The notes beneath the pieces were generated by a model. It did no database searches. It had not been told where the DNA came from and worked only from the letters and a program-made list of their open reading frames with translations. The position numbers and the translations under genes are program-made. This document shows positions 1-64,000 of a stretch of 64,000 nt of DNA, piece by piece (the stretch's first letter is position 1; every line of letters starts with the position of its first letter). Location: assembly GCA_031763025.1 (NCBI GenBank), contig JASSKH010000010.1, forward strand, positions 7,001,901 to 7,065,900. The letters run 5' to 3'. The stretch is from Macrocystis pyrifera. Its lineage: Eukaryota; Sar; Phaeophyceae; Laminariales; Laminariaceae.

Positions 1-1108
1 TTGATTGATGAGAGTTGAGAGTATTAAAGATAGCTACGTTGTTACGCAACAGCAGCGTTGGCAGTAGTCAGTTGCTACACAACAACAATAACAGTAGTCA
101 GTAGCCTATCGGTTCGCTGTCGGGACATAGCTAGTCATCTGTGATATAGTTCGTAGAGTACAACAGTACACTGAGCTGTCATACGAGTAGCAGTTTGTTC
201 AGAATGCGGGATTACTTGTTACGGTTCAGTACGCGGTGGAACTGTAGAACCCCGAAAAACAGGCTGAGTTCTCCCGAGTTTTGCTTGTTTTAGTTTTGAG
301 GTTACACTGCATTTCGAGGGTCCGGGGGGCAGTATTTTTGTTTTGAGTTATAGATCGAGATGCGACACACGTGCACAACGCACACTCGCCCACTCTCCTT
401 CTCTCCCCACCTGTCTCCTCTGCGAGACCGCAATAATCAACGACAAGGCCTTGGAGTGCCATCTCTTTCATCATCAGCTCTTTCGAGCTCGAAGCTCATG
501 CTTTACCAGTCGGTTAACATCGATTGAAGTGCTTGCCTCTGCCACATGCAAGAATAATTATCAATAGAGAGCGGCTGTTCGTCGTTAGTATATTTTATGT
601 ATCTCGTTGTGTTTGTTGTAGTGTTTATCATTGTGGGGACACTACAGTACAGCAGCATATACCATATACTCCTCGCGCCTTCCTACGTGGTATGTGTGCG
701 GCGGTCTCTGAAGCCTAAAGTGAAACCCTCACTGTAGATATGATATTTCCCTAATCCCGAGTAGTTTGCGCCCGTAATGTATTTTCTCTTTCCTTTTTTT
801 GCGATTTTTTTCCCCATTTTTTCCCCCCATCTCTTGTGCCCTCGTCGCCTTTTTTTTCTGCTCATCCCTCCCTCGTCGTAACTCCGATCCGTGGTCACGA
901 GGTGGACTTGCCGCCCCCCCAAAATATCAAAAACGGTACGCGCATTGCACTCTTATCGCGAAAAGAGCTCAACGCTTTCTTCCCTCGTCGACTCGCGTCC
1001 AATCTAAAGAGGTTTCACTAACGCTACGTATGAGTCGGCAGGATTTCACGGCTAATGACTACGGGTACCAGATTGTCGGTAGGTGACGTTGGCCAACTAG
1101 CTAAGTTT

Positions 1109-1160
1109 AGTCGGCAAGTCGTTGGGCGAAGCCATCTGATGGTCAGCCGACTTGCCGACT
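1109..1160. repeat. Perfect 13-bp inverted repeat
   Basis: AGTCGGCAAGTCG at 1,109-1,121 and CGACTTGCCGACT at 1,148-1,160, loop 26. The AGTCGGCA word recurs at 1,030 and 1,273. Confidence 0.85.
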
Positions 1161-3649
1161 TGAGTCATCAGGCGAGCGAAGCGAACCAGATCAGCAATCT
1201 CCCACGCTCCCGACGAGGGGGGCCCGCGTTCAAAAATAATTTCTTCAAGCATAGAAACCCAATAAATCGGATAGTCGGCACCTCCAGGAAGTGACTGAAT
1301 GGTGTAACTATTTCAGTATTCCGACCAATACCTACTGCTGTAGTTGGTGAATGTTATCGTCACGTATGGCTGGGATTACCCTCTTGCTCAATGTGGGCGA
1401 AAAAACATCCTGGTGTGAGACACTGAACAAAAAAGCAAACCGCATAGTAAGGCGTCTACAACCTCTCAATTCGGTACCCGCTATACTGCTCAATGACTCC
1501 GCATTGGTTATTTTATTATTGTACGCCCACGGTGTGCAAGGTGCAAGGGGTGGGGATGATGACCTGCGGCGCAGACCCACATCCGTTTTTTGTTTTTATT
1601 TTGACAGATCATATTGTTCATTTTTTGTTTGTTATTAGTGTTGCCTGTCGGACAATGTAGCGTAAGCTTCAACATTCATCACTCGTAAGTACTCCGAAAT
1701 AAGAAAATCACGCGAATAAATAAGCACGAAGTCTAACCCCCTTCTGTACCTACTTCCGGCTTGAGCTCTATCTACTCTGTTTGGTTTGTTTGCCCCCCTT
1801 CCTTCTCGTTACATACCTTTTTTACTATAATAATTATTATGTCATTGATATCTGCTGTATGATACTCCATTTGCCCGTTAGCCTCATTTTCTCGTTTGGC
1901 TACATGACCTTGTCCCCCATTTCCTATTTTTGTAGCGTATTCATGTGTATGCACCCCGTAGTAGAGGCCCATAGCAGCTCCCCCCTCCCCCTCTTCCCCT
2001 AAGGGCTTGAGCTCACCGAAATGTCGCTGCCGTACACGGTCCACGGCTTGGAACACAGCAGTAAGAAGGCGCCGACCCACACGTGGATCCTCGCCATGGT
2101 TCTTGAGCGGCATGCATCGGGGGGATGGGGGTGGCGGGGGGAAGGAGCGGGGGGTAGGAGCGGATGGCAACGACCGTCGTTAGCTGGTCAGCAGGAGGGC
2201 TTGAATCGCCAAGCGACCGACGGGGCCAAGGCCTGCCTCAACCAGCCGGCGAAGCACACGTCACATTTCTTTAGCTGTAGTTACGTTTGTCGAGATTTCG
2301 TTTTTTTCCGAACACATCTTCGTAAAATCACTTTTCGGCCAAACGCTAAGAAGGGGGGCGACACGAAAAGCGGGTCGTCCGGTCACGATACATACACTAG
2401 TATATAAGTGTAATCGCCGAGGGTTGAGGGCGATCTTGTGCGGTGTTTGTGTCGCGACATCCCGTTTTTTTTTCGTTGTTGGTGTTTGTTTTTCCCCTTT
2501 GTGCGTACAAGGTGCATGTGCTATTGTGTCCTGGTTCAAGACGCGCAACGTATACGAGAAGGAGTGCTTTTACGAGTGAGTACAGTCGGTAGTATACTGG
2601 GTGGGGCCCATTGTGATCAGAACCAACGATGGACCGAAAAGCCAACATACCTGCTATCCATCCTCCTACGTATGTTTACCTACCACATCTGGGTGTGATT
2701 ATTATTAATACAGCAGTACGTTCCCTTCGTACATGAATACCACGATCGATCATCGTGCAGCACCAGTGTACTGCATGTATTTACATTTTTATTTTATTTT
2801 TATCGTCACTTTTACTTTCCAGCCTATCTCATAGGAGATTTTACCCTCTGCGATCTTCTGGACAAGCCGTGGTCACAGGTGTCGTCCCTTCTCCCCCCCG
2901 GTACGTGCCTTTTTTTGTCGCGCATAGGGTTCAGCATTCCCACTGCTCGTCGATTTTCATCGAATGTAGCACACTCACGCTCTCTCGCTTTCCGCTATTA
3001 ATAGTCAATTTTTTATGCAAGAAAAAGTCCCTACGAGCATGCACTCGGTGAGACTTTAATCCACGATCTTGATAGGCACGCGGACCACCACCTGTTGTCT
3101 ATTATTATTTTTTCTACCCAACTACATCATCAGCAGCACACCCAGTGTCCGTCCTGACTCCTTATCCTATTAATAGAGATAAACTAAGCATGTGGTCACC
3201 ACCTGTGAGAGAAAAAAAACAGTACCTAGTGGTACATAACCACGCGATCCCAAAACATAGGGAATATCCATATATAATATTCGTATATCAGCGGTTATTA
3301 TATATCGGGACCGAGAGGTATCGTACGTCTGTCTGTGGTATCATACTTCGTATATCGGTCTGATCGAAAATAAAAAGGGTTTTCTTATATGCAGTGAAAT
3401 CTACGGACCTCCCTTATATTTACGACAGGTATTCTGGTACCTATTCAATTATCAATAGGGTACCATCATTGAACGTATGTATATATGCACTGGTATATAT
3501 AACACGTATGAACTGTACGAGTACGTATGATACAAGCACCCACCAGCAAAACAGGAATACGAGTACGAGTGGGAGTCTTGCTGCGTGTTGATTGATGCAC
3601 TGAGACCGTAATAAGTTGATATGGCTTGTTTTTTTGTGGTTTGACATCC

Positions 3650-3726
3650 CACAGGTTTTTTTTTTGAGTGGTGGACACGCGGAAACAACAGCAGCAGTAG
3701 TAGCAGCAGCAGCAGCAGCAGCAGCT
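3650..3726. repeat. T run and CAG/TAG trinucleotide repeat
   Basis: A T9 tract, then (CAG)n with TAG interruptions, about 14 units from 3,685. The long frames across it are artefacts of the repeat. Confidence 0.9.
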
Positions 3727-5184
3727 GTGCGTGGGTGACGATGTGGCTGTGACGAGGGTAACCCCTGCTAACAACCCGCTCCTGAATACTGGGTTGTTGG
3801 GGGAAATCGTGGGTATATACGTCAAAATACGTATCGTGTAGAGCGTCTGAATACAACAAACTCCAAACCTCACACTCAGCCAAAACGGGCCAAAACTGGC
3901 CTTAAACGCGCCTGCGCCGCGTTTGCATCGAACAAGGAAGTTCTCAATTGCGGACGACGATCACAAGTGTGTGTGTGTGTTCTTCACATTATACCGTTCT
4001 TCTACTCGTCGACATCCAGCAAGCCCAGTGTCCGTGCTGATTCTTCACCCTAGGAAGATACGAGCTCTGTGGTCACAGACTACGACACAGAGATAACACA
4101 CCGTAATGCATTAACAGCCTACGCAATACCATGCCTTCGCACTAGGTGCGGCCGACACAACATACATACATACGCCAGCAACCAAAATACACCATAAAGA
4201 AAGAGCAGCAACGAAGAAACCAAACCGAAAAAGAAAAAGAAAAAGAAATGCAGACCGCGCTACGCAATTGTCAAGTCAACAACAACACCTTAAAGATCAT
4301 TTCTGTTCTCCAAGATTGCTAAACCTACTCACAAGATGTGAGATGATACACGAAACCCAACTGTTAATACCAGGTACTCCTACCCGAATGGATTTCAGAG
4401 TCGAATTTCTCCAGAGTACAGGAGACGCAAAGCTAACGAGGATGGTGGCCTTCGAAATGTTTCGTCGAGCATTTCCGTGGACAGACGCATCGCTATGTCG
4501 CTCGGCACTCTCTCCGTCATGGGGAAAGGAGCTTCGAAAGGCGTTGGAGGGGGTGTGTTTCTTACGTGTTACAAGTAAAATACGTATGATAGGTATCATA
4601 AGATACCTGATACCGTACCTGATACCAGGTACCTGGTATGTACGTACCGCTTTGACTGGTAATATAAGATTCGTTTGGTCTGCATACCTGGTATCATTTT
4701 CAAATATTTCTTATTTTCCCGGTCAGGGTGATGCGTGGTATGACGTGTAGTGATGGATAGCGATGATAGAGGAATCGAGTTGGACACGACATCTCGAGAA
4801 ATGAGAAACAAAATCAATACGTACACAAACAAACCGGGCTGCCCACTACTGGTTGAATCAGCCAGTACAGATTATAATGTCGAAAACAACCAGTACACTG
4901 GGTTTCAGTAGTATGCTGGTTTGCAGTGCCATATACAGCAGCAAGTTAGTTGCCTCTCATAGCTACCCCCTACTCTCTCCTCCGGAAACTCATTTTTGGT
5001 GGGTTTCCATTTCTGTACTGTAGTATGACGTGTTTCTTGTGTGAACGCAGTGTGCAAGATGAACTACATACTGGTGAATACACTGGCCAATCAGTAGATT
5101 ACTACTGCCAGTACATACTGCGCCAATGCCCAGCCTCGCAAAACTTTGGTATGTCGAGTACCAAATGCTGCTGCTGTATGTAGT

Positions 5185-5600
5185 GAATGGATATTATGGA
5201 CATCGTAATCGAGTTCGATAAGGTACCGATAAAAAAATCCAGACCGATAATATGATGGTACTGGCCTGTAATTGTGATGGGTATCGATATCGGAAACCTG
5301 TTCGATGCGATATCGATGAAAGAAGAACGTAGAACTAAATCGATCAAAACTACATTGATATTGGTATCGAGTTTGGTGCGACATCATATGCCGACAAATG
5401 AAAAACCATAATAAGATCGATCACATAGTGACAACTAACTGCTGTAACAATGTTGTACACGTTGTAGATAGATAGATATGGAAATCGATATCGGAATCGA
5501 TTTGTATCACGTCATATACTATGATATAATATCATATCATATCATATAACATCAAATCGTGTCGTATTCGTATCGCATAACGATCAAAACATCATCCTCC
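5185..5600. repeat. AT-rich region with GATATCGATATCG words
   Basis: Repeated ATCGATATCG, TCGATATTGG and ATCATATCATATC words over about 400 bp. No gene. Confidence 0.6.
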
Positions 5601-6225
5601 TGCTATATAGTATCTTTCTGTGATGATACCAGGTACTACATTAACTATGGGTAGTACTACTGCTGCTGCTGTGTAAAATAAATTATCCCGTTACGGCTCG
5701 ATCCGAAACATTTTTTTTCATCCCCGGTGAAAATGATGAAGCACAAAAAGATCCACCTCGCAACACGGTTCATGTCGCCGTCGTAGTCGTATACAGGGCA
5801 GTATCATCAATAGCTAGTAGAATCTATCCGAGGCTGAGCTGGAACCTTCAACGGAGCTACAGTACGTACGTACGCATGTCACTAGGCTCACGGAACGGTG
5901 CTCGTTGGGGAGGAGAGGCGCACTGGTTCTCTCGTTCGTTGTTTGACAGGGGGGTCAACTCGGCTATTGTATAAAATTTTTTTTTATAAATTTTGAAATA
6001 CGTCAGCTGTGAGTTCGACTGATTAAATAGTTGATACTCAACTTTGCAAGCTGCGTAATACGCCTCGTCTATATTCCATTTTTTGTAGAAATCCGGTGAT
6101 CATTCGATATCACAGTATCCGGAAATGTATTAAACGTCTGCGTTTTAGTATCATGAAACAAAATTCCTTAATTTTTCAGACATAGTGGTAGGATACGTAG
6201 ATTCCCGAGTGTCGAATGTACGAAG

Positions 6226-6681
6226 CTATTCAGGGCAGGTTTGTTTGTTCGCCTGCAGCTTGGGCTCTGGGCCTTTGCGCACATCAGTCGTAGCGACCAA
6301 CCGCAAGTTACGGAGTTCGCTGGGACAGATGGACCGAAGCTTTTCCAGTGAGGAGGTGTCTACGGCAGCAGGGTTCGACGCTACCATCGAATGCGAATTC
6401 CCCATCCTCTGACCGACTTTTCTCGTACGCTCACCTGCTTGCTGTTGCTGCTGCTCAAGAAGGTAGTTGTATCGTCGAGTGATATCCTCAGATTCGGAGG
6501 TAAGCGACTTTGATTTCAAGTTGAAAGTAGCTGCCGCCGCCCTGTCGACGGCGGGGTGTGCTTGCAGAAAACTCTCCGCGGGTTCGTGGACCGAGCGCAG
6601 GCAAACAAAGCAGGGGGCGTGTCGGGACACCCGGCCTCCAGGAGCGACCTCTCGCCGCGAGTGAGTGTGTGCCCGGTGCAT
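6226..6681 (-). CDS. Candidate exon of unknown protein
   Basis: A 151-codon minus frame with normal-looking composition: FNLKSKSLTSESEDITRRYN, a Gln run, then VDTSSLEKLRSICPSELRNL. A good donor (CAG|GTGAGC) follows the Gln run, and the frame simply reads through it. No domain recognised. The surrounding + strand frames are not better. It may be one exon of a short gene together with the frame at 6,694-7,047. Confidence 0.35.
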   Translation of the reverse strand: MHRAHTHSRREVAPGGRVSRHAPCFVCLRSVHEPAESFLQAHPAVDRAAAATFNLKSKSLTSESEDITRRYNYLLEQQQQQAGERTRKVGQRMGNSHSMVASNPAAVDTSSLEKLRSICPSELRNLRLVATTDVRKGPEPKLQANKQTCPE

Positions 6682-6693
6682 TGTGGAAAAATC

Positions 6694-7047
6694 TTAGCAG
6701 GTAACTTTTTTCAGTCCCGGTTCATGCATTTTGAAACGGCATGTACACATGAAGACTCCTCTAGGAGGCTTTTTTTTAAGGCGGCGTGTCTTGTGACATA
6801 TGGAGAGAAACGTTTCTCTCGTTTGTTCATGCAACGACAACAGGTTTATTGTTTCTGGTGATGACGATGATATCGAAAATTGCTGATGGGTACTCGTACG
6901 TACAAAAAGGTTTGCCATTCGTCTTGGTAGTACGTGTCTCCACCGGAGTAGGTCGTGTTTAAAAAGTGCGTGGGCAATCGGCGGAAAAGCCTTGAGCAGT
7001 TTTAGTTGTGTTCGTTTGAGTCCCGGCGACTGATGCGGCTCCTTCAT
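6694..7047 (-). CDS. Candidate upstream exon, unknown protein
   Basis: ATG at 7,047 (minus strand), 117 codons, basic and rich in Leu, His and Arg (LKLLKAFPPIAHALFKHDLL). It stops 12 bases before the frame at 6,681 begins. Could be the first part of the same gene or chance. No family recognised. Confidence 0.25.
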   Translation of the reverse strand: MKEPHQSPGLKRTQLKLLKAFPPIAHALFKHDLLRWRHVLPRRMANLFVRTSTHQQFSISSSSPETINLLSLHEQTRETFLSICHKTRRLKKKPPRGVFMCTCRFKMHEPGLKKVTC

Positions 7048-7261
7048 AAAACACTAGCGGTACGGCCACGGCTCCTCCCGTGACGCTAGTGCTGTGTTTC
7101 CCACAGTAGTAGTAGTATGTACGTACGTACCTGATATTACGGTAATACTTGTAGCGTGTTGTTGTGATATACCACTCTGAATGGAAATGGAAGGATCACC
7201 GTGCGCGGTGGCTCTCGGGGGATGCCCGTCTTTGGCCTAACGCATGAACGAATACAGCAGT

Positions 7262-7470
7262 AGTAGTCGCTCAATGGTACCGGTATGCGCCAGCCAACAA
7301 TGCCGGCAAGATAATAGTAGTGGCAAGGGACACTACTCCGCACACTACTGACTGTTACCAGGTATGTGCCAAGCAGTTGCACGGGCACTGTTATTACCGG
7401 CAACCGGCACTAGTCAACCGGCACTGCTGTATACAGCGACCCGATACTGCAGTATATAGTGCAACTACTA
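7262..7470 (+). repeat. GCCGGCACT dispersed repeat, copy 1
   Basis: GCGCCAGCCAACAATGCCGGCA, in pieces, followed by GTGCCAAGCAG, CCGGCAACCGGCACT and CAACCGGCACTGCTG. About 200 bp, shared with the copies at 22.9, 28.7 and 38.4 kb. No ORF; class unknown. Confidence 0.7.
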
Positions 7471-7539
7471 CTGGGGGCATTTACGATGCAGGGTTCGCGA
7501 AATCCAGTCCAGCACTCAGGCTGCTCTGGTGAGATGAAT

Positions 7540-7720
7540 GCCTCGACTGGGGTGCACGCATATTTTATTTTGTAAAGTTCTACATCTCACTTGGAGAGCC
7601 CTTAGGTATACCTCACCCAAAAACTGACCTTCAGAAAAAAAGGCAACCCCACCCGATGGACAATCCCATGGTCTGGGCATCCTGAAAACGCTATGGATGC
7701 ATGCGTGGTAATATACAGCG
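7540..7720 (-). repeat. GGTCAGTTT dispersed repeat, copy 1
   Basis: Minus strand: AAGGTCAGTTTTTGGGTGAG, CTCTCCAAGTGAG, ATGCGTGCACC. Matches the copies at 8.4 and 21.2 kb in order and spacing over about 100 bp, with weaker similarity upstream. Confidence 0.45.
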
Positions 7721-8364
7721 ATGTTAGCTCTTTTCATTTGCCATCTGACAATGTGTAGCGAGAGTGTCCATCACCAAAAAAACATGTTGACATACCAATG
7801 AAGAGCTCGACCACCAAAGGCAAAAGCGTATAGCGATGTTGACAAATAGCCAAGAACCACGAAGAAACTACTACTGCAGCTGTAGATGTACCTCCTTCCT
7901 CTCTTAGCCCTACCCCCTCCCTCCGCAATGGCCAAGCCCTCCTCCCCACGACGATATTGATAACACTACTACGCTGTAGCCTCTCGATTGAGGAGCCTCA
8001 TCCATCAGAAATACGTCGGTTCAAAAGTGATACCAGGTACGGCGGTGGTGGTAATGGCGTACCCATTAGAAGCAGTAGAGCTTACCACTTATTCGAGATT
8101 TGGTCTTATTGGCTTAGGGTCAGTATTCGAGTTGCTCTGATTGGCTTATGATTGTTAGGATTCCTTCTGGTCGTCTCGTACACATGTTAACCATTTACTC
8201 GAACAAGTGATAAGCAACCATCATTTTAATACCACCCCGTGAGAGCCCAAAAACGTGGTCTTATCTCTAATAGTACTATCTTTTACTCCTGAACGAAAGT
8301 AAAACCATACCAGGTACGTACCACGAACTGTAATTCCAGACATTTCTGACTGCCGTGGCTCTTA

Positions 8365-8560
8365 ACTGAGGCGCTACCGAATATCATAGGAACACCACTT
8401 GCGTCTGAAGTGTTATTCGTTGCTATACCCAGGACATCGGCTGGCACTTTCATACTTTCCTAAAGGTCAGTTTCTGGGGCGGGGGGGGTTAGATCGTCTC
8501 ACGTGAGGGGAGACTCAGAGGGCAAAAGGAGATGCACCGCTATCGCATGTACGTGCAATA
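8365..8560 (+). repeat. GGTCAGTTT dispersed repeat, copy 2
   Basis: CCGAATATCATAGGAACACC, GTTGCTATACCCAGGACATC, AAGGTCAGTTTCTGGG, CAAAAGGAGATGCACCGC. Same blocks as copy 3. Confidence 0.5.
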
Positions 8561-9464
8561 CGTAGTTGTATTATCGTGATTAGCCGATATGCTTGACTTT
8601 ATCTCTACCATGGTCTTAAACCGGATGGTCCAAAGAAGGGATACCCCTACAATTGCAGCCCTTATCGTAGCACATGCCTCTCCTGTACTAACTCCAAGTA
8701 GCGTCGTTATCGCGATAAGCCGATATATTTGGTCCTACTGCTATGATGGTCTTAAACCGGATAAAAAGGTGATGCCCCTAGTTGTAACCCGTATCATCAT
8801 AGCACGCATCGTGAACAAGGCAAACACCGGTACGTTCATGCCCAGCAGCAGTGCAAACAAGCAGCGATCTCATCGAGAATGTAAGATTAACGCATTCACA
8901 CATAGATGTGGACCCTGCCCTACTTCTTCATAAATTCAAAACGAACCGGGTATCACAACGTCGCATCACAATCAATCCTGTCGTCGAAATTTGTAGAAGA
9001 CGCTGTCGTCTCTGCCTTGTTGTCGTTGGCTGTTTGGCCCTTAATGAATCCCGAGTTCCAGGTGGAACGCCCCCCAAATAAACCACCGTTCGTAAACGGA
9101 TCGACAGTGGCTCACAGAACACGTGTGCAAAAGGTTAGGACACACCTGGTATCTTGAAAGCGGCGCAAAAAATTGGGCTTTGGTGCAGAGAACATGCACA
9201 CTGTGTGTATTAATAGTTGCCTCGAAACTTCTTACGTCAGTGTATGATCAATAATCGGCCTTTTACTCTACCGGTACTTGATACGGACCAGACGGAGTCA
9301 GTTGTTAGAACAATTTAGCGAAAACAGTTAATGGCATGCTTTGAGGTACCTAGATTCGCCTCGTTCATGAAACAAATAAGAAAGTGTTTTTTTCCCACGA
9401 AAGTGCCTGGTCATTGTTTTTTACATTCGGAGGGCCTGTGGTTGCTGAGGACACATTTTCGCCG

Positions 9465-9755
9465 CTAGCGCCAGTCCTGGGCCCTTGACAAAACAATGCT
9501 GGCTGTGCCACTGTTCCATTGCGCGTGGCAGTCATCATGATAATAACTGTGTGACATTCGAGGAGCTATTGCATGCGGCATTCGTGGCGGACACAATTTG
9601 GGGCGTTTTCGTTTGAATCGGTTTGAATCAGCTTGTATCACCTGGCGATGAAACTTCGCCACCCGGTCGTTGAACACATCGGCCACGTCGGCGTCTTCGC
9701 GCTCAACGGCGCACTCGGCAATAGATTGTACCTCAGCGTACAGCGGTTCCGCCAA
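9465..9755 (-). CDS. Short candidate ORF, unknown
   Basis: 96 codons starting MAEPLYAEVQSIAECAVE, helical and charged in its first half (VERED...FNDRVAKFHRQVIQ). No known domain and no clear neighbours. The heptad-like spacing would suit a short coiled coil. Could be a decayed gene fragment. Confidence 0.25.
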   Translation of the reverse strand: MAEPLYAEVQSIAECAVEREDADVADVFNDRVAKFHRQVIQADSNRFKRKRPKLCPPRMPHAIAPRMSHSYYHDDCHAQWNSGTASIVLSRAQDWR

Positions 9756-11005
9756 GTATTGGCTTGTCGAGCCTTTTCGGGGGGGTGGGTTTAGGCTAGC
9801 ATTTCAACGACAAACAGATGTGTACTACAGTAACCGGTAGCCAAAGGCGCCCATGGTTCTAATAAGACGACACACCACACCTCCGTGCTTTTAGGCTTTC
9901 CCTCCTAACTCAGCAGGTAACATTTTCACGTTTGATGTCGCGTCGGGGACACGGGTTTGAATCTCACTTCGAATGTATATACTATAGTATCACTTCCGCG
10001 TGCGTCCCTACAAAACATGTCCCCCCGGTTCACCAGGTATTGAAACGAAGCGGGTAGGTCCACGTACGGCCGTGTATGTTAGATCACGCACGTGCACGGG
10101 TGCTGGGCGCGTTGCCTCGCTCAAGAGGAGCGGTAGGAGGAGACCTAAAACACCATAAGGCGGTGGAGGAAAGCAGCCAATACCTGGTATCAATTGTCAA
10201 GTTATTAAGTTAAGTTATGTGCGATAAATGGGGCCTCTCAACCCCTTACCCCGTGACCCTGTGAAGGAAGCCATACATAAGTATAATTTTATGAGGAAGC
10301 CATATATAAGTATAATTTTTATGAAGCCCTTCGGGGGAAACGTAAATCCCTATGCAGTCCCTGTACGAGTAGACGGAAAATAGATACACAAATATCACTC
10401 ATCCGTACAATCAGACATATCATGGTATTACATATGAGTACGGCTATGACCAACGACCATTAACGACAGCCTCCCTAGTCGCGGCATACACCCATAATGT
10501 TAATAGTGTCTAAGCTATTCTACAGTTCCTGACAGCAAACCTGGGTTTTATTTTAGTTTCAGAAAAATAGTGTTTCTCGATAAACCAAACTTTGAAGGAC
10601 AAAAAAAAGTAGTAGTGCCTATCACTCCGAACACGGAAATTTCTAAACTCGCTTTAGAAAAAAACAGCTGCCTCGCTGTTGTGAAAATGCCAAACCCATC
10701 CAGAATTCAAAAACTCGAATCAAGATGGAGATTCTAAAGTACATCAGGTGTTGTGTTCCCTCCAACGCGTTTGCAGTATTCAAAACTGGGCCTTCGCGGC
10801 CAGACTGCCATTAGCTGAATGAAAAAAAAAAAATACCACTATACGGCACATTACTGCCCATTACCATCCAAAAATGATCTCGACCTCAATCTCAAGCCCA
10901 AAACAAAGCCAACAAACCATAAATGAAACGCTGGAGTTTTCCAGGGCTGTTCGCGGGTCCCGAATGGACCCACCGGTCGGGATAGGAGGTATTCCAAAAT
11001 GTAAC
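9756..11005. other. Intergenic, no gene recognised
   Basis: Contains the 29-bp duplication. A faint tRNA-like A-box/B-box pair (TAACTCAGCAGGTAACA, 9,909; GGGTTTGAATCTC, 9,956) does not fold convincingly. Confidence 0.5.
10266..10324. repeat. About 29-bp direct duplication
   Basis: GGAAGCCATACATAAGTATA then AATTTTATGA, repeated once with one substitution and one extra T. Confidence 0.9.
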
Positions 11006-11230
11006 GGTTCGGGTCGGGTCGGGTTGGGTTGGGTTGGGTCGGGTCGGGTCGGGTCGGGTCGGGTCGGATCGGATCGGATCGGTCGTGTCGGGTCGGGTCG
11101 GATCAGGTTGAGTCGGATCTGGAGATTTCCAAACTTTTGCGGGTCGGATCGGGTCAAGTAAAAACATTTGAAAAAAAATGCGGGTCAGGTCGGGTCAGCT
11201 GGCCTGACCTGACCCGACCTGCCCCGTGAA
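11006..11230. repeat. GGGTC pentamer array with inverted arm
   Basis: About 20 units of GGGTC/GGGTT/GGATC to 11,155, then an inverted pair CAGGTCGGGTCAG (11,186-11,198) and CTGACCCGACCTG (11,209-11,221), a perfect 13-bp stem. G-quadruplex-capable on the + strand. Confidence 0.9.
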
Positions 11231-11649
11231 GTGTGACCTGACCCACACGAACAGCCCTGGAACTTCCAACCCGCATGCCCTCTACCAAAACCTCAACATC
11301 TCAGTATCGTATAACCTCTGAGTCACCTCAACTCGTCGTCAGCCAGCCGTCACGCCCAAACACATATACACATGTTCTACACATTTACTCTCACAAATAC
11401 ACACAAGAAACACAAACATGCGTTGAGCGTGCAGGTTTCCCATGTTTGATTATATCGCAGTATATCCTGATTTGCACCGATCCTCAAATGCCTCTGGCTG
11501 TGTGCGTTTTGCGGCGGCGGTGGACCGAAAAAAACAGAGGATGTGTTGGATAAAAAGCACGCACAGTTGTCGGCCTGTGACCGAAGCGGCTTTCGCGGGC
11601 GCTGATGTAGTAAGTCGAGTAGTTGCACGGCAAGTTAACGACGTTTAGG

Positions 11650-12420
11650 TACCATACTGGAGGGTGAAGTACCTAGACGTGGACTGGAAGGAGATCGGTC
11701 GCCGCGAGGTGACCAGCGGTGACGTAAGATGCTGGAGCACACAATACATGAAATGAGGCTTCTCGCCGGCAGCGAGCGCAGAGCGGCATGGACAGCCGGT
11801 TCGGCGAATGGCACGCCTGTCGGCAGAGATGCCCTCTTGGGACCGACATTAATAATGCGTCGGCTGAGGGAGGTGCTACAACGCCGAGCCGATGGCGAGG
11901 GATGAAAGGTGAAGCCACGCACGCTGTTACCAGGTTATGGCCGATGTGAATCGTCCCGCGCAAGCATTTCTTATGTTGACGTATTCAATTGTGCTGTTTC
12001 AATCAGGTAGAGCTTTGCCTCCAAACTGTATGGGATTTTAATCGCGACGGTGGGATTATGTTTGGCTTCACCAAGCTAGGTCCACTACCCAGGCACTGAA
12101 ACCTAACCCTTACCAAAGGCCTGCTCTGGTTGGCGTGCTGTGGGATCGTTGTGCTTGGATATATTCTAGGTTGCTGAGCGGGTATATTCGAGGATGTTGC
12201 CTGTGCAAGAAGATCTACGTGAGCTGCACCGAGATGTCCGCTTTGTGGCGACGAGAGGCATGCATCGGACAGGAGAGGTGTAACACAAGAGACCGACAGG
12301 GATGAAAGAGGAAGGCGCACACGCTGTTACCGGGCCGTGACCGAGATGCCCATTTTGCACCGACTATATGTATGCGTCGAGCAGGGGGGTGTTGCAGCGC
12401 CATACAACAGGATACACCGG
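11650..12420. repeat. Diverged direct repeat, about 350-400 bp apart
   Basis: GATGAAAGGTGAAGCCACGC then ACGCTGTTACCAGG near 11,905 matches GATGAAAGAGGAAGGCGCAC then ACGCTGTTACCGGG near 12,305. GAGATGCCCTCTTGGGACC matches GAGATGCCCATTTTGCACC. GATGCGTCGG.. and GGTGCTACAACGCC also recur. Perhaps the remnant of a repeat-protein gene; no open frame survives. Confidence 0.5.
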
Positions 12421-14699
12421 TAGTACGATACCATTAAGGGTAGGAACTACTCTGACAAGGTCTGAGCGGAGGACCTGGTCAGGAGGTCAGGAATTAGGCC
12501 ACTGGAAGCCTTCTGCTCTAGCTCGGAGTAAACGCAGAGCGTTCCAGGCGGGAAGCCTTCCGTTGGGCGTGGAAAACCGTGAACGGACCACGTCAATTCC
12601 TTGTATCTCGTGATATCATCCAAAGCACATGAACCTCGGTGTTTAGCTATCTGTATACCCGTCACGTGTCGCATATCGTAAAAAACAAACCTCGTTGCTC
12701 GCTACATCTACCGGAATGCTGGAGATCAGAGTCGACTTGGGGATTCGCGGAGCGGAACAGTGGTCACCTCTCGAACGAAATCAAACAGCAGGTGCGCCGC
12801 TCGCACAATCAACTGTAATGGCCTACTTTTTGGGCCCAAGGGCTCACGCTGCTGTAACAAAATTGTTACCTTTTCGGATTTTTGTTAGATCGTATCACAA
12901 GTTTTGACCGTGTGGCATCAAGTCGGCAAACCCAGCGTCGCCGGGCTTGGGTCCCACCGAGAGTGCTGGAGAGAGGAACTAGCTACTTGGCCCCGTGATA
13001 ATCGGAAACGCGGCGGCCGCGGAAGGGCCCACACCAGCGAGGCTAGATAGCCTTTTGTTAGTCTTCGCAGAGATAAACGTTTAGCATGTGGCCAAAGGAG
13101 TATACTGTAGGATGAAATTGTAAAACGCCAAAAACAAAACGTTCTTGCGTACGAGAGAAACTCATTTCGTGTCGGTGCGGCGGCAGCTACTTCCGCGCGT
13201 CGTCTTTCCAGTACACCCAAGTACGACCTTGCCCCTACCAAGTGACGCACTCACTCGCATTAATCCGTATGGTGTGACGCGTACTTTACTACGAGCAACT
13301 GCTGCTACTCTGTATGACTACTGTAGAACCTGCGACAGTAAACCTACCACTCTGCGAACAAACACTGCTTACAGCTTCAGCACTACAGCAGTCTTCTTCC
13401 AGCCGTTCGGTATCCGTGGGCTTGAAACCTCGCCGCCTATCCGCTCTAGTGACGGTGCGAGCTTACGAATACTGACAAAACACCAACTCTTAGGAAACAT
13501 GGTGCGGCCTCTATCTCCCCGCGCACAGTCTATGTGCCGGACACACCCAGTGTCACGTATTGCTTTCGCAGGGCTCTTTACGGGTCAGGAGATTGGGTTC
13601 GTGTTACGGGGTCGGGTCGGGTCAGGTCGGGTGCGAATATCCGTTTATCGCCCTCTTTCATACCAGGTAACATGTATTGTGATAAACGGCAAAAATGACG
13701 TGTACGCATGTATATATAGTCTATACCGCAAGCATGTCCCACACGGGAGAATATCCATACCAAAAGTTAAAAAAGCTTTGAAACATTTTACCGCATGGGG
13801 TGAGCGTGCCGTCCTCGCCAGTTGAATATGTTATTGAGTATGGCCAGTAGTACCGCCAGCAAGTCTCCGAGACCTTTCGAACGACTAACACAAAACAAAA
13901 ATGTTACCTGGCACGTACATACCTGATATAGCGTCAATCACTTGCAATGCACGACCGGATAGCGCCAGACCTTCAATCATATATTATTTCAAAGGTCACT
14001 GCGAGCCTTGAGATGCGCGACCACTATAGCCCGAGATTTCAAATATACCAACATGTTCTCGCGAGAATTTCAAGGGGGAACTTGCAAGGCGCTGCCGCAA
14101 ATAGCCCAGCAACTTGAATGGAGCAACATTTGTCGTCGCTGGACGTTCAATGCTGAACGTGCAATGCGTGACAGGCGGGTGCGAGGACGGGCAGAGATGA
14201 CGGGTGGCGGGGCCAGTAGCCGCGGCCCCCAGATGATACCCGACGTCCGGCCGTGGAAAGCGAGCGATGCGGTCAAAATTTGAAGAAAAGTTAATCGTGT
14301 CAAGCGGACGATGCAGTCGAAAGTTGAAGAAAGCTTAAGGGCAAGTGAGAAGCCCAAGAAAAAATGGGCCCTGCTTCGACCTTAGCATGCGTCCTGCGGA
14401 TGATCCCAAGTACGCGTGAGGGCTAGGGCATGGGAGCGCCCTAAGCTGAAGGAGGCCGTACTGAAGGGTGTTTCTCCGATCCCGAGTTATCACGCCACGT
14501 GCTCCCTCCCTGAACGTGTTGGTTTGTCTGACAAACGTCCGTTGGGTCGGGACCTGACAAATTTTGTGTATTCTGCGTGGAGTGCCTATCTCACGTTGTT
14601 ATGCCCACGGTCTAGCGATTTGAGAGCGCGAAACAGTACACCATTTCCCGGCGACTCCCTCAACCATCCCCCGGAACATTTTCGGTTTCGTCTTTAATT
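12421..14699. other. Intergenic; one 226-codon frame judged doubtful
   Basis: The frame 13,145-13,825 (+) crosses the GGGTC array and has no recognisable domain or coding bias. A short direct duplication GATGC(G/A)GTC(A/G)AAA.TTGAAGAAA lies at 14,265-14,335. Confidence 0.5.
13607..13633. repeat. Short GGGTC array
   Basis: GGGGTCGGGTCGGGTCAGG and GTCGGGTG: the same pentamer unit as at 11.0 and 35.5 kb. Confidence 0.7.
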
Positions 14700-14911
14700 T
14701 GCATGAAAGTCCGCCTCGCGAGCGGTTCTTAGCAAGATGCAGCTCCCCCGTTATGCGACTCGCCGAACATCTCACGGTGCTTCGGTCTTGGTGCAAGCAC
14801 TATCTGCCTGGTCGGTGAAACCCTTATGTTCTCCGTCCCGGCATTGTACGGATGCAAAGGTCTATGGTCATTCTACTACGACTACGTCCATTCATGACTT
14901 CACTACCCCCC
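14700..14911 (+). mobile_element. SINE-like element S1, 5'-truncated
   Basis: Carries the diagnostic core: AGCGGTTCTTAG, CGACTCGCCGAACA, GTGCAAGCA, CTGCCTGGTCGGTGAAA, TCCGTCCCGGCATTGTA, GGTCTATGGTCAT and a terminal C run. Followed at once by LINE end L1. Confidence 0.75.
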
Positions 14912-14987
14912 TTCCGTCTCGAAAGGTATACGTGGTCAATGGTCAAATGACCGAGTCAAGAAAAATATGAGTACCCCCCCCCCCCCG
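14912..14987 (+). mobile_element. LINE copy L1, extreme 3' end only
   Basis: TCTCGAAAGGTATACGTGG... to ATGAGTAC followed by about 14 C matches the last 75 bases of L3 and L4. It begins directly after the short C run ending SINE-like copy S1. Confidence 0.75.
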
Positions 14988-16690
14988 TCCGGAATGTACG
15001 GTACGGTACTTTCACGGCAGACTGTCAGACTGTACTCTCAACTGTGCAGGCTGGCATGCCGGCAAGGTATTGAATGAGGGTCGTTTGAAGTTCTGCAGTA
15101 CCACGGGATCGTTTCAACCTCCGGGGGGGGGGGGCATCCAAACGCTGAGACAAAGATAACCGTGGGTGACAGCGTGTGATGTACTGTTCACAGAAGACGT
15201 GGTAAGCTACGAGGGCGAGAACTAGCGCCCCCTACTGTGGAACTTGACTTGCTTTTTTAGGTATGTATGGCAGAACTGTGTCTGGTTCATTGCCGTTGTT
15301 TAGGTTTGTTTGATCACTTACGCGTGCGAGCAGTGTACACGCGTAGCTCCACTGACTGCGCAACGCGGCATGCTATTCAAGTATCACTCCCTTCAGCACG
15401 GTGTTGCACAATTCCACAACATGGGTTCTTCCAGATTTATCTATCGGTACGCTCATATAGCTACCCAAGCTCTAGCTCCAACGGCAAAAATAGCAGTGGC
15501 CTGCAGACTAGGACACTATTTTGGAGAGTACGGCTGAAATTATGTTGGCAGTGGTGCGGGTGGTGCGGCAGTCACCCCTGACACAAGCGCACCTCTAGCT
15601 AATAATAGTGGTGTTTCGTGAGCGTGCGTGGGCCACCTGCTGTGTGGGCGCTTGTGATTGGCTGTGCTGCAACACCGCGCGGTAGGGAGTGCCCACGACT
15701 AGGTCTAAGCTGTATTATTGCTTTCCCAGCAGGCTGGTGTGATATTGGTGCCAAGCTTCGCGAAGCCGGCCCAGGACGTAGGAGGGCATACAGAATCCTC
15801 GCTTCAACAGGCCAACCAAACGGTATGCTGACGTCGCCGCCCTTGGCTGTGAGGGTGCTGAACACTCCTACCGTGTAGTTTATCACAGTGCAAACCCCTT
15901 CGAGTATGCCTTCTAGCTATTGTTTGACGTGTCACCAGCTCGCGCTGGATCAATGCCACGGCGGGGCTATCACTTTTTGTTTCAACGTCTTCTAGCCGGT
16001 AGAGCTCGTCAAGTAAGCAACTACTCTATTACTGGTATACAGTAGTCAATATTTAGTTTGGGACTACTGTAGCATATAGATATCGGTCGGGTTGCGCGAA
16101 AAAGCTTCTTCGAAATCATGTTTCGGGTGAAATCATGCTGAATTCGTCGTGTGAGGAGCTCATAAAATAAGGCAACACCCCCAAGAGGCATAGCTCGCTG
16201 ACCGACCCATACGAAGGGAAGAAAGGGTTGCAATGCATTGTCCTCGATCGTCGTCATCGGTCTCGAAACATTTACTATTTACAGTCTCATACCACATAAA
16301 GTATGCACTATGCACGAACATTAACCTGCTTCACCTCTCTTAAAGCACTGCTGGGTGCGGACCGGCGTTTCTCTCTCCCGCGCGTCTGACACATTCAATG
16401 GGCGGGACATATGTACGGACAGACACATATGCATGCCCTAACAACTGCAGCAATGCCCGCGGGTGCGTCAGACCAAGACATCACCAATCAACGGTGCGAA
16501 GCACGCCCCAAAAACCTAGACCAAGAGGCAACCCAAGCACCCGGGCCGGCCATCTGAAAATCTTGTCTCAGGTCTCTACGTAGTGAGGCGCTACAGTACT
16601 ACAGGTGCACATGGGACGCCTAAACTCTGAATACACTGTAAACACGAACACTTGACTATGGAAAATACACAGTAGTTACAACGCGCCAAA
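14988..16690. other. Intergenic, no gene recognised
   Basis: C and G runs at 14,973-14,986 and 15,122-15,134; frames short. Nothing else supportable. Confidence 0.5.
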
Positions 16691-16696
16691 GGCCTA

Positions 16697-16813
16697 TTAC
16701 GGGGGACCGTAGCAAACAGGACCTATGGTACATGTGTACAAAAACCTACCTGGTATATACTTACCTATTTTTACTAACAATAATTGGTCATATTTACTAT
16801 TGGTGTCCCGTTA
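16697..16813 (-). mobile_element. MITE copy D, 117 bp
   Basis: TTACGGGGGACCGTAGC ... TTGGTGTCCCGTTA flanked by TA. Reverse orientation. Longer than the others because of an internal segment carrying TACCTGGTA. Confidence 0.75.
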
Positions 16814-16875
16814 TAGGAGATGAAGTGGGCGGACATCCCTCAAACTGTAGGTAATGCTTTGCAACCCCTCTCCTT

Positions 16876-16953
16876 GAGCGTCTCGAAAGGGATGTGTGGC
16901 AATGGTCGATTGACTAAGGGAAGCAACAATTGAGTACCCCGCCCCCCCCTCCC
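16876..16953 (+). mobile_element. LINE copy L2, extreme 3' end only
   Basis: GTCTCGAAAGGGATGTGTGG... TTGAGTACCCC and a C run: the same last 75 bases as L3. SINE-like copy S2 begins directly after its C run. Confidence 0.75.
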
Positions 16954-17292
16954 ATGGGAAATGATCGTATTGCGTAATGTGTAAATGGTAGGACACTTAC
17001 GAGGCAGCTGCATGGTATACCCATTGCTGCCTCTGGAAGTGGCCACACCAGACGACAAAACAAGTCCGGCGTTGTCATCCACACGCAAGAAAGTCCGCCA
17101 AACAAGCGGTTCTTAGTAGGACTCCGCGTCATGCGACTCCCCCAACACCTCACGGCACTGCGCGTTTGGTGCGAGCACTGTCTGTCTGGTAGATGAAAAC
17201 CCGCCGTGCTCTGTCCCGGCATTGTAGGGATGCCAGGGTCTACGGCAATACGACTGCTAACATGCATGACGTGGGCACCCTCCCCCCCCCCA
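16954..17292 (+). mobile_element. SINE-like element S2, 5'-truncated
   Basis: Begins within the 'ATGATCGTAT' middle section directly after the C run of L2 and continues through the standard core to a C run. L3 follows without a gap. Diverged (for example CAGGGTCTACGGCAATACG). Confidence 0.8.
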
Positions 17293-18177
17293 GGAAGTAC
17301 GACTAGCAGTACAGTATTAAGAGCAGAACTAGGAATGCACCCACTCCAGACAAATATAAGCACGAGGAAGTTGAAATGGCAATGTAAAGTAAGGAACACG
17401 CCAAAAAAGAGATTGCCAGCCATAGTTGATAGAGCTGTATGGGATAAAGTAACAAAAGGGCGAGCTGGAATAAGGTGGGATGGCGTAGTTGAGAAAGTAT
17501 GGAAGGGTATAGGGGGAAACCAAGAAGGGATGATGTTCGCCGGGAAGTTTGGGAGGTACAAGGCAAAAATAGAAGAAATGATAGAAAGAAGGGGAAGGCT
17601 AGTGCTAAGAAACAAGGTGGAATCGGGAAAAACACTTGACATATACGGGGGATTGAGGGAAGAAATAGCAATGAAAACGTATTTGCACTGTGCCCAATGG
17701 ACGTCGCGAAAACGCTGAGACTGTGCTTTCGTGTAGGTGGCCTGGATCTGCCAGAAAGAAGAAAGAGGTATACCAGTAGCCGGGAGGAGGAGGAAGCACA
17801 TGCACAGATGTGCCCGTGTGGCAAAGCAATAGACAGTAGAACTCACATAGTAGGAGAATGTGAACTATACAAGGAGGAACGGGGTGTGCTAGAAGAGATG
17901 AGGGAAATAGACGAATGCGACATGAAGGAGTTTGATGCACTGAATAGCAGCGAGAAAACGATCGCTATCCTAGGAGATAGAGCGGCCACAGGAGCTCAGA
18001 CAGGAAGGGGATAAGACTGGCAAAAAGTTTCTATGTAATACATGGAAACAATGTAATGAGCGCCCAATTGTTGGAAGTGTCTCTATTAGGAGTAGGAGCG
18101 GTGCTCCGTTTCGAAAGGGATACGTGGTCAATGGTCAAATGACTAAGGCAAGCAACAAATGAGTACGCTTCACCCCC
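17293..18177 (+). pseudogene. LINE copy L3, 3' fragment
   Basis: Same protein tail as L4: VLRAELGMHPLQTN, RLPAIVDRAVWDKVTKGRAG, YGGLREEIAMKTYLHC, then in another frame LERR-type PERRKRYTSSREEEE and the CPCGKAIDSRTHIVGEC zinc-knuckle motif. It starts immediately after the C run ending SINE-like copy S2 and ends at GAGTACGCTTCACCCCC. One frame change near 17,700. About 885 bp, so only the C-terminal part is present. Confidence 0.85.
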
Positions 18178-18199
18178 GAGGAAATTATACATGTACCTG

Positions 18200-18716
18200 G
18201 TATATATATAGGTTGGTTTGGCGTCATTTGTCGATGACGCTGTAAAACACGCCTCTCACCGCGTGAGCTAAACGGCCAGGGTACCGTTTTTTATTTTGTT
18301 TTTTGGTGGTTACCACGGCTGGCGAGTTGGATCATTTTCGTGCGGGGAGAACCTTTCTCCTCACAAGGGGGATGATCGTATCATGTAGTGTGAATATGGT
18401 GAGGCATCCACGAGGCAGTTACATAGTAAACCCATTGCTGTCTCTGGAAGTGGCCACACCAGAAATTAAATCAATCCATTGATGCTGTCATCCATGTGCA
18501 AGAAAATCCGCCTCACAAGCGGTTCTTAGTAGGCTGCAGCTCACCCTTCATGCGACTCGCCCAACACCTCACGGCGCTTCGCGCTTGATTCAAGCAATAT
18601 CTGCCTGGTCGGCGAAAACCCGACGTGCTCCGTCTCGGCATTGTAGGGATTCGAGGGTCTATGGTCATATGACTACGGCCATATATGATAATGAGTACAC
18701 CCCCCTCCTACGTAAT
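18200..18716 (+). mobile_element. SINE-like element S3, near full length
   Basis: About 515 bp from TATATATAGGTTGGTTTGG to a C run. Contains all sections shared with S5, S8 and S13: head GGTTGG..GTC..GACG, CAGGGTACCGTT, GAGTTGGATCATT, GATGATCGTATCA, GTCTCTGGAAGTGGCCACAC, then the core. No pol III A/B boxes were recognised with confidence. Confidence 0.85.
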
Positions 18717-19069
18717 TCGGGTCACCCTGATGCCACAGCTGCATTAAGGCGACGAAGGACTCTAACGATGCCTATCTGAAGCATTTCCTCTTTCGTACGA
18801 TCGATATGGTTTACCGACACCAACGAGATACAGAGAGACCACTCCTCGGGGGAAAAATACTCTAAACTAGATACCTTACATGCCTAATGTTCTGGGGGGG
18901 GTGAAATGTGCAAATGTGCACATTCAGAGCGTTTGATTCATCATGCCACAGACACACCGAACGAAAGCACTCCACACTTAGCATGTCGGTGTCTGGAATA
19001 TTTGAATAAATGTAATGCTTGACCGCTGCAGAAGTAACTCGCAACTTGGTCGATCGACCCACCCCCCTC

Positions 19070-19257
19070 CGTCTCCCAGCCCACACTCCATGCGACCCAC
19101 CGAACTCCTGACGTTTCGCTTCGCGCTTAGGTGCAAACAACGTCTGCCTGGTCGGTAAAAATTCGACGTGCTTCGTCCGGGCATTGTACGGATACAAGGG
19201 TCTATGGTCCTTCGACCACGGCCCTTCATGGTATCGGGCACCCCCCCCCCCCTCCCC
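19070..19257 (+). mobile_element. SINE-like element S4, truncated and diverged
   Basis: Matches the last 190 bases of the family (ATGCGACCCACCGAACTCCT, CTGCCTGGTCGGTAAAA, GGTCTATGGTCC) ending in a 12-C run. Confidence 0.75.
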
Positions 19258-19296
19258 TCACTCACCCGGCGTGACCTTGCGCGGGTAGTAGCGCTA

Positions 19297-19309
19297 TTAC
19301 GGGGGAACC
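19297..19309. mobile_element. Possible solitary MITE end
   Basis: TA followed by TTACGGGGGAACC resembles the MITE terminus, but no matching right end was found. May be a deletion remnant or chance. Confidence 0.3.
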
Positions 19310-20371
19310 TACTAATCCTAACCAAGCATGGTAGGGGTTCATTGTGGGCTCTGACCCATATGCCTCGCCGTCATAGTAAGATACACACATACGCATGTAT
19401 ACACGCATACGTATCCCAGGGCGCTTTTTTCGTAAATACTCGTTGTTCCCCAGGTGTAATCCCTTCCAGTTGTCGGCTGAGTAGCAGCAGAGCCGCCCCC
19501 CCCCCTCTGGTCGTTTTTCAGCGCATTCCTCGGCGGTTGCGTATACCCAGAGACCCCCCCCCGCCCTTTTCTAGTCCACAGATAACCGACTTGATCGTCT
19601 TTATCGCCAGGGCCACACGGGTGCGCGTTGCGTCGTCGTCACCAAACAATATGCGTGCGGCATGCATGGGTCATGCCCCCCCTCCCCCAACTCTAGTCCG
19701 CCCAGCAGGCAAGGTCTCCAGACACGTCTCTTCTCTGCCAGCGCCTTCCCGAGAGGTATGATTGGCCCAGGTAGACATCGTCCACGGATGCGTCCTTAGC
19801 CCCAGGGGAACATCACCTGTCGCGTTTCACAGTACCCATGAAGCCAAGGGACCCACGATGGTTCTGCTTCGAAGCATGATTGATTGATAGATCGTCGCCG
19901 TGTAAAAACATGTGTATGGCCAGGCAGTCACTTTTTTGAGACAGGACGGTGGCGGCGTCACTGTTGATCGGCGCTTGACTCTCATTGTTTACCATCAGGT
20001 ACCGTCGACATGGGGGATCAAGACCGCCGTTGTCCGGTGACTCGTGAATTATCGTATCCCTCATTGGTGAAAGCTGCGCGACCGAGGTCTGCACGACGAT
20101 ACACAGGGCGAAACCAAAGATAAATGAGTTGGCGGCACACACCGCGTTCTCTAAATAACGTTCGTGGTGTGGCCTGCGACCGACCGAGGTTTCCGCAGCA
20201 CACTGGCGTACAAAAGGCGAGACATACAAAACAAACAGAAATATATCGTGCAACGAGACGCTCGATTTTCATGGCAGCACACAATTACTGAAACATGTTC
20301 GTAAGTGTAGGTGAAACCAAAGTATAAATGTCTTGGGCTTCTGTTGAATAGGAGTTTGAGTGAATTAACTA
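19310..20371. other. Intergenic, no gene recognised
   Basis: C-rich tracts at 19,497, 19,553 and 19,676. A minus frame 20,253-19,813 has no recognisable family. Confidence 0.45.
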
Positions 20372-20474
20372 TTACGGGGGACCATAGAAAATAAGACCAA
20401 ATATTGTTCGTAAAAATAAGGAAATAAAAGGTTTTTTGTGTACTGTAGGTCCTATTTACCATGGTCCCCCGTAA
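20372..20474 (+). mobile_element. MITE copy A, 103 bp, TA duplication
   Basis: Terminal inverted repeats TTACGGGGGACCATAG and its complement at the right end (CATGGTCCCCCGTAA), flanked by TA on both sides as in Tc1/mariner-type elements. The interior is AT-rich, with no ORF. Confidence 0.85.
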
Positions 20475-21109
20475 TAATTGTTTTTTTCAGATGATGTGAA
20501 GTGTTCGTGCAAGCTGCCAGGTGCGAAAAACACCTGAAACACTGGGTATGCTGGCTAGAACGAGCTGACGTTAGCTGCACCCTGATATGCACGGGTCGCC
20601 CTGACAGAGTGGTTTGGCGTGTCTTCTCTCCGAAGAACATATCCCGGGCTCTGCGGCGTACCACATGCCAACCATGGGCATGAGTGGGCCGGGCGCGACA
20701 ACGATATACGGGGTACGATGCTGCGAGCTGGTGTGGGTACTCGGCACGAAGGACTGCAGCAGTACATATTGTACGCCGGATTACGTACGATCGGTATGGA
20801 TCATCACCAGCCAACGGTCATGGTAGAGGGGCTACGTTATAGGTTTCCAAACATGCGGAGGGGGCTCTATATTGCACGCCTTACTCACGAACCATTTTTT
20901 TTTAAAAAGAAACAGACTAGGAGTACGCCAACGTTGCATATATAGTTCCGAAAAAAAGGTTCGAGGCTCCTTCTTCGCTAGAGAAGAGCTCTACGGACCC
21001 CATGTGCCGCCCACAAACCCAGACTTTGAGAAAAAGTGTACGAACAACGACGCAAAGTGCTGCGAAATGAGGTATATGGCGTGCTTTGGCCAAACCATTT
21101 GGCGAGCTC

Positions 21110-21290
21110 ACCCAATATCGTCGGAACACCGTTTGTTGATGTTTTTCGTCGCATATACCTGGACCATCTGGTTGTGTCTTCCCTGTTTTTTCAAGGTCAG
21201 TTTCTGGGTGAGTCACGAATAGTACCGAGCTCCTCAAGCGAGGGATCCCGGAAGGCAAAAAATACGTGCACCCTTACCGCAGCACGAGTC
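21110..21290 (+). repeat. GGTCAGTTT dispersed repeat, copy 3
   Basis: CCCAATATCGTCGGAACACC, CGCATATACCTGGACCATC, CAAGGTCAGTTTCTGGGTG, CAAAAAATACGTGCACCC. About 170 bp shared with copy 2. Confidence 0.5.
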
Positions 21291-22231
21291 CATCCCCATG
21301 GCCTCGGTGTGAGGCCAACAACATAATAGTAAAATCACGAACAGGATATCAGAGACGCACCCGAACCACTGATGTTGATACGAGTGAAGTACTCACGGGC
21401 TATAGATTTATAAAATATAGTCTGCAGTTTTGTAGTCTCAGGAACACGAGAGTAAAAACACAGTGCGGGGTTCATATCTCTCCGACGCCCTGTAATTTCT
21501 AGGAATTTCAGGAAAGTTGGCAAGGAGGACGTCTAGCAAAGGTTTGTACCTTGTTAAGTTCAAGGTCGGGACACTTTATATCCCTTGTTAGGTTGGCCTA
21601 TTGAACAGGCACTTGTTCGTGCTCACGTGTGTTGAGTGCTTAGAGATAGAAGAAGAGAAGCTTTATTATTTTCGAACACGATGGGAGACTGAGAGCAAGG
21701 CCCGCACGTTGCTGGGACAACTCCTGGTTTTCCATCTAAGATACGCCTCCCAAGTACTACAAAAACGATTCCAATACCTGGACTAAGGTAATTACCGGCC
21801 TTTCGGCCTCATTCAAAGCAGTGCCATACGTCTAGCCCACTATGATGAGCCGCATATGCAGAAATATGATAAATTCATGGAAACCCCGATTCCACGAGCT
21901 AGAACATGAGCCAAAGATGCGGCTCCTCAGAACCCTCTCCCACACCTCAGAATGGCAAAGTTGCGAAGCCAAAGAAGAAAAGGAAGGCCGAGCCGTAAGG
22001 GACCGGAATAAATCGCCAACGAAAGCCATCGCCATACAGACCGCAAGTGAGGTGGGGCGAGAAAGTGTCTACAGAGAAACAAAATGTTAGCACAAAAAGC
22101 GAGGCGGTCCTGTGCCCCAGTATGCGCAGTCGATTTTTTCCAGATTGCTTCCCGCTCCTGATAAGGGGGGGGGGGGGGGTGAGCAAGACGCAGTGCCATA
22201 ACAACCCCGGAATGTGTTTTTTTAGAGATAC

Positions 22232-22300
22232 AGCCTGAGCACTAACCTAACTTAACCACTGAGCTTACAGTCAGCGCTGACTGTTAGCTCAGTGTTCAGG
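22232..22300. repeat. Near-perfect 36-bp palindrome inside an outer inverted pair
   Basis: 22,258-22,275 and 22,276-22,293 are complementary at all but one pair with no loop (centre AGC|GCT). The outer arms CCTGAGCACT and AGTGTTCAGG flank it. Confidence 0.9.
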
Positions 22301-22907
22301 GTGTATTTCTACTGCAGGATTTGGTAGGTGCTCTTCACAGTTGAGGATCCCCTCCGTCAGCCATAAACACGTTGACCAGAAACAAGTGTCCATCTATATG
22401 GTAAAAGCAGGCGTCAACAGCACACTCTCCTGAAGTCCGACGAAGAATGCTAGCGACTAGGCATGTAACCAAAAACAAATTCAAACGTAGGTTGGGTTTG
22501 CAAAGGTATCGCACCAGTCTAATCTGGTCGTGAAAATATGGTAGAGTTCATAGTCATTTCACGGTCGTCTAAAGGCCCCTTATACACACGACTAGACTGG
22601 CATTGCGCAGTTCCTCAGATGACGAGCGGCATCAGTCACGAAAAATATTTTGGCCCAACGGGAAAATTCCGTCTACCGTATGGCATGGCCCACGAGCGCC
22701 CCAGTAGTCCAGATGATAAACGCCACAGTAGTTCGCGGGGGATTTGCACACCTTTCTACGGCGCCAACAGGCGTGGACAGGCCAGCACATACTACGTGTT
22801 GTGCGAGATGCTAAGTAGGCAAAGAAATACTGTCGACCGGGTTTGCTCGTCAACACGTCACGCGAATGGGCGAGAGGAGTCAACATGTCACGGTAACGAC
22901 CTCTCTA

Positions 22908-23125
22908 TATTGCCGGTGTTCGCCAGCCAACAGCACCGGCACTATGGCGGCAACCGGCACTGTCGGGCACACTGCCACACTGCTTCATCCCGTCTGTGCC
23001 AAGCGATTCCACAGGCACTATATGTAGCGGGCAGCCGGCACTACTTAACCGGCACAATTCAGGGACCACTACTGTATGCGGTTTTCATGCCGGACTTACT
23101 GACCCCTGTTTCGGGCCCTACACTA
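22908..23125 (+). repeat. GCCGGCACT dispersed repeat, copy 2
   Basis: TTCGCCAGCCAACAGCACCG, GGCGGCAACCGGCACT, GTGCCAAGCGATTCCAC, AGCCGGCACTACTTAACC: same order of blocks as copy 1 with a longer middle. Confidence 0.7.
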
Positions 23126-23394
23126 TAGCTACAGTAATTGTCAGGGACACACGCCCGCAAACCGTATACTTCGTAGGCATGGTGAATTCGACGACAGAGG
23201 GGGACATTCACCGTTCACAAGCAGACCGTATTCAACCACGCTCGTCTACCGCGATTCCAGGCATACTTCAGCGGCCGTGATGAGGAAAAAACAAGACCCG
23301 ATGACGCCGGCACTTTCAAGTTCAACCATCTCGCAAGCACACACCCTCTGCTGGCGTTTAGCACACCGGGAAACTCACTGCTCTCGTCACGTTG

Positions 23395-23637
23395 TTAGCG
23401 GACGGTTGTTCCTAACCCGTCCTCGGTGAAGGCTGCGGCGAGCTGCATCTGCATCAGGTGGGTGGCCTCCTTGACGCGCACGCCGAAGATAACCAGGTCC
23501 TCCCGGATTTCGGTTTCTGCGTCTAGCATGTTCCTCTGGGCGCAGGATGCGAACACATCAATCAACAGAATTACATGCAAGTGACGGTGGAGTGCTCCAT
23601 CCAAACGAAGGATGAAAGACGACATATACATGGCCAA
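23395..23637 (-). CDS. Candidate terminal exon, unknown
   Basis: On the minus strand, GCATCCTGCGCCCAG (acceptor-like, ending at about 23,536) is followed by an open frame RNMLDAETEIREDLVIFG... ending FTEDGLGTTVR and a stop at 23,395. Composition is that of a real charged helix, and codon use is GC-rich as in the LRR exons. It shows faint resemblance to the frame at 9,465-9,755 (EIREDLVIFGVRVKE versus EREDADVADVFNDRV). Function unknown. Confidence 0.3.
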   Translation of the reverse strand: MAMYMSSFILRLDGALHRHLHVILLIDVFASCAQRNMLDAETEIREDLVIFGVRVKEATHLMQMQLAAAFTEDGLGTTVR

Positions 23638-24266
23638 GACAGCAGGCTCATAGTTAGGAGGTATCCGAAGGCAAAAGTTTGAAGAGGCCCTATAGAGACC
23701 GTTTGGTCCAGCTTCCGCAAAATAGTTGATATTTCACTTGATTTTAAAGTCCCAACCGTAGCCTAAATACTAACCCGACCCGGATGGGGCAATTTCCAGA
23801 AGTGGTGTGTAATACTGAGGAATTAATGTTTTTATTGTCAACAGTCTTGTCAAGGCGAACACTGGGCCAAGACGAAAACACTACTGCTACTTTTTCCAAA
23901 GCGAACTACATAAACGCCTGCTCGCCTCCGGGGACTGGTGGCTCTCGTGTGCCCAGACTAGCTTCTTAGAAAATAAGGCATTGGCTTGCTTCCCGGGTAG
24001 TGGATCCTTACAGCCCTGAGTGTGGCACTGAAGCTTCTTGCTATGCGGACACGCCTTGCTCACTGCTTCAAATGGAGTCTTCTGGACACCGGGTACTCAC
24101 ATCAATAACCACACTAAAACAACGTCGACATGGATGTCTGCCACTCAGCATCGGTACTGGGCCCTTGAGCATCGGATGGTGCTCAGAACCAAAGTGACTC
24201 CAGCCAATATTGCAAAGAAAGCGCAACACGCCACTCTACTAAATGTGCATTGATCGGCGGCACCTC

Positions 24267-25518
24267 TCAACTCACCTGGTCCGCCTCTACACCTCGAATA
24301 GCGTGGTTGGCGGCCGCGTAGCACCTAGCAATGGCGCTGAAGCTGTTTCCAACCAACAGCTCGCTGTGCTTGCGCCTCTGCTGCCGCTGCCTTTTCTGCG
24401 CCTGCCCTTCGTCCCCGCCCTCCTCCGTGTCCCCCTCGTTCTCACCCTCCACCTCCTCCCGTGTGCTGTTTTTCTCTTGGTCCACTTTGGAGGAAACCCA
24501 CGGGTCGGCGTGGCTGTTGCCGGCATCGTGGGCGTCACTTTCGGAGAAAGCGCTGTCACCCGACTGCTCTCCTTCCCCACCCCCCCCCAGATGGAATCGC
24601 GAAGGGGATCCAGCCGATTCTTCTTCACCGCCACACGCCGCCGCGGCTGGAAGCACCGTCCTCGCCTTCATCGTTGTCGCTGTTGCAGGTCTTGTGAAAA
24701 CCTGAGCGAAAAGCCCGACGGCTTCCTGAAAGGAACCCAGGACGCTGTGGTTGTCGTTGCTGTTGTTGTTGGTGATGGTGTTGCTCGAATCGGCCCGCTT
24801 CCTGGTTGGAGGATGAGTGCCGCTGTAATTCACCGTCACTACCCCCACCACCGCCACGGCCAACACCGCCGCCGCCGCCGCCGTCGTTGCAGTTGACGAT
24901 GGTTTGTTCCTCCACCTCTTGCACTGCTGCACCTTCCATGTCGCCTAGAGGGGCACGGTGTGCCTGCTTTTCGTCGTCGTCGTTGTGATCCCGGTGGGGT
25001 GAGCGGTGGCGAGAGAAGGACCGCTTGCTGCCGCCGCCAGAGCAAGCGCCAACGCCACGGCCCGCAGGGTCGCTCTGCGTTGCCCCACGGATGGAAGGAG
25101 GGTCGTTGTAGGTCTCCTGCAGCGCCGCCCAGTTCTCCCCCGCTTCGTCGTCATCGTACTCGCTGCCGCCTGGCCCTCGTCCGTTCCCTAGTCCATCCTT
25201 GTGTGTGCCATCCAGGTTTTGGTGTTGGCCCTCTCCCGGGCGTCCGCCAGCGAGATCTTCTGTCATTTCCCTGTCCGCAGAATACGCCTCGTGTCCCTCC
25301 CGAACATTCCAAAAAGGGGAGCGGCGTCCATTGGTAGGGCAAGGGTTGTTGGTTTTGATGGCATCGACGTCGTCGTCGCCATCGTTGAAGTTTCCACCCG
25401 AAAAAGATTCTGCCCCTTGATCGTCGTGCTGGCTCAGCGACGACCCCTGTTCGATTTCGTACCTGACGCGTCTTTCGGCGCCAACGTCACCTCCGTCGGC
25501 GATCAATGGAGAAGCCAT
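24267..25518 (-). CDS. Unrecognised acidic, Gly-rich protein gene with candidate membrane segment; one frame switch
   Basis: Reading leftwards, an ATG at 25,518 opens a 297-codon frame rich in Asp, Gly, Glu, Asn and His. From 24,932 a second frame overlaps it and stays open to 24,267 (221 codons). The first half of frame one looks coding (for example EEQTIVNCND), and so does the second half of frame two (LGSFQEAVGLFAQVFTRP, then an acidic and Gln/Arg-rich tail). A splice or single-base indel between about 24,960 and 24,860 would join them and place AAAAAVLAVAVVGVVTV, a plausible membrane anchor, between an acidic N-terminal half and the C-terminal half. That hydrophobic stretch is read from a GCG/GTG-rich repeat and could be an artefact. 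No family recognised. Confidence 0.45.
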
Positions 25519-27270
25519 GACGACGCTGGTGGTACTGGTATTACTGTCGCTGCACTACTGCTGTACCTGCACCAAAGATAACTGCGAAGGGGCCTTCTGC
25601 CGCAACTGCTGTGGAGACGTCGATCGTGCGCTGCGTTGCTGTGTTGCGGCTCTTCTCGTTGGTTAGATACACCAGGTTCGTAGATAATATATAGACCTGC
25701 CTGCAATCATGGGCCAACCAAACGGCGGCCGGGAAGAGAAGGGATTTCAATATTCGCTGCGCGGGTGGCATAGGGAAATCCCGGCGGAAGCGGGAGGTGG
25801 GGTCAGAGCTTTTGCCGTGATGTTTCCGCAAAAAAACTAAAAAATGGATCCCGGGATGGCATGCGCAAACGGGTTTTTGTTGCAGGGCATTCGGGGTTCA
25901 TGTTGGGAGAGATGATCATGAATCATGAGTTCATGAGCATTTCTTTGTCTTCACTCGAGACGGGGTGGAATTTGAATTTTTTAATTAAGCACGTTTTTCC
26001 CCGTGTTTCGAAACACGCTCTCTGAGCACGTCTAGACTATGTAAGCTCCACTCACCGGAGGACAACGCAAAACAACGGCGAGTACCTGCACCATGGCGGA
26101 TCATTACTCCGGAACTGGCCGCCTCGCGATTCAAACCCGGGACGGGAGCATCTCTTCCATTCCCACTACGTGCGATCGCGCAGATTTCGGACAAGTTTTT
26201 CTGCTATGTTGATGTTGCAAAACAACGAACTCGAGCGCCTTCATCCGCGGACAATCGGCCGTATATGCGGGAGCTCTGCAATGGACCCTGGACTGAACTT
26301 GCCTGCTATTCGTTTTGCTACGTACGCGTTCGATGGATGGGGCACTAGATAGAGGCAGTGAACCTGTGGTGGATCTTGATTCTTCCCAGGGACCTTCTGA
26401 GGCCGGGAATTTGAAAAGTAAGTGAAGGATACCGAAAGTTCCCAACCTAGCACCAGAAGTTTACGCTTCACTCCCTCCATCTGACATTTCTGCTTGTTAC
26501 CCTTCACACCTCTACGTGTGTTGTCCCCGATCCTGTTTTTTTTTTCGTGCCTCGCCGCCGTGGTCGTCTCGTTTGTGGCAGTCAGCGGTCAGTCCTGCAG
26601 TGCTCAGTGGGTTTGTTGTTGAACCTCCCCCGTCTGCAGGAAAATCTATTTTGACCCGATCCCCGGGTTACAGGCCAACATTTCCAACCAGCAAACCCAA
26701 ACCCGACACAAACACAAACACATCCTCTGTGCACACTGTACGCTCTTGGACCGGATTTCTCCTATGGAAGGGCACATAGCGGGTGGAGATGGCATCATGC
26801 ACAGCCTTCGAAGTCTGGCTCTCGATCAGGTCCGTCGAAACACAGCAAATCTCGACCGTGCCCGGGCTGGGAGGTGAAGCTGCCGTCTGAAAATCTTTTT
26901 GATGAGGCAAATCTGCTGCGTGAGAGTGTGTGAAGCTGTTTGCTGCTGAGGCAGTAGGGCGATCTCCAGATGGAGATCTGCTGCTCCCAGGACGTCCCAT
27001 GTATTGGTGTGTTGTTGCTGTTGTTGTCGTGATGATACGTGATTGTTTAACGTTGTAATCGGGCGGCACGCGCATGCTGATCTGCGAGTTGCTTGTGGCA
27101 AAGTGCAGCCGTCTTCAACTCTTACCAGCGGCGTGAATGGTATCAACCTGTCCTAAAATGTAAGGACCGTTTTGTCATTAATATTATAATTTATTTGTTT
27201 ATTATATTTACGGACAAATTGGTCAATATGCCTTATTGTCCCAGGTAGCAGGTACGTCTCATCACACCTC

Positions 27271-27330
27271 TGCTCACCTGATGTCTGCTCACCTGATGCC
27301 TGCTCACCTGACGCCTGCTCACCTGATGCC
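27271..27330. repeat. 15-bp tandem repeat, 4 units
   Basis: TGCTCACCTGATGCC repeated four times with two single-base changes. Confidence 0.95.
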
Positions 27331-27630
27331 TGCAAGGTATTGGTACGTATGTTTGGGGGCACATATTTCCTGCTTTCGTACCCAGTACGTTTTGGCATGC
27401 GATGTACCAGAGGTATGTTCTCTGTTTCGCTGCTTAGCACCACAGAGCTAGCCTCTCTCGGACACTGGGTGCGCTGGATGTCGATGGGTGGGAAAAACGG
27501 TTCACCAATACCAGTGTAGTGTGAGTAGCACACCACGGCCTTACCAGGGCACTCTGCTAAAGTTTTCCTGTACTATATCCAAGTAACTTCTCCCCCAAAG
27601 CGCGGCATGTACAGGAGCAGTGCTATAGTT

Positions 27631-27776
27631 ACGTACTACTACTGTGTAACAGCTGCGGTACCTGATATCTGGTACTCCTTGGACTCTGTGAAAAGTCTAT
27701 GGTAACCTACTACTGCTGTAGCAGCTACAAAGTACCTGATTCTGGTACTCCTTGTACTCTGTGAAAAGTCTACGTA
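27631..27776. repeat. About 73-bp tandem duplication
   Basis: Two copies sharing ACTACTACTG, TACCTGAT, CTGGTACTCCTTG and ACTCTGTGAAAAGTCTA. No coding potential. Confidence 0.85.
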
Positions 27777-28674
27777 CTGCTGGAGTCAACCGCAGTACAA
27801 GGTGGTGGTCAAATACGCAAGTTCAAGCTTGCAAGTCATTTTCTAGAGTGTAAACGCCGGCATAGTACCTGGTAGACAGCAGTAGTATGTTGCGGGGTAG
27901 TGATAGGAGTACCTTTAGGAGTAGTATACCTTTAGGAGATTCACGCAACCTCTAGCACTGCCTGGGTCGGTGTCGGTTTTTAGGGCCATCGACATGGAAA
28001 TCCCGACTTGCTATTATACCTGGTATCATATTGCATTGTATACCTGGTATACGAAGCAGAGCTCTAAGATGGGTACGTCGTACAGTATACTGGTACGTGA
28101 TACAAGCAGTATACTGGTGCGAAGTATGCCCACATATACCTAAAAAACACTTTCATATCTGGCCGTATCACACGCGTAATAAGATAACACACCTCGTGCG
28201 ATGAATTTCCGAGCCGGTTTTCTCTCATACGAGGGGGGCACAACACAACCAAAACGGTGGATTTGGGAAGATCTCCTCGAGGCGCATGCATCGCTCGGCA
28301 TTTGCACTTTCCCCGTTGCGGGGACGAAAACAGCTCAGAATTCCGTCTGGGGGGGGTGTGTTATGGTAGCACTCTACTGTAGTGCGATTGTGATACACGG
28401 TAATATGAACGCCAGGCTCATTTTTGGAGGGAAGCCCACAATTTTGGAATAGTAGATGTTGGTATTTCTCAGCGGCGAGCACGACACACGCCGAGTGCTG
28501 CCTGCCGGTAGATACGTACCAAGCCTAAAATTAAAATAGCCCATGCTGAAGGTTGGTCAAGGGGGCTGGCTGTCGCACTCAGGCTTCAAGCCTTGCTCAG
28601 ATCATATATTTTCTTGTCGACGAGACCATACTGCTACAATAACGTACCTGGTACGCTGTTTGTAGTGTTCTCTC

Positions 28675-28870
28675 TACCGTGTCGGTTGAGTAGTGCCGGC
28701 TGCCCGCTTTAGTGCGTGTCAAATCGCTTGGCACAGACGGGATTAACCACCGTGGCAACTGTGCGGAGTAATTAGTGCTGGTTGGTTGCCGCTATAGTGC
28801 CGGGAGAGTGGGCTGGCGCATGCCGGCAACGTACAGGGGCCATTACTGTACTCTGCCTTGTATCCTGATC
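28675..28870 (-). repeat. GCCGGCACT dispersed repeat, copy 3
   Basis: Reverse-strand copy: TAGTGCCGGCTGCCCGC, CAAATCGCTTGGCACAG, GGTTGGTTGCCGCTATAGTG, GCTGGCGCATGCCGGCA. Confidence 0.7.
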
Positions 28871-29826
28871 TACACTGTTACGGGACTGAAGGTTGAACCT
28901 CCAAGGGTCTACCAGGGATCATACTCGTACGTTCAGCTCGCGCATTTCTGATTGAAGACTAGACTCTGCGCCGTGGCACACAGCAGTAGCTGCACCCCCC
29001 AAACTTGCGTACAGCTCGTGCAGCTCTGCTCTGCGCAGCCCGGTGCAATCTACATTTTCTTTCTTTATTTCCCCCTTTTTCTCTTCCGATTTATTTTCTC
29101 TGTTTTCTGTTTTTCTGTTTGCTTCGTTTGTTTCTTTCGTTTTCTCTCTTTCATAGAATATGTATGACGTGCGTGTCGTATCCAGTAGGATGACATGGCA
29201 CTGCATTGTCTACTCTGCTTACTGCATAACAATGTAATATATCTGTGGCGTAGTTTTGTGACCCCGTAACTTGTTTCTCTCTCGTAGGATTGAAGAATCG
29301 GCACGGACACTAGTTGCGCTGGATGTCGACGAGTAGAAAGCACGGTTTAATGTGAAGAACACACACATGCCTCCGCTGCAATGTCGGTGTCAGTCCACAT
29401 TACATGCTGGTCCCTTTGGCAAACTTGGGGAGCTGCACCGACGATATTTTTAGGACGAACTACTTGCAACTAGAGCAGGAGACGGTACTGCTCTTTGCAG
29501 CGATCAAAGCGATATGCACCGATCCTCGAATCTTTACGTACGAGTTCACCCGTTGGCCCCCCGCACAAACGCAAGACCAACCTCTCTACGTACGTATGGT
29601 ATCTGCCATGGAGCGGGAGGCCTATCCTGGTCGAGATCACCATCTCTGATCCCCGGCGCTTCCTTTGCTGTGGGCTGGGGCGTGTTGTGGTGGCGGTGAT
29701 GTGACATCAACTGCGCCTCGTTTAGTTACGGGAGCAGCGTGCTTGAAATACGGCTGTACATACCTGGTATGCACGATGTGTGATCTTGCCATGAGCCCGG
29801 GGTAATTCGCCCCCCCTCCCCCCTAG

Positions 29827-30347
29827 TATATATAGGTTGGGTTGGCGTCGGTTGGCGACGACACTGTAATACATGCCGCTCACTACTTGAGCTAGACAAT
29901 CAGGGCACCGTTTTTGTTTGTTTGGCGGTCGATCACAGCTGGTTGCCGAGTTAGATCATCCGTGCGAAGTAAACAACCTTTATTCCTCACAAGTGGGAAT
30001 GATCGTATCACGTAGTGTGTATATGGTGAGGCACCCATGAGGCAGTTACGTAATACTCCCATTGCTGTCTCTGGAAGTGGCTACACCGGAAATTTAATTA
30101 ATTCATTGAAGCTGTCATCCTTATGCAAGTCCGATTCACAAGCGGTTCTTAGTAGGATGCAGCTCACCCTTCATGCGACTCGCCGAACACCTCACGGCGC
30201 TTCGCGCTTGGTGCAAGCAATGCCTGCCTGGTCGGTGAAAACCCGACATTCTCCGTCCCGGCAGTATAGGGATGCGAAGGTCTGTGGTCATACGACTACT
30301 GCCATGCATGAGATCGAGTGCATCTCTCTTATTCAGTACACCCCCCC
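29827..30347 (+). mobile_element. SINE-like element S5, full length
   Basis: Starts TATATATAGGTTGGGTTGG directly after a C-rich tract (29,810-29,823) and ends in a C run at 30,340-30,347. Best preserved copy with S8; it lies just upstream of the candidate first exon of the LRR gene. Confidence 0.85.
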
Positions 30348-30426
30348 TGTACCTGCAACCCTGGGCTCCCTTCTCTCCCACCTCCCTGTAGACTCATGAC
30401 AACATGAGTTTACCTTTTTAGCGAGC

Positions 30427-30508
30427 ATGGCGGCCGTGTCTCATGCGCACGCGGTTGCATCGTACTTTCAGACATATGGCGTTTTGCCGGAGGAGGGGGG
30501 GCGGGAGG
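30427..30508 (+). CDS. Candidate first exon of the LRR gene
   Basis: An ATG in good context (GAGCATGG) opens a 27-codon frame beginning MAAVSHAHAVASYF and ending GGREG. Cutting at GAGG|GTTTCT gives phase 1, which matches exon 1 at 31,515: G plus GC restores GGC, and the protein runs on as GREGDSAVAKALF. The donor is weak and the frame stops five codons later without splicing. There is no independent support; the true start could lie elsewhere upstream. Confidence 0.3.
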
Positions 30509-30926
30509 GTTTCTAGACCCTTGTCACGCTTGTGTGACGTCTCTGCCCCCCAGCCCCCCCCCCCCCCCCCCCCGCCGGCGCACGGGTGTACCGACGCGCC
30601 CTCGAGCGCACACTCGTGGAGAACAGTCGCCGGAAAGACAGAGGTTCCCGAGGTTCCCGATTGGACCCCGTGACAGCAGCAGCGATGGTGGTGGGGGCTG
30701 TTTGTATTGGGCGCGATACCTGACGCCCCGCGTTGGGCTGGGAGCCTTGTGGTGTCCCGCCCGTAGATCTCCGTTCCCTTCTTATAACCCCTTTAGAACC
30801 GCAATCCCGTTTTGGTCACAAAGTACTTAGAAAATCAATGGTGTGTGCCCAAAACGGGAGTGCTGTACTAAAAGAGTTATCCCCTTCAAATCTGCACCCT
30901 CGCTTCTTAGGATAAATCGCTTGGAG

Positions 30927-30959
<33 letters not shown>

Positions 30960-31514
30960 TTTGAAGGTCCCCAGACGGCTGGTGGTACGACCAGTCAGTT
31001 GATCTGACATCGATGGCTGATGCTTCCAGCGGCCTTGGCTTAACTTGTTTGTTGCTGCTGCTGCTGCTGCTGAAAAATAGACCCAACTAAATTTTCGGAG
31101 TGGGTTTGTCCCTAAATTGTGGATGCGATAGCCACGGGGTTGCCTCACCTGCCGCCCACGAGGGTTGAACGCTTTTTTTTCCCGCTGAATAATTGCTCTC
31201 ACTCTAATTTAAGTCGGTTTATCGCTTGTAGAGTATGGGTGCAATAGGAAAAGGGTTGGTGCAACCCCCCGCGCGATACACGCCTCTCTAGGTGTGCCAC
31301 TGCCTAGCACCGTGAGATTCAGGTGCTGTTCTGCTAAAAAAAGGCCAATATTGAGTCCAAGTAGCTTGTCCCTAAAATGTTGGTGCAATAGTGAAAGGGG
31401 TACCTAAAATGTGAGTCAATCTAAAGGGGTTATAGTAAAAGGTACTCCCCCCCCTCCCCCCCCTTTCCCCCCAACGGTACCCGCCTCCCCAGGTTTGTTA
31501 CTGCCTCGCCACAG

Positions 31515-31842
31515 GCGACTCAGCGGTCGCAAAAGCCCTGTTCTCGAGGCTCTCTCTCTCCTTGTCCTCGTCGTCTTCTTCTTCCTCCTCCCCTTCTTCG
31601 ACTGATACTGGACTGGCCACCGCGTTCTTGACACCTCCAGTCTCCTGGTGCCCCCCAGTGGGGGGCGCGACGGGCGCCTCCGTGGGTATTCCCTCTTCCA
31701 TCGGAGACACCATCATGGAGAGAGCCAGGGAGATGGGCTGCCTGACGACGGAGGGGACTCTCCACCTCCTGAGGTGGTGCACACCCCGGGTTCTCGATCT
31801 AGGAGGCGTGTCGCAGACGGTTACGGACTCCCTACTCCTCAG
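31515..31842 (+). CDS. LRR gene exon 1 (N-terminal region and first repeat)
   Basis: Preceded by TGCCTCGCCACAG and followed by GTGAAAAC. Starts GDSAVAKALFSRL, then a poly-Ser run from a TCC/TCT-rich stretch, a helical segment DTIMERAREMGCLTTEGTL, and the first repeat VLDLGGVSQTVTDSLLL. Ends in phase 2 (AG). An alternative acceptor at 31,492 would add eight residues in the same frame. Confidence 0.7.
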
Positions 31843-33312
31843 GTGAAAACCAGTGTGTGTTCGAGTGTTTTTTTCGTGTGTTGTGAAGGAGAAGGCCTTT
31901 GTCGGGTGTTGATGGGAAAAAGGGTGGGGGCGCCCGATGCAACGGTGTCGCTTGCGTTTGTGACATAGTATGCCATGGGGCTTCTCCCGTACATGTATTT
32001 ACACACATATGGTGGTGGTCGTCGTGATACACCTGGATTTTGATATGATGCAAAGCAGATTATAATTATTGTGTGGTTGATTGTGCTGTGCTTGTGCTGT
32101 GCTTGTGCTGTGCTTGTGCTGTGATTGTGCTTGTCGCTGTTTTACGACGGGATCGTGTGTACGTGGTTTTTTATACGGCGGAGTTTTTTTTTATGTTGTC
32201 CAAGGCAGGGTGCACCCGCTGTTCCTTTTCTCCGCCACGGTTTGTGTCCGAAGGTATCCGGCGAAGTCGTGCGCGGAACTGGAGGACGTTAGGTTGAGCT
32301 GGTGCCCGCATCTCCTAGAAGTGGAAGCGCTTCTGCTCAAGATCAGGAAGGCGGGTGTCGGGGGACAGGTGCGAGAAGCTACCGGTTTTGGTTGTGGTAT
32401 TGGTGATGATGGTGATGGTGGTGGTGGTGGTCGTGGGGGTGGTGTCGTTGAAGGTGTTGATGTGGTTGGGGATTGTAGTGATTGTGGCGGTGGTGGTGGT
32501 GGTGGTGGTGGCGGTCTTCGGTGGTGAAGAGGAGAATAGTAGTGGTGATGGCGTGGGGAGCAGGGATGGTGGAAGTGGAGGCGGGCAGGAGTGGTGGTAT
32601 TTTGTTTTTTGGGGGGTAGAGGTGGAGGCAGGCAGGGTTGATGGTGATTGGAGGGGGATATAGGGGCGGTGGTGAGGTTCATGGCATAGCCAATGAGGAG
32701 AGGGGGGGGGGGGGGGCATGCACTGTCTTTTTTCCGAGAGGACGATTACAGGTCTTGATTTACGGCCGCGCGAAACTGTTTTTGAGGGGCCGCGCGAAAC
32801 AGTTTTTGAGGGTATGGACAACGGAACGGGGAACACAATGACACGGACGGTTGCTGAAAACGAACATAGTATCTGCCCGTCCCGTGTCAGTTTCTTTCCG
32901 TTCGGTCCCGACAACTTTTTTTATATTGGGCTGGTTACAGTTTTTTCTCGGTCTCGCCTTCTTCCCATGCCGCGTCGATTCCTTCCCGGTCTCAAACCGT
33001 TTTCTTCCATAACAAAAAAAACAGCTATTCCGGAGGACCGTAGTAAATAGCACCTGCGGTACACACAAAAACGTATATATTTCTTTATTTTAGTAACAAA
33101 ATTTGGTCCCATTTATTTTGGTCCCCGTAGTACACACTTGACGCGCTCGCTTTTTCTCGACTCCCTCCCTTCGCGTGCCGCCGCCTATCCTCATGTACGG
33201 ACTACTCCACCGCCAGGGAGACGAGGCGTGCCCACTCAGGTCTTTGGACGTAAGCGGCAACGAAACCGTTTCTGACGGCATCTTTAAGGTTGAGTTTTGG
33301 TCGACCTTGGAG

Positions 33313-33356
<44 letters not shown>

Positions 33357-33441
33357 TTCTGGGTTGGCCCCCCTCTAGGCTTTACGTCGGCAAACGCGCA
33401 CGATCGGCGTAGGGTGTGTGGATCGTTGGGTCCTCCCGTCC

Positions 33442-33480
<39 letters not shown>

Positions 33481-33741
33481 ACGCCTCACAAGCGGTTCTT
33501 AGTAGGATGCAGCTCACCCTTCATGCGACTCGCCGGACACCTCACGGCGCTTCGCGCTTGGTGCAAGCAATGTCTGCCTGGTCGGTGAAAACCGTCCCGG
33601 CATTGCAGGGATGCGAGGGTCTATGGTCATACGACTACGGCCATGCATGAGATCGAGTACATCTCTCCTATCGAGTACACCCCCCCCCCCCCCCCCACAT
33701 GTTTTGGTGTCCTTAGCCCCGTTGGAGTTGCACTCGCTTTT

Positions 33742-33772
<31 letters not shown>

Positions 33773-36700
33773 AACTTCTTGGAAATTGTGTGGGATTAAA
33801 TGACCCCTTTTTGGTGCGTGGGAGTCCGAACATGGTTGCACACTAATTCCGAGTAGGCTTTCGCAAACAGCCGTAATATGTTTGGTGTGACGAACGGGTT
33901 GCGGATGGGTATAAGGGTAGGCATACCTTGCTACCCAGTCGTAGCCAGTAGCGTTGTACACACCGGGTTGGTGATCGGTAGCATAGTCGCCTGCAGCAAG
34001 CAGCGCCAGCACGGTACTCGTAGTGCAGCAGTGCGGTATGCCACATATCACTCTGGCGGAAATTATTGCCCCCGTTAATACGCTGATTTCAGAGCCCCAA
34101 ACGGGGATTACATTTCCCTTAAGAGCGATAACGATTTAGCAGGTACCAGTTTGCGGCATGACGAAAAAAACGTTTCGTAGATGAGGAGATTTCAGAACAT
34201 GAATCTCGGGGGATTCCCCAATATCGACCTGAAAACAAAAGGCGAAACGTGTTTTTTTTAATGATTCGCTTGCACCTACGATTCGGAGACGAAACGCTTG
34301 GATGCAGAGTTGAACACTTGTTTTTTTGCCGAGTTTGGAATGGTGACCTTAGGTAGTGGTGGCGCCTATCAAACGATTCCGCGGCACATGCATCGCGCCA
34401 CTTTCCGACGTGGAGGCGTCGTCTAAAAAGACGGGTCCGAAAATGGTGACCACCACTCCCCCTCCGCGCGCCGAAAGGCAGCCAGCCGTACCGATTGCTT
34501 GCGCTGATTGATACCCGCGCGCTCGCAAAATACGCCCTCGGTAGTCGACCCGACCTGATCATGTTGCACCTGCAGTGGCTGGAACCTTGCTCGACACCGG
34601 ACATGCTTTTGCGGGGGGGGCACCGGGCTTCGGCCCTGCTGCCGCGCTTCGCTAGCGCTCTGCTGATGATGCGCTTACTATTAGTGCATGTTTCACCGTA
34701 TGGCACGCAAAGATAACGCGCTTCCTCGGACGAACTTCAGAGCTGTTTTTTTTTTTTTTTTTTTTTGGTGAAAGGAAACGGGGACAGTGTAACCGCCGAG
34801 CGGCGCGTCCATGGAAAAATATCTAGACTCGACAAGATATTTTTCCAGAACCCGCGTTTTTCGTTTGTGTTTGTCCGCCTTGAGGCATGTGCTTGTTTTG
34901 GGGGCAAATAGGGTCTTGAAAAAAAATCGTCCCTCACAGGGTGTATTTTTATGGTACGCCGCGCTGCGCTAGGAGGGATTCGCTGTCGCTACGCTGACTG
35001 CATCTATGCCAACGATGCGCTAACGACACGCGCGACGACGCGATTGCATCGCCGCTGGTGTTTTTTTTTTTTTTTTCCCCTACCTAAGGCTCTTGCGGGA
35101 AGGTGTCCCTCCCTGTCTGTGCTCAAGGTGGACGCGTGCCCGCGCTTGACGGGCTCCTTCCTCCAGCGACTGGCCGTGGGCTGCCCCGAGCTGACTAGTC
35201 TTAGCGCCGAAGCTTCCACAGGTTAGGCTTCAGGCTGCAGTTGTACGTGTGCATGTGTGGTTCATATATCGTGTTATACGTGCGTGCGTGTTTGGTTTGG
35301 ACGTGCTGCTGCGGCGCGTGGTGGCGTGGGCTTATCCGTCCGTGATTCGGCTGTGTTCCCACCGTTTAGTATTCCGGCTACCGTAAGCACATCTGCTATC
35401 CCTACGTCGTACTGTAGTTGCTGTTATTTTCAGAGATGTTCATGGGTCGGATTAGACCTCGCGGGTCGGGTCGAGTCGAGTCGGGTGTAAAGGGTGGCCC
35501 GACCCGACCCGATCCGTGAGAGTTTTGAAACCCTCCTGACCCAACTCGATCCGGTGAGATTTCGAAAAATTCCTGGCCCGGCCCGCGGGTTGAGGTCATT
35601 CCCCGTGAAGAGCCATGATTTTTATTTGCCTCATGCGCAAGGTGGCCTCCGACTGTATCGGGCAGGCTTTTGGGCTCGCGGGCACATCTGCTATTCCTGC
35701 TGTGGTTTTCGTTTTGCTTCGTGCGCCTGGTGGCGTCGTTAGCGTTTGCTTACCAAGCCTGCTTCGTCTAGTCTACATCAAGGGAGATTGGAGTGTTGCG
35801 TTACGGCATACGAAAAAACAATAAACTTATGTTTATCAGGTAATATGTACGATAGGACTGGTGCTGTTGTTTTGTTTGTTTTGTACACCTGATGGCGTTA
35901 TCGCGTCGCAACCAACGAGGAGGCCCGTTTCTTCGTCGAAACGGCTCTAGCAAAAACTGCATTACCTCTCCCTAACGACTACTGGATGAAAGATGAAATA
36001 AGATGTTTACCCAACCCCATACACATCCCCTCCCCTCCCCCCCCCCCCCCCCAATCCCTTCCCCTTTTGTATTGGTTAGGTTTCTGATTGCCCAATATTT
36101 CATCCTCTCATTCAGCGACCGAAAATGGACAGCAATGTATTGTTGCTCTCTCGTTCGGAGATGCTGGGTTTCCACGTTATTGTTTTGGCGTGTGCTGTCC
36201 GTGACGGCTACCTGCGCAACCCGGCCCGAGCGTGGGGTCCTCTGGCGGTGCGATTAGCCGCTGGGACGTTTTTTTTTTTTTTTTTCGTTTCGCCTGGAGT
36301 GTCTTTGTCAGAAGAAGGGCATGTGTCTTTGCTTTTGACTAGCTCCCACTCGTCTTGCGCGGGGTGTTCCAGGAGGCGTTTTTTTCTTCCAAGTATGACT
36401 CGGGCAGAGGGGTTGTGTCTCCGTCCTTGGTTGTATCGTATGTCAGGGTTCGACGTCGGAATGCAGGGAGTTCGAAGGCCATTTGGCTTGTTTCTCAGGA
36501 TACCCACTTGTACAATAGGTGTGCTGCCTGCTGTTATGTTTGACGGATCGTTCGAGTGTGAAACGAACACCTTACGTAGTGCGCACGAGTAACACGCCTG
36601 GCACGAAAAATCAGATATATTTGTTTGTTTGTCATACTAGACCGTGGCCCTTCTAATTATCTAACTCCAGTTTTTTTTCCCCGAAGCGTGGCTTAAAAGT

Positions 36701-39700
36701 CGTATAGTGGTTATTTCCATGTAAACGGGGGTACCCTGTGAAGTCGCACCCCCCCCCCCCCCCCCCCCGCCCTCCCTGTTCCATCCCCCGCCCCCCCGTG
36801 CCGAAATCGGATCGGACGTCAGGTATTTCCGACATGGCCGTGTCAAATTTCATTATGGAGAGCCAGGCCATGGCGTCGGGGAGGCTACGGTCACTCCGTC
36901 TAGGGGGGTGCCCTATCGGGGGGCTAACTGCTCAGGTGGGTGTTTGTTGGACCCTTTGTCGGTCTCGGGAACATACCCGTCGGTATCAGTATTCGTCGGT
37001 CTCTGTACCCGTCGGAATCTGTAGTAGTCGGTCTCGGGATATTCCCCTAGGTATCGGTCTCGGTATATATATGTATCTATATATACCCTCCAGGTTCGGT
37101 AATCGTCGGTCTCGGTACCAATCGGACGCACAGGTTATCGTTGGAGTCGGTGTATACCCGTCGGTATCGGTTCCTGTCGGACTTTTGTGGCCCATCGGAC
37201 TGGGTATCGGAGGGCGTGCATACGACTGTGCTGGAACGATTTCAACCACACTCGACTATAGACCCTAATAACTCTACGCACGCACAACCTAAGCTACAGT
37301 GGCAGTGGCAGTGGCAGTGGCAGTGGCAGTGGTAGGCCAGACCGCTGGAAAAATATTTTTGGAATGTATTGAGCAGTCGTGCACCACCAGATCCAAGGTA
37401 TCAATAAATCAATCATGTTACCGCTGAAGCTGGGCGAAGTGGTACACCATGTGGTAGACCATGTGGTACACCATGTGGTACACCATGCACTGTAGGTCGT
37501 CGGCGTAGGCATTTTTTTTTTTTTTGTGTATATTTTTCGGTCCGGGTGCTGGCCGTCCTCGTAAAGTATACGTCGGCCGGCTTTTGGACAGCTTTCGGTT
37601 TGTCTTGGTTTCTGCTGGTGTTTCTCGCTGTCGGTTGGTCTCGGTATTCGTCGGTTGACTGTATCCGTCGGTCTCTATTTCCGTCGGTTTCACGGCTTAC
37701 TAGCCGGCTTGTCCCGATACTTTTCGGACTGTCTCCATATTCGATAGACATCGGTAATATATCGGTATTATTACGGGGGACCATAGTGAATAGGACCAAA
37801 TGTTGTCAGCAAAAATAGGTAAATATAGGTTTTGGTGTGTACCGTAGGTCCCATTTACTATGGCCCCCCGTACTAGTGGATACCGGTATCTGTCTTGTCT
37901 CCCTGTCCGTTAAGATTCGTACCCGTCAGGGTCGCTGCTAGCAGTGGCGGCTTTGTTGGCACCGCCTTCAAACATGCATCTCCCCAACCCTCCACCCCCC
38001 GTATGACAGGAAATATCACCCCTGATACTTTTCTCACGGGGCAGGCTGGAACGTATCGCTCTGGCCGGGAATATACTATCCATTTTACACTAAATTTACA
38101 GAAAAAAACGTGGCCTGTATTCCCGTTTTTTGCGTGGTACCAGTTACCATGTATGCTTCTGTTTAATAGTTGTGCGGGGGGACTCTTTGCTCTACTGTAG
38201 TATGTGTACCACACCAAGCATGTACCTGGTAAATAGTAGTTTCGATAACTTTTTTCAAGATTCTTGCAGCTTGTTTTTATCATTTTTAGTTTGTCTGTTG
38301 TAGCGTAGCGGCCACGAGAACGTGGAGGGCGATATTGTCGACCGTTCGTCTACTGGTGTGTGTGTATGCATCAGTAGTGCCGGTCCCTCTATAGTGCTGG
38401 TATGTATGTATGCGCAAGCTAACAACACCGGCACTGTTATAGCGGCGACCGGCACTAATTACTCCGCACACGGCACTGATTACTCCGCACACGGCCACAC
38501 TGGTTGCTAGTCCCATCTGGGGCAAGCGATTCTGCAAACACGATATGGCGGGCAATCGGCACTACTCAACGGGCAATAGAGGGAGCGGTACTGCTGTGCC
38601 CAAGTCGCCTAGCAAGAGTTCTTGCGGCAAGTAGTTTATACGGGTACGATCATGCCGTGCTGCGCGCGTGTCGGCTTGTTCCTTCCATTAAGCTTTCAGA
38701 CACGCATGCCAGGTACAAGGTTCCCCTCCGGGAGGTGCCGTATGAATAGGGGAGTGGCGCAAGAGCGAACTAATATTCGTATGCAACCCTGACCCTGCAC
38801 ACTTGTTGTGTAGAAGTAGTACCTGCATCCACCCATCATTTTAACGTGTAGACACACACTACATATTTTTGAGGACAGACTACTATATACTGCTGTTCGC
38901 GGAATTAGTGTGGGACCATTACTACAATAATATAAAATAGGGTAGCGATAAGTGGATAATAAATTGATCCAGCCGACTCGCGGCGATTAATTCATACAAA
39001 AAAAGTTGCGCGAAGACGAGGTTGCGCCATAATACTTTGTGACCGGTTGAGTAAGGTACAGCACATACATACTGGTACAATGTATATATATGTTCCCCAA
39101 AATAAATGTTTCTTGGTGCTCAGGGTAACATCAAGGTTTCACAGATAAATGCTCGGCGAGAACAAATCGTAGTCCGAGCACTCTGAGAGTATTGGAGTAC
39201 TGGCGGCAAAAATATTGCCAGCACTGAGAAGGCCCAAATACTGAGAGTAATGAGAGTGTGAGCAGTACCGAACCCGAGAATACAGGAAGAAAATATGTAC
39301 CCGCAGTAGTATCGAAACTCGAAATACTTGGAGTAAAAAGGCAATATGTGCAGTACAGAACCTCGAGATACTGAGAGTATTCGCAGTACATGCATATATA
39401 TTCCTTGCAAAAGCGTGTCTCGAAATACTGCCAGACTGCTTTACGTGCTCAAGTTGTCTCCGGCGAAAGTGGTTTGCTCCAACTCCCACTCGTGTGGGAC
39501 TATCTAGTGTGTGTTTGGTGCCGAACGCTGGGCCTGAGAATTAATTGTCGACGCGGTGCACAGACGGTTGAAGTATACATGATGCTCACTCGAAGTATAT
39601 ACTGGACATATTGAGGGTATTTCATTTAATTTAACTGCGAGTACCGAGGCTTTTGCCGAGAGAAGCAGCAGTACGAACACTACCAACGGACGAAATGCTG

Positions 39701-42700
39701 CTGCTACTGCTGTGTAGACTAGAATACTTGTAGTAGTACCCGCGGTACAGAACCCCGAGACACTTGAAGCACAACAGGGGGTATCCACGCTAGCAGCAGT
39801 AGCGAACCCCGCATTATTATTTTATATTTTTAATAGTGCGAGCCCGAAAGTATACGAAGTAGCATATTGACAGATAACATCAAAATACTGCGAGTACTCG
39901 CAGTATCTCGAGTACAAAACCCCCGAAATACTGCTAGTGGTGTACGAAGTATTATACCTACGATAATAAGAGCACTATTCTCTCGAACATACTTTGCTTT
40001 ACTCCCAACTATTGGGAGTAGCTGTGAAATATTGAGGTGTGAACGCACGCCACACGTGAGCGCGCCCAAACTCTTTTCCTTGGAAAAAAACGCACAAGTA
40101 ACTACAACATCATATTATACGTTCAGAAAAGCAAGGTGGATGAATGTACTGGTCGGTACGAAAAAAGCCAAAAGTGGAAAATAAACACACAGCTTAATAT
40201 ATTAATATTTAATCAGTCGAACTCACAGCTGACGTATTTCAAAATTCATAAAAAAATAAATAAAAAAATATCATACTACGTACACGTTCACAAAAGCAAG
40301 GTGTGGACGAATGTATTATTATTAATATTAATATTAGTAGTACTGTTGTAGTCTTATTATTGGCACAAAAAAAAAAAAAAAAAAAAGTGACTTTAAAAAA
40401 AAAAAGGGTGGATGGTGCGAGTCGAACCTCGGAAACGAAAATTATATCGCGCGCAGTATAGACGTCTATGCTATAACAGTGCTCGAACAACTGGCACGTC
40501 GCGATTTTTACGCAATCTAAAACATTTTGCACGATCTCCTACAGCAGTAGAGTAGCTTGTACAGGTACGACTGCATATACAGCAATACTGCTGTAGAATG
40601 CCACGCGAGAAACGTACGTGTATTGACCCCCTTTCAGCTGGCTCTAGGATCTATCGGTCAGCAATGTAGGACACACAGCAATGAGAACTACTGCTGTAAG
40701 TATGTTTTGCTGTTTGTACGAACGCTGCTGTACGAATAATTTGTTGTACAGCACGAACGATTTGTTCTTGTTGTACTCGAGACGACGAATATATCGATCG
40801 GGGATAATGGGTCACACACTGCCGAAGGTACGTGCATCGGCCAATGCCGATGACAACAACAACGAACTACAGTAGTACTGAGCTTACAGCGCGGATCTTC
40901 TACATGCGCATAGTACCCTGCCTGCTGCTGCTGTTGGCGCACTGTGCTGAGCACAGCTGGAGCAGTGTCAAAGTTTGGATCACAGACAGCAATAAGCAGA
41001 AGAAGAGGATTCTGAAGCAGGGAGAGAGGTGTGTGATGCTTGTTGGTGTGTTCGTGGCGTGGTCAAGTGATCGATCGAATAAACCAACTGTGATAGCCGC
41101 AGTACATCCATACGCGCAAGGTGTGCCCACTGCTGCTGCTGCTGGGCAGCAGCAGGGGGGTTGTGGGCAGCAGGGTTGTGGTGCTGTAGGAAGCTGGAGG
41201 TATAAGCACGCTCTGTTCACTGCTGTGGCTATATTGTTCCCTAGGCGGTGGTCCGTGCTCCGTGCAACACACAAAAATATGTACAGGGATATATACGTCA
41301 TCCTGGGTATATACGGATCAAAAATGCGGATTGCAGGCTCCGACAAACGCAACCAACCACAGCAACACTGCGCATAAGGATGTGTCGTGCACGCACGGCG
41401 GGTGGGCGGGGGGGCGGCAGCGTTGGAACGTGGGATCTGTGCATGTTGTCTGTTGTTGTACCTGGCATATGTCTGAGCTGTGTGCTCATAGCTCGTGAGA
41501 GCCTACATAGGGGAGAAAAAGGACAGCATGTCATATGACATGTATGTACCGATACGTACGTACAAAGTAAGGCCTCTTTTACTGAAACCAGGGAAATCGT
41601 CTTATCCACTCCCGCCGGAAAAAAAAACCTTGAGCGCCCGCCACGCGCTTCAGAGTGCACGGATCGCGCCGAGACCTAGACCAATGTGTCTGGCAGGGCT
41701 TCCCGTGTCCGTGTACTTAGTGTGTTGCCTAAAACTGTTCGTGCGAAGAGAAAAGTGGGCAAAAGTACGAAAATTTGACAAATATACGTATACATATACG
41801 GTACGTGTGGCCAATGCTAGCATGCTTTCTTTCCCCCCCCGCCCACAAGTCCTAAAGGGATTAAGGTGCGAGTGATGTTTTTTTTCTTTCTCTTCTGCTT
41901 TTTTTTTTTTTGTTTTTTTGGCCCATTGTTTATGATTTCCGACACTCCGGACGATAGCCGTGGTCACACGGGTTCCCCCCAGTACTTGCCTTCATTTATA
42001 TCCCGCAGAAGGTTCACTTCTCGTCGATGTATTCATCGAGTTTCGCGCTAGCTCGCGCTCTCGCGCTTTCCGTGATGATAATGCGGCATATGAAGTTCCT
42101 TCCTTTTTTTTGTGTATAGAGGATGTGTTTTGTGTGTGTTTTGTTTTCATTTTTTGGGACAGCCCTGATGCGTTCTGGTTGGATGAAAGCCAGACTCGAG
42201 CTCGTTCTCACTCATCTCGTTTATTCTGCGCTAAAAGGACGATCAATCACCTGCCACGTCGGATGTGTGTGTGTGTTTTTTTTTGTTTGCAGTCGCTGCT
42301 CCTCAGAGGAGCTTGCCTGCGCGAGCTGAATCTGGACGGATGCTCCGGACTCGGAGACGGCGCTGCTCGCATGGTGTGCCGCGCTTGCCCGCAGCTGCTG
42401 GACCTCAGCCTGCTAGGTTGTCGTGCGGTGAGATTGGAAGAGGCCACGACCACGCAGTGCTCTTGTGGGGGAAACATGATTGTAGTAATCGGAACCTAAT
42501 ATGAGTACTCGTAGGTAAAAATTGAGGGATACGTGTGTGGCTTTTGTTTTTTTTTCGTGGGTTCTGGTTCCCGTGCCCCCTCCCCGCGTAGTATTTCGCT
42601 GGTGCCCACGGGGTGGTAGTGTTGATTTTGCAGTGCAGTGCTGCAGTTTTCGTGGGCGCTGTACTTCTTCGTTCGTTTTCGCTGGCCATCGGAAAGCTGT

Positions 42701-45700
42701 TCATTTTTTATTTTCCTGATGGCTCACGACACAAAGAGAGGACGAAAGCGTCTTCCTCTGCCCCCCCGTTCCATCGAAGTTGTCATCCATTTGCAAGGCC
42801 GCCTCGCAAGCGGTTATTTATTACAGTACGGTAGTAAGATGCAGCTGACCCACCCTTCATGCGAGTCGCCGGACACCTCACGGCGCTTCGCGCTTGGTGC
42901 AAGCAATGTCTGGCTGGTGGGTGAAAACCCGACGTGCTCCGTCGCCGGCATTGTAGGGATGCGAGGGTCTATGGTCATACGACTACGGCCATGCATGATA
43001 ATGAGTACACCCCCCCCCCCTATTATATATAGGTTGGGTTGGCGTCGGTTGGCAACGACACTGTCCTAAAGCATGCCGCTCACTACTAATTCTTGAGGTT
43101 GACAACCAGGGTGCCCTTTTTCTTTTATTTTTTGGCGGTCAGTCACAGCTGGTTGCCGAGTTAGATCATCCGTGCGAGGTGAACAACCTTTACTCCGCAC
43201 AAGTGGGAATGATCGTATCACGTAGTGTTTATGGTAAGTCACCCATGAGGCAGTTACATAATACCCCCGTTGCTGTCTCTGGAAGTGGCTACGCCGGAAA
43301 TTAAATTAAATTATTGAAGCTGTCATCCATATGCAAGTCCGCCTGACAAGCGGTTCTTAGTGTGATGCAGCTCACTCTTCATGCGGCTCGCCGGACACCT
43401 CACGGCGCTTCGCGCTTAGCGCAAGCAATGTCTGCCTGGTCGGTGAAAACCCGACATTCTCCGTCCCGGCATTGTAGGGATGCGAAGGTCTATGGTCATA
43501 TGACTACGGCAATGCATGAGATCGAGTACATATCTCCTATCAAGTACCACCCCCCTTCCCCTCCCACCTCCTACTCCTTCCGCCCCCCCCCGCCACCCGC
43601 TCCTCCTCCCACCCCCGTCCCACCCTTTTAATCTCTGCTGGCGTGCTCCATTCCCCTGCCCCATGGCCGCCGACGTTTTGTTTTTTGTTTTTCTCTCCGG
43701 CCTCCGCGTCCCCAGCTGTCCTGCCGTGGCGCCTGGCAGTGCACCCAGCACCCCGCGGTGGAGACTCTGTCGATAACGCTGAGCCTCCTTCCGGGCCCCG
43801 ATGCCGTCGGCCCCGATAAGCGAGCTGGGCGGGCCGCCAGAGAACGGCCACTGGCTCGTTGTGGTGGCGGCGGCGGCGGTGGTAGAGCTGGAGGAGAGGA
43901 GGAGGAGGAGGAGGAAGCAGCAACCGTAGTTCGGAACGGCATAGCAGGGCCGCCGTGGAGGGGGGGGGGGGTTGAGGGAGGGGCAGAGGCTGCTACGCAC
44001 GCGTCCCATGGTGTCAGCGATGGCGTTAGCGGTAGCGGTAGCGGTAGCGCCGCTAGTGGGAGCAGGCCGGAGCAGTGGGCGTGTTCACGGCGCACGTGTC
44101 TTCATGTCGAGAGAAGGTGGGTGGGGAGGTGAGCGGGCGGGCGGGGGGGGGGGGCGTAGTCATGTGACCATTGACCACGCATCCCTTTCGAGACTGAGAA
44201 CCGTTCCTACTCCTAATAGAGACACCTCCAACAATTGGGCGCTCATTACGTTGTTTCCATATGTTACATAAAAGTTTTTGCCAATCTTATCCCCTTCCTG
44301 TTTGGCCGTCTGTGGCCACCATCTATCTCCTAGGATAACGATCGTTTTCTCGCTGCTATTCAGTGTATCAAACTCCTCCATGTCACATTCGTCTACTTCC
44401 CTCATCTCTTCTAACACATTCCGTTCCTCCTTGTATATTTCACATTATCCTACTATGTGGGTTCTACTCTCTATTGCTTTGCCACACGGGCACATCTGTG
44501 CATCTATTTCCTCCTCCTCCCGGCTACTGGTATACCTCTTTCTTCTTTCTGGGAGTTCCAGGTCCCCTACACAAAAGCGCAGTTTCAGCGTTTTCGCGAA
44601 GTCCATTGGGCCATACAAATACGTTTTCATTCCTATTCCTTCCCTCAGTCCCCCGTATATCTCAAGAGTTTTTTTTCCGATTCCACCTTGTTTCTTAGCG
44701 CTAGCCTTTCCCTTCTTTCTATCATTTCTTCGACTTCTGCCTTGTACCTCCCAAACTTCCCGGCGGACATCATCTCTTCTTGGTTTCCCCCTGTATCCTT
44801 CCATACTTTCTCAACTACGCCATCCCACCTTATTCCAGCTCGCCTTTTTGTTACTTTTCCCATACAGCTCTATCAACTATGGCTGGCAACCTCTTTTTTG
44901 GCATGTTCCTTACTTTATATTGCCATTTCAACTTTCTCATGTCTCTATTTGTCTTGAGTGGGTGCATTCCCAGTTCTGCTCTTAATACTGTATTACTGGT
45001 CGTACTTGAGCATCTTAGGATTTTTTCAGCTGCTGTCATTTGTACTGTTTTAATCTGTTTTATGAGTTTCGCGTTCCCTTCCCATACTTCTCCTGCACAT
45101 TCTAGCTTTGGTACTATCATATTCATCAGGATACATCTCTTAATCCTAGTGTCAACGTGCAAGTATGTTACGATCTCATCTTGCCTACTTGTGCCTTACC
45201 CTTTCCTATTACTTTTGCTGTATCTGTATCCTAAGAGCAGTCTTTTGATATCTCTACGCCAAGGTATGTATACTGGTCTACGATCAGCAATTTATCCTCT
45301 CCCCACTTCCAACTGAAATTTACCGAGTTTACCTTATCTTCGTTACAAACAACTACTGCGCATTTCTTGACGTTCGCCGTCACCCTCCATTTCCTGCTGT
45401 ATTCTAGCGCCTTCTCTATTTGTTTCTGCAATCCTTCGGGTGTTTCTGATATCCCCACGAAATCATCCGCAAACATCAATCCCGACACCGTATCTTCCCC
45501 TACCGTGACTCCCAGCTCTGCTGCCTCGACTGCTACCATCAGATCGTCAATATATATATATCTTGAATAAGTTAGGTGACAACGTACATCCCTGTGCAAC
45601 TCCTTGTAAAATACCAACGTACTTCGATATTTCCCGTCCAGCATCACAGCACTTCTCGCACATTCCGTCATCTTTTTCATAAATTCTCCACAACTTCCTC

Positions 45701-48700
45701 TGATTCCTATTTCCCACAGTTTTTTTCCGCAATCCATTTCTCCATACTGTGTCGTAGGCTTTCTGCACATCTGGAAAGAAGCAGTACGTTGTTAGTCCCG
45801 CGTCTTTCCTACCTTGAATAATCTTAGCTACAGTAAGGTGTACATTTGGTCTATACAGCTACGGTTTGGCCTAAACCCTGCTTGCCCTTCGCTTATTCTG
45901 TGTTCCTTCTCCATCATCGTTCCCATTCTATCGTTCAAAATCTTACAAAATGTTTTGCCTACTGCTGTGCTTAGTAGCGTTGTCCCTCTATAGTTCCCCG
46001 GGTCAGCCTTATCTCCATTCTTGAATAAGTTTACTACTACTCCTTCTCTCCACCTCCTAGGTGCGTAGTCGTTTTTCCGTATCCAGTTACACAACCTAAC
46101 CATGATGGTAAGCATTCCTTCCCCCCCGTGCTTCATAAATTCATTCACTATTTGTTCTGCCCCTGCTGCCTTTCTATTCTGAAGTTTAGCTACACACTTC
46201 TTTGCTTCTTCCCTTGTGAACTCTCTCTGTAACCCTCCCAAACCACTGTCTTCCCTTTCTGATGTCGCGATGGCGGGGGGGGGGGGGGGGAGGGGTGTAG
46301 TCGATGTCAGGCATGGCCGTAGTCGTATGACCATAGACACTCGCATCCCTACAATGCCGGGACGGAGCACGTTGGGTTTTCACCGACTCGACAGACATCG
46401 TTTGCGCTAAGCGCGAAGCGCCGCGAGGTGTTCTGCGAGCCGGATGGAGGGTGAGTGAGCTGCATCCTACCGCGAATCGCTTGTGTTGCGGACTTGCATA
46501 TGGATGGCAGCGTCAATTAATTGATTTCATTTTCTGGCGTGGCCACATCCAGAGACGGCGGTGCGGGGGGGGGGGTTAACTCACATTGTCATGTATAGCC
46601 TTAGGCGTATGACCATGGAGCCTCGCACCCTCACCCTTACGAAGCCAGGACGGATTACACCAGCGTTTCACCGACCAGGGGTGCTAGAAAAGTGACGGCA
46701 ACGACCTGTCCGTTGGCGGTGCGTCCGGCGTTCACGGGTCTTGCTGTTGTGGTTGGGCGGCGGGTGGTATTTCGCTGTTGGCCCTGCCGAGTTGAATGTG
46801 TGTGCGTTGGGCACCCTTCCCCCCCCCCCCCCCCCTCCCTCCCTAGTGTCTGCCTGGTCGGTGAAAACCCGGCGTGCTCCGCCATGGCATTGTAGGGATG
46901 CGAGGGTCTATGGTCACACGACTACGGCCATGCATGATAATGAGTACACCCCCCCCTTACTCCGCACAAGGGGGATGATCGTATCACGTAGTGTATATGG
47001 TAAGGCACCCACGAGGCAGTTACATAGTAAAACCCATTGCTGTCTCTGGAAGTGATCACACCAGAAATTAAATCAAATAGTTAATGCTGTCATCCATATG
47101 CAAGAAAATCCGCCTCACAAGCGGTTCTTAGTAGCATGCAGCTCACCCTTCATGCGACTCGCCCAACACCTCACGGCGCTTCGCGCTTGGTGCAAGCAAT
47201 GTCTGCCTGGTTGATGAAAACCCGACGTGCTCCCTCCCGGCGTTGTAGGGATGCGAGGGTCTATGGTCATACGACTACGGCCATGCACGACAATGAGTAC
47301 AGCCCCCCTCCCCCCCGACCAGAATGAGGATTTATCGCACACGGGTTCGATCATTTTTGCATTGTTCCGTTCTGTGTCATTTTTACGCCCGCCCCCTTGT
47401 GCGATATCTCCGACACGTGCGATACTGAAAAAAATTACTGCCGCTTTACAGGCGCGGCGGTGCTGCTGTATGCAGAATCCGTGTGCCGATCCAATGAAAA
47501 CAACTTCCTAATGTCTACGTGTGCATCGCCAACGGTGCCGTGCGTACGGCAGGGGACCCTCGAAGATAGGTAGCGACAATAACAGCCTACCGCGACAAAC
47601 CGCCGGAGCTCTGCAAGTGTCCAGGAGGCACCACTTCGAAGTGCGTGTGTTTTCCCGGAGTTTTGGCACACCCTGTGCGATAACTCCGATACCTGCAAGG
47701 AAACCGAATTACATCATCTCGGTTTTTGCTTTGCAAACGAACCCCATGTGCGATAACTCCCGATATGTGCGATAACTCTCCTCCTCAAGGTACGTACTGG
47801 TACGCATTACAGCTCTCGCTACACTCCCCCCCGCATGAGGGAAGCCGTTCTTCCCCCACCACAATGCATTGTGTTCCTCGTCACTCCAATACAACGACAG
47901 GCCACATTATTGCACGCCCCTCCCTCTTGCCCACCCCCCCCCCCCCCCAGTTCGACATACGAGGCTTGCAGGGGACCGTGCGATACCTATCTCCTCCCGC
48001 TCCCGCCCCCGCCTCCGCCGCGAACTGCGGGCTCGCCGCCCCCCTTCGCCTCCGGTTCTCCTTCGCCCTCCACCTCTTTCAGCGGCGGCGGCGGTGAGAC
48101 TGGCCGTCGGCGCTCGCCTGGCGCGGCGCAGAACGGGACGTCGGCGGCGGACAGCCCTTTGCCGCTGCCGGCGGTTCCTTCGGCGGGCCCACTCAAGCGG
48201 CTAAGGCTGGAGCTTGCCGTCGACCCGGCGGAGGCTATTGCAGCGGCGGTGGTGGCGGGCGTTGTAGGCGGCGGTGGTGAAGAAGGTAATAGGGAGGCGG
48301 GACACGCTCAGGAGCAGGAGGGGCAGGCGCTGGAGCAGGAGGAGCAGGCAAGGTCGGGGTTGCGGTCGGGCTGCGCGCTCCCCCTTCGGAAGCTCGCCCC
48401 GCTGCTTCCAACCGGGCTCGAGGTGCTCGATGTGTGGTCCTGCAACGCTCCGCCTCCTCCTCCGCCGCCGCCGCCGCCGCCGCTCCCGCCGATATCAAAG
48501 TCGATGTCAGTGGCGCAAGGCGTAGCGTCAGAGGGGACGGGGGGCGCTAGCCAGGAGAGTCCTCGTAAAGGTCGGTGGCAATTCGGGAGCGGGGGGGGCG
48601 GGGACGGGGGCGGGGGTGGGAGTGCGGGTGGGGTTTGGCTACCTGCGGCAAGTGGCGACAGGGAAGAAGCTCCGGCGTTTGACGGCGCCGGGTCGAGAAG

Positions 48701-49715
48701 AGTGTGGGGGAGAAGCAGCGGGCGGGCGCTAGCGGTGAGAGTGACTCGGCGGCTGTGTGTAGCGCGGGCACCGGCGTCGAGGTGGCGGCGGCTCCCGGGG
48801 ATCTTATCAGCATCGCGCAGGCATGCCCGGCGTTGCGAGAGCTGGTCATCCGCGGGGACCCGACACAAAAATCCCCTGCCGTGCCTTTCGGAGTGAGGTA
48901 GGTGCGGCGCTGCGCCAATATTTATGTAGGGACCGCGAGGGACCGCGAGCGACCGCAAGCTCTTCGAGAAGCGCGTGTTGAGCCCCGACCGGAGGAAGCT
49001 TCAAGTTTTGTGCTCATGTACAGGCTGTGTAGTTTGTAGCGGCGAGCGGGTGACTCCGTCCTAACGATGGCCTAAATTGGTCGTACTACCGTAAGCTACA
49101 GTAGCCTTTTTGTAGGGCCTTGTTCTGTTCCAGAAGCAGCCACCCCACCCACTCAATGCACCCGCCCACTCACGCACGCGCTCACCTGCGTCACCCTCCC
49201 ACCCGTCCCCGGCCACCCTTGTGTCCCTCTCCTTTGTTTTGCTCGCGTCTCCGAACCTTTGGATTCCTTTATTTGTTGCTTGCGTTTTTTTGCTTTCTTG
49301 TGTTGTATTTGTTTTGCTTTCTTCAGAATCCGAGGCAGGGGCGCGGACGCGCACAGAGTCAGCGCGGCTGCGTGCTCTCACGCCACAGCGGCTGCCGTTG
49401 TCTATTTCCTCCGGTCCTGGGCGAGCACACCCGACTCAGGTAGTGATGGTGGTGCCGGTACTAGGGGTGGTGGTCAGGGTGATGGTGGAGATGGTAGGGG
49501 TAGTGGTAGCGACCGAGGCAGAGCAAAAGGCGATGGTGGCGGTTTCAACACTCCCGGTGGCTACGACAGTGCCAGCGCTAAAAAGGGCCACAAACCCGGC
49601 CTCCGCGCTCTCACGATCGTCGACTGCCCTTCCCTCCCCCCGCTGGCGGTGCTCGAAGCCGTCTGCGCGGAAGGCGGGGCGGGGCTGGAACACGTTGCGC
49701 TGGGCACGTCAAACC

Positions 49716-49749
<34 letters not shown>

Positions 49750-52700
49750 CGGCCGGGCAGTGCCGCACCGCGGGCAGGGGGCCACCGTCAGCCGGGAGGA
49801 AGAGCTTGGGGAAGCTGATGCAGCTTCTACTGCAAACTGTGGCGTGGGCGGGCCACCGGGTCAGTCGTGGAGGGACAGGGCGGCGGGACAAGTTTCTGAG
49901 GGCGAGGGGGTGGCGGCAGCGACGACGGCAGCGGCAGAGGCGGCGGAGCTGGCGGCGGCGGGGGCGGCGTTTTCTGGCGGTTGGGAGGACGGAGCCCTGA
50001 CACTGTCGAGCGAGACGTTGCGGGGTTTGTTCTTGGCTGGAGAGGGGGCCTTGACGCGGCTGACGCTGGCCTGTCGCCGGCTGAAGAGGGTGGAGGTCGT
50101 GCACTGCCCGAGTCTCGGGTGAGCTTGCGTTTGGGTTTTGTATTTACTTGGGTCTGTCGTGTGTATGATGTCGTTGCGTTGATGGAACTCGTTTGCGAGC
50201 TTAGAGGAAACGGGTGAATATGTAAATAACGATTACAGCAGCGGTCATGCATAAAGAGCTGGTTGGATCACTAGGGGGGTTTCCACTCTGTTGATGCAAG
50301 GTTAAGGAAGGTGTTGTGCGACACGCACACAAACATGGCACTAAGTCGTATTGCTGGGGCCCCACATCAAAGGGGTCATAGTGACCGCCCTTCCTCTTGC
50401 TGGCGGTCGCGATTTTTTGGGTCGCGAGCATCAGGTAGCCCGCGAGTGGAAGGGGGGCTTCGCGCGGAGGCTACCTTTCCGTGGGAGCTTATGCCCAGGG
50501 GGTTTACTCACGTCCATACACGACCGTAGTCGTATAACCATGCCTGGGGAGGGGTACTCACTACCATGCATGGCCTTAGTCGTATGACCATAGATCCTCA
50601 CATCCCTTCAATGCCGAGACGGAGCACGTCGGGTTTTTACCGACCAGGAAGACATTGCTTGCACCACGCGCGAAGCGCCGTGAGGTGTTCGGCGAGTCGA
50701 GTCGCATGGAGGTTGAACTGCATCCTACTAAGAACCGCTTGTGAGGCGACCATGCACATGGATGACAGCTTCGATGAGTTGATTAAATTTCCGGTGTAGT
50801 CACTGCCAAAGACAGCAATGAGGTACTATGTAACTGCCTGGTGGGTGCCTTGCCATAAACCTAGTATACGTGATGCAATCATTCTCCTTGTGCGGAGTAA
50901 GGGTTCTCCACCCCGCACAAATGATCTATAACTCGATCGCCAGCTGTGACCGACTGCCAAAATAAATAAATAGCGGTACCCTGATTGTCTTGGTCACGTA
51001 GTGAGCGGCATGTTTCACAGTGTCGCTGCCGACCGACGTCAACCTAACCTATACATATATATTTGTCGGGGGAGGGGAGGGGGGGCAGTACAGTAGTAGC
51101 GTAAACCGGTGCTGCGCGTTCCTCCGTTTCTTGACAGCAACCGTGTCGATTGCTTCATGCGACGGCGGCGGTGGCAACCCCCTCCCCTCGGCAGGGAACC
51201 ACGGGAGGTTATCACCAGGCGTGCTAGCGCACGCTCTCTTGCACCCGCCGGTAGGAAAACCTTGCTTTTGATTTGGGCTTATTGCCTAGCGGTGCCCCTG
51301 CCCCACCCCAACCTTCCCCCGTTCCTTGTTTAGTCGGGTGATATATCGTCTCCCGGCGGTCGATCGTAGCGCCGGGGAGCACATCGCGTGCTTCGACCTG
51401 GCCGCGCAGACGTTTTCTCCCCCATGGTCCTTCCTGCCCTCCCTCCTCCATCCCTGTCATTTTTCCTCGTAGGGTTCGCGAGTGAGCCTCTACTCCTATA
51501 ACGGTCTCCCTTCTGCCCTCCCTCGTTTTCCGTGCTTCGTTGTCACACTCCCTCCCCCCTCGCTCCCTCCCTCCCTCCCCTCTTTCCCCCCCCCCTCCCC
51601 CCCCCGCCTCCTCGCCTTTTCCGCTCAACCGTGACAGGGAAATCGAAGTGTTTGCGAAGCCTGCGTTGGTGGATGTGCGGGTGGACGACTGCCGACTCGG
51701 GAACACGTGAGCGTGCGCTGCTGCTGCTGCTGCTGCTGCTGATGTTTGCTGCTGCTGCTACTAGCAGACTCTTGTTCCGGGATTAGACGCGCTGGAAAGC
51801 CACAACACAACAGCAGTCGCTTTTTAATAACCGTGAAATAGGCCACCCTGATCGGAAGTATATAGCGTGCTTTTTGATGTTCACGCGCAAACACCAGACG
51901 TACTCTACAGTACAAGTATATATTTCTGAAACAGCGAGGTTAACCCTTCAAGCATCTATTGTGCCGATATAGCAAAACAGACAAGCTTTCCTGTGGTCAA
52001 ATTATCGTTGCCACCCCCCCCCCCCCCCAATCACTGCGTTAGCTACAGTAGACCATCAGGGTACCGTTGTCGTGATGGCGGTTACCATGGATGGATGCCA
52101 AGTTGGATAATGTTGTGCCTGGTGGAGAACCTTTAACTCCGCAGAAGGGGGACGGTCGTATCGTGTGCTTTAGTCGCGAAAAGGGCCCTACACTGTGTCA
52201 AGCAGTGTGTCTATACAAGCGTGGAGGGGGTTTTCTGGAAGGGTAGGATGCCTTTGCCGCGACCCTATGATGAGTAAGTCGGTCATACGTCAGTCAGTCA
52301 GACGGACAGTCAGTATGCCAGTCAATCAGTCAGTATATCAGCCAAGTCAGCGGTCAGACAGGCAGACCGGCAGTCAGTCAGTTAGTCAGTCAGTCGGCAG
52401 GCAGGCAGTCAGCCAGTCAGCCAGTAACACGTCAGTCAGTCGGCAGACAGGCGATAAGCCAGTCAAGTCGAGTCAGTCAGTCAAGGTAGCCAGCCAAGGA
52501 AATCACCCATTCGAAGTCAAGTCGGTCTGACAAAGCAGTCGGTCAAGGCAGACAGTCAAGGCAGTCAGTCGGTCAGTCAGTCAGTCAGTCAGTCTGTCAG
52601 TCAGCAAGTCGTCCGGTCAAGAAGTAAAGCACAGTCAGCGAGTTGGTCCGACCAGTCAGTCGTATGGGATGGATTATTCACCCCGTACTTGTCCCCACTG

Positions 52701-55422
52701 TTCTGTTACGTCTCGTGGTGAAAAATCTCCCGAGGTGCTGTGTATGCTATCTATCACAGGTTATATCACGAGGGAACTTAGCAATCAGAGCCAAATAATA
52801 TGTGTAAACATACGGGCATATTGATTTTTGGGTCCATCTTGAGTGCCGATCGCTATAGCCCCGCGAAATAGTAGAGGGGTCTTGGTACAAAGGGTTAGTG
52901 TGTTGCCGATTGCTACACTAATTTTCTCCGTGTAAGTGAACATGACGCAGGCGCCTCTTACTGTATGTACTTTCCTTCCTCTAATTTTTCCGTCCCGCGA
53001 TTGCATCCTTGGACCGAGTAGGACGCTCGTGAACCTGACGAAAGCGTGCTGGAAGCTGGAAACGCTCTCGGTTGCCGGAAACGCCTCGGTTGGAGACCCC
53101 GTGAGTGTTTTACTTTGTCAGCAAGAGTAGTGTGCTTATCGAAACGCGGTGATCTCTCACCACAAAGTAAACGATTTCGCCACAGCGCTGACTACTACTG
53201 TGGTACATTTTGGACGAGTAGGTACCAGGTACGTGTTAGGGCCGGACCTGTCGTTGGTCGTTTGTCAGTCCAGAGGGACTCAGGAGACCTCCCACGGGAG
53301 TTCCGCAAAAATTTCTCGCCGTTTTGTTTTTGGTCGGGACTGGCCATGTCTGGACCGGTAGTCACGATGTTCTTGGGCTGCTGTCCGGTTTTCCAAGTAA
53401 CCGTACGAGTAACCATAGTCTTGGTCCATGGCTAGCTTATACCAGGTGCATCACGGCTACCTTCTGCACACAAGCTTGTCGTACCCCAAAAGCGCCAGAC
53501 CAAACGCCGATACCGAATCGCAGGTCTATGATGGGTTCAAGCCATGCCTCCAAGTTATTCTGCCGCGGATTTTTTTTTTTCCAAGATTCTGCATCAGTCC
53601 CTTTTACGTACCTTATCTGTGCTCGGTGGTTTTTATTGTGGGAAGTACGTACTTACGCTGTCTGATTCCCCTGTACTCGTATGTCTGAATAGTTTGGCGT
53701 ACCTGCAAACCACCCCGACCGAAGCAAGAAAAAGGGAAGCAAGGTACTTGCATATAGATACGTACCTGTCGGAGCCGCCGCGGTCGAGGTAATACACTCC
53801 TGCCGCGTATCGGCTGCCAGGAGCGATACCACGGCGGGGAGGGTTTTTGTTCTCCCCGTTGTGCTCTCGGGATGGCCCGCCGACCTGCCCCCACCTTCGC
53901 TGCCCTGCCCGCCCGAGAGTAGTGCTACTGGGCTGTCGGTCCAAACGCAGTGTGGTCCCCGGCGAAATTGTCGGCGTGTTTTTTTTTGCATTTATTTCGT
54001 CATTATCGTGATATTTTCATGTGATGTTGTCCTTTTTTATTTTTTTCAATACTGTTAGTAGTGTTTGTTTGTGTTTGTTTTTTCATGACTTTTTGTTCAT
54101 ATTTTTTGTCCGCTGTCATCGTTTGTTTTCATTTTTTGTGTGTTTGTTGGTTGGCTGCGTTCTTTGTCTCTTGATCTTTTTTTTTGGTAGTTTTTTTTCT
54201 CGTTCTGTCGTTTTTGGTCATTTAGACCTATGCCTATGGAAACGCTTTTCAAAAGTTTTCTTTCAAAAATATAGCTTTCAAAGAACAACCGAAAATTTCC
54301 TCGTACCGCCGCTGTGGGAAAAAAGAGAAAAAATGTTTGTTTTTCTCTTTTTTTCCCAACGGCTGCAGGCGGCGCAATTTGTTTTTCCTGGTTGCAAATT
54401 GTCAACATGCTGATAGAAGCCAGCTAGTGCGACGATCGACGCTCGATCTCAACATAGACTCAGCCCACGGGTAACCCGCTTGGTGTCCAGCAAGGCCAAC
54501 AAATATAGATGACGGCCTCGAAGATATCAGGTGGATCCATCGTCTAGCTTGCCGGCGGCGTCCTACGGTGTCCTCTCAAACCTGAAAAAAAAACTATTTT
54601 TTGCCATTCGAGAGGGATGGAGAATTTTTTGTCTTCTGTTTTGTGCATACCAGCGGCCATTTTTTTTTTTTAATCACACGCCTGGTCAGCTCCCGCCACA
54701 TGACACCGGCCATGATGTCAGGACGGTGACCTTTGGGTGGGTCGGAGCCCCTAACGAGCGCATTCTGTTCAGAATTGATGACGCAGTCGTCGGTTTTGTC
54801 GATCGACGTCTGTCAAGGACTCGGAGTCTCGCCGCGTGGAACCAAACATCCGCCTGAGTTTTTGTCAAGCCGATGTTGGCCCGATGTTGGCAACATCGGC
54901 CCAGATTTTTATTTTGTCGGGCTTTTTCCAAAAGTTTGGAACTTTTTTTTCTTTGTCTAAACGTGCCCATAGGAAGCGTGTTCTAAAACAAATTGGCGGG
55001 TATCTTTCTGAAATTCAAACCTGTTATTACGTAGAGTGTTTGCGTTTTTTTTTTTTTTTTTACTTTTATTGGTGAAAATTCTCCCGAGGTAAATTTTTGA
55101 GGTAAATTTCTGAAAAAACGGCCGAAAAGTACTTCAGCGAAGTAACGATCTCAGCGAAAGTTACGGTAACTTTTGGCTCTCTGTTTCATTGGCCTACACG
55201 CACCGAGCATTATCCCGACGCAGAACACAACTCAAATCTGCGAAGGATCAAAACACCGAGCATCTTCCATGCCACCATGCTGCTTGCCGTACGCATCACG
55301 ACAATCGCTGGGAGGACAGAGGCTCGAGAGGTTCAGCTTGGGTATAGCGCGCACGAGCGGCGTTGGGTTGTAGAGCGCGACAGCATGACAGCTCGTGTAT
55401 CATTTCGATTTCACCCTACTGC

Positions 55423-55459
<37 letters not shown>

Positions 55460-58400
55460 GCATCAGCAGCCGCGGCGGCAGCAGCAGCAGCAGCGGCGTC
55501 AGCAGCCGCGGCGGCGGCGGCGGCGGCGGCGGAGCGGAGCCCGCCGGCGCTGTGGCGTGCGTGGGCCGAGCGCAGCAGCAGCAGCAGCAGCAACAATCCA
55601 AAAACGGAAGCTGGTTGGTGCTGGTGCTGGTGCTGACGCTGTTTATATTTGTTGCTCAAGCTGCCCCTAGCTGCGGCTATCGCCAGCTAGCTGCCGCTTG
55701 CTGTGCTGCTGCTTATAGTCGTGGGATGGCAATGGTGGCTTCGCGATCAACTCTGCCGCCGAAACGTTGCTGGGCTGCCGCTGTTTTTTTTTTCCGTTCT
55801 TTAGTTTGTTTGCCGCGTTGCCTCACCTCCCCACTTCCCTTCTTATTTTCGGAGGCATCGCCTGCAGGATTTGGTTGACCTCACTCGCAAACACACGGAA
55901 ATCAGGAAGGGAAGAAAATTCATTTTTTGTAGCGGAGTAAAGTTTTTTTTTTCAGCTCTATCGCAAACACTATTGAAATTTCGCTTTCCCACTGGCACGG
56001 TCTTAGTTTCGGTCGTTTTGTTTTTTATTCGTTTTTAGATGTCCGCCCCTCCTCTTGTTTGCGCCCGTGCCCCCTCCCCGCCCGCGCGCACGCACTCTCT
56101 TCTCTGCCGCAGGTGTTCGCGTCGGCTCTGATGGAGTGCCCCCGTCTACGATTGCTCAACATGCACGGGTAAGTTCGCCGTGAGGGAGGGAGGGGGAGGG
56201 AGGGAGAGAGGGAGGGACGGAGGGACGGAAATACAGAGGGGGGGCGGGGGAGGGAGGGAGGAAAGGAGGGAGGAAAGGAGGGAGGAAGGGAGGGAGGGAG
56301 AGGAGAGGGGACGAGCGGGGGGGCGTCTTCAAGCCCGAGACACATGGACTATACCGGTATACTGTTTTGGGCCGTCAGTCCCCGTCACCATGTTCCTCTC
56401 GACGAAACGTATCATCTTCAAGCGGTGCCCCCTCGATCGAAGTCCCGACCTATCACATACACTCCCATTTGGACGGAGGACGAGGTTTATTGGTGCCTCT
56501 CTCAGGAAGCAAAGCAGTTTCGGTATTGAACCCGCGTTTGCTCCCCCCCCCCCCCCCACACACACGCACACTCCTTCTCAGTTCCCCTCCTTATCCTCCT
56601 TCTTGACCCGCCTCACCGTCTCCCTTGCCCTCCCTGACTCCTTCCTGCTTGCCTCTCCTCGCCCCCCCTCCTCATTTCTTCTCCTTGTGCTCCTCTCGCC
56701 CCATCTTTCCATCTCCCTTGCCCCTCCCTACCCTCCTCTTTGCCCCCCCCCCCCCCCCCCCCCCCCTTGGATCGCGCCTGGGACGATCTCGCAAAAGCTG
56801 CCGGGCATTGGGAGCCAGCGCTTCCATTCTGCCGCTTTTGCGCGACCCGGGCGGCCCTCCCCCGCGACCCCTGGCGCGGGTCGAAGAGCTAACGGTGTCC
56901 CACGCCCCCGGCTTCACGGGTGCTCACCTCGCATCGCTCGCGGCGGCGCTGCCCTCCCTCAGGCGCCTTTCGGTGTCACACTGCCGGAGTTTGGTTGATC
57001 TGACGTTTCTGCCGGAAGCCCAGCGGCAGCCACGGCGACGCGGGGGGTTGGCGGCCGGAGAGGGCAATGGCGGGAAGGGGGCTGCAGTGGTGTCGGGCTG
57101 GGATAGGGGTGGGAGTCGGACCAGTGATGTTGAGGATGGGAGGCTACTGGGTGGAGGCGGTTCTCATGGAGAGGAGAGGGTGGTTTGTTTGGAGGAGGAG
57201 GAGGAGGAGGGTGGTGTTGCTGTAGAAGGTGCAGACGAGAGCGATCGCAGAGTTGGCCCTGGACGACACGAGAGGAAGGAGAGGGATGAGGAACGTCGGG
57301 TGGAGGAGGGGGAGGAGGAAGAGGAGCATGAAGGCTTCGGATTTGAGGGTGGCGAGGAAGGTGCCGCGTCGAGGGTTGGAGGGCAGCGTGGAGCCGCCGC
57401 CTTCGCCGAGCGTGATAGGGAGGGGGGAGGACATCTGCTCGGGGTTGGCGATGGTCTCACCTCTGCGGTAGCGTCGGGCGGGGGCCGCAACGAAGTCTGT
57501 AAGACGGACGTCGCTGTTTACGGCAGCGAGACCGAAGGCAGCGAACAGGAGGGGGAGGACATTATTAGCGAACGGCCGTGGTTGGGGCTTGGCGGCCGCG
57601 GCAACGGGGGGAAAGGGAAAGCCGCCGGTCGAATATGCGCTGAAGCGAGCGAGGCTAGCGGTCGGGGACAGGAGGAGAAGGAGAAAGGGCGGGGGAAGGG
57701 GAGGCGGGGCGGCAAGGGAGCGACCCGACGCCGAGCAAAGAGTGCCGCTACTGCTGCTGCTGCTGATGCTGCTGCTGCTGATGCTGCTGCTGCTGTTGAG
57801 ATGAACGACGACGTCGCTGTTTCCGGCGCTAACGCCGCTAATGAGCAGGGGCCAGGTGATCTTGACGGAGACCATGGCAACCGGAGTAGTCGGCGCGCCG
57901 CTGGAAAGCAGAAGGATGATGGTGGTGGAGGCAAGCTGAATAGGAAAGCCCGTGCGGCTGCAAAGAAAAGCCGGTCGAGGCCGAAAGATGTCGCGGATCA
58001 GGCAGGCGGCGGCGGTAGTGTCAATGACGTAGGGCACGGGGGGAACTCGGCCGAGGCGCCCGGGGGTAGGAGCGGAGGTAAGGGCGGTTCTAACGCGGGG
58101 AAAAGAGGGGACGCGTTTAGGGAGGAGGACGGGGAGGACGTGTTTCAGGGCATGGAGTTCAGGGTGGACGGGAAGACTCGAGATAAGCTTGAGCGTTTGG
58201 CGGCGATACTTCCGAGGTGAGACCCTGGTCGTTCGTGTTGGTTGTTTTTGGTTTTGTGGTTGTTTTCGTCACCTTGTCTGCTGCTGCTGTTGACTGGTGT
58301 GATAGCTGCGTATACCTATGCTGCTGCTGCTACCGCTGAAGCTTCTGCTGCGTCTGTGTACGTTCCCTGCTCCTAGTACCGAGAACGTGCTCAAGAACCT

Positions 58401-61400
58401 GCATCCTCTCGCCGTCCGTTCCGCTTTCTAGGGTTCCTCGCGGGCGCACATTGCCCTGCAGCAGCCCGATAACATCTGTTCAGATCCAGGCAGCGTGCAA
58501 TATGTTATCCCTCCTGGTACTACTGCTTGTATGATAGACCCACGGGACACAGAGGGGGGGGTGTGATGTCTTGCTTCGCCTGTAGTGCCTTCTTCCTCCT
58601 TGTCACGTTGGAGCTTGCTCTTATTCCTCCGCCCGCAAATCCCTTACCTCATATTTTTTTGTTTCGTCCGCGGTTGGGGTCCGTCCGCGGGGGCGGGTTG
58701 TCGCTCTACCCATCGGCTGTCGCCGCCGGACAGGGAACCCGGGAAAAAGCGGCAGGGGAGGCCTTCCTGCATCCGGTTCCTTCAGGAAGCTTGCCCTCGC
58801 TCCACCGCCGAGTGCCCGTGGGCGCACCTCCCGATGCATGCAAGTGTACTCAACATGTAGCCCTCTTTCGGTGGCGCGATATTCCCCCGTGTTGTAACTT
58901 TTGTCGAGTGCCTCCTTTTGCTTTATGTCGTGCATACATCCACGTTTTTTGGGGACAAAACCACCGGGAACTTCTGTGTTTCGGTAGTTTTCGCAGCTCA
59001 CTCCTCGGACACATAGGGCACGATCTATTAGAAAACTTGAGAACCTAGATATGCCATAAAGTCGACAGCCACGTGCGGTCTTGACATTCTGTATCTTTGT
59101 ACGGAAAGGCACCAATGCTGCGCTCATTTCGCGCTATGGTTTGCTGAATGAGTCGAACAGTTCACGGTCATTTAGCAGAGGACCTGCCAGGTACGAATTA
59201 GGAGCCTTCGTAGTAGATCATCTAGAGCTTAACTTGCCGTTATGGGATATGGATGGTGCGGGGTCTGCTATACGGTACGTATCCAATTCATAAAACATGT
59301 GCTAGATCATGCAGATTATTACACGGCTCCTACCCCTCCCGATCAGAGATGAATCTTCCCTGGAAGATCTAGATAAACCAAGAAAGATGTAGATGAATCA
59401 AGCGGAGATCGATTATCTGTCCGTGGATTTGGTGCCTTCCCTCCCGATTGCTACTCACCTGCTGCTGTTCCACGTTTTTGTGCGAATTTTGGTTAAACAT
59501 TTTGCGCTTGTCCTTATGCCTACGGCTGCAGTGGTTCGTTCTTCGGACCGCTTTCGAGTTTTCCACGAGGCGTTTCGACCCATTTCGGGGTCCCGCCCCC
59601 CCCCCCCCCCCCCCCCCCTCCCATTCTCCTGCTGACGCAAAGCCACCTTGTTGTGAAGCCGGTTTTGCGGCTAACGCGATGGGTGCACCCTGAATTGAGC
59701 TCGCTTCAGTCGGCCCATCACCTTTCCTGCTGTGGCCACGGTTGTGTATGCGCTGCCGCCTACTGTAGGTGTCTCCCTGACCGGTCCCGATCTCACCCCC
59801 GCCGCATCCACCGCTCTATCCTATCCACCGTCCACTGTATTCCCTGTGTTACATACGTGCAGCCGCCGAAAACACTCAAGTTCAAGCAGCTCGTCACGCT
59901 CGCGCAAGAGCCGTCTAGGTCATCCAGTGGGCGGGGACCGCCTTCGCTGGCAACAGCAGGCGCGGAGCCGACTGCCCCCGTTGCGCCTCGCTCGGCAACA
60001 GCGAAGCCAGCAGCAGCAGCAGCAGTAGCAGCAGCAACAGCAACAGCGATGACAACTGTACGAGTGGCGGCGCCTCATGGAGGAGATTCCAATTTTGCCA
60101 TGTCTGTCCCCAAGGCGGCCGAGATGGGGATTGAAGAGGCGTTTGCGACGATGTCCGTCGCTACCGACGCGAGCTTTACCGATGCTCACTGCCCGGCGGT
60201 TTCGCCGGTGGCGGTGGCCGGGGGGAGGGGCGACGGTCAAGCCGACGTGTGTTTCAAGAACCTGCAGGTGAGGGCAGCGGGGGGCGGTTGGTACGCATGT
60301 CATGCATGGCCGCAGTTGTGTGGCCATACACCTGCGCATCCCTATTATTCCAGGAGAAAGCGTCGGGTTTTCACCGACCTGGCAGGCATTGTCGGAGGTC
60401 TAATTGGCCGTTTTTGAACCGTTTACGGTAGTACACAGATACAAAATCGCACTCAATTTGTCCCTCAAACAAGGTGGGATACTGTTTCAAATGGGGCTGA
60501 AAGTTAAGTTCACTCGTTTTTTTCTTCTTCTCCCGCAAAAAGTATCCTACACTTTGGACCAACTTAAAGAAGTTCACCACCCGCAAACGTGGATGGGCTC
60601 CCGGTTTGGGGGCAAACCACGAAAAAATAGTTTGTCTCCAAAACGGGAGTTCGTCGTAACAGGCTTGAGCCCCCTTTGAGAGCTGCGGTCACGTTTTGGA
60701 GGACAAGCTGCTTGAAACTAGTGCGTGTTTGTGTGTTTTTAATTTTGCAGTAATATTGCAAGGGTGATGAAGGGGGCGTCCGCTCTTTTCTGCGCTGCCT
60801 TGCGCCTTGCACTCTCCGTTATCTTGTTGATGGCCTCCATGTTTTGCAGACGGGGAGTACGCCATCAGCGTGGCCGACACTGCTCTGATCCCCGCGCTCC
60901 TTTCGCGCGTCTGTGCTTTCATCTTCGACTTGTGGGTGTCACGATCCGATGAAGAGTCCCAAGCACGAGCTAGTATCTACTCCTTAGTTATTTTTATACA
61001 CGTAGTAGGTGGAAGAGGCTGAGTTGAACATCACTTTTCCCCCCTCCCTTGATGCCGCTTTTTTGTGTATTTTTGGCGCTTTATAGTTGTTTACTTCCTC
61101 CCCGTAAACGCTGGCCTTTTTTCCTTTTTCTTTTTTGCTTTGCTTCTCGCCGATATTTGTTTGCTTTCTCTCCGGGACGCACGCTCTATGCTACCTGGTA
61201 AAAACAAAATTATGTGCTCTTTGCCGTCTGTTTGCTTTATTATTTTCCCGCCAAAAAAAAAAACGCCTGCTCCAGTTCCTGGAGATCCACGACTGTACCG
61301 GGCTGAAAACCCTGGAGGGTCTGCGTTGCCCCGCGCTTGCCGCGGCTCGCGTCACGTCTTGCCGAGAGCTGACATCGCTTCACTTGGAGGCGGCAGTGCT

Positions 61401-61939
61401 GAGCCACCTCGATTTGAGCGGCTGCGTTCGGCTGGAACCTTGGGACCTGAAGTCGTCTGGCGGCGGCAGCAGCAGCAGCGGCAGCGGCAGCCTCTCCGAG
61501 TTGCAGGTTTGATTTTGTGTTCGATTTTTTTTGCGTTTCACGCCCCCCGCTCGGTCTCTTTTTTCAGTGCAGCAACAGGACAAGGCAGGGGACACCCACC
61601 GTTTTTAGAAACAGGAATGATGGTCCACAGCAGTGCAGGGCACGTGCGTACAGTAAAACGCTGCAGTACTGGCAGGAGTACTGGAAAGAGTGCTGGCCAA
61701 GCCAGGATGTTTTGCCGAACGCTAGAATGGGCGGGTGTGTTCAACAGTAGACGTTTATGATAATTTCAAGGTCACCGCACCGGAATTTGTTGTTTTCCAT
61801 GTCAGTCCCAGCCTTGCCTTTTTTTCGTTTTCGTTTTGTTAGTGGGTTATGTACTGCTGTACGTTGATGTTTTTTTTTTTTCTCGCGTCCACTGACTGTC
61901 CTGCGTCAGCGCCTTGAGAGGGCGCTTCTCGTGCGGCGT

Positions 61940-61973
<34 letters not shown>

Positions 61974-63877
61974 AGGGGTTGGGATAGTCTTACCCGGCTA
62001 TAAATATAGTGTGCGGGAAGGGCGCCCCCGAAAGCAAACAAAAAATTCCGGTTTTATTTCGTTTGTGGGCATTGGTTGCGTCGGAAAGGTGGGGGTACTG
62101 CGTGCGATACTACCGCGCTGTCGGAACTCAACGGCGGACACTGAATTGGAGCAATAAACAGATTGCTAGAGAGCGATACATGGTTGACGTTGACAACCTG
62201 TGTATGAATGCCGAGGAGAACGATTTTCGTACATGCCTAAAGGTAGTTCGGGGACACAACACACCCAGTGAGCAACGCGCCCGGGGGGCAACAAGCTCAG
62301 CAGTGCGTTGTAGAACAAAGACTTGTACGGGACGATTTCGGTTCGGCGCAAGCGAAGCTCGTACCTGTCGATGGGAAGGCACATTAGACACCCTGTTTTT
62401 TTTCTCCGCAGACGAAACTGGATCAACGAAGATAGGGATTATACATGGCACACAAATCCAACGAGCTAATAAACCCGGGCAGCAACAAGCCCAGGAAGCA
62501 ACACCGCCAGGGAGTAGTGCTGTATCCTTCGCGATAATACTCGCCCCGGGGGGCGTTCTGGTGCGATGCAAACGAAGACCTGGTACTATATGTGCGTACC
62601 GGCTGATATGAAAGCGTGCAAAGGTTGTGTTCTGTAGGGTACTTACATAACCATACCGGGGGTATTTTTTGCGGGTATTATCCTACAAAGAGCTTGTGTA
62701 AGTTCCGTACGACATGCATACCCGTACTCGTACCCGCAACTTCTGTAAGTTCCGTACCACTTTCATATCCGTGCCCGGAACTTTTTGGGAGTTCTGTAAG
62801 GCTCTTGCATGATACCCGGGAGACCGGTATACCTTTGTCACAATACCCGGGGTACGGTCCTTGTCTTGAAAACCGTGGCATACAGCAACATCAACAACAG
62901 CAACAAACGAAAATGGGTGGCATTGGCCTGTACCAGGTATCAGGTGTATGTTACCTGGTATGGTTTTAGTGTATGTGCAGTATGATACCAATCGCAGCAG
63001 TATGCCACGTACATTCTACCTGGTATGTATTTCTTTCACCTGTTTCAATATGTTGTCCTTTCGCCCCCTTGAGCTCCATGTATTACCATGGTACCCGTAC
63101 TCGGAAATCCATGAGGCTCGGTACGACACTTATGCCCGTACCCGGAACTTCCGTAAGTTATGTGCACCCGTGACAAATACCCGGGGTACGGGTACAAGTT
63201 TTCTATACTCGTACCTGCCCGGAACTTCTGTGAGTTAAGTACGCCCGCTTCACAATACCCGGAACTTCTGCGAGTTCTCCTTAAGACTTTCACGCCCGTA
63301 CCCGGATATTCTGTGAGTTCTGTGCGCGCGTGCCGCAATACCCCGGGTACATACGGGTACAACTTTTTTATGCCTGCCCGGAATTTCTGTGAGTTCTGTG
63401 CGCCCGCGGCACAATACCCGGAGTTCTGTGCGTTCTGTAAGACTTTCATACATTTTCATACCCGTACCCGGAACTTCTATGCGTTCTGTAAGACATCCGA
63501 ACCCGTGCGCGGAATACACGAACCCTGCAGATCATAGCCTTGGAAACGTGCATATTTTCTGTTCTTTCATTCCGCCGTGCTCGTGCTTATTTTGTTTCCA
63601 CTAGATAGCTGCAAAAGCGCCCCCACGCTAATTTCGAGTACTTTCCCCCCCGCCAATAAAAATCGTTGCTGTTTGGAAGGGATTTATTGCTGCCAGAGTG
63701 TACTTGGAGTGGTGCTACTGTCGTGACATGTTGGATTTGATCGCACGACGAACCCACATTGACTTGGATTATTCCTTCTGTAGGTGGCGATACTGAACTA
63801 CTGCAAAGCCCTGCCCGCTAAGTTTTTGGCTCTTCTGGTGAACCACGCGCGACACCTACACAGGCTGGAAATATACG
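31515..63877 (+). CDS. Giant cysteine-containing leucine-rich-repeat protein gene (AMN1/FBXL-like), split into about 16 exons, 3' end outside window
   Basis: Seen: a series of + strand exons each bounded by AG and GT, translating to repeats of the form CPxLxxLxLxxCxxLxD. Examples are LRSLDVSGNETVSD, LRELNLDGCSGLGD, LETLSVAGNASVGD and LSHLDLSGCVRL. Splice phases agree at most junctions (exons 1-7, 8 to 13, 14 to 16), which chance ORFs would not do. Known: this repeat type builds the curved solenoid of AMN1 and F-box/LRR proteins, which bind other proteins, often ubiquitin-ligase substrates. No F-box is recognised here, so ligase function is inference only. Odd: very long Gly, Pro, Ala and Glu/Asp insertions in exons 7-9 and 13, introns up to about 5 kb, total span over 32 kb. 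Two joins are unresolved (inside exon 8; exon 13 to 14). Exon 16 ends in phase 1 with a GTGAGG donor, so coding continues beyond the window. It could be two adjacent LRR genes, but phase continuity argues for one. Confidence 0.8.
32254..32368 (+). CDS. LRR gene exon 2
   Basis: Acceptor GTCCGAAG, donor CAG|GTGCGAG. One base completes the Arg codon from exon 1, then YPAKSCAELEDVRLSWCPHL, a typical C-A-x-L-x-x-V-x-L repeat. The exon ends in phase 0. Phase agreement with exon 1 fixes the start. Confidence 0.75.
33028..33130 (-). mobile_element. MITE copy C, 103 bp
   Basis: Opposite orientation to copy A: left end TTCCGGAGGACCGTAG, right end GGTCCCCGTAG, flanked by TA. The interior (CCTGCGGTACACACAAAAAC) is the complement of copy A's. 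Lies in intron 2, ending about 85 bp before exon 3. Confidence 0.8.
33217..33288 (+). CDS. LRR gene exon 3
   Basis: 24 codons between CCACCGCCAG and AAG|GTTGAG, phase 0 at both ends. Reads GDEACPLRSLDVSGN then ETVSDGIFK, a near-perfect repeat that continues directly into exon 4 (FK|ALAGRCPSL). Confidence 0.85.
33314..33356. repeat. (GAT)14 microsatellite
   Basis: Perfect GAT repeat of 43 bases, starting 26 bases after the exon 3 donor in intron 3. Confidence 0.95.
33481..33697 (+). mobile_element. SINE-like element S6, 5'-truncated
   Basis: Begins at GCCTCACAAGCGGTTCTTAG directly after a pure run of about 38 C (33,443-33,480) and ends in about 18 C. Lies in intron 3 of the LRR gene, sense orientation. 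Confidence 0.88.
33744..33772. repeat. G29 homopolymer
   Basis: Pure run of about 29 G in intron 3, facing the C runs at 33,443-33,480 and 33,680-33,697. Confidence 0.95.
34813..34846. repeat. 12-bp perfect hairpin
   Basis: GGAAAAATATCT, loop AGACTCGACA, AGATATTTTTCC. It sits in intron 3, about 240 bp before exon 4. Confidence 0.9.
35089..35221 (+). CDS. LRR gene exon 4
   Basis: Strong acceptor: a T-rich tract (T16) then CCCCTACCTAAG. Donor ACAG|GTTAGG. Reads ALAGRCPSLSVLKVDACPRL, then LQRLAVGCPELTSLSAEAST: one and a half repeats. Phase 0 in, phase 1 out. Confidence 0.9.
35444..35596. repeat. GGGTC array with both orientations (fold-back)
   Basis: GGGTCGGGTCGAGTCGAG (35,463-35,485) faces CCCGACCCGACCCGATCC (35,498-35,515) across about 12 bases, then more decayed CCGA units with TTTGAAACCC spacers like those at 11.1 kb (TTTCCAAACTTTTGC, reverse). 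Intron 4. Confidence 0.85.
36823..36935 (+). CDS. LRR gene exon 5
   Basis: Acceptor GGACGTCAG, donor CTCAG|GTGGGT. The first two bases complete Gly, giving EASTGISDMAVSNFIMES across the junction, then GRLRSLRLGGCPIGGLTAQ. Phase 1 in, phase 0 out. The C-rich tract upstream (36,750-36,768) serves as polypyrimidine tract or lies near it. Confidence 0.85.
37297..37332. repeat. CAGTGG hexamer repeat, 6 units
   Basis: Perfect (CAGTGG)6 in intron 5. Confidence 0.95.
37439..37486. repeat. 12-bp tandem repeat, 4 units
   Basis: GTGGTACACCAT repeated four times, one unit with a G for C change. Intron 5. Confidence 0.95.
37771..37873 (+). mobile_element. MITE copy B, 103 bp
   Basis: Same ends and interior as copy A in the same orientation (TTACGGGGGACCATAGTG ... 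ACTATGGCCCCCCGTAC), flanked by TA. Within intron 5 of the LRR gene. Confidence 0.85.
38385..38605 (+). repeat. GCCGGCACT dispersed repeat, copy 4
   Basis: GCGCAAGCTAACAACACCGG, AGCGGCGACCGGCACT, GGGGCAAGCGATTCTGC, AATCGGCACTACTCAACGGG. Contains a short tandem duplication ACTCCGCACACGGC (38,462-38,495). In intron 5. Confidence 0.7.
39158..40020. repeat. Decayed minisatellite, AATACTNNGAGTA words
   Basis: Repeated forms of CGAAATACTTGGAGTA, GAGATACTGAGAGTATT, GCAGTACCGAACCCCGA and CCCCGAAATACTGC spaced 30-60 bp apart over almost 900 bp. Both orientations of the GAGTA word occur. Intron 5. Confidence 0.65.
40404..40497 (-). pseudogene. tRNA-like sequence with T-run terminator
   Basis: Minus strand: a D-arm-like GTGC, loop CAGTTGTTCGA, GCAC; an inner stem TTATA/TATAA; then GAGGTTCGACTCGCACC and ATCCACCC followed at once by 11 T (40,394-40,404 region) and a second long T run. 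The A-box and B-box words and the pol III-type terminator are in tRNA order, but the T stem pairs poorly and no matching 5' acceptor strand was found. Probably a decayed tRNA or tRNA-derived element. Confidence 0.35.
42293..42427 (+). CDS. LRR gene exon 6
   Basis: Acceptor after a T8 tract (TTTGTTTGCAG). 45 codons in phase 0: LLLRGACLRELNLDGCSGLG, then ACPQLLDLSLLGCRA, two complete repeats. Donor chosen at GCG|GTGAGA because it keeps the GC at the repeat end; CTAG|GTTGTC 15 bases earlier is an alternative. Confidence 0.88.
42775..43020 (+). mobile_element. SINE-like element S7, 5'-truncated
   Basis: Starts at TGTCATCCATTTGCAAG shortly after a C7 tract and carries a 12-base insert (TTATTACAGTACGG region) in the core. 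Ends in an 11-C run abutting S8. In intron 6. Confidence 0.85.
43021..43556 (+). mobile_element. SINE-like element S8, full length
   Basis: Starts TATTATATATAGGTTGGG directly after the C run of S7 and ends in C6. About 535 bp. The two copies form a head-to-tail pair separated only by poly-C. In intron 6, about 160 bp before exon 7. Confidence 0.88.
43716..44128 (+). CDS. LRR gene exon 7 with Gly/Glu-rich insertion (3' end uncertain)
   Basis: Good acceptor (TTCTCTCCGG...CGTCCCCAG), phase 0. Starts LSCRGAWQCTQHPAVETLSI; the VETLSI position falls 25 residues after LLDLSL of exon 6, as expected for this repeat. It then runs into a low-complexity stretch with a Gly run and a Glu run. The frame stays open to about 44,131; GTGGGT near 44,116 and GTGAGC near 44,130 are both possible donors. 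Confidence 0.55.
44143..46274 (-). pseudogene. LINE (non-LTR retrotransposon) copy L4, 5'-truncated and frameshifted
   Basis: Reading leftwards, broken frames show reverse-transcriptase landmarks: an N-terminal REFTREEAKKCVAKLQNRKA stretch, NYRGTTLLSTAVGK, GQAGFRPNRSC, catalytic motif A in FPDVQKAYDTVW, motif B region GVAQGCTLSPNLF, and motif C FADD near 45,480. Thumb-like sequence follows, then a C-terminal CPCGK...H...C zinc-knuckle-like motif. The endonuclease is absent (5' truncation) and at least three frame changes make it inactive. The 5' break lies directly on the C run of SINE-like copy S9, and its own 3' end is another C run (G run at 44,143-44,154 on the + strand). It lies within intron 7 of the LRR gene in antisense. 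Confidence 0.85.
46275..46562 (-). mobile_element. SINE-like element S9, 5'-truncated
   Basis: Minus-strand copy starting at GTCTCTGGATGTGGCCACG directly after the C run of S10 and ending in a run of about 16 C (G run at 46,275-46,290), where LINE L4 begins. Confidence 0.85.
46563..46682 (-). mobile_element. SINE-like element S10, short 3' fragment
   Basis: Minus-strand CCTGGTCGGTGAAACGCTGG to a 12-C run; diverged (CCATGGTCATACGCCTAAGG). First member of the S10-S9-L4 series. Confidence 0.75.
46845..46957 (+). mobile_element. SINE-like element S11, short 3' fragment
   Basis: Begins GTGTCTGCCTGGTCGGTGAA just after a C-rich tract (46,817-46,843) and ends in 9 C, where S12 starts. Confidence 0.8.
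46958..47317 (+). mobile_element. SINE-like element S12, 5'-truncated
   Basis: Begins at TTACTCCGCACAAGGGGG, the middle of the family consensus, directly after the C run of S11, and runs to a C-rich end (CCCCCCTCCCCCC). Confidence 0.85.
47330..47790. repeat. TGTGCGATAACTCCGA interspersed repeat
   Basis: At least five copies: TGTGCGATATCTCCGACA, GTGCGATACTG, TGTGCGATAACTCCGATA, TGTGCGATAACTCCCGATA, TGTGCGATAACTC, plus an inverted TTATCGCACAC at 47,332. Spacing is irregular. Intron 7, 160-620 bp before exon 8. Confidence 0.7.
47951..48896 (+). CDS. LRR gene exon 8 region (internal join unresolved)
   Basis: Acceptor after a long C tract (CCCAG at 47,950). Just after it, FDIRGLQGTVRYLS looks like a repeat, but that frame stops at 48,094 where a GTGAGA donor sits. 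A second frame holds LKRLRLELAVDP and LPTGLEVLDVWSC followed by a Pro run (CCG/CCT repeat). A third frame, open only after a stop at 48,680, holds IAQACPALRELVIRGDP and ends at GAG|GTAGGT in phase 2. All three contain repeat-like motifs, so one or two small introns or assembly indels must connect them. Highly GC-rich and microsatellite-like. Confidence 0.55.
49327..50118 (+). CDS. LRR gene exon 9 with long low-complexity inserts
   Basis: Acceptor TGCTTTCTTCAG, donor CTCGG|GTGAGC. Phase 2 in matches exon 8, phase 2 out matches exon 10. Contains LRALTIVDCPSLPPLAV, LEHVALG, a Pro run, an Ala/Glu-rich stretch, then LTRLTLACRRLKRVEVVHC. A second frame near the start (SARLRALTPQRLPLSIS, ending CAG|GTAGTG) also looks repeat-like, so an extra splice form is possible. 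Confidence 0.75.
50497..50546 (-). mobile_element. SINE-like element S14, about 45-bp 3' end
   Basis: Minus-strand TGGTTATACGACTACGGTCG... GTGAGTAAACCCCC, the last 45 bases of the family, directly after the C-rich tail of S13. The shortest member of the tandem series. Confidence 0.65.
50547..51062 (-). mobile_element. SINE-like element S13, full length
   Basis: Minus-strand copy from TATATATGTATAGGTTAGG to a CCCCTCCCC tail. Its 5' end abuts a C-rich tract (G-rich 51,067-51,086 on +). Lies in intron 9 of the LRR gene. Confidence 0.83.
51638..51706 (+). CDS. LRR gene exon 10
   Basis: Acceptor CAACCGTGACAG, donor AACAC|GTGAGC. Joins exon 9 as CPSLG|EIEVFAKPALVDVRV, then DDCRLGN. 69 nt, phase 2 in and out. 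Too short to be noticed without its neighbours; phase agreement on both sides supports it. Confidence 0.8.
52030..52175 (+). mobile_element. SINE-like element S15, diverged 5' portion
   Basis: After a C17 tract, a decayed match to the family's 5' half: CATCAGGGTACCGTT, GGCGGTTACCATGG, AAGTTGGATAATG, GAGAACCTTTAACTCCGCAG, GGTCGTATCG. The 3' core is missing. Confidence 0.6.
52265..52660. repeat. Degenerate CAGT/GGCA tetranucleotide array
   Basis: About 400 bp dominated by CAGT with GGCA, CGGT and AAGT variants. Intron 10. Confidence 0.9.
53019..53100 (+). CDS. LRR gene exon 11
   Basis: Acceptor CTTGGACCGAG, donor CCC|GTGAGT. Reads RTLVNLTKACWKLETLSVAG then NASVGDP, a clear repeat. Phase 2 in (AC plus T gives Thr), phase 0 out. 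Confidence 0.85.
55425..55600. repeat. GCA/GCG trinucleotide array
   Basis: (GCA)n and (GCG)n blocks with CATCAGCAGCCGCG spacers. Open in all forward frames as poly-Ala, Gln or Ser. It lies in intron 11 and lacks splice signals in phase, so it is treated as non-coding. Confidence 0.85.
56113..56168 (+). CDS. LRR gene exon 12
   Basis: Strong acceptor CTTCTCTGCCGCAG and donor CGG|GTAAGT. Reads VFASALMECPRLRLLNMHG, continuing VGDP|VFASAL from exon 11. Phase 0 in, phase 2 out. Confidence 0.88.
56798..58216 (+). CDS. LRR gene exon 13, large exon with charged low-complexity domain
   Basis: Acceptor TCGCAAAAG downstream of a C tract; donor CCGAG|GTGAGA. 473 codons, phase 2 in and out. The first part holds two repeats (VEELTVSHAPGFTG; LRRLSVSHCRSLVDL). 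The rest is a Gly/Glu/Arg-rich, probably disordered region with an acidic run, an Ala run encoded by GCT/GAT repeats and Lys/Arg clusters resembling nuclear-localisation signals. It ends in a helical-looking TRDKLERLAAILP. The repeat domain is therefore interrupted by about 380 residues. Confidence 0.8.
58217..59862 (+). other. Intron 13 region, probably hiding one small exon
   Basis: A phase mismatch between exons 13 and 14 predicts an extra exon of length 3n+1. Candidates seen are a frame after CGCCGGACAG at 58,735 (SCIRFLQEACPRSTAECPW) and one after GACCTGCCAG at 59,191 (VVDHLELNLPLWDMDG). Neither gives a clean fit at both ends. C tract at 59,597-59,618. Confidence 0.5.
59863..60267 (+). 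CDS. LRR gene exon 14
   Basis: Acceptor ACATACGTGCAG, donor CTGCAG|GTGAGG; exactly 135 codons, phase 0 both sides. Starts PPKTLKFKQLVTLAQE and ends CFKNLQ, which joins exon 15 as FKNLQ|FLEIHDC, a perfect repeat. The middle is Ser/Ala/Pro-rich. The phase does not match exon 13 (phase 2), so a small exon of length 3n+1 is missing between 58,217 and 59,862, or another donor is used. Confidence 0.75.
60279..60400 (-). mobile_element. SINE-like element S16, 3' fragment beside a splice donor
   Basis: Minus-strand copy of the last 115 bases (GGTCGGTGAAAACCCGACG, ATGCATGACATGCG) with its C tail as GGGGGG at 60,279-60,284, only about 11 bases after the exon 14 donor. Confidence 0.65.
61276..61506 (+). 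CDS. LRR gene exon 15
   Basis: Acceptor CGCCTGCTCCAG, donor TTGCAG|GTTTGA; 77 codons in phase 0. Three repeats: FLEIHDCTGLKTLEGL, LTSLHLEAAVL and LSHLDLSGCVRL, then a Gly/Ser linker from an AGC/GGC microsatellite, ending LSELQ. Confidence 0.9.
62690..63500. repeat. Irregular tandem repeat, TACCCGGAACTTCTGTGAG words
   Basis: About 12 copies of CCCGGAACTTCTGTGAGTT-like units joined by CTGTGCGCCCG, CACAATACCCGGGGTACGG and GTAAGACTTTCATACCCGTA. Covers most of the 3' half of intron 15. No continuous frame. Confidence 0.85.
63784..63877 (+). CDS. LRR gene exon 16, last exon visible
   Basis: Acceptor ATTCCTTCTGTAG, donor TACG|GTGAGG. Reads LQ|VAILNYCKALPAKFLALL, then HLHRLEIYG: one repeat in phase 0, leaving in phase 1. 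The next exon must lie beyond 64,000. Confidence 0.82.
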
Positions 63878-63927
63878 GTGAGGTTTAAGCGCTGGCCATG
63901 ACATGTCGCGACGGGTAAAGGGAAGAA

Positions 63928-64000
63928 GGGGGGGGTGCATTCATGCCATGCATGGCCGTAGTCGTACAACCATAGACCCTCTGCATCCCTACCATCCTGG
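63928..64000 (-). mobile_element. SINE-like element S17, cut by the window edge
   Basis: A G run at 63,928-63,936 then GCATGGCCGTAGTCGTACAA and CCATAGACCCTCTGCATCCC match the family's 3' end in reverse. About 50 bases after the exon 16 donor. Continues outside. Confidence 0.75.

Follow-up and report, generated by a model that had tools for sequence, protein, structure and literature searches.

What places the copies of a LINE and of a shorter partner element one behind another, each next to a run of C, in the 64,000-nucleotide stretch of Macrocystis pyrifera DNA analysed here (the window)? L1 and Alu elements nest in A-tails, and such tails are reusable as targets. A preliminary description of the window proposed that a LINE and a SINE, here called L and S, are retroposed into their own poly-C tails. 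We favor a broader reading, in which S and L insert into pre-existing C-runs by means of the machinery of L, and we give it a probability of about 0.8.

Layout of the chain

The chain is made up of the following features.

14703–14897, plus strand: S1, 5′-truncated S copy, about 82% identical to the reference
14906–14911, plus strand: C6 run between S1 and L1
14913–14974, plus strand: L1, tail-only L copy (L 4869–4930), with a C13 tail at 14974–14986
16879–16937, plus strand: L2, tail-only L copy (L 4871–4930)
16942–16949, plus strand: C8 run in the L2 tail, immediately 5′ of S2
16948–17281 (end approximate), plus strand: S2, old 5′-truncated S copy, with 17% divergence from the majority sequence
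17282–17291, plus strand: C10 run, the tail of S2, 3 bp 5′ of L3
17295–18166, plus strand: L3, 5′-truncated L copy (L 4056–4930)
18173–18177, plus strand: C5 run, the tail of L3, followed by GAGGAA and then S3
18184–18699, plus strand: S3, essentially full-length S copy (from reference position 4), with a C6 tail at 18700–18705

The order is thus S1, C6, L1, C13 at 14.7–15.0 kb and L2, C8, S2, C10, L3, C5, S3, C6 at 16.9–18.7 kb, all on the plus strand, and the mapped coordinates bear out the succession of S and L copies with intervening C-runs that had been claimed. The break points of L1, S2, and L3 were said to fall at the ends of C-runs, and they do: L1 begins after 1 bp and L3 after 3 bp, and the start of S2 falls inside the end of its run. 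S3 begins after 6 bp (GAGGAA). The junctions were positioned by BLAST, with a possible error of several bp; the alignment of S2 stops at 17255, and the remainder to about 17281 was assigned as its 3′ end by eye. It is not the case, as had been stated, that the 5′ truncation point differs in every element: the start of S3 is close to the family 5′ end, and L1 and L2 have a common start at L 4869–4871, within a cluster of tail-only copies.

Three further chains are found in the window, S-C11-S (42773–43532), S-C8-S (46849–47301), and, on the minus strand, S-C11-S-C16-L (46679 down to 44157). These and other copies are listed here.

19077–19236, plus strand: S copy with a C12 tail at 19241–19252
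29825–30325, plus strand: S copy, after CCCCCCCTCCCCCCT
33443–33480, plus strand: C38 run, 5 bp 5′ of the S copy at 33486–33664
33486–33664, plus strand: 5′-truncated S copy with a C17 tail at 33680–33696
42773–43009, plus strand: S copy, whose C11 tail (43010–43020) adjoins the next S
43021–43532, plus strand: near full-length S copy at the C11 run 43010–43020
46849–46948, plus strand: S copy with a C8 tail at 46949–46956
46955–47301, plus strand: S copy directly 3′ of the C8 run 46949–46956
46584–46679, minus strand: S copy, first of the minus-strand chain
46296–46559, minus strand: S copy after a C11 run (46565–46575)
44157–46265, minus strand: L copy after a C16 run (46275–46290), with part of the reverse transcriptase domain and a C12 tail at 44143–44154
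50557–51062, minus strand: near full-length S copy, preceded by a C-rich tract

The two elements

L is about 4.9 kb long and encodes an APE-type endonuclease and a reverse transcriptase. The two domains come from two different copies, the reverse transcriptase (RVT_1, E = 6.3e-26) from translated piece P0003 of locus L030 and the endonuclease (Exo_endo_phos, E = 2.4e-9) from piece P0004 of locus L029. The 5′ starts of the copies are scattered along the element, and the 3′ end is constant at GAGTAC-Cn. A cluster of starts at 4864–4871 holds 16 copies, of which four are S (77–78% identity), hence 12 L; L-aligned starts at 4880 may also belong to S. With reverse transcriptase, endonuclease, and variable 5′ truncation all present, L is a LINE (non-LTR retrotransposon).

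S is non-autonomous, about 520 bp long, and has its 3′ end in common with L. Both tails finish in GAGTAC(A/G)Cn, and the last ca. 110 nt common to S and L align with a score of 69, whereas 300 shuffles gave at most 35. The name SINE is not supported in the strict sense: the 3′ end is shared with a LINE, but no Rfam match at E ≤ 1 was obtained in three loci (L072–L074), one of which, L073, includes an S copy beginning at the family 5′ end. No known Pol III RNA head (tRNA, 5S, or 7SL) was thus matched, although S may have a Pol III head of another kind, and we call S only SINE-like. A 3′ stem-loop common to S and L is predicted. Both sides have changed at 4 of its 11 pairs, but these changes mostly separate S from L and so come close to one contrast, and its single folds are no better than shuffles (z = −0.95 and −0.80).

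An Ectocarpus protein matches the L reverse transcriptase with 58% identity across 99% of the query. Similarity to Ectocarpus proteins, taken with the available text on their RTE-X elements (PMC12477816), suggests that L may belong to the RTE-X clade. Structure does not place L in a clade, because R2 and L1 ORF2 matched its reverse transcriptase piece about equally among solved structures and the endonuclease piece gave no match among them. In the 200 kb sampled outside the window, S and L take up about 4% (28 copies).

C-runs at the 5′ junctions

Copies were collected in three sets: set A, the window and 20 systematic 10-kb samples (264 kb, 48 copies), and two sets chosen by similarity, set B with 27 of the remaining 39 best S matches and set C with 4 loci from L matches. 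A strict test, which calls for a C-run of at least 5 within 21 bp of the 5′ junction in the orientation of the tail, was passed by 84 of the 117 testable copies of all sets, compared with 2.8% of random positions in set A, and a G-run of at least 5 was seen at none of the 117 junctions. This part of the original proposal therefore stands: a C-tailed LINE and a partner that shares its tail insert at C-runs with a single orientation. DNA within 30 bp upstream is C-rich for 88/117 copies (3.3% at random), namely for 72 of the 86 that are at least 86% identical to a reference and 16 of the remaining 31. Genome-wide, CCCCC lies 0–3 bp before 193/319 exact S starts on one (reverse) strand, with each site taken once, as inferred from the rows shown, against a background of 1.0%; the forward-strand count (567), which counts sites several times, was left out.

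The preliminary description had named mostly non-C flanks as the outcome that would count against it. Over all sets this outcome was not seen, since most copies have one kind of target, the C-rich flank, and uninserted paralogs carry the C-run, though the strict test is passed by only 12/26 copies, less than half, in systematic samples from outside the window. Either non-C sites are also used, therefore, or old junctions have decayed. Some copies do lie at non-C sites: no C-run precedes the full-length L in locus L029, nor a 99%-identical L tail (locus L023, 9223).

The tails of S and L are too narrow a definition of the target. C-runs of at least 8 are common in sampled DNA (173 in the 264 kb of set A), which tells against targeted insertion. 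Of these runs, 18 lie just before an S or L copy; by the rule applied, 8 of the 18 are S/L tails and 10 are not, or 9 each when the run at 17282 is assigned to S2 as its tail. Any C-run serves, but the tails are favored, since 8 of 33 tail runs precede a copy compared with 10 of 140 other runs (p = 0.008, set A).

Uninserted sites

Uninserted paralogs were obtained for 3 of the 12 sites queried, and all 28 that were read carry a C-run (4–22) at the insertion point: C5–6 in 10/10 for the L073 site, C7–9 in 6/6 for the L009 site, and C4–22 in 12/12 for the L042 site. At the last site the automatic reading was partly misplaced; for paralog L097 (C9) the value of one of two such readings was taken, and for L100 (C5) that of the alignment. 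All queried sites had a C-rich 5′ flank, and the paralogs are 72–82% alike to the query and so are not alleles. The searches scored 40 of 103 and 40 of 258 candidates, so the numbers of places are lower bounds; for the other 9 sites, no match across the join was found among the candidates scored (40 per search). The flanks of the L048 site occur in several copies, only as separate pieces. Because uninserted paralogs already carry the C-run, the run predates the insertion, and the target was present beforehand, at these three sites.

A permutation test for target-site duplications gave p = 0.13. Another gave p = 0.001 for agreement of the first bases that follow the two C-runs, but full repeats of the intervening bases number 3, where 3.4 would occur by chance. 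The two results are mixed.

Proposed mechanism

Insertion probably proceeds by target-primed reverse transcription. In this scheme the endonuclease of L would nick the G-rich strand at or within a G-run, and the freed 3′ OH, ending in G, would pair with the poly-C tail of the RNA, whether of S or of L. Reverse transcriptase would then copy the RNA, frequently stopping early, so that the left part of the C-run remains 5′ of the element and the C tail stays 3′. S would use the enzymes of L. Since each insertion would leave a C-run on both sides and therefore a new landing site, repeated insertion could build head-to-tail chains with copies of different ages. For the pairing of the RNA tail with the G strand taken alone, we put the chances near even. 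The fuller proposal, that the C tail picks G-run sites by pairing, with the family thereby generating new landing sites for itself and chains growing without limit, could equally well prove right or wrong.

Alternatively, the endonuclease of L may itself prefer C/G-runs, the C tail being a product of priming and not a guide. The orientation of the copies and the uninserted sites are equally compatible with this possibility, and the available text of PMC4640811 describes target-specific APE-type endonucleases from the Tx1 and R1 clades. Short and impure C tracts (C4–C6, CCCTCCCCCC) occur at uninserted sites, which hints faintly at loose pairing more than at a fixed recognition site. We regard targeting by the endonuclease alone as possible, though somewhat doubtful.

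Head-to-tail chains

Neighboring copies in the sampled loci are head to tail in 46 cases and opposite in none. In set A, neighbors within 60 bp are on the same strand in 14 cases, with 0.48 expected, and on opposite strands in none, and none of 4000 shuffles reached 14; outside the window, there are 6 same-strand neighbors, where 0.28 are expected and again 0/4000 shuffles reach 6. Divergence was compared in 20 same-family neighbor pairs, excluding a pair in locus L006 (tandem L tail, misaligned, 45.6%). Seven of the 20 differ at p < 0.01, uncorrected for 20 tests. As the older member is the upstream copy in 9 pairs and the downstream copy in 11, there is no rule of age order in the chains.

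A whole chain might also enter at once, if the reverse transcriptase passed between C-tailed RNAs in one event. Several neighbors are separated by no more than 13 bp, and some pairs are equally young, as in locus L032 (1.0% and 1.7%), and such template jumping may be behind some young pairs. As a general explanation it is unlikely, given the pairs of unequal divergence, the C-runs already in uninserted sites, and the lone copies: upstream DNA is C-rich not only for 42 of the 46 copies with an upstream S/L neighbor but also for 46 of the 71 without one. If the 5′ C-run were instead made at random sites by untemplated addition of G to the cDNA end, the run should not pre-exist in paralogs of three sites, nor should S/L tails precede another copy far more often than by chance; the 5′ run of the L009 site, C16, is longer than the C7–9 of its uninserted paralogs, but we consider this origin highly improbable. 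Recombination or segmental duplication between C-runs, for which some loci duplicated with the insertion inside speak (the L048 site and the locus of L053/L054/L056/L057), is hardly credible as the main cause of chains, since neighbors are truncated at unlike points, several are unequal in age, and copies without a neighbor also follow C-rich DNA; segmental duplication had also been named in the preliminary description as an outcome counting against its proposal. On the ages, the uninserted paralogs, and the lone copies, these last three explanations were set aside as main causes.

Relation to known systems

Retroelements that target simple repeats are already known, whereas a search of the open-licence literature, mostly abstracts, found no description of a poly-C-tailed or C-run-targeted LINE or SINE. 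Among the closest systems are the RTE-X LINEs of Ectocarpus with the ca. 600-bp non-autonomous RTEX-N1_Ec32, like L and S a brown-algal LINE and an abundant short element with a common 3′ end and a 5′ part of unknown origin. Compared by description, the available text of that account mentions no C tails, C-run targets, or chains (PMC12477816).

Among microsatellite-targeted non-LTR elements, the available text of PMC4640811 describes Togen in (TG)n and some HERO families. They resemble S and L in inserting into an abundant simple repeat, but belong to groups with a restriction-like endonuclease, whereas L has an APE endonuclease; S and L further differ in the homopolymer C target, the non-autonomous partner, and the targeting of their own tail. 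Bov-B (RTE) LINEs and Sauria SINEs, like L and S, pair an APE LINE with a partner that shares its tail, and the first base of their target duplication is the base of the microsatellite-like 3′ tail. They prefer Tn-TA, whereas S and L use long homopolymer runs, and target duplications are established for none of the S and L copies but were detected in some 80% of those of I. braminus. In the L1 family, with the target 5′-TT|AAAA-3′, the tail base is also the target base, A/T instead of the C/G of S and L (these comparisons from the available text of PMC13295347). Telomeric SART/TRAS, Zepp, and Drosophila elements are likewise repeat-targeted, and those of Drosophila form head-to-tail arrays, but these LINEs sit at telomeres (PMC10088271, available text). 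The window lies at 7.00–7.07 Mb of a 15.7-Mb contig, and the 40 best-scored S matches are spread over many contigs, with many of the matches megabases away from the contig start.

If insertion guided by the tail is correct, L and S would be the first poly-C-tailed, C-run-targeted LINE and partner, and L would be an APE LINE that is highly selective in its targets, possibly from beyond the Tx1 and R1 clades. In this natural example one simple sequence serves as both tail and target, so that the long-standing question of site choice by pairing or by endonuclease is testable by a tail swap. L and S also present a route by which retroelements could make new targets for themselves and assemble into interleaved arrays. 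Since S and L make up such a share of the DNA sampled outside the window, their chains may have a large part in the make-up of the genome and make repeats harder to annotate in this lineage.

Results

The assembly searched (537 Mb, 223 contigs) contains the window at G000:C190:7001901-7065900. S is about 520 bp long, starting with TATATTATATACCTGG and ending in ATAATGAGTACA-Cn, and L is about 4.93 kb long, starting with CGAGCATGAAGG and ending in CAAATGAGTACG-Cn; their last ~110 nt are similar. L encodes an APE-type endonuclease and a reverse transcriptase domain. Among matches from named organisms, the reverse transcriptase is closest to proteins of the brown alga Ectocarpus (58% identical across 99% of the query), which makes a brown alga likely as the host. 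Some S copies (loci L026, L041 and L044, and window 33640-33680) have a tail variant, in which a GAGTACATCTCTCCTATCGAGTACAC-type doubled motif forms the end. S copies also have recurrent start points at S positions ~410-430 (around CTGCCTGGTCGGTGAAAACC) and 484-487 (near CTATGGTCAT).

The chain of S and L copies, head to tail, each at the C-run of the copy before, is present in the window in the order given in the preliminary description. We did not find, as had been claimed, that every element is 5'-truncated at a different place: S3 is essentially full length, and the starts of L1 and L2 are at most 2 bp apart in L. These two belong to a cluster of 12 tail-only L copies, with starts at L 4864-4871:

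Window 14913: start of tail-only L copy
Window 16879: start of tail-only L copy
L002: two tail-only L copies
L006, L023, L026, L028, L032, L037, L038, L045: tail-only L copy in each locus

The 12 starts lie within 8 bp of one another, where a predicted hairpin has its foot, ~65 nt before the L end. The tail-only form is recurrent, perhaps as a mobilised small RNA species or through a fixed stop of reverse transcription.

S and L copies were annotated by BLAST in set A (the window and 20 systematic 10-kb samples), set B (27 loci of best S matches) and set C (four loci that carry long L copies), B and C being chosen by similarity, not by flank. A C-run of ≥5 between 18 bp before and 3 bp after the 5' junction was found in 84 of the 117 copies with enough flank (A, 26/45; B, 46/58; C, 12/14; set A minus the window, 12/26), a G-run of ≥5 in 0/117, and such a C-run at 567 of 20000 random set A positions. 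With a C-rich rule over 30 bp, the count is 88/117, compared with 3.3% at random, and 0 when the rule is applied to G. Since some loci are related by duplication, p values are only indicative. Upstream base composition reaches its maximum of 64-67% C at −15 to −6. C-rich junctions occur in 72/86 copies with ≥86% identity to a reference and in 16/31 of the remaining copies, as would be expected if old junctions decayed.

A genome-wide search for exact matches to the S 5' end gave 327 + 319; the reverse-strand count was used, in which each site appears once among the rows shown. CCCCC ends 0-3 bp upstream in 193 of these 319 starts (set A background, 1.0%). Among the first 19 listed starts lacking it, 15 have flanks that are C-rich but impure or slightly further away, e.g. 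CCTCCTCCCTCCC, four of them representing one duplicated locus. The flanks are not C-rich at the other four (L060, L061, L063 and L071), which may not be S at all. At locus L072 (G000:C20:48100-48450), a tandem repeat of the first ~40 bp of S plus flank lies ahead of the S start, and in several small contigs, S starts are paired 81-98 bp apart.

Joined flanks from 12 insertions, each with a C-rich 5' flank, served as queries in a genome search for uninserted paralogs, which were found for three sites. For the L073 site, of the 40 places scored, 15 align without a break over the join, whereas the other 25 align in two pieces, with the insertion present; C5-C6 is at the join in 10/10 uninserted places read. 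For the L009 site, an L insertion, at least eight places match across the join, with C7-C9 in 6/6 read. For the L042 site, at least 16 do, with a C-run of 4-22 in 12/12 read, the two poorest having C5 and C4. Thus, the C tract predates the element. With 72-82% similarity to the query, the uninserted paralogs read are too diverged to show exact target-site duplications, for which formal tests gave mixed results.

Neighbouring copies ≤60 bp apart are on the same strand in 46 cases and on opposite strands in 0 (sets A, B and C, and L073); set A has 14 such neighbours, compared with 0.48 expected. Divergence differs at p<0.01 in 7 of 20 same-family pairs with ≥40 comparable sites, and the older member is upstream in 9 and downstream in 11, which speaks for chains as separate insertions in any order rather than a single event. 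Template jumping could lie behind some young pairs. Three tandem ~121-bp units at L006:2077-2382, each an L tail with the same flank, are probably a local tandem duplication of one insertion. At G000:C218 11.3-12.1 Mb, there are several copies of the two flanks of the S insertion at L048, ~500 bp apart, as if a duplicated segment had taken the insertion along. Window 63134-63489 contains overlapping short direct repeats, ~68-75% alike.

Set A (264 kb) contains 173 C-runs of ≥8, of which 33 are S or L tails; 18 directly precede S or L, and 8 of these are themselves tails. The proposal that the family's own poly-C tails are the target therefore stands in part: tails have a copy downstream more often (8/33) than other runs (10/140; p=0.008), or 9/34 and 9/139 (p=0.002) if the run at 17282 is reckoned as a tail, but non-tail runs are targets as well. 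The target is thus C-runs in general, with own tails more often used, perhaps owing to their length. Very long pure C-runs occur at window 33443-33480 (38) and L023:6711-6831 (121). A dispersed, MITE-like repeat of ~110 bp, with ends such as TATTACGGGGGACC, is found many times in the loci sampled, and the C-run in its end is expanded in some copies; copies in the window include:

16694-16816: MITE-like repeat
20369-20476: MITE-like repeat
33015-33126: MITE-like repeat
37769-37876: MITE-like repeat

Discussion

The one-sided orientation, the C-runs on both sides, the frequent 5' truncation, and the APE endonuclease with reverse transcriptase fit a mechanism in which S and L would be inserted by target-primed reverse transcription on a nicked G strand. 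The C tail of the RNA would pair with the target, which is the simplest reading of a tail base that is the same as the target base. A preference of the endonuclease alone would give identical junctions. For RTE LINEs and their SINEs, the available part of PMC13295347 describes a weaker agreement between tail and target base.

According to the portion of PMC3747384 consulted, plants are known to have tails other than poly(A), among them (TTG)n and poly(T). In the accessible text of PMC4640811, the simple-repeat-targeted elements named come from groups with a restriction-type endonuclease, whereas L has an APE-type enzyme. An Ectocarpus survey (PMC12477816, in part) describes RTE-X LINEs and a ~600-bp non-autonomous family with a common 3' end and a 5' part of unknown origin. 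Neither C tails nor C targets are mentioned for them in the sections available, whereas S and L have both. S and L may be the counterparts of these Ectocarpus RTE-X LINEs and the ~600-bp family.
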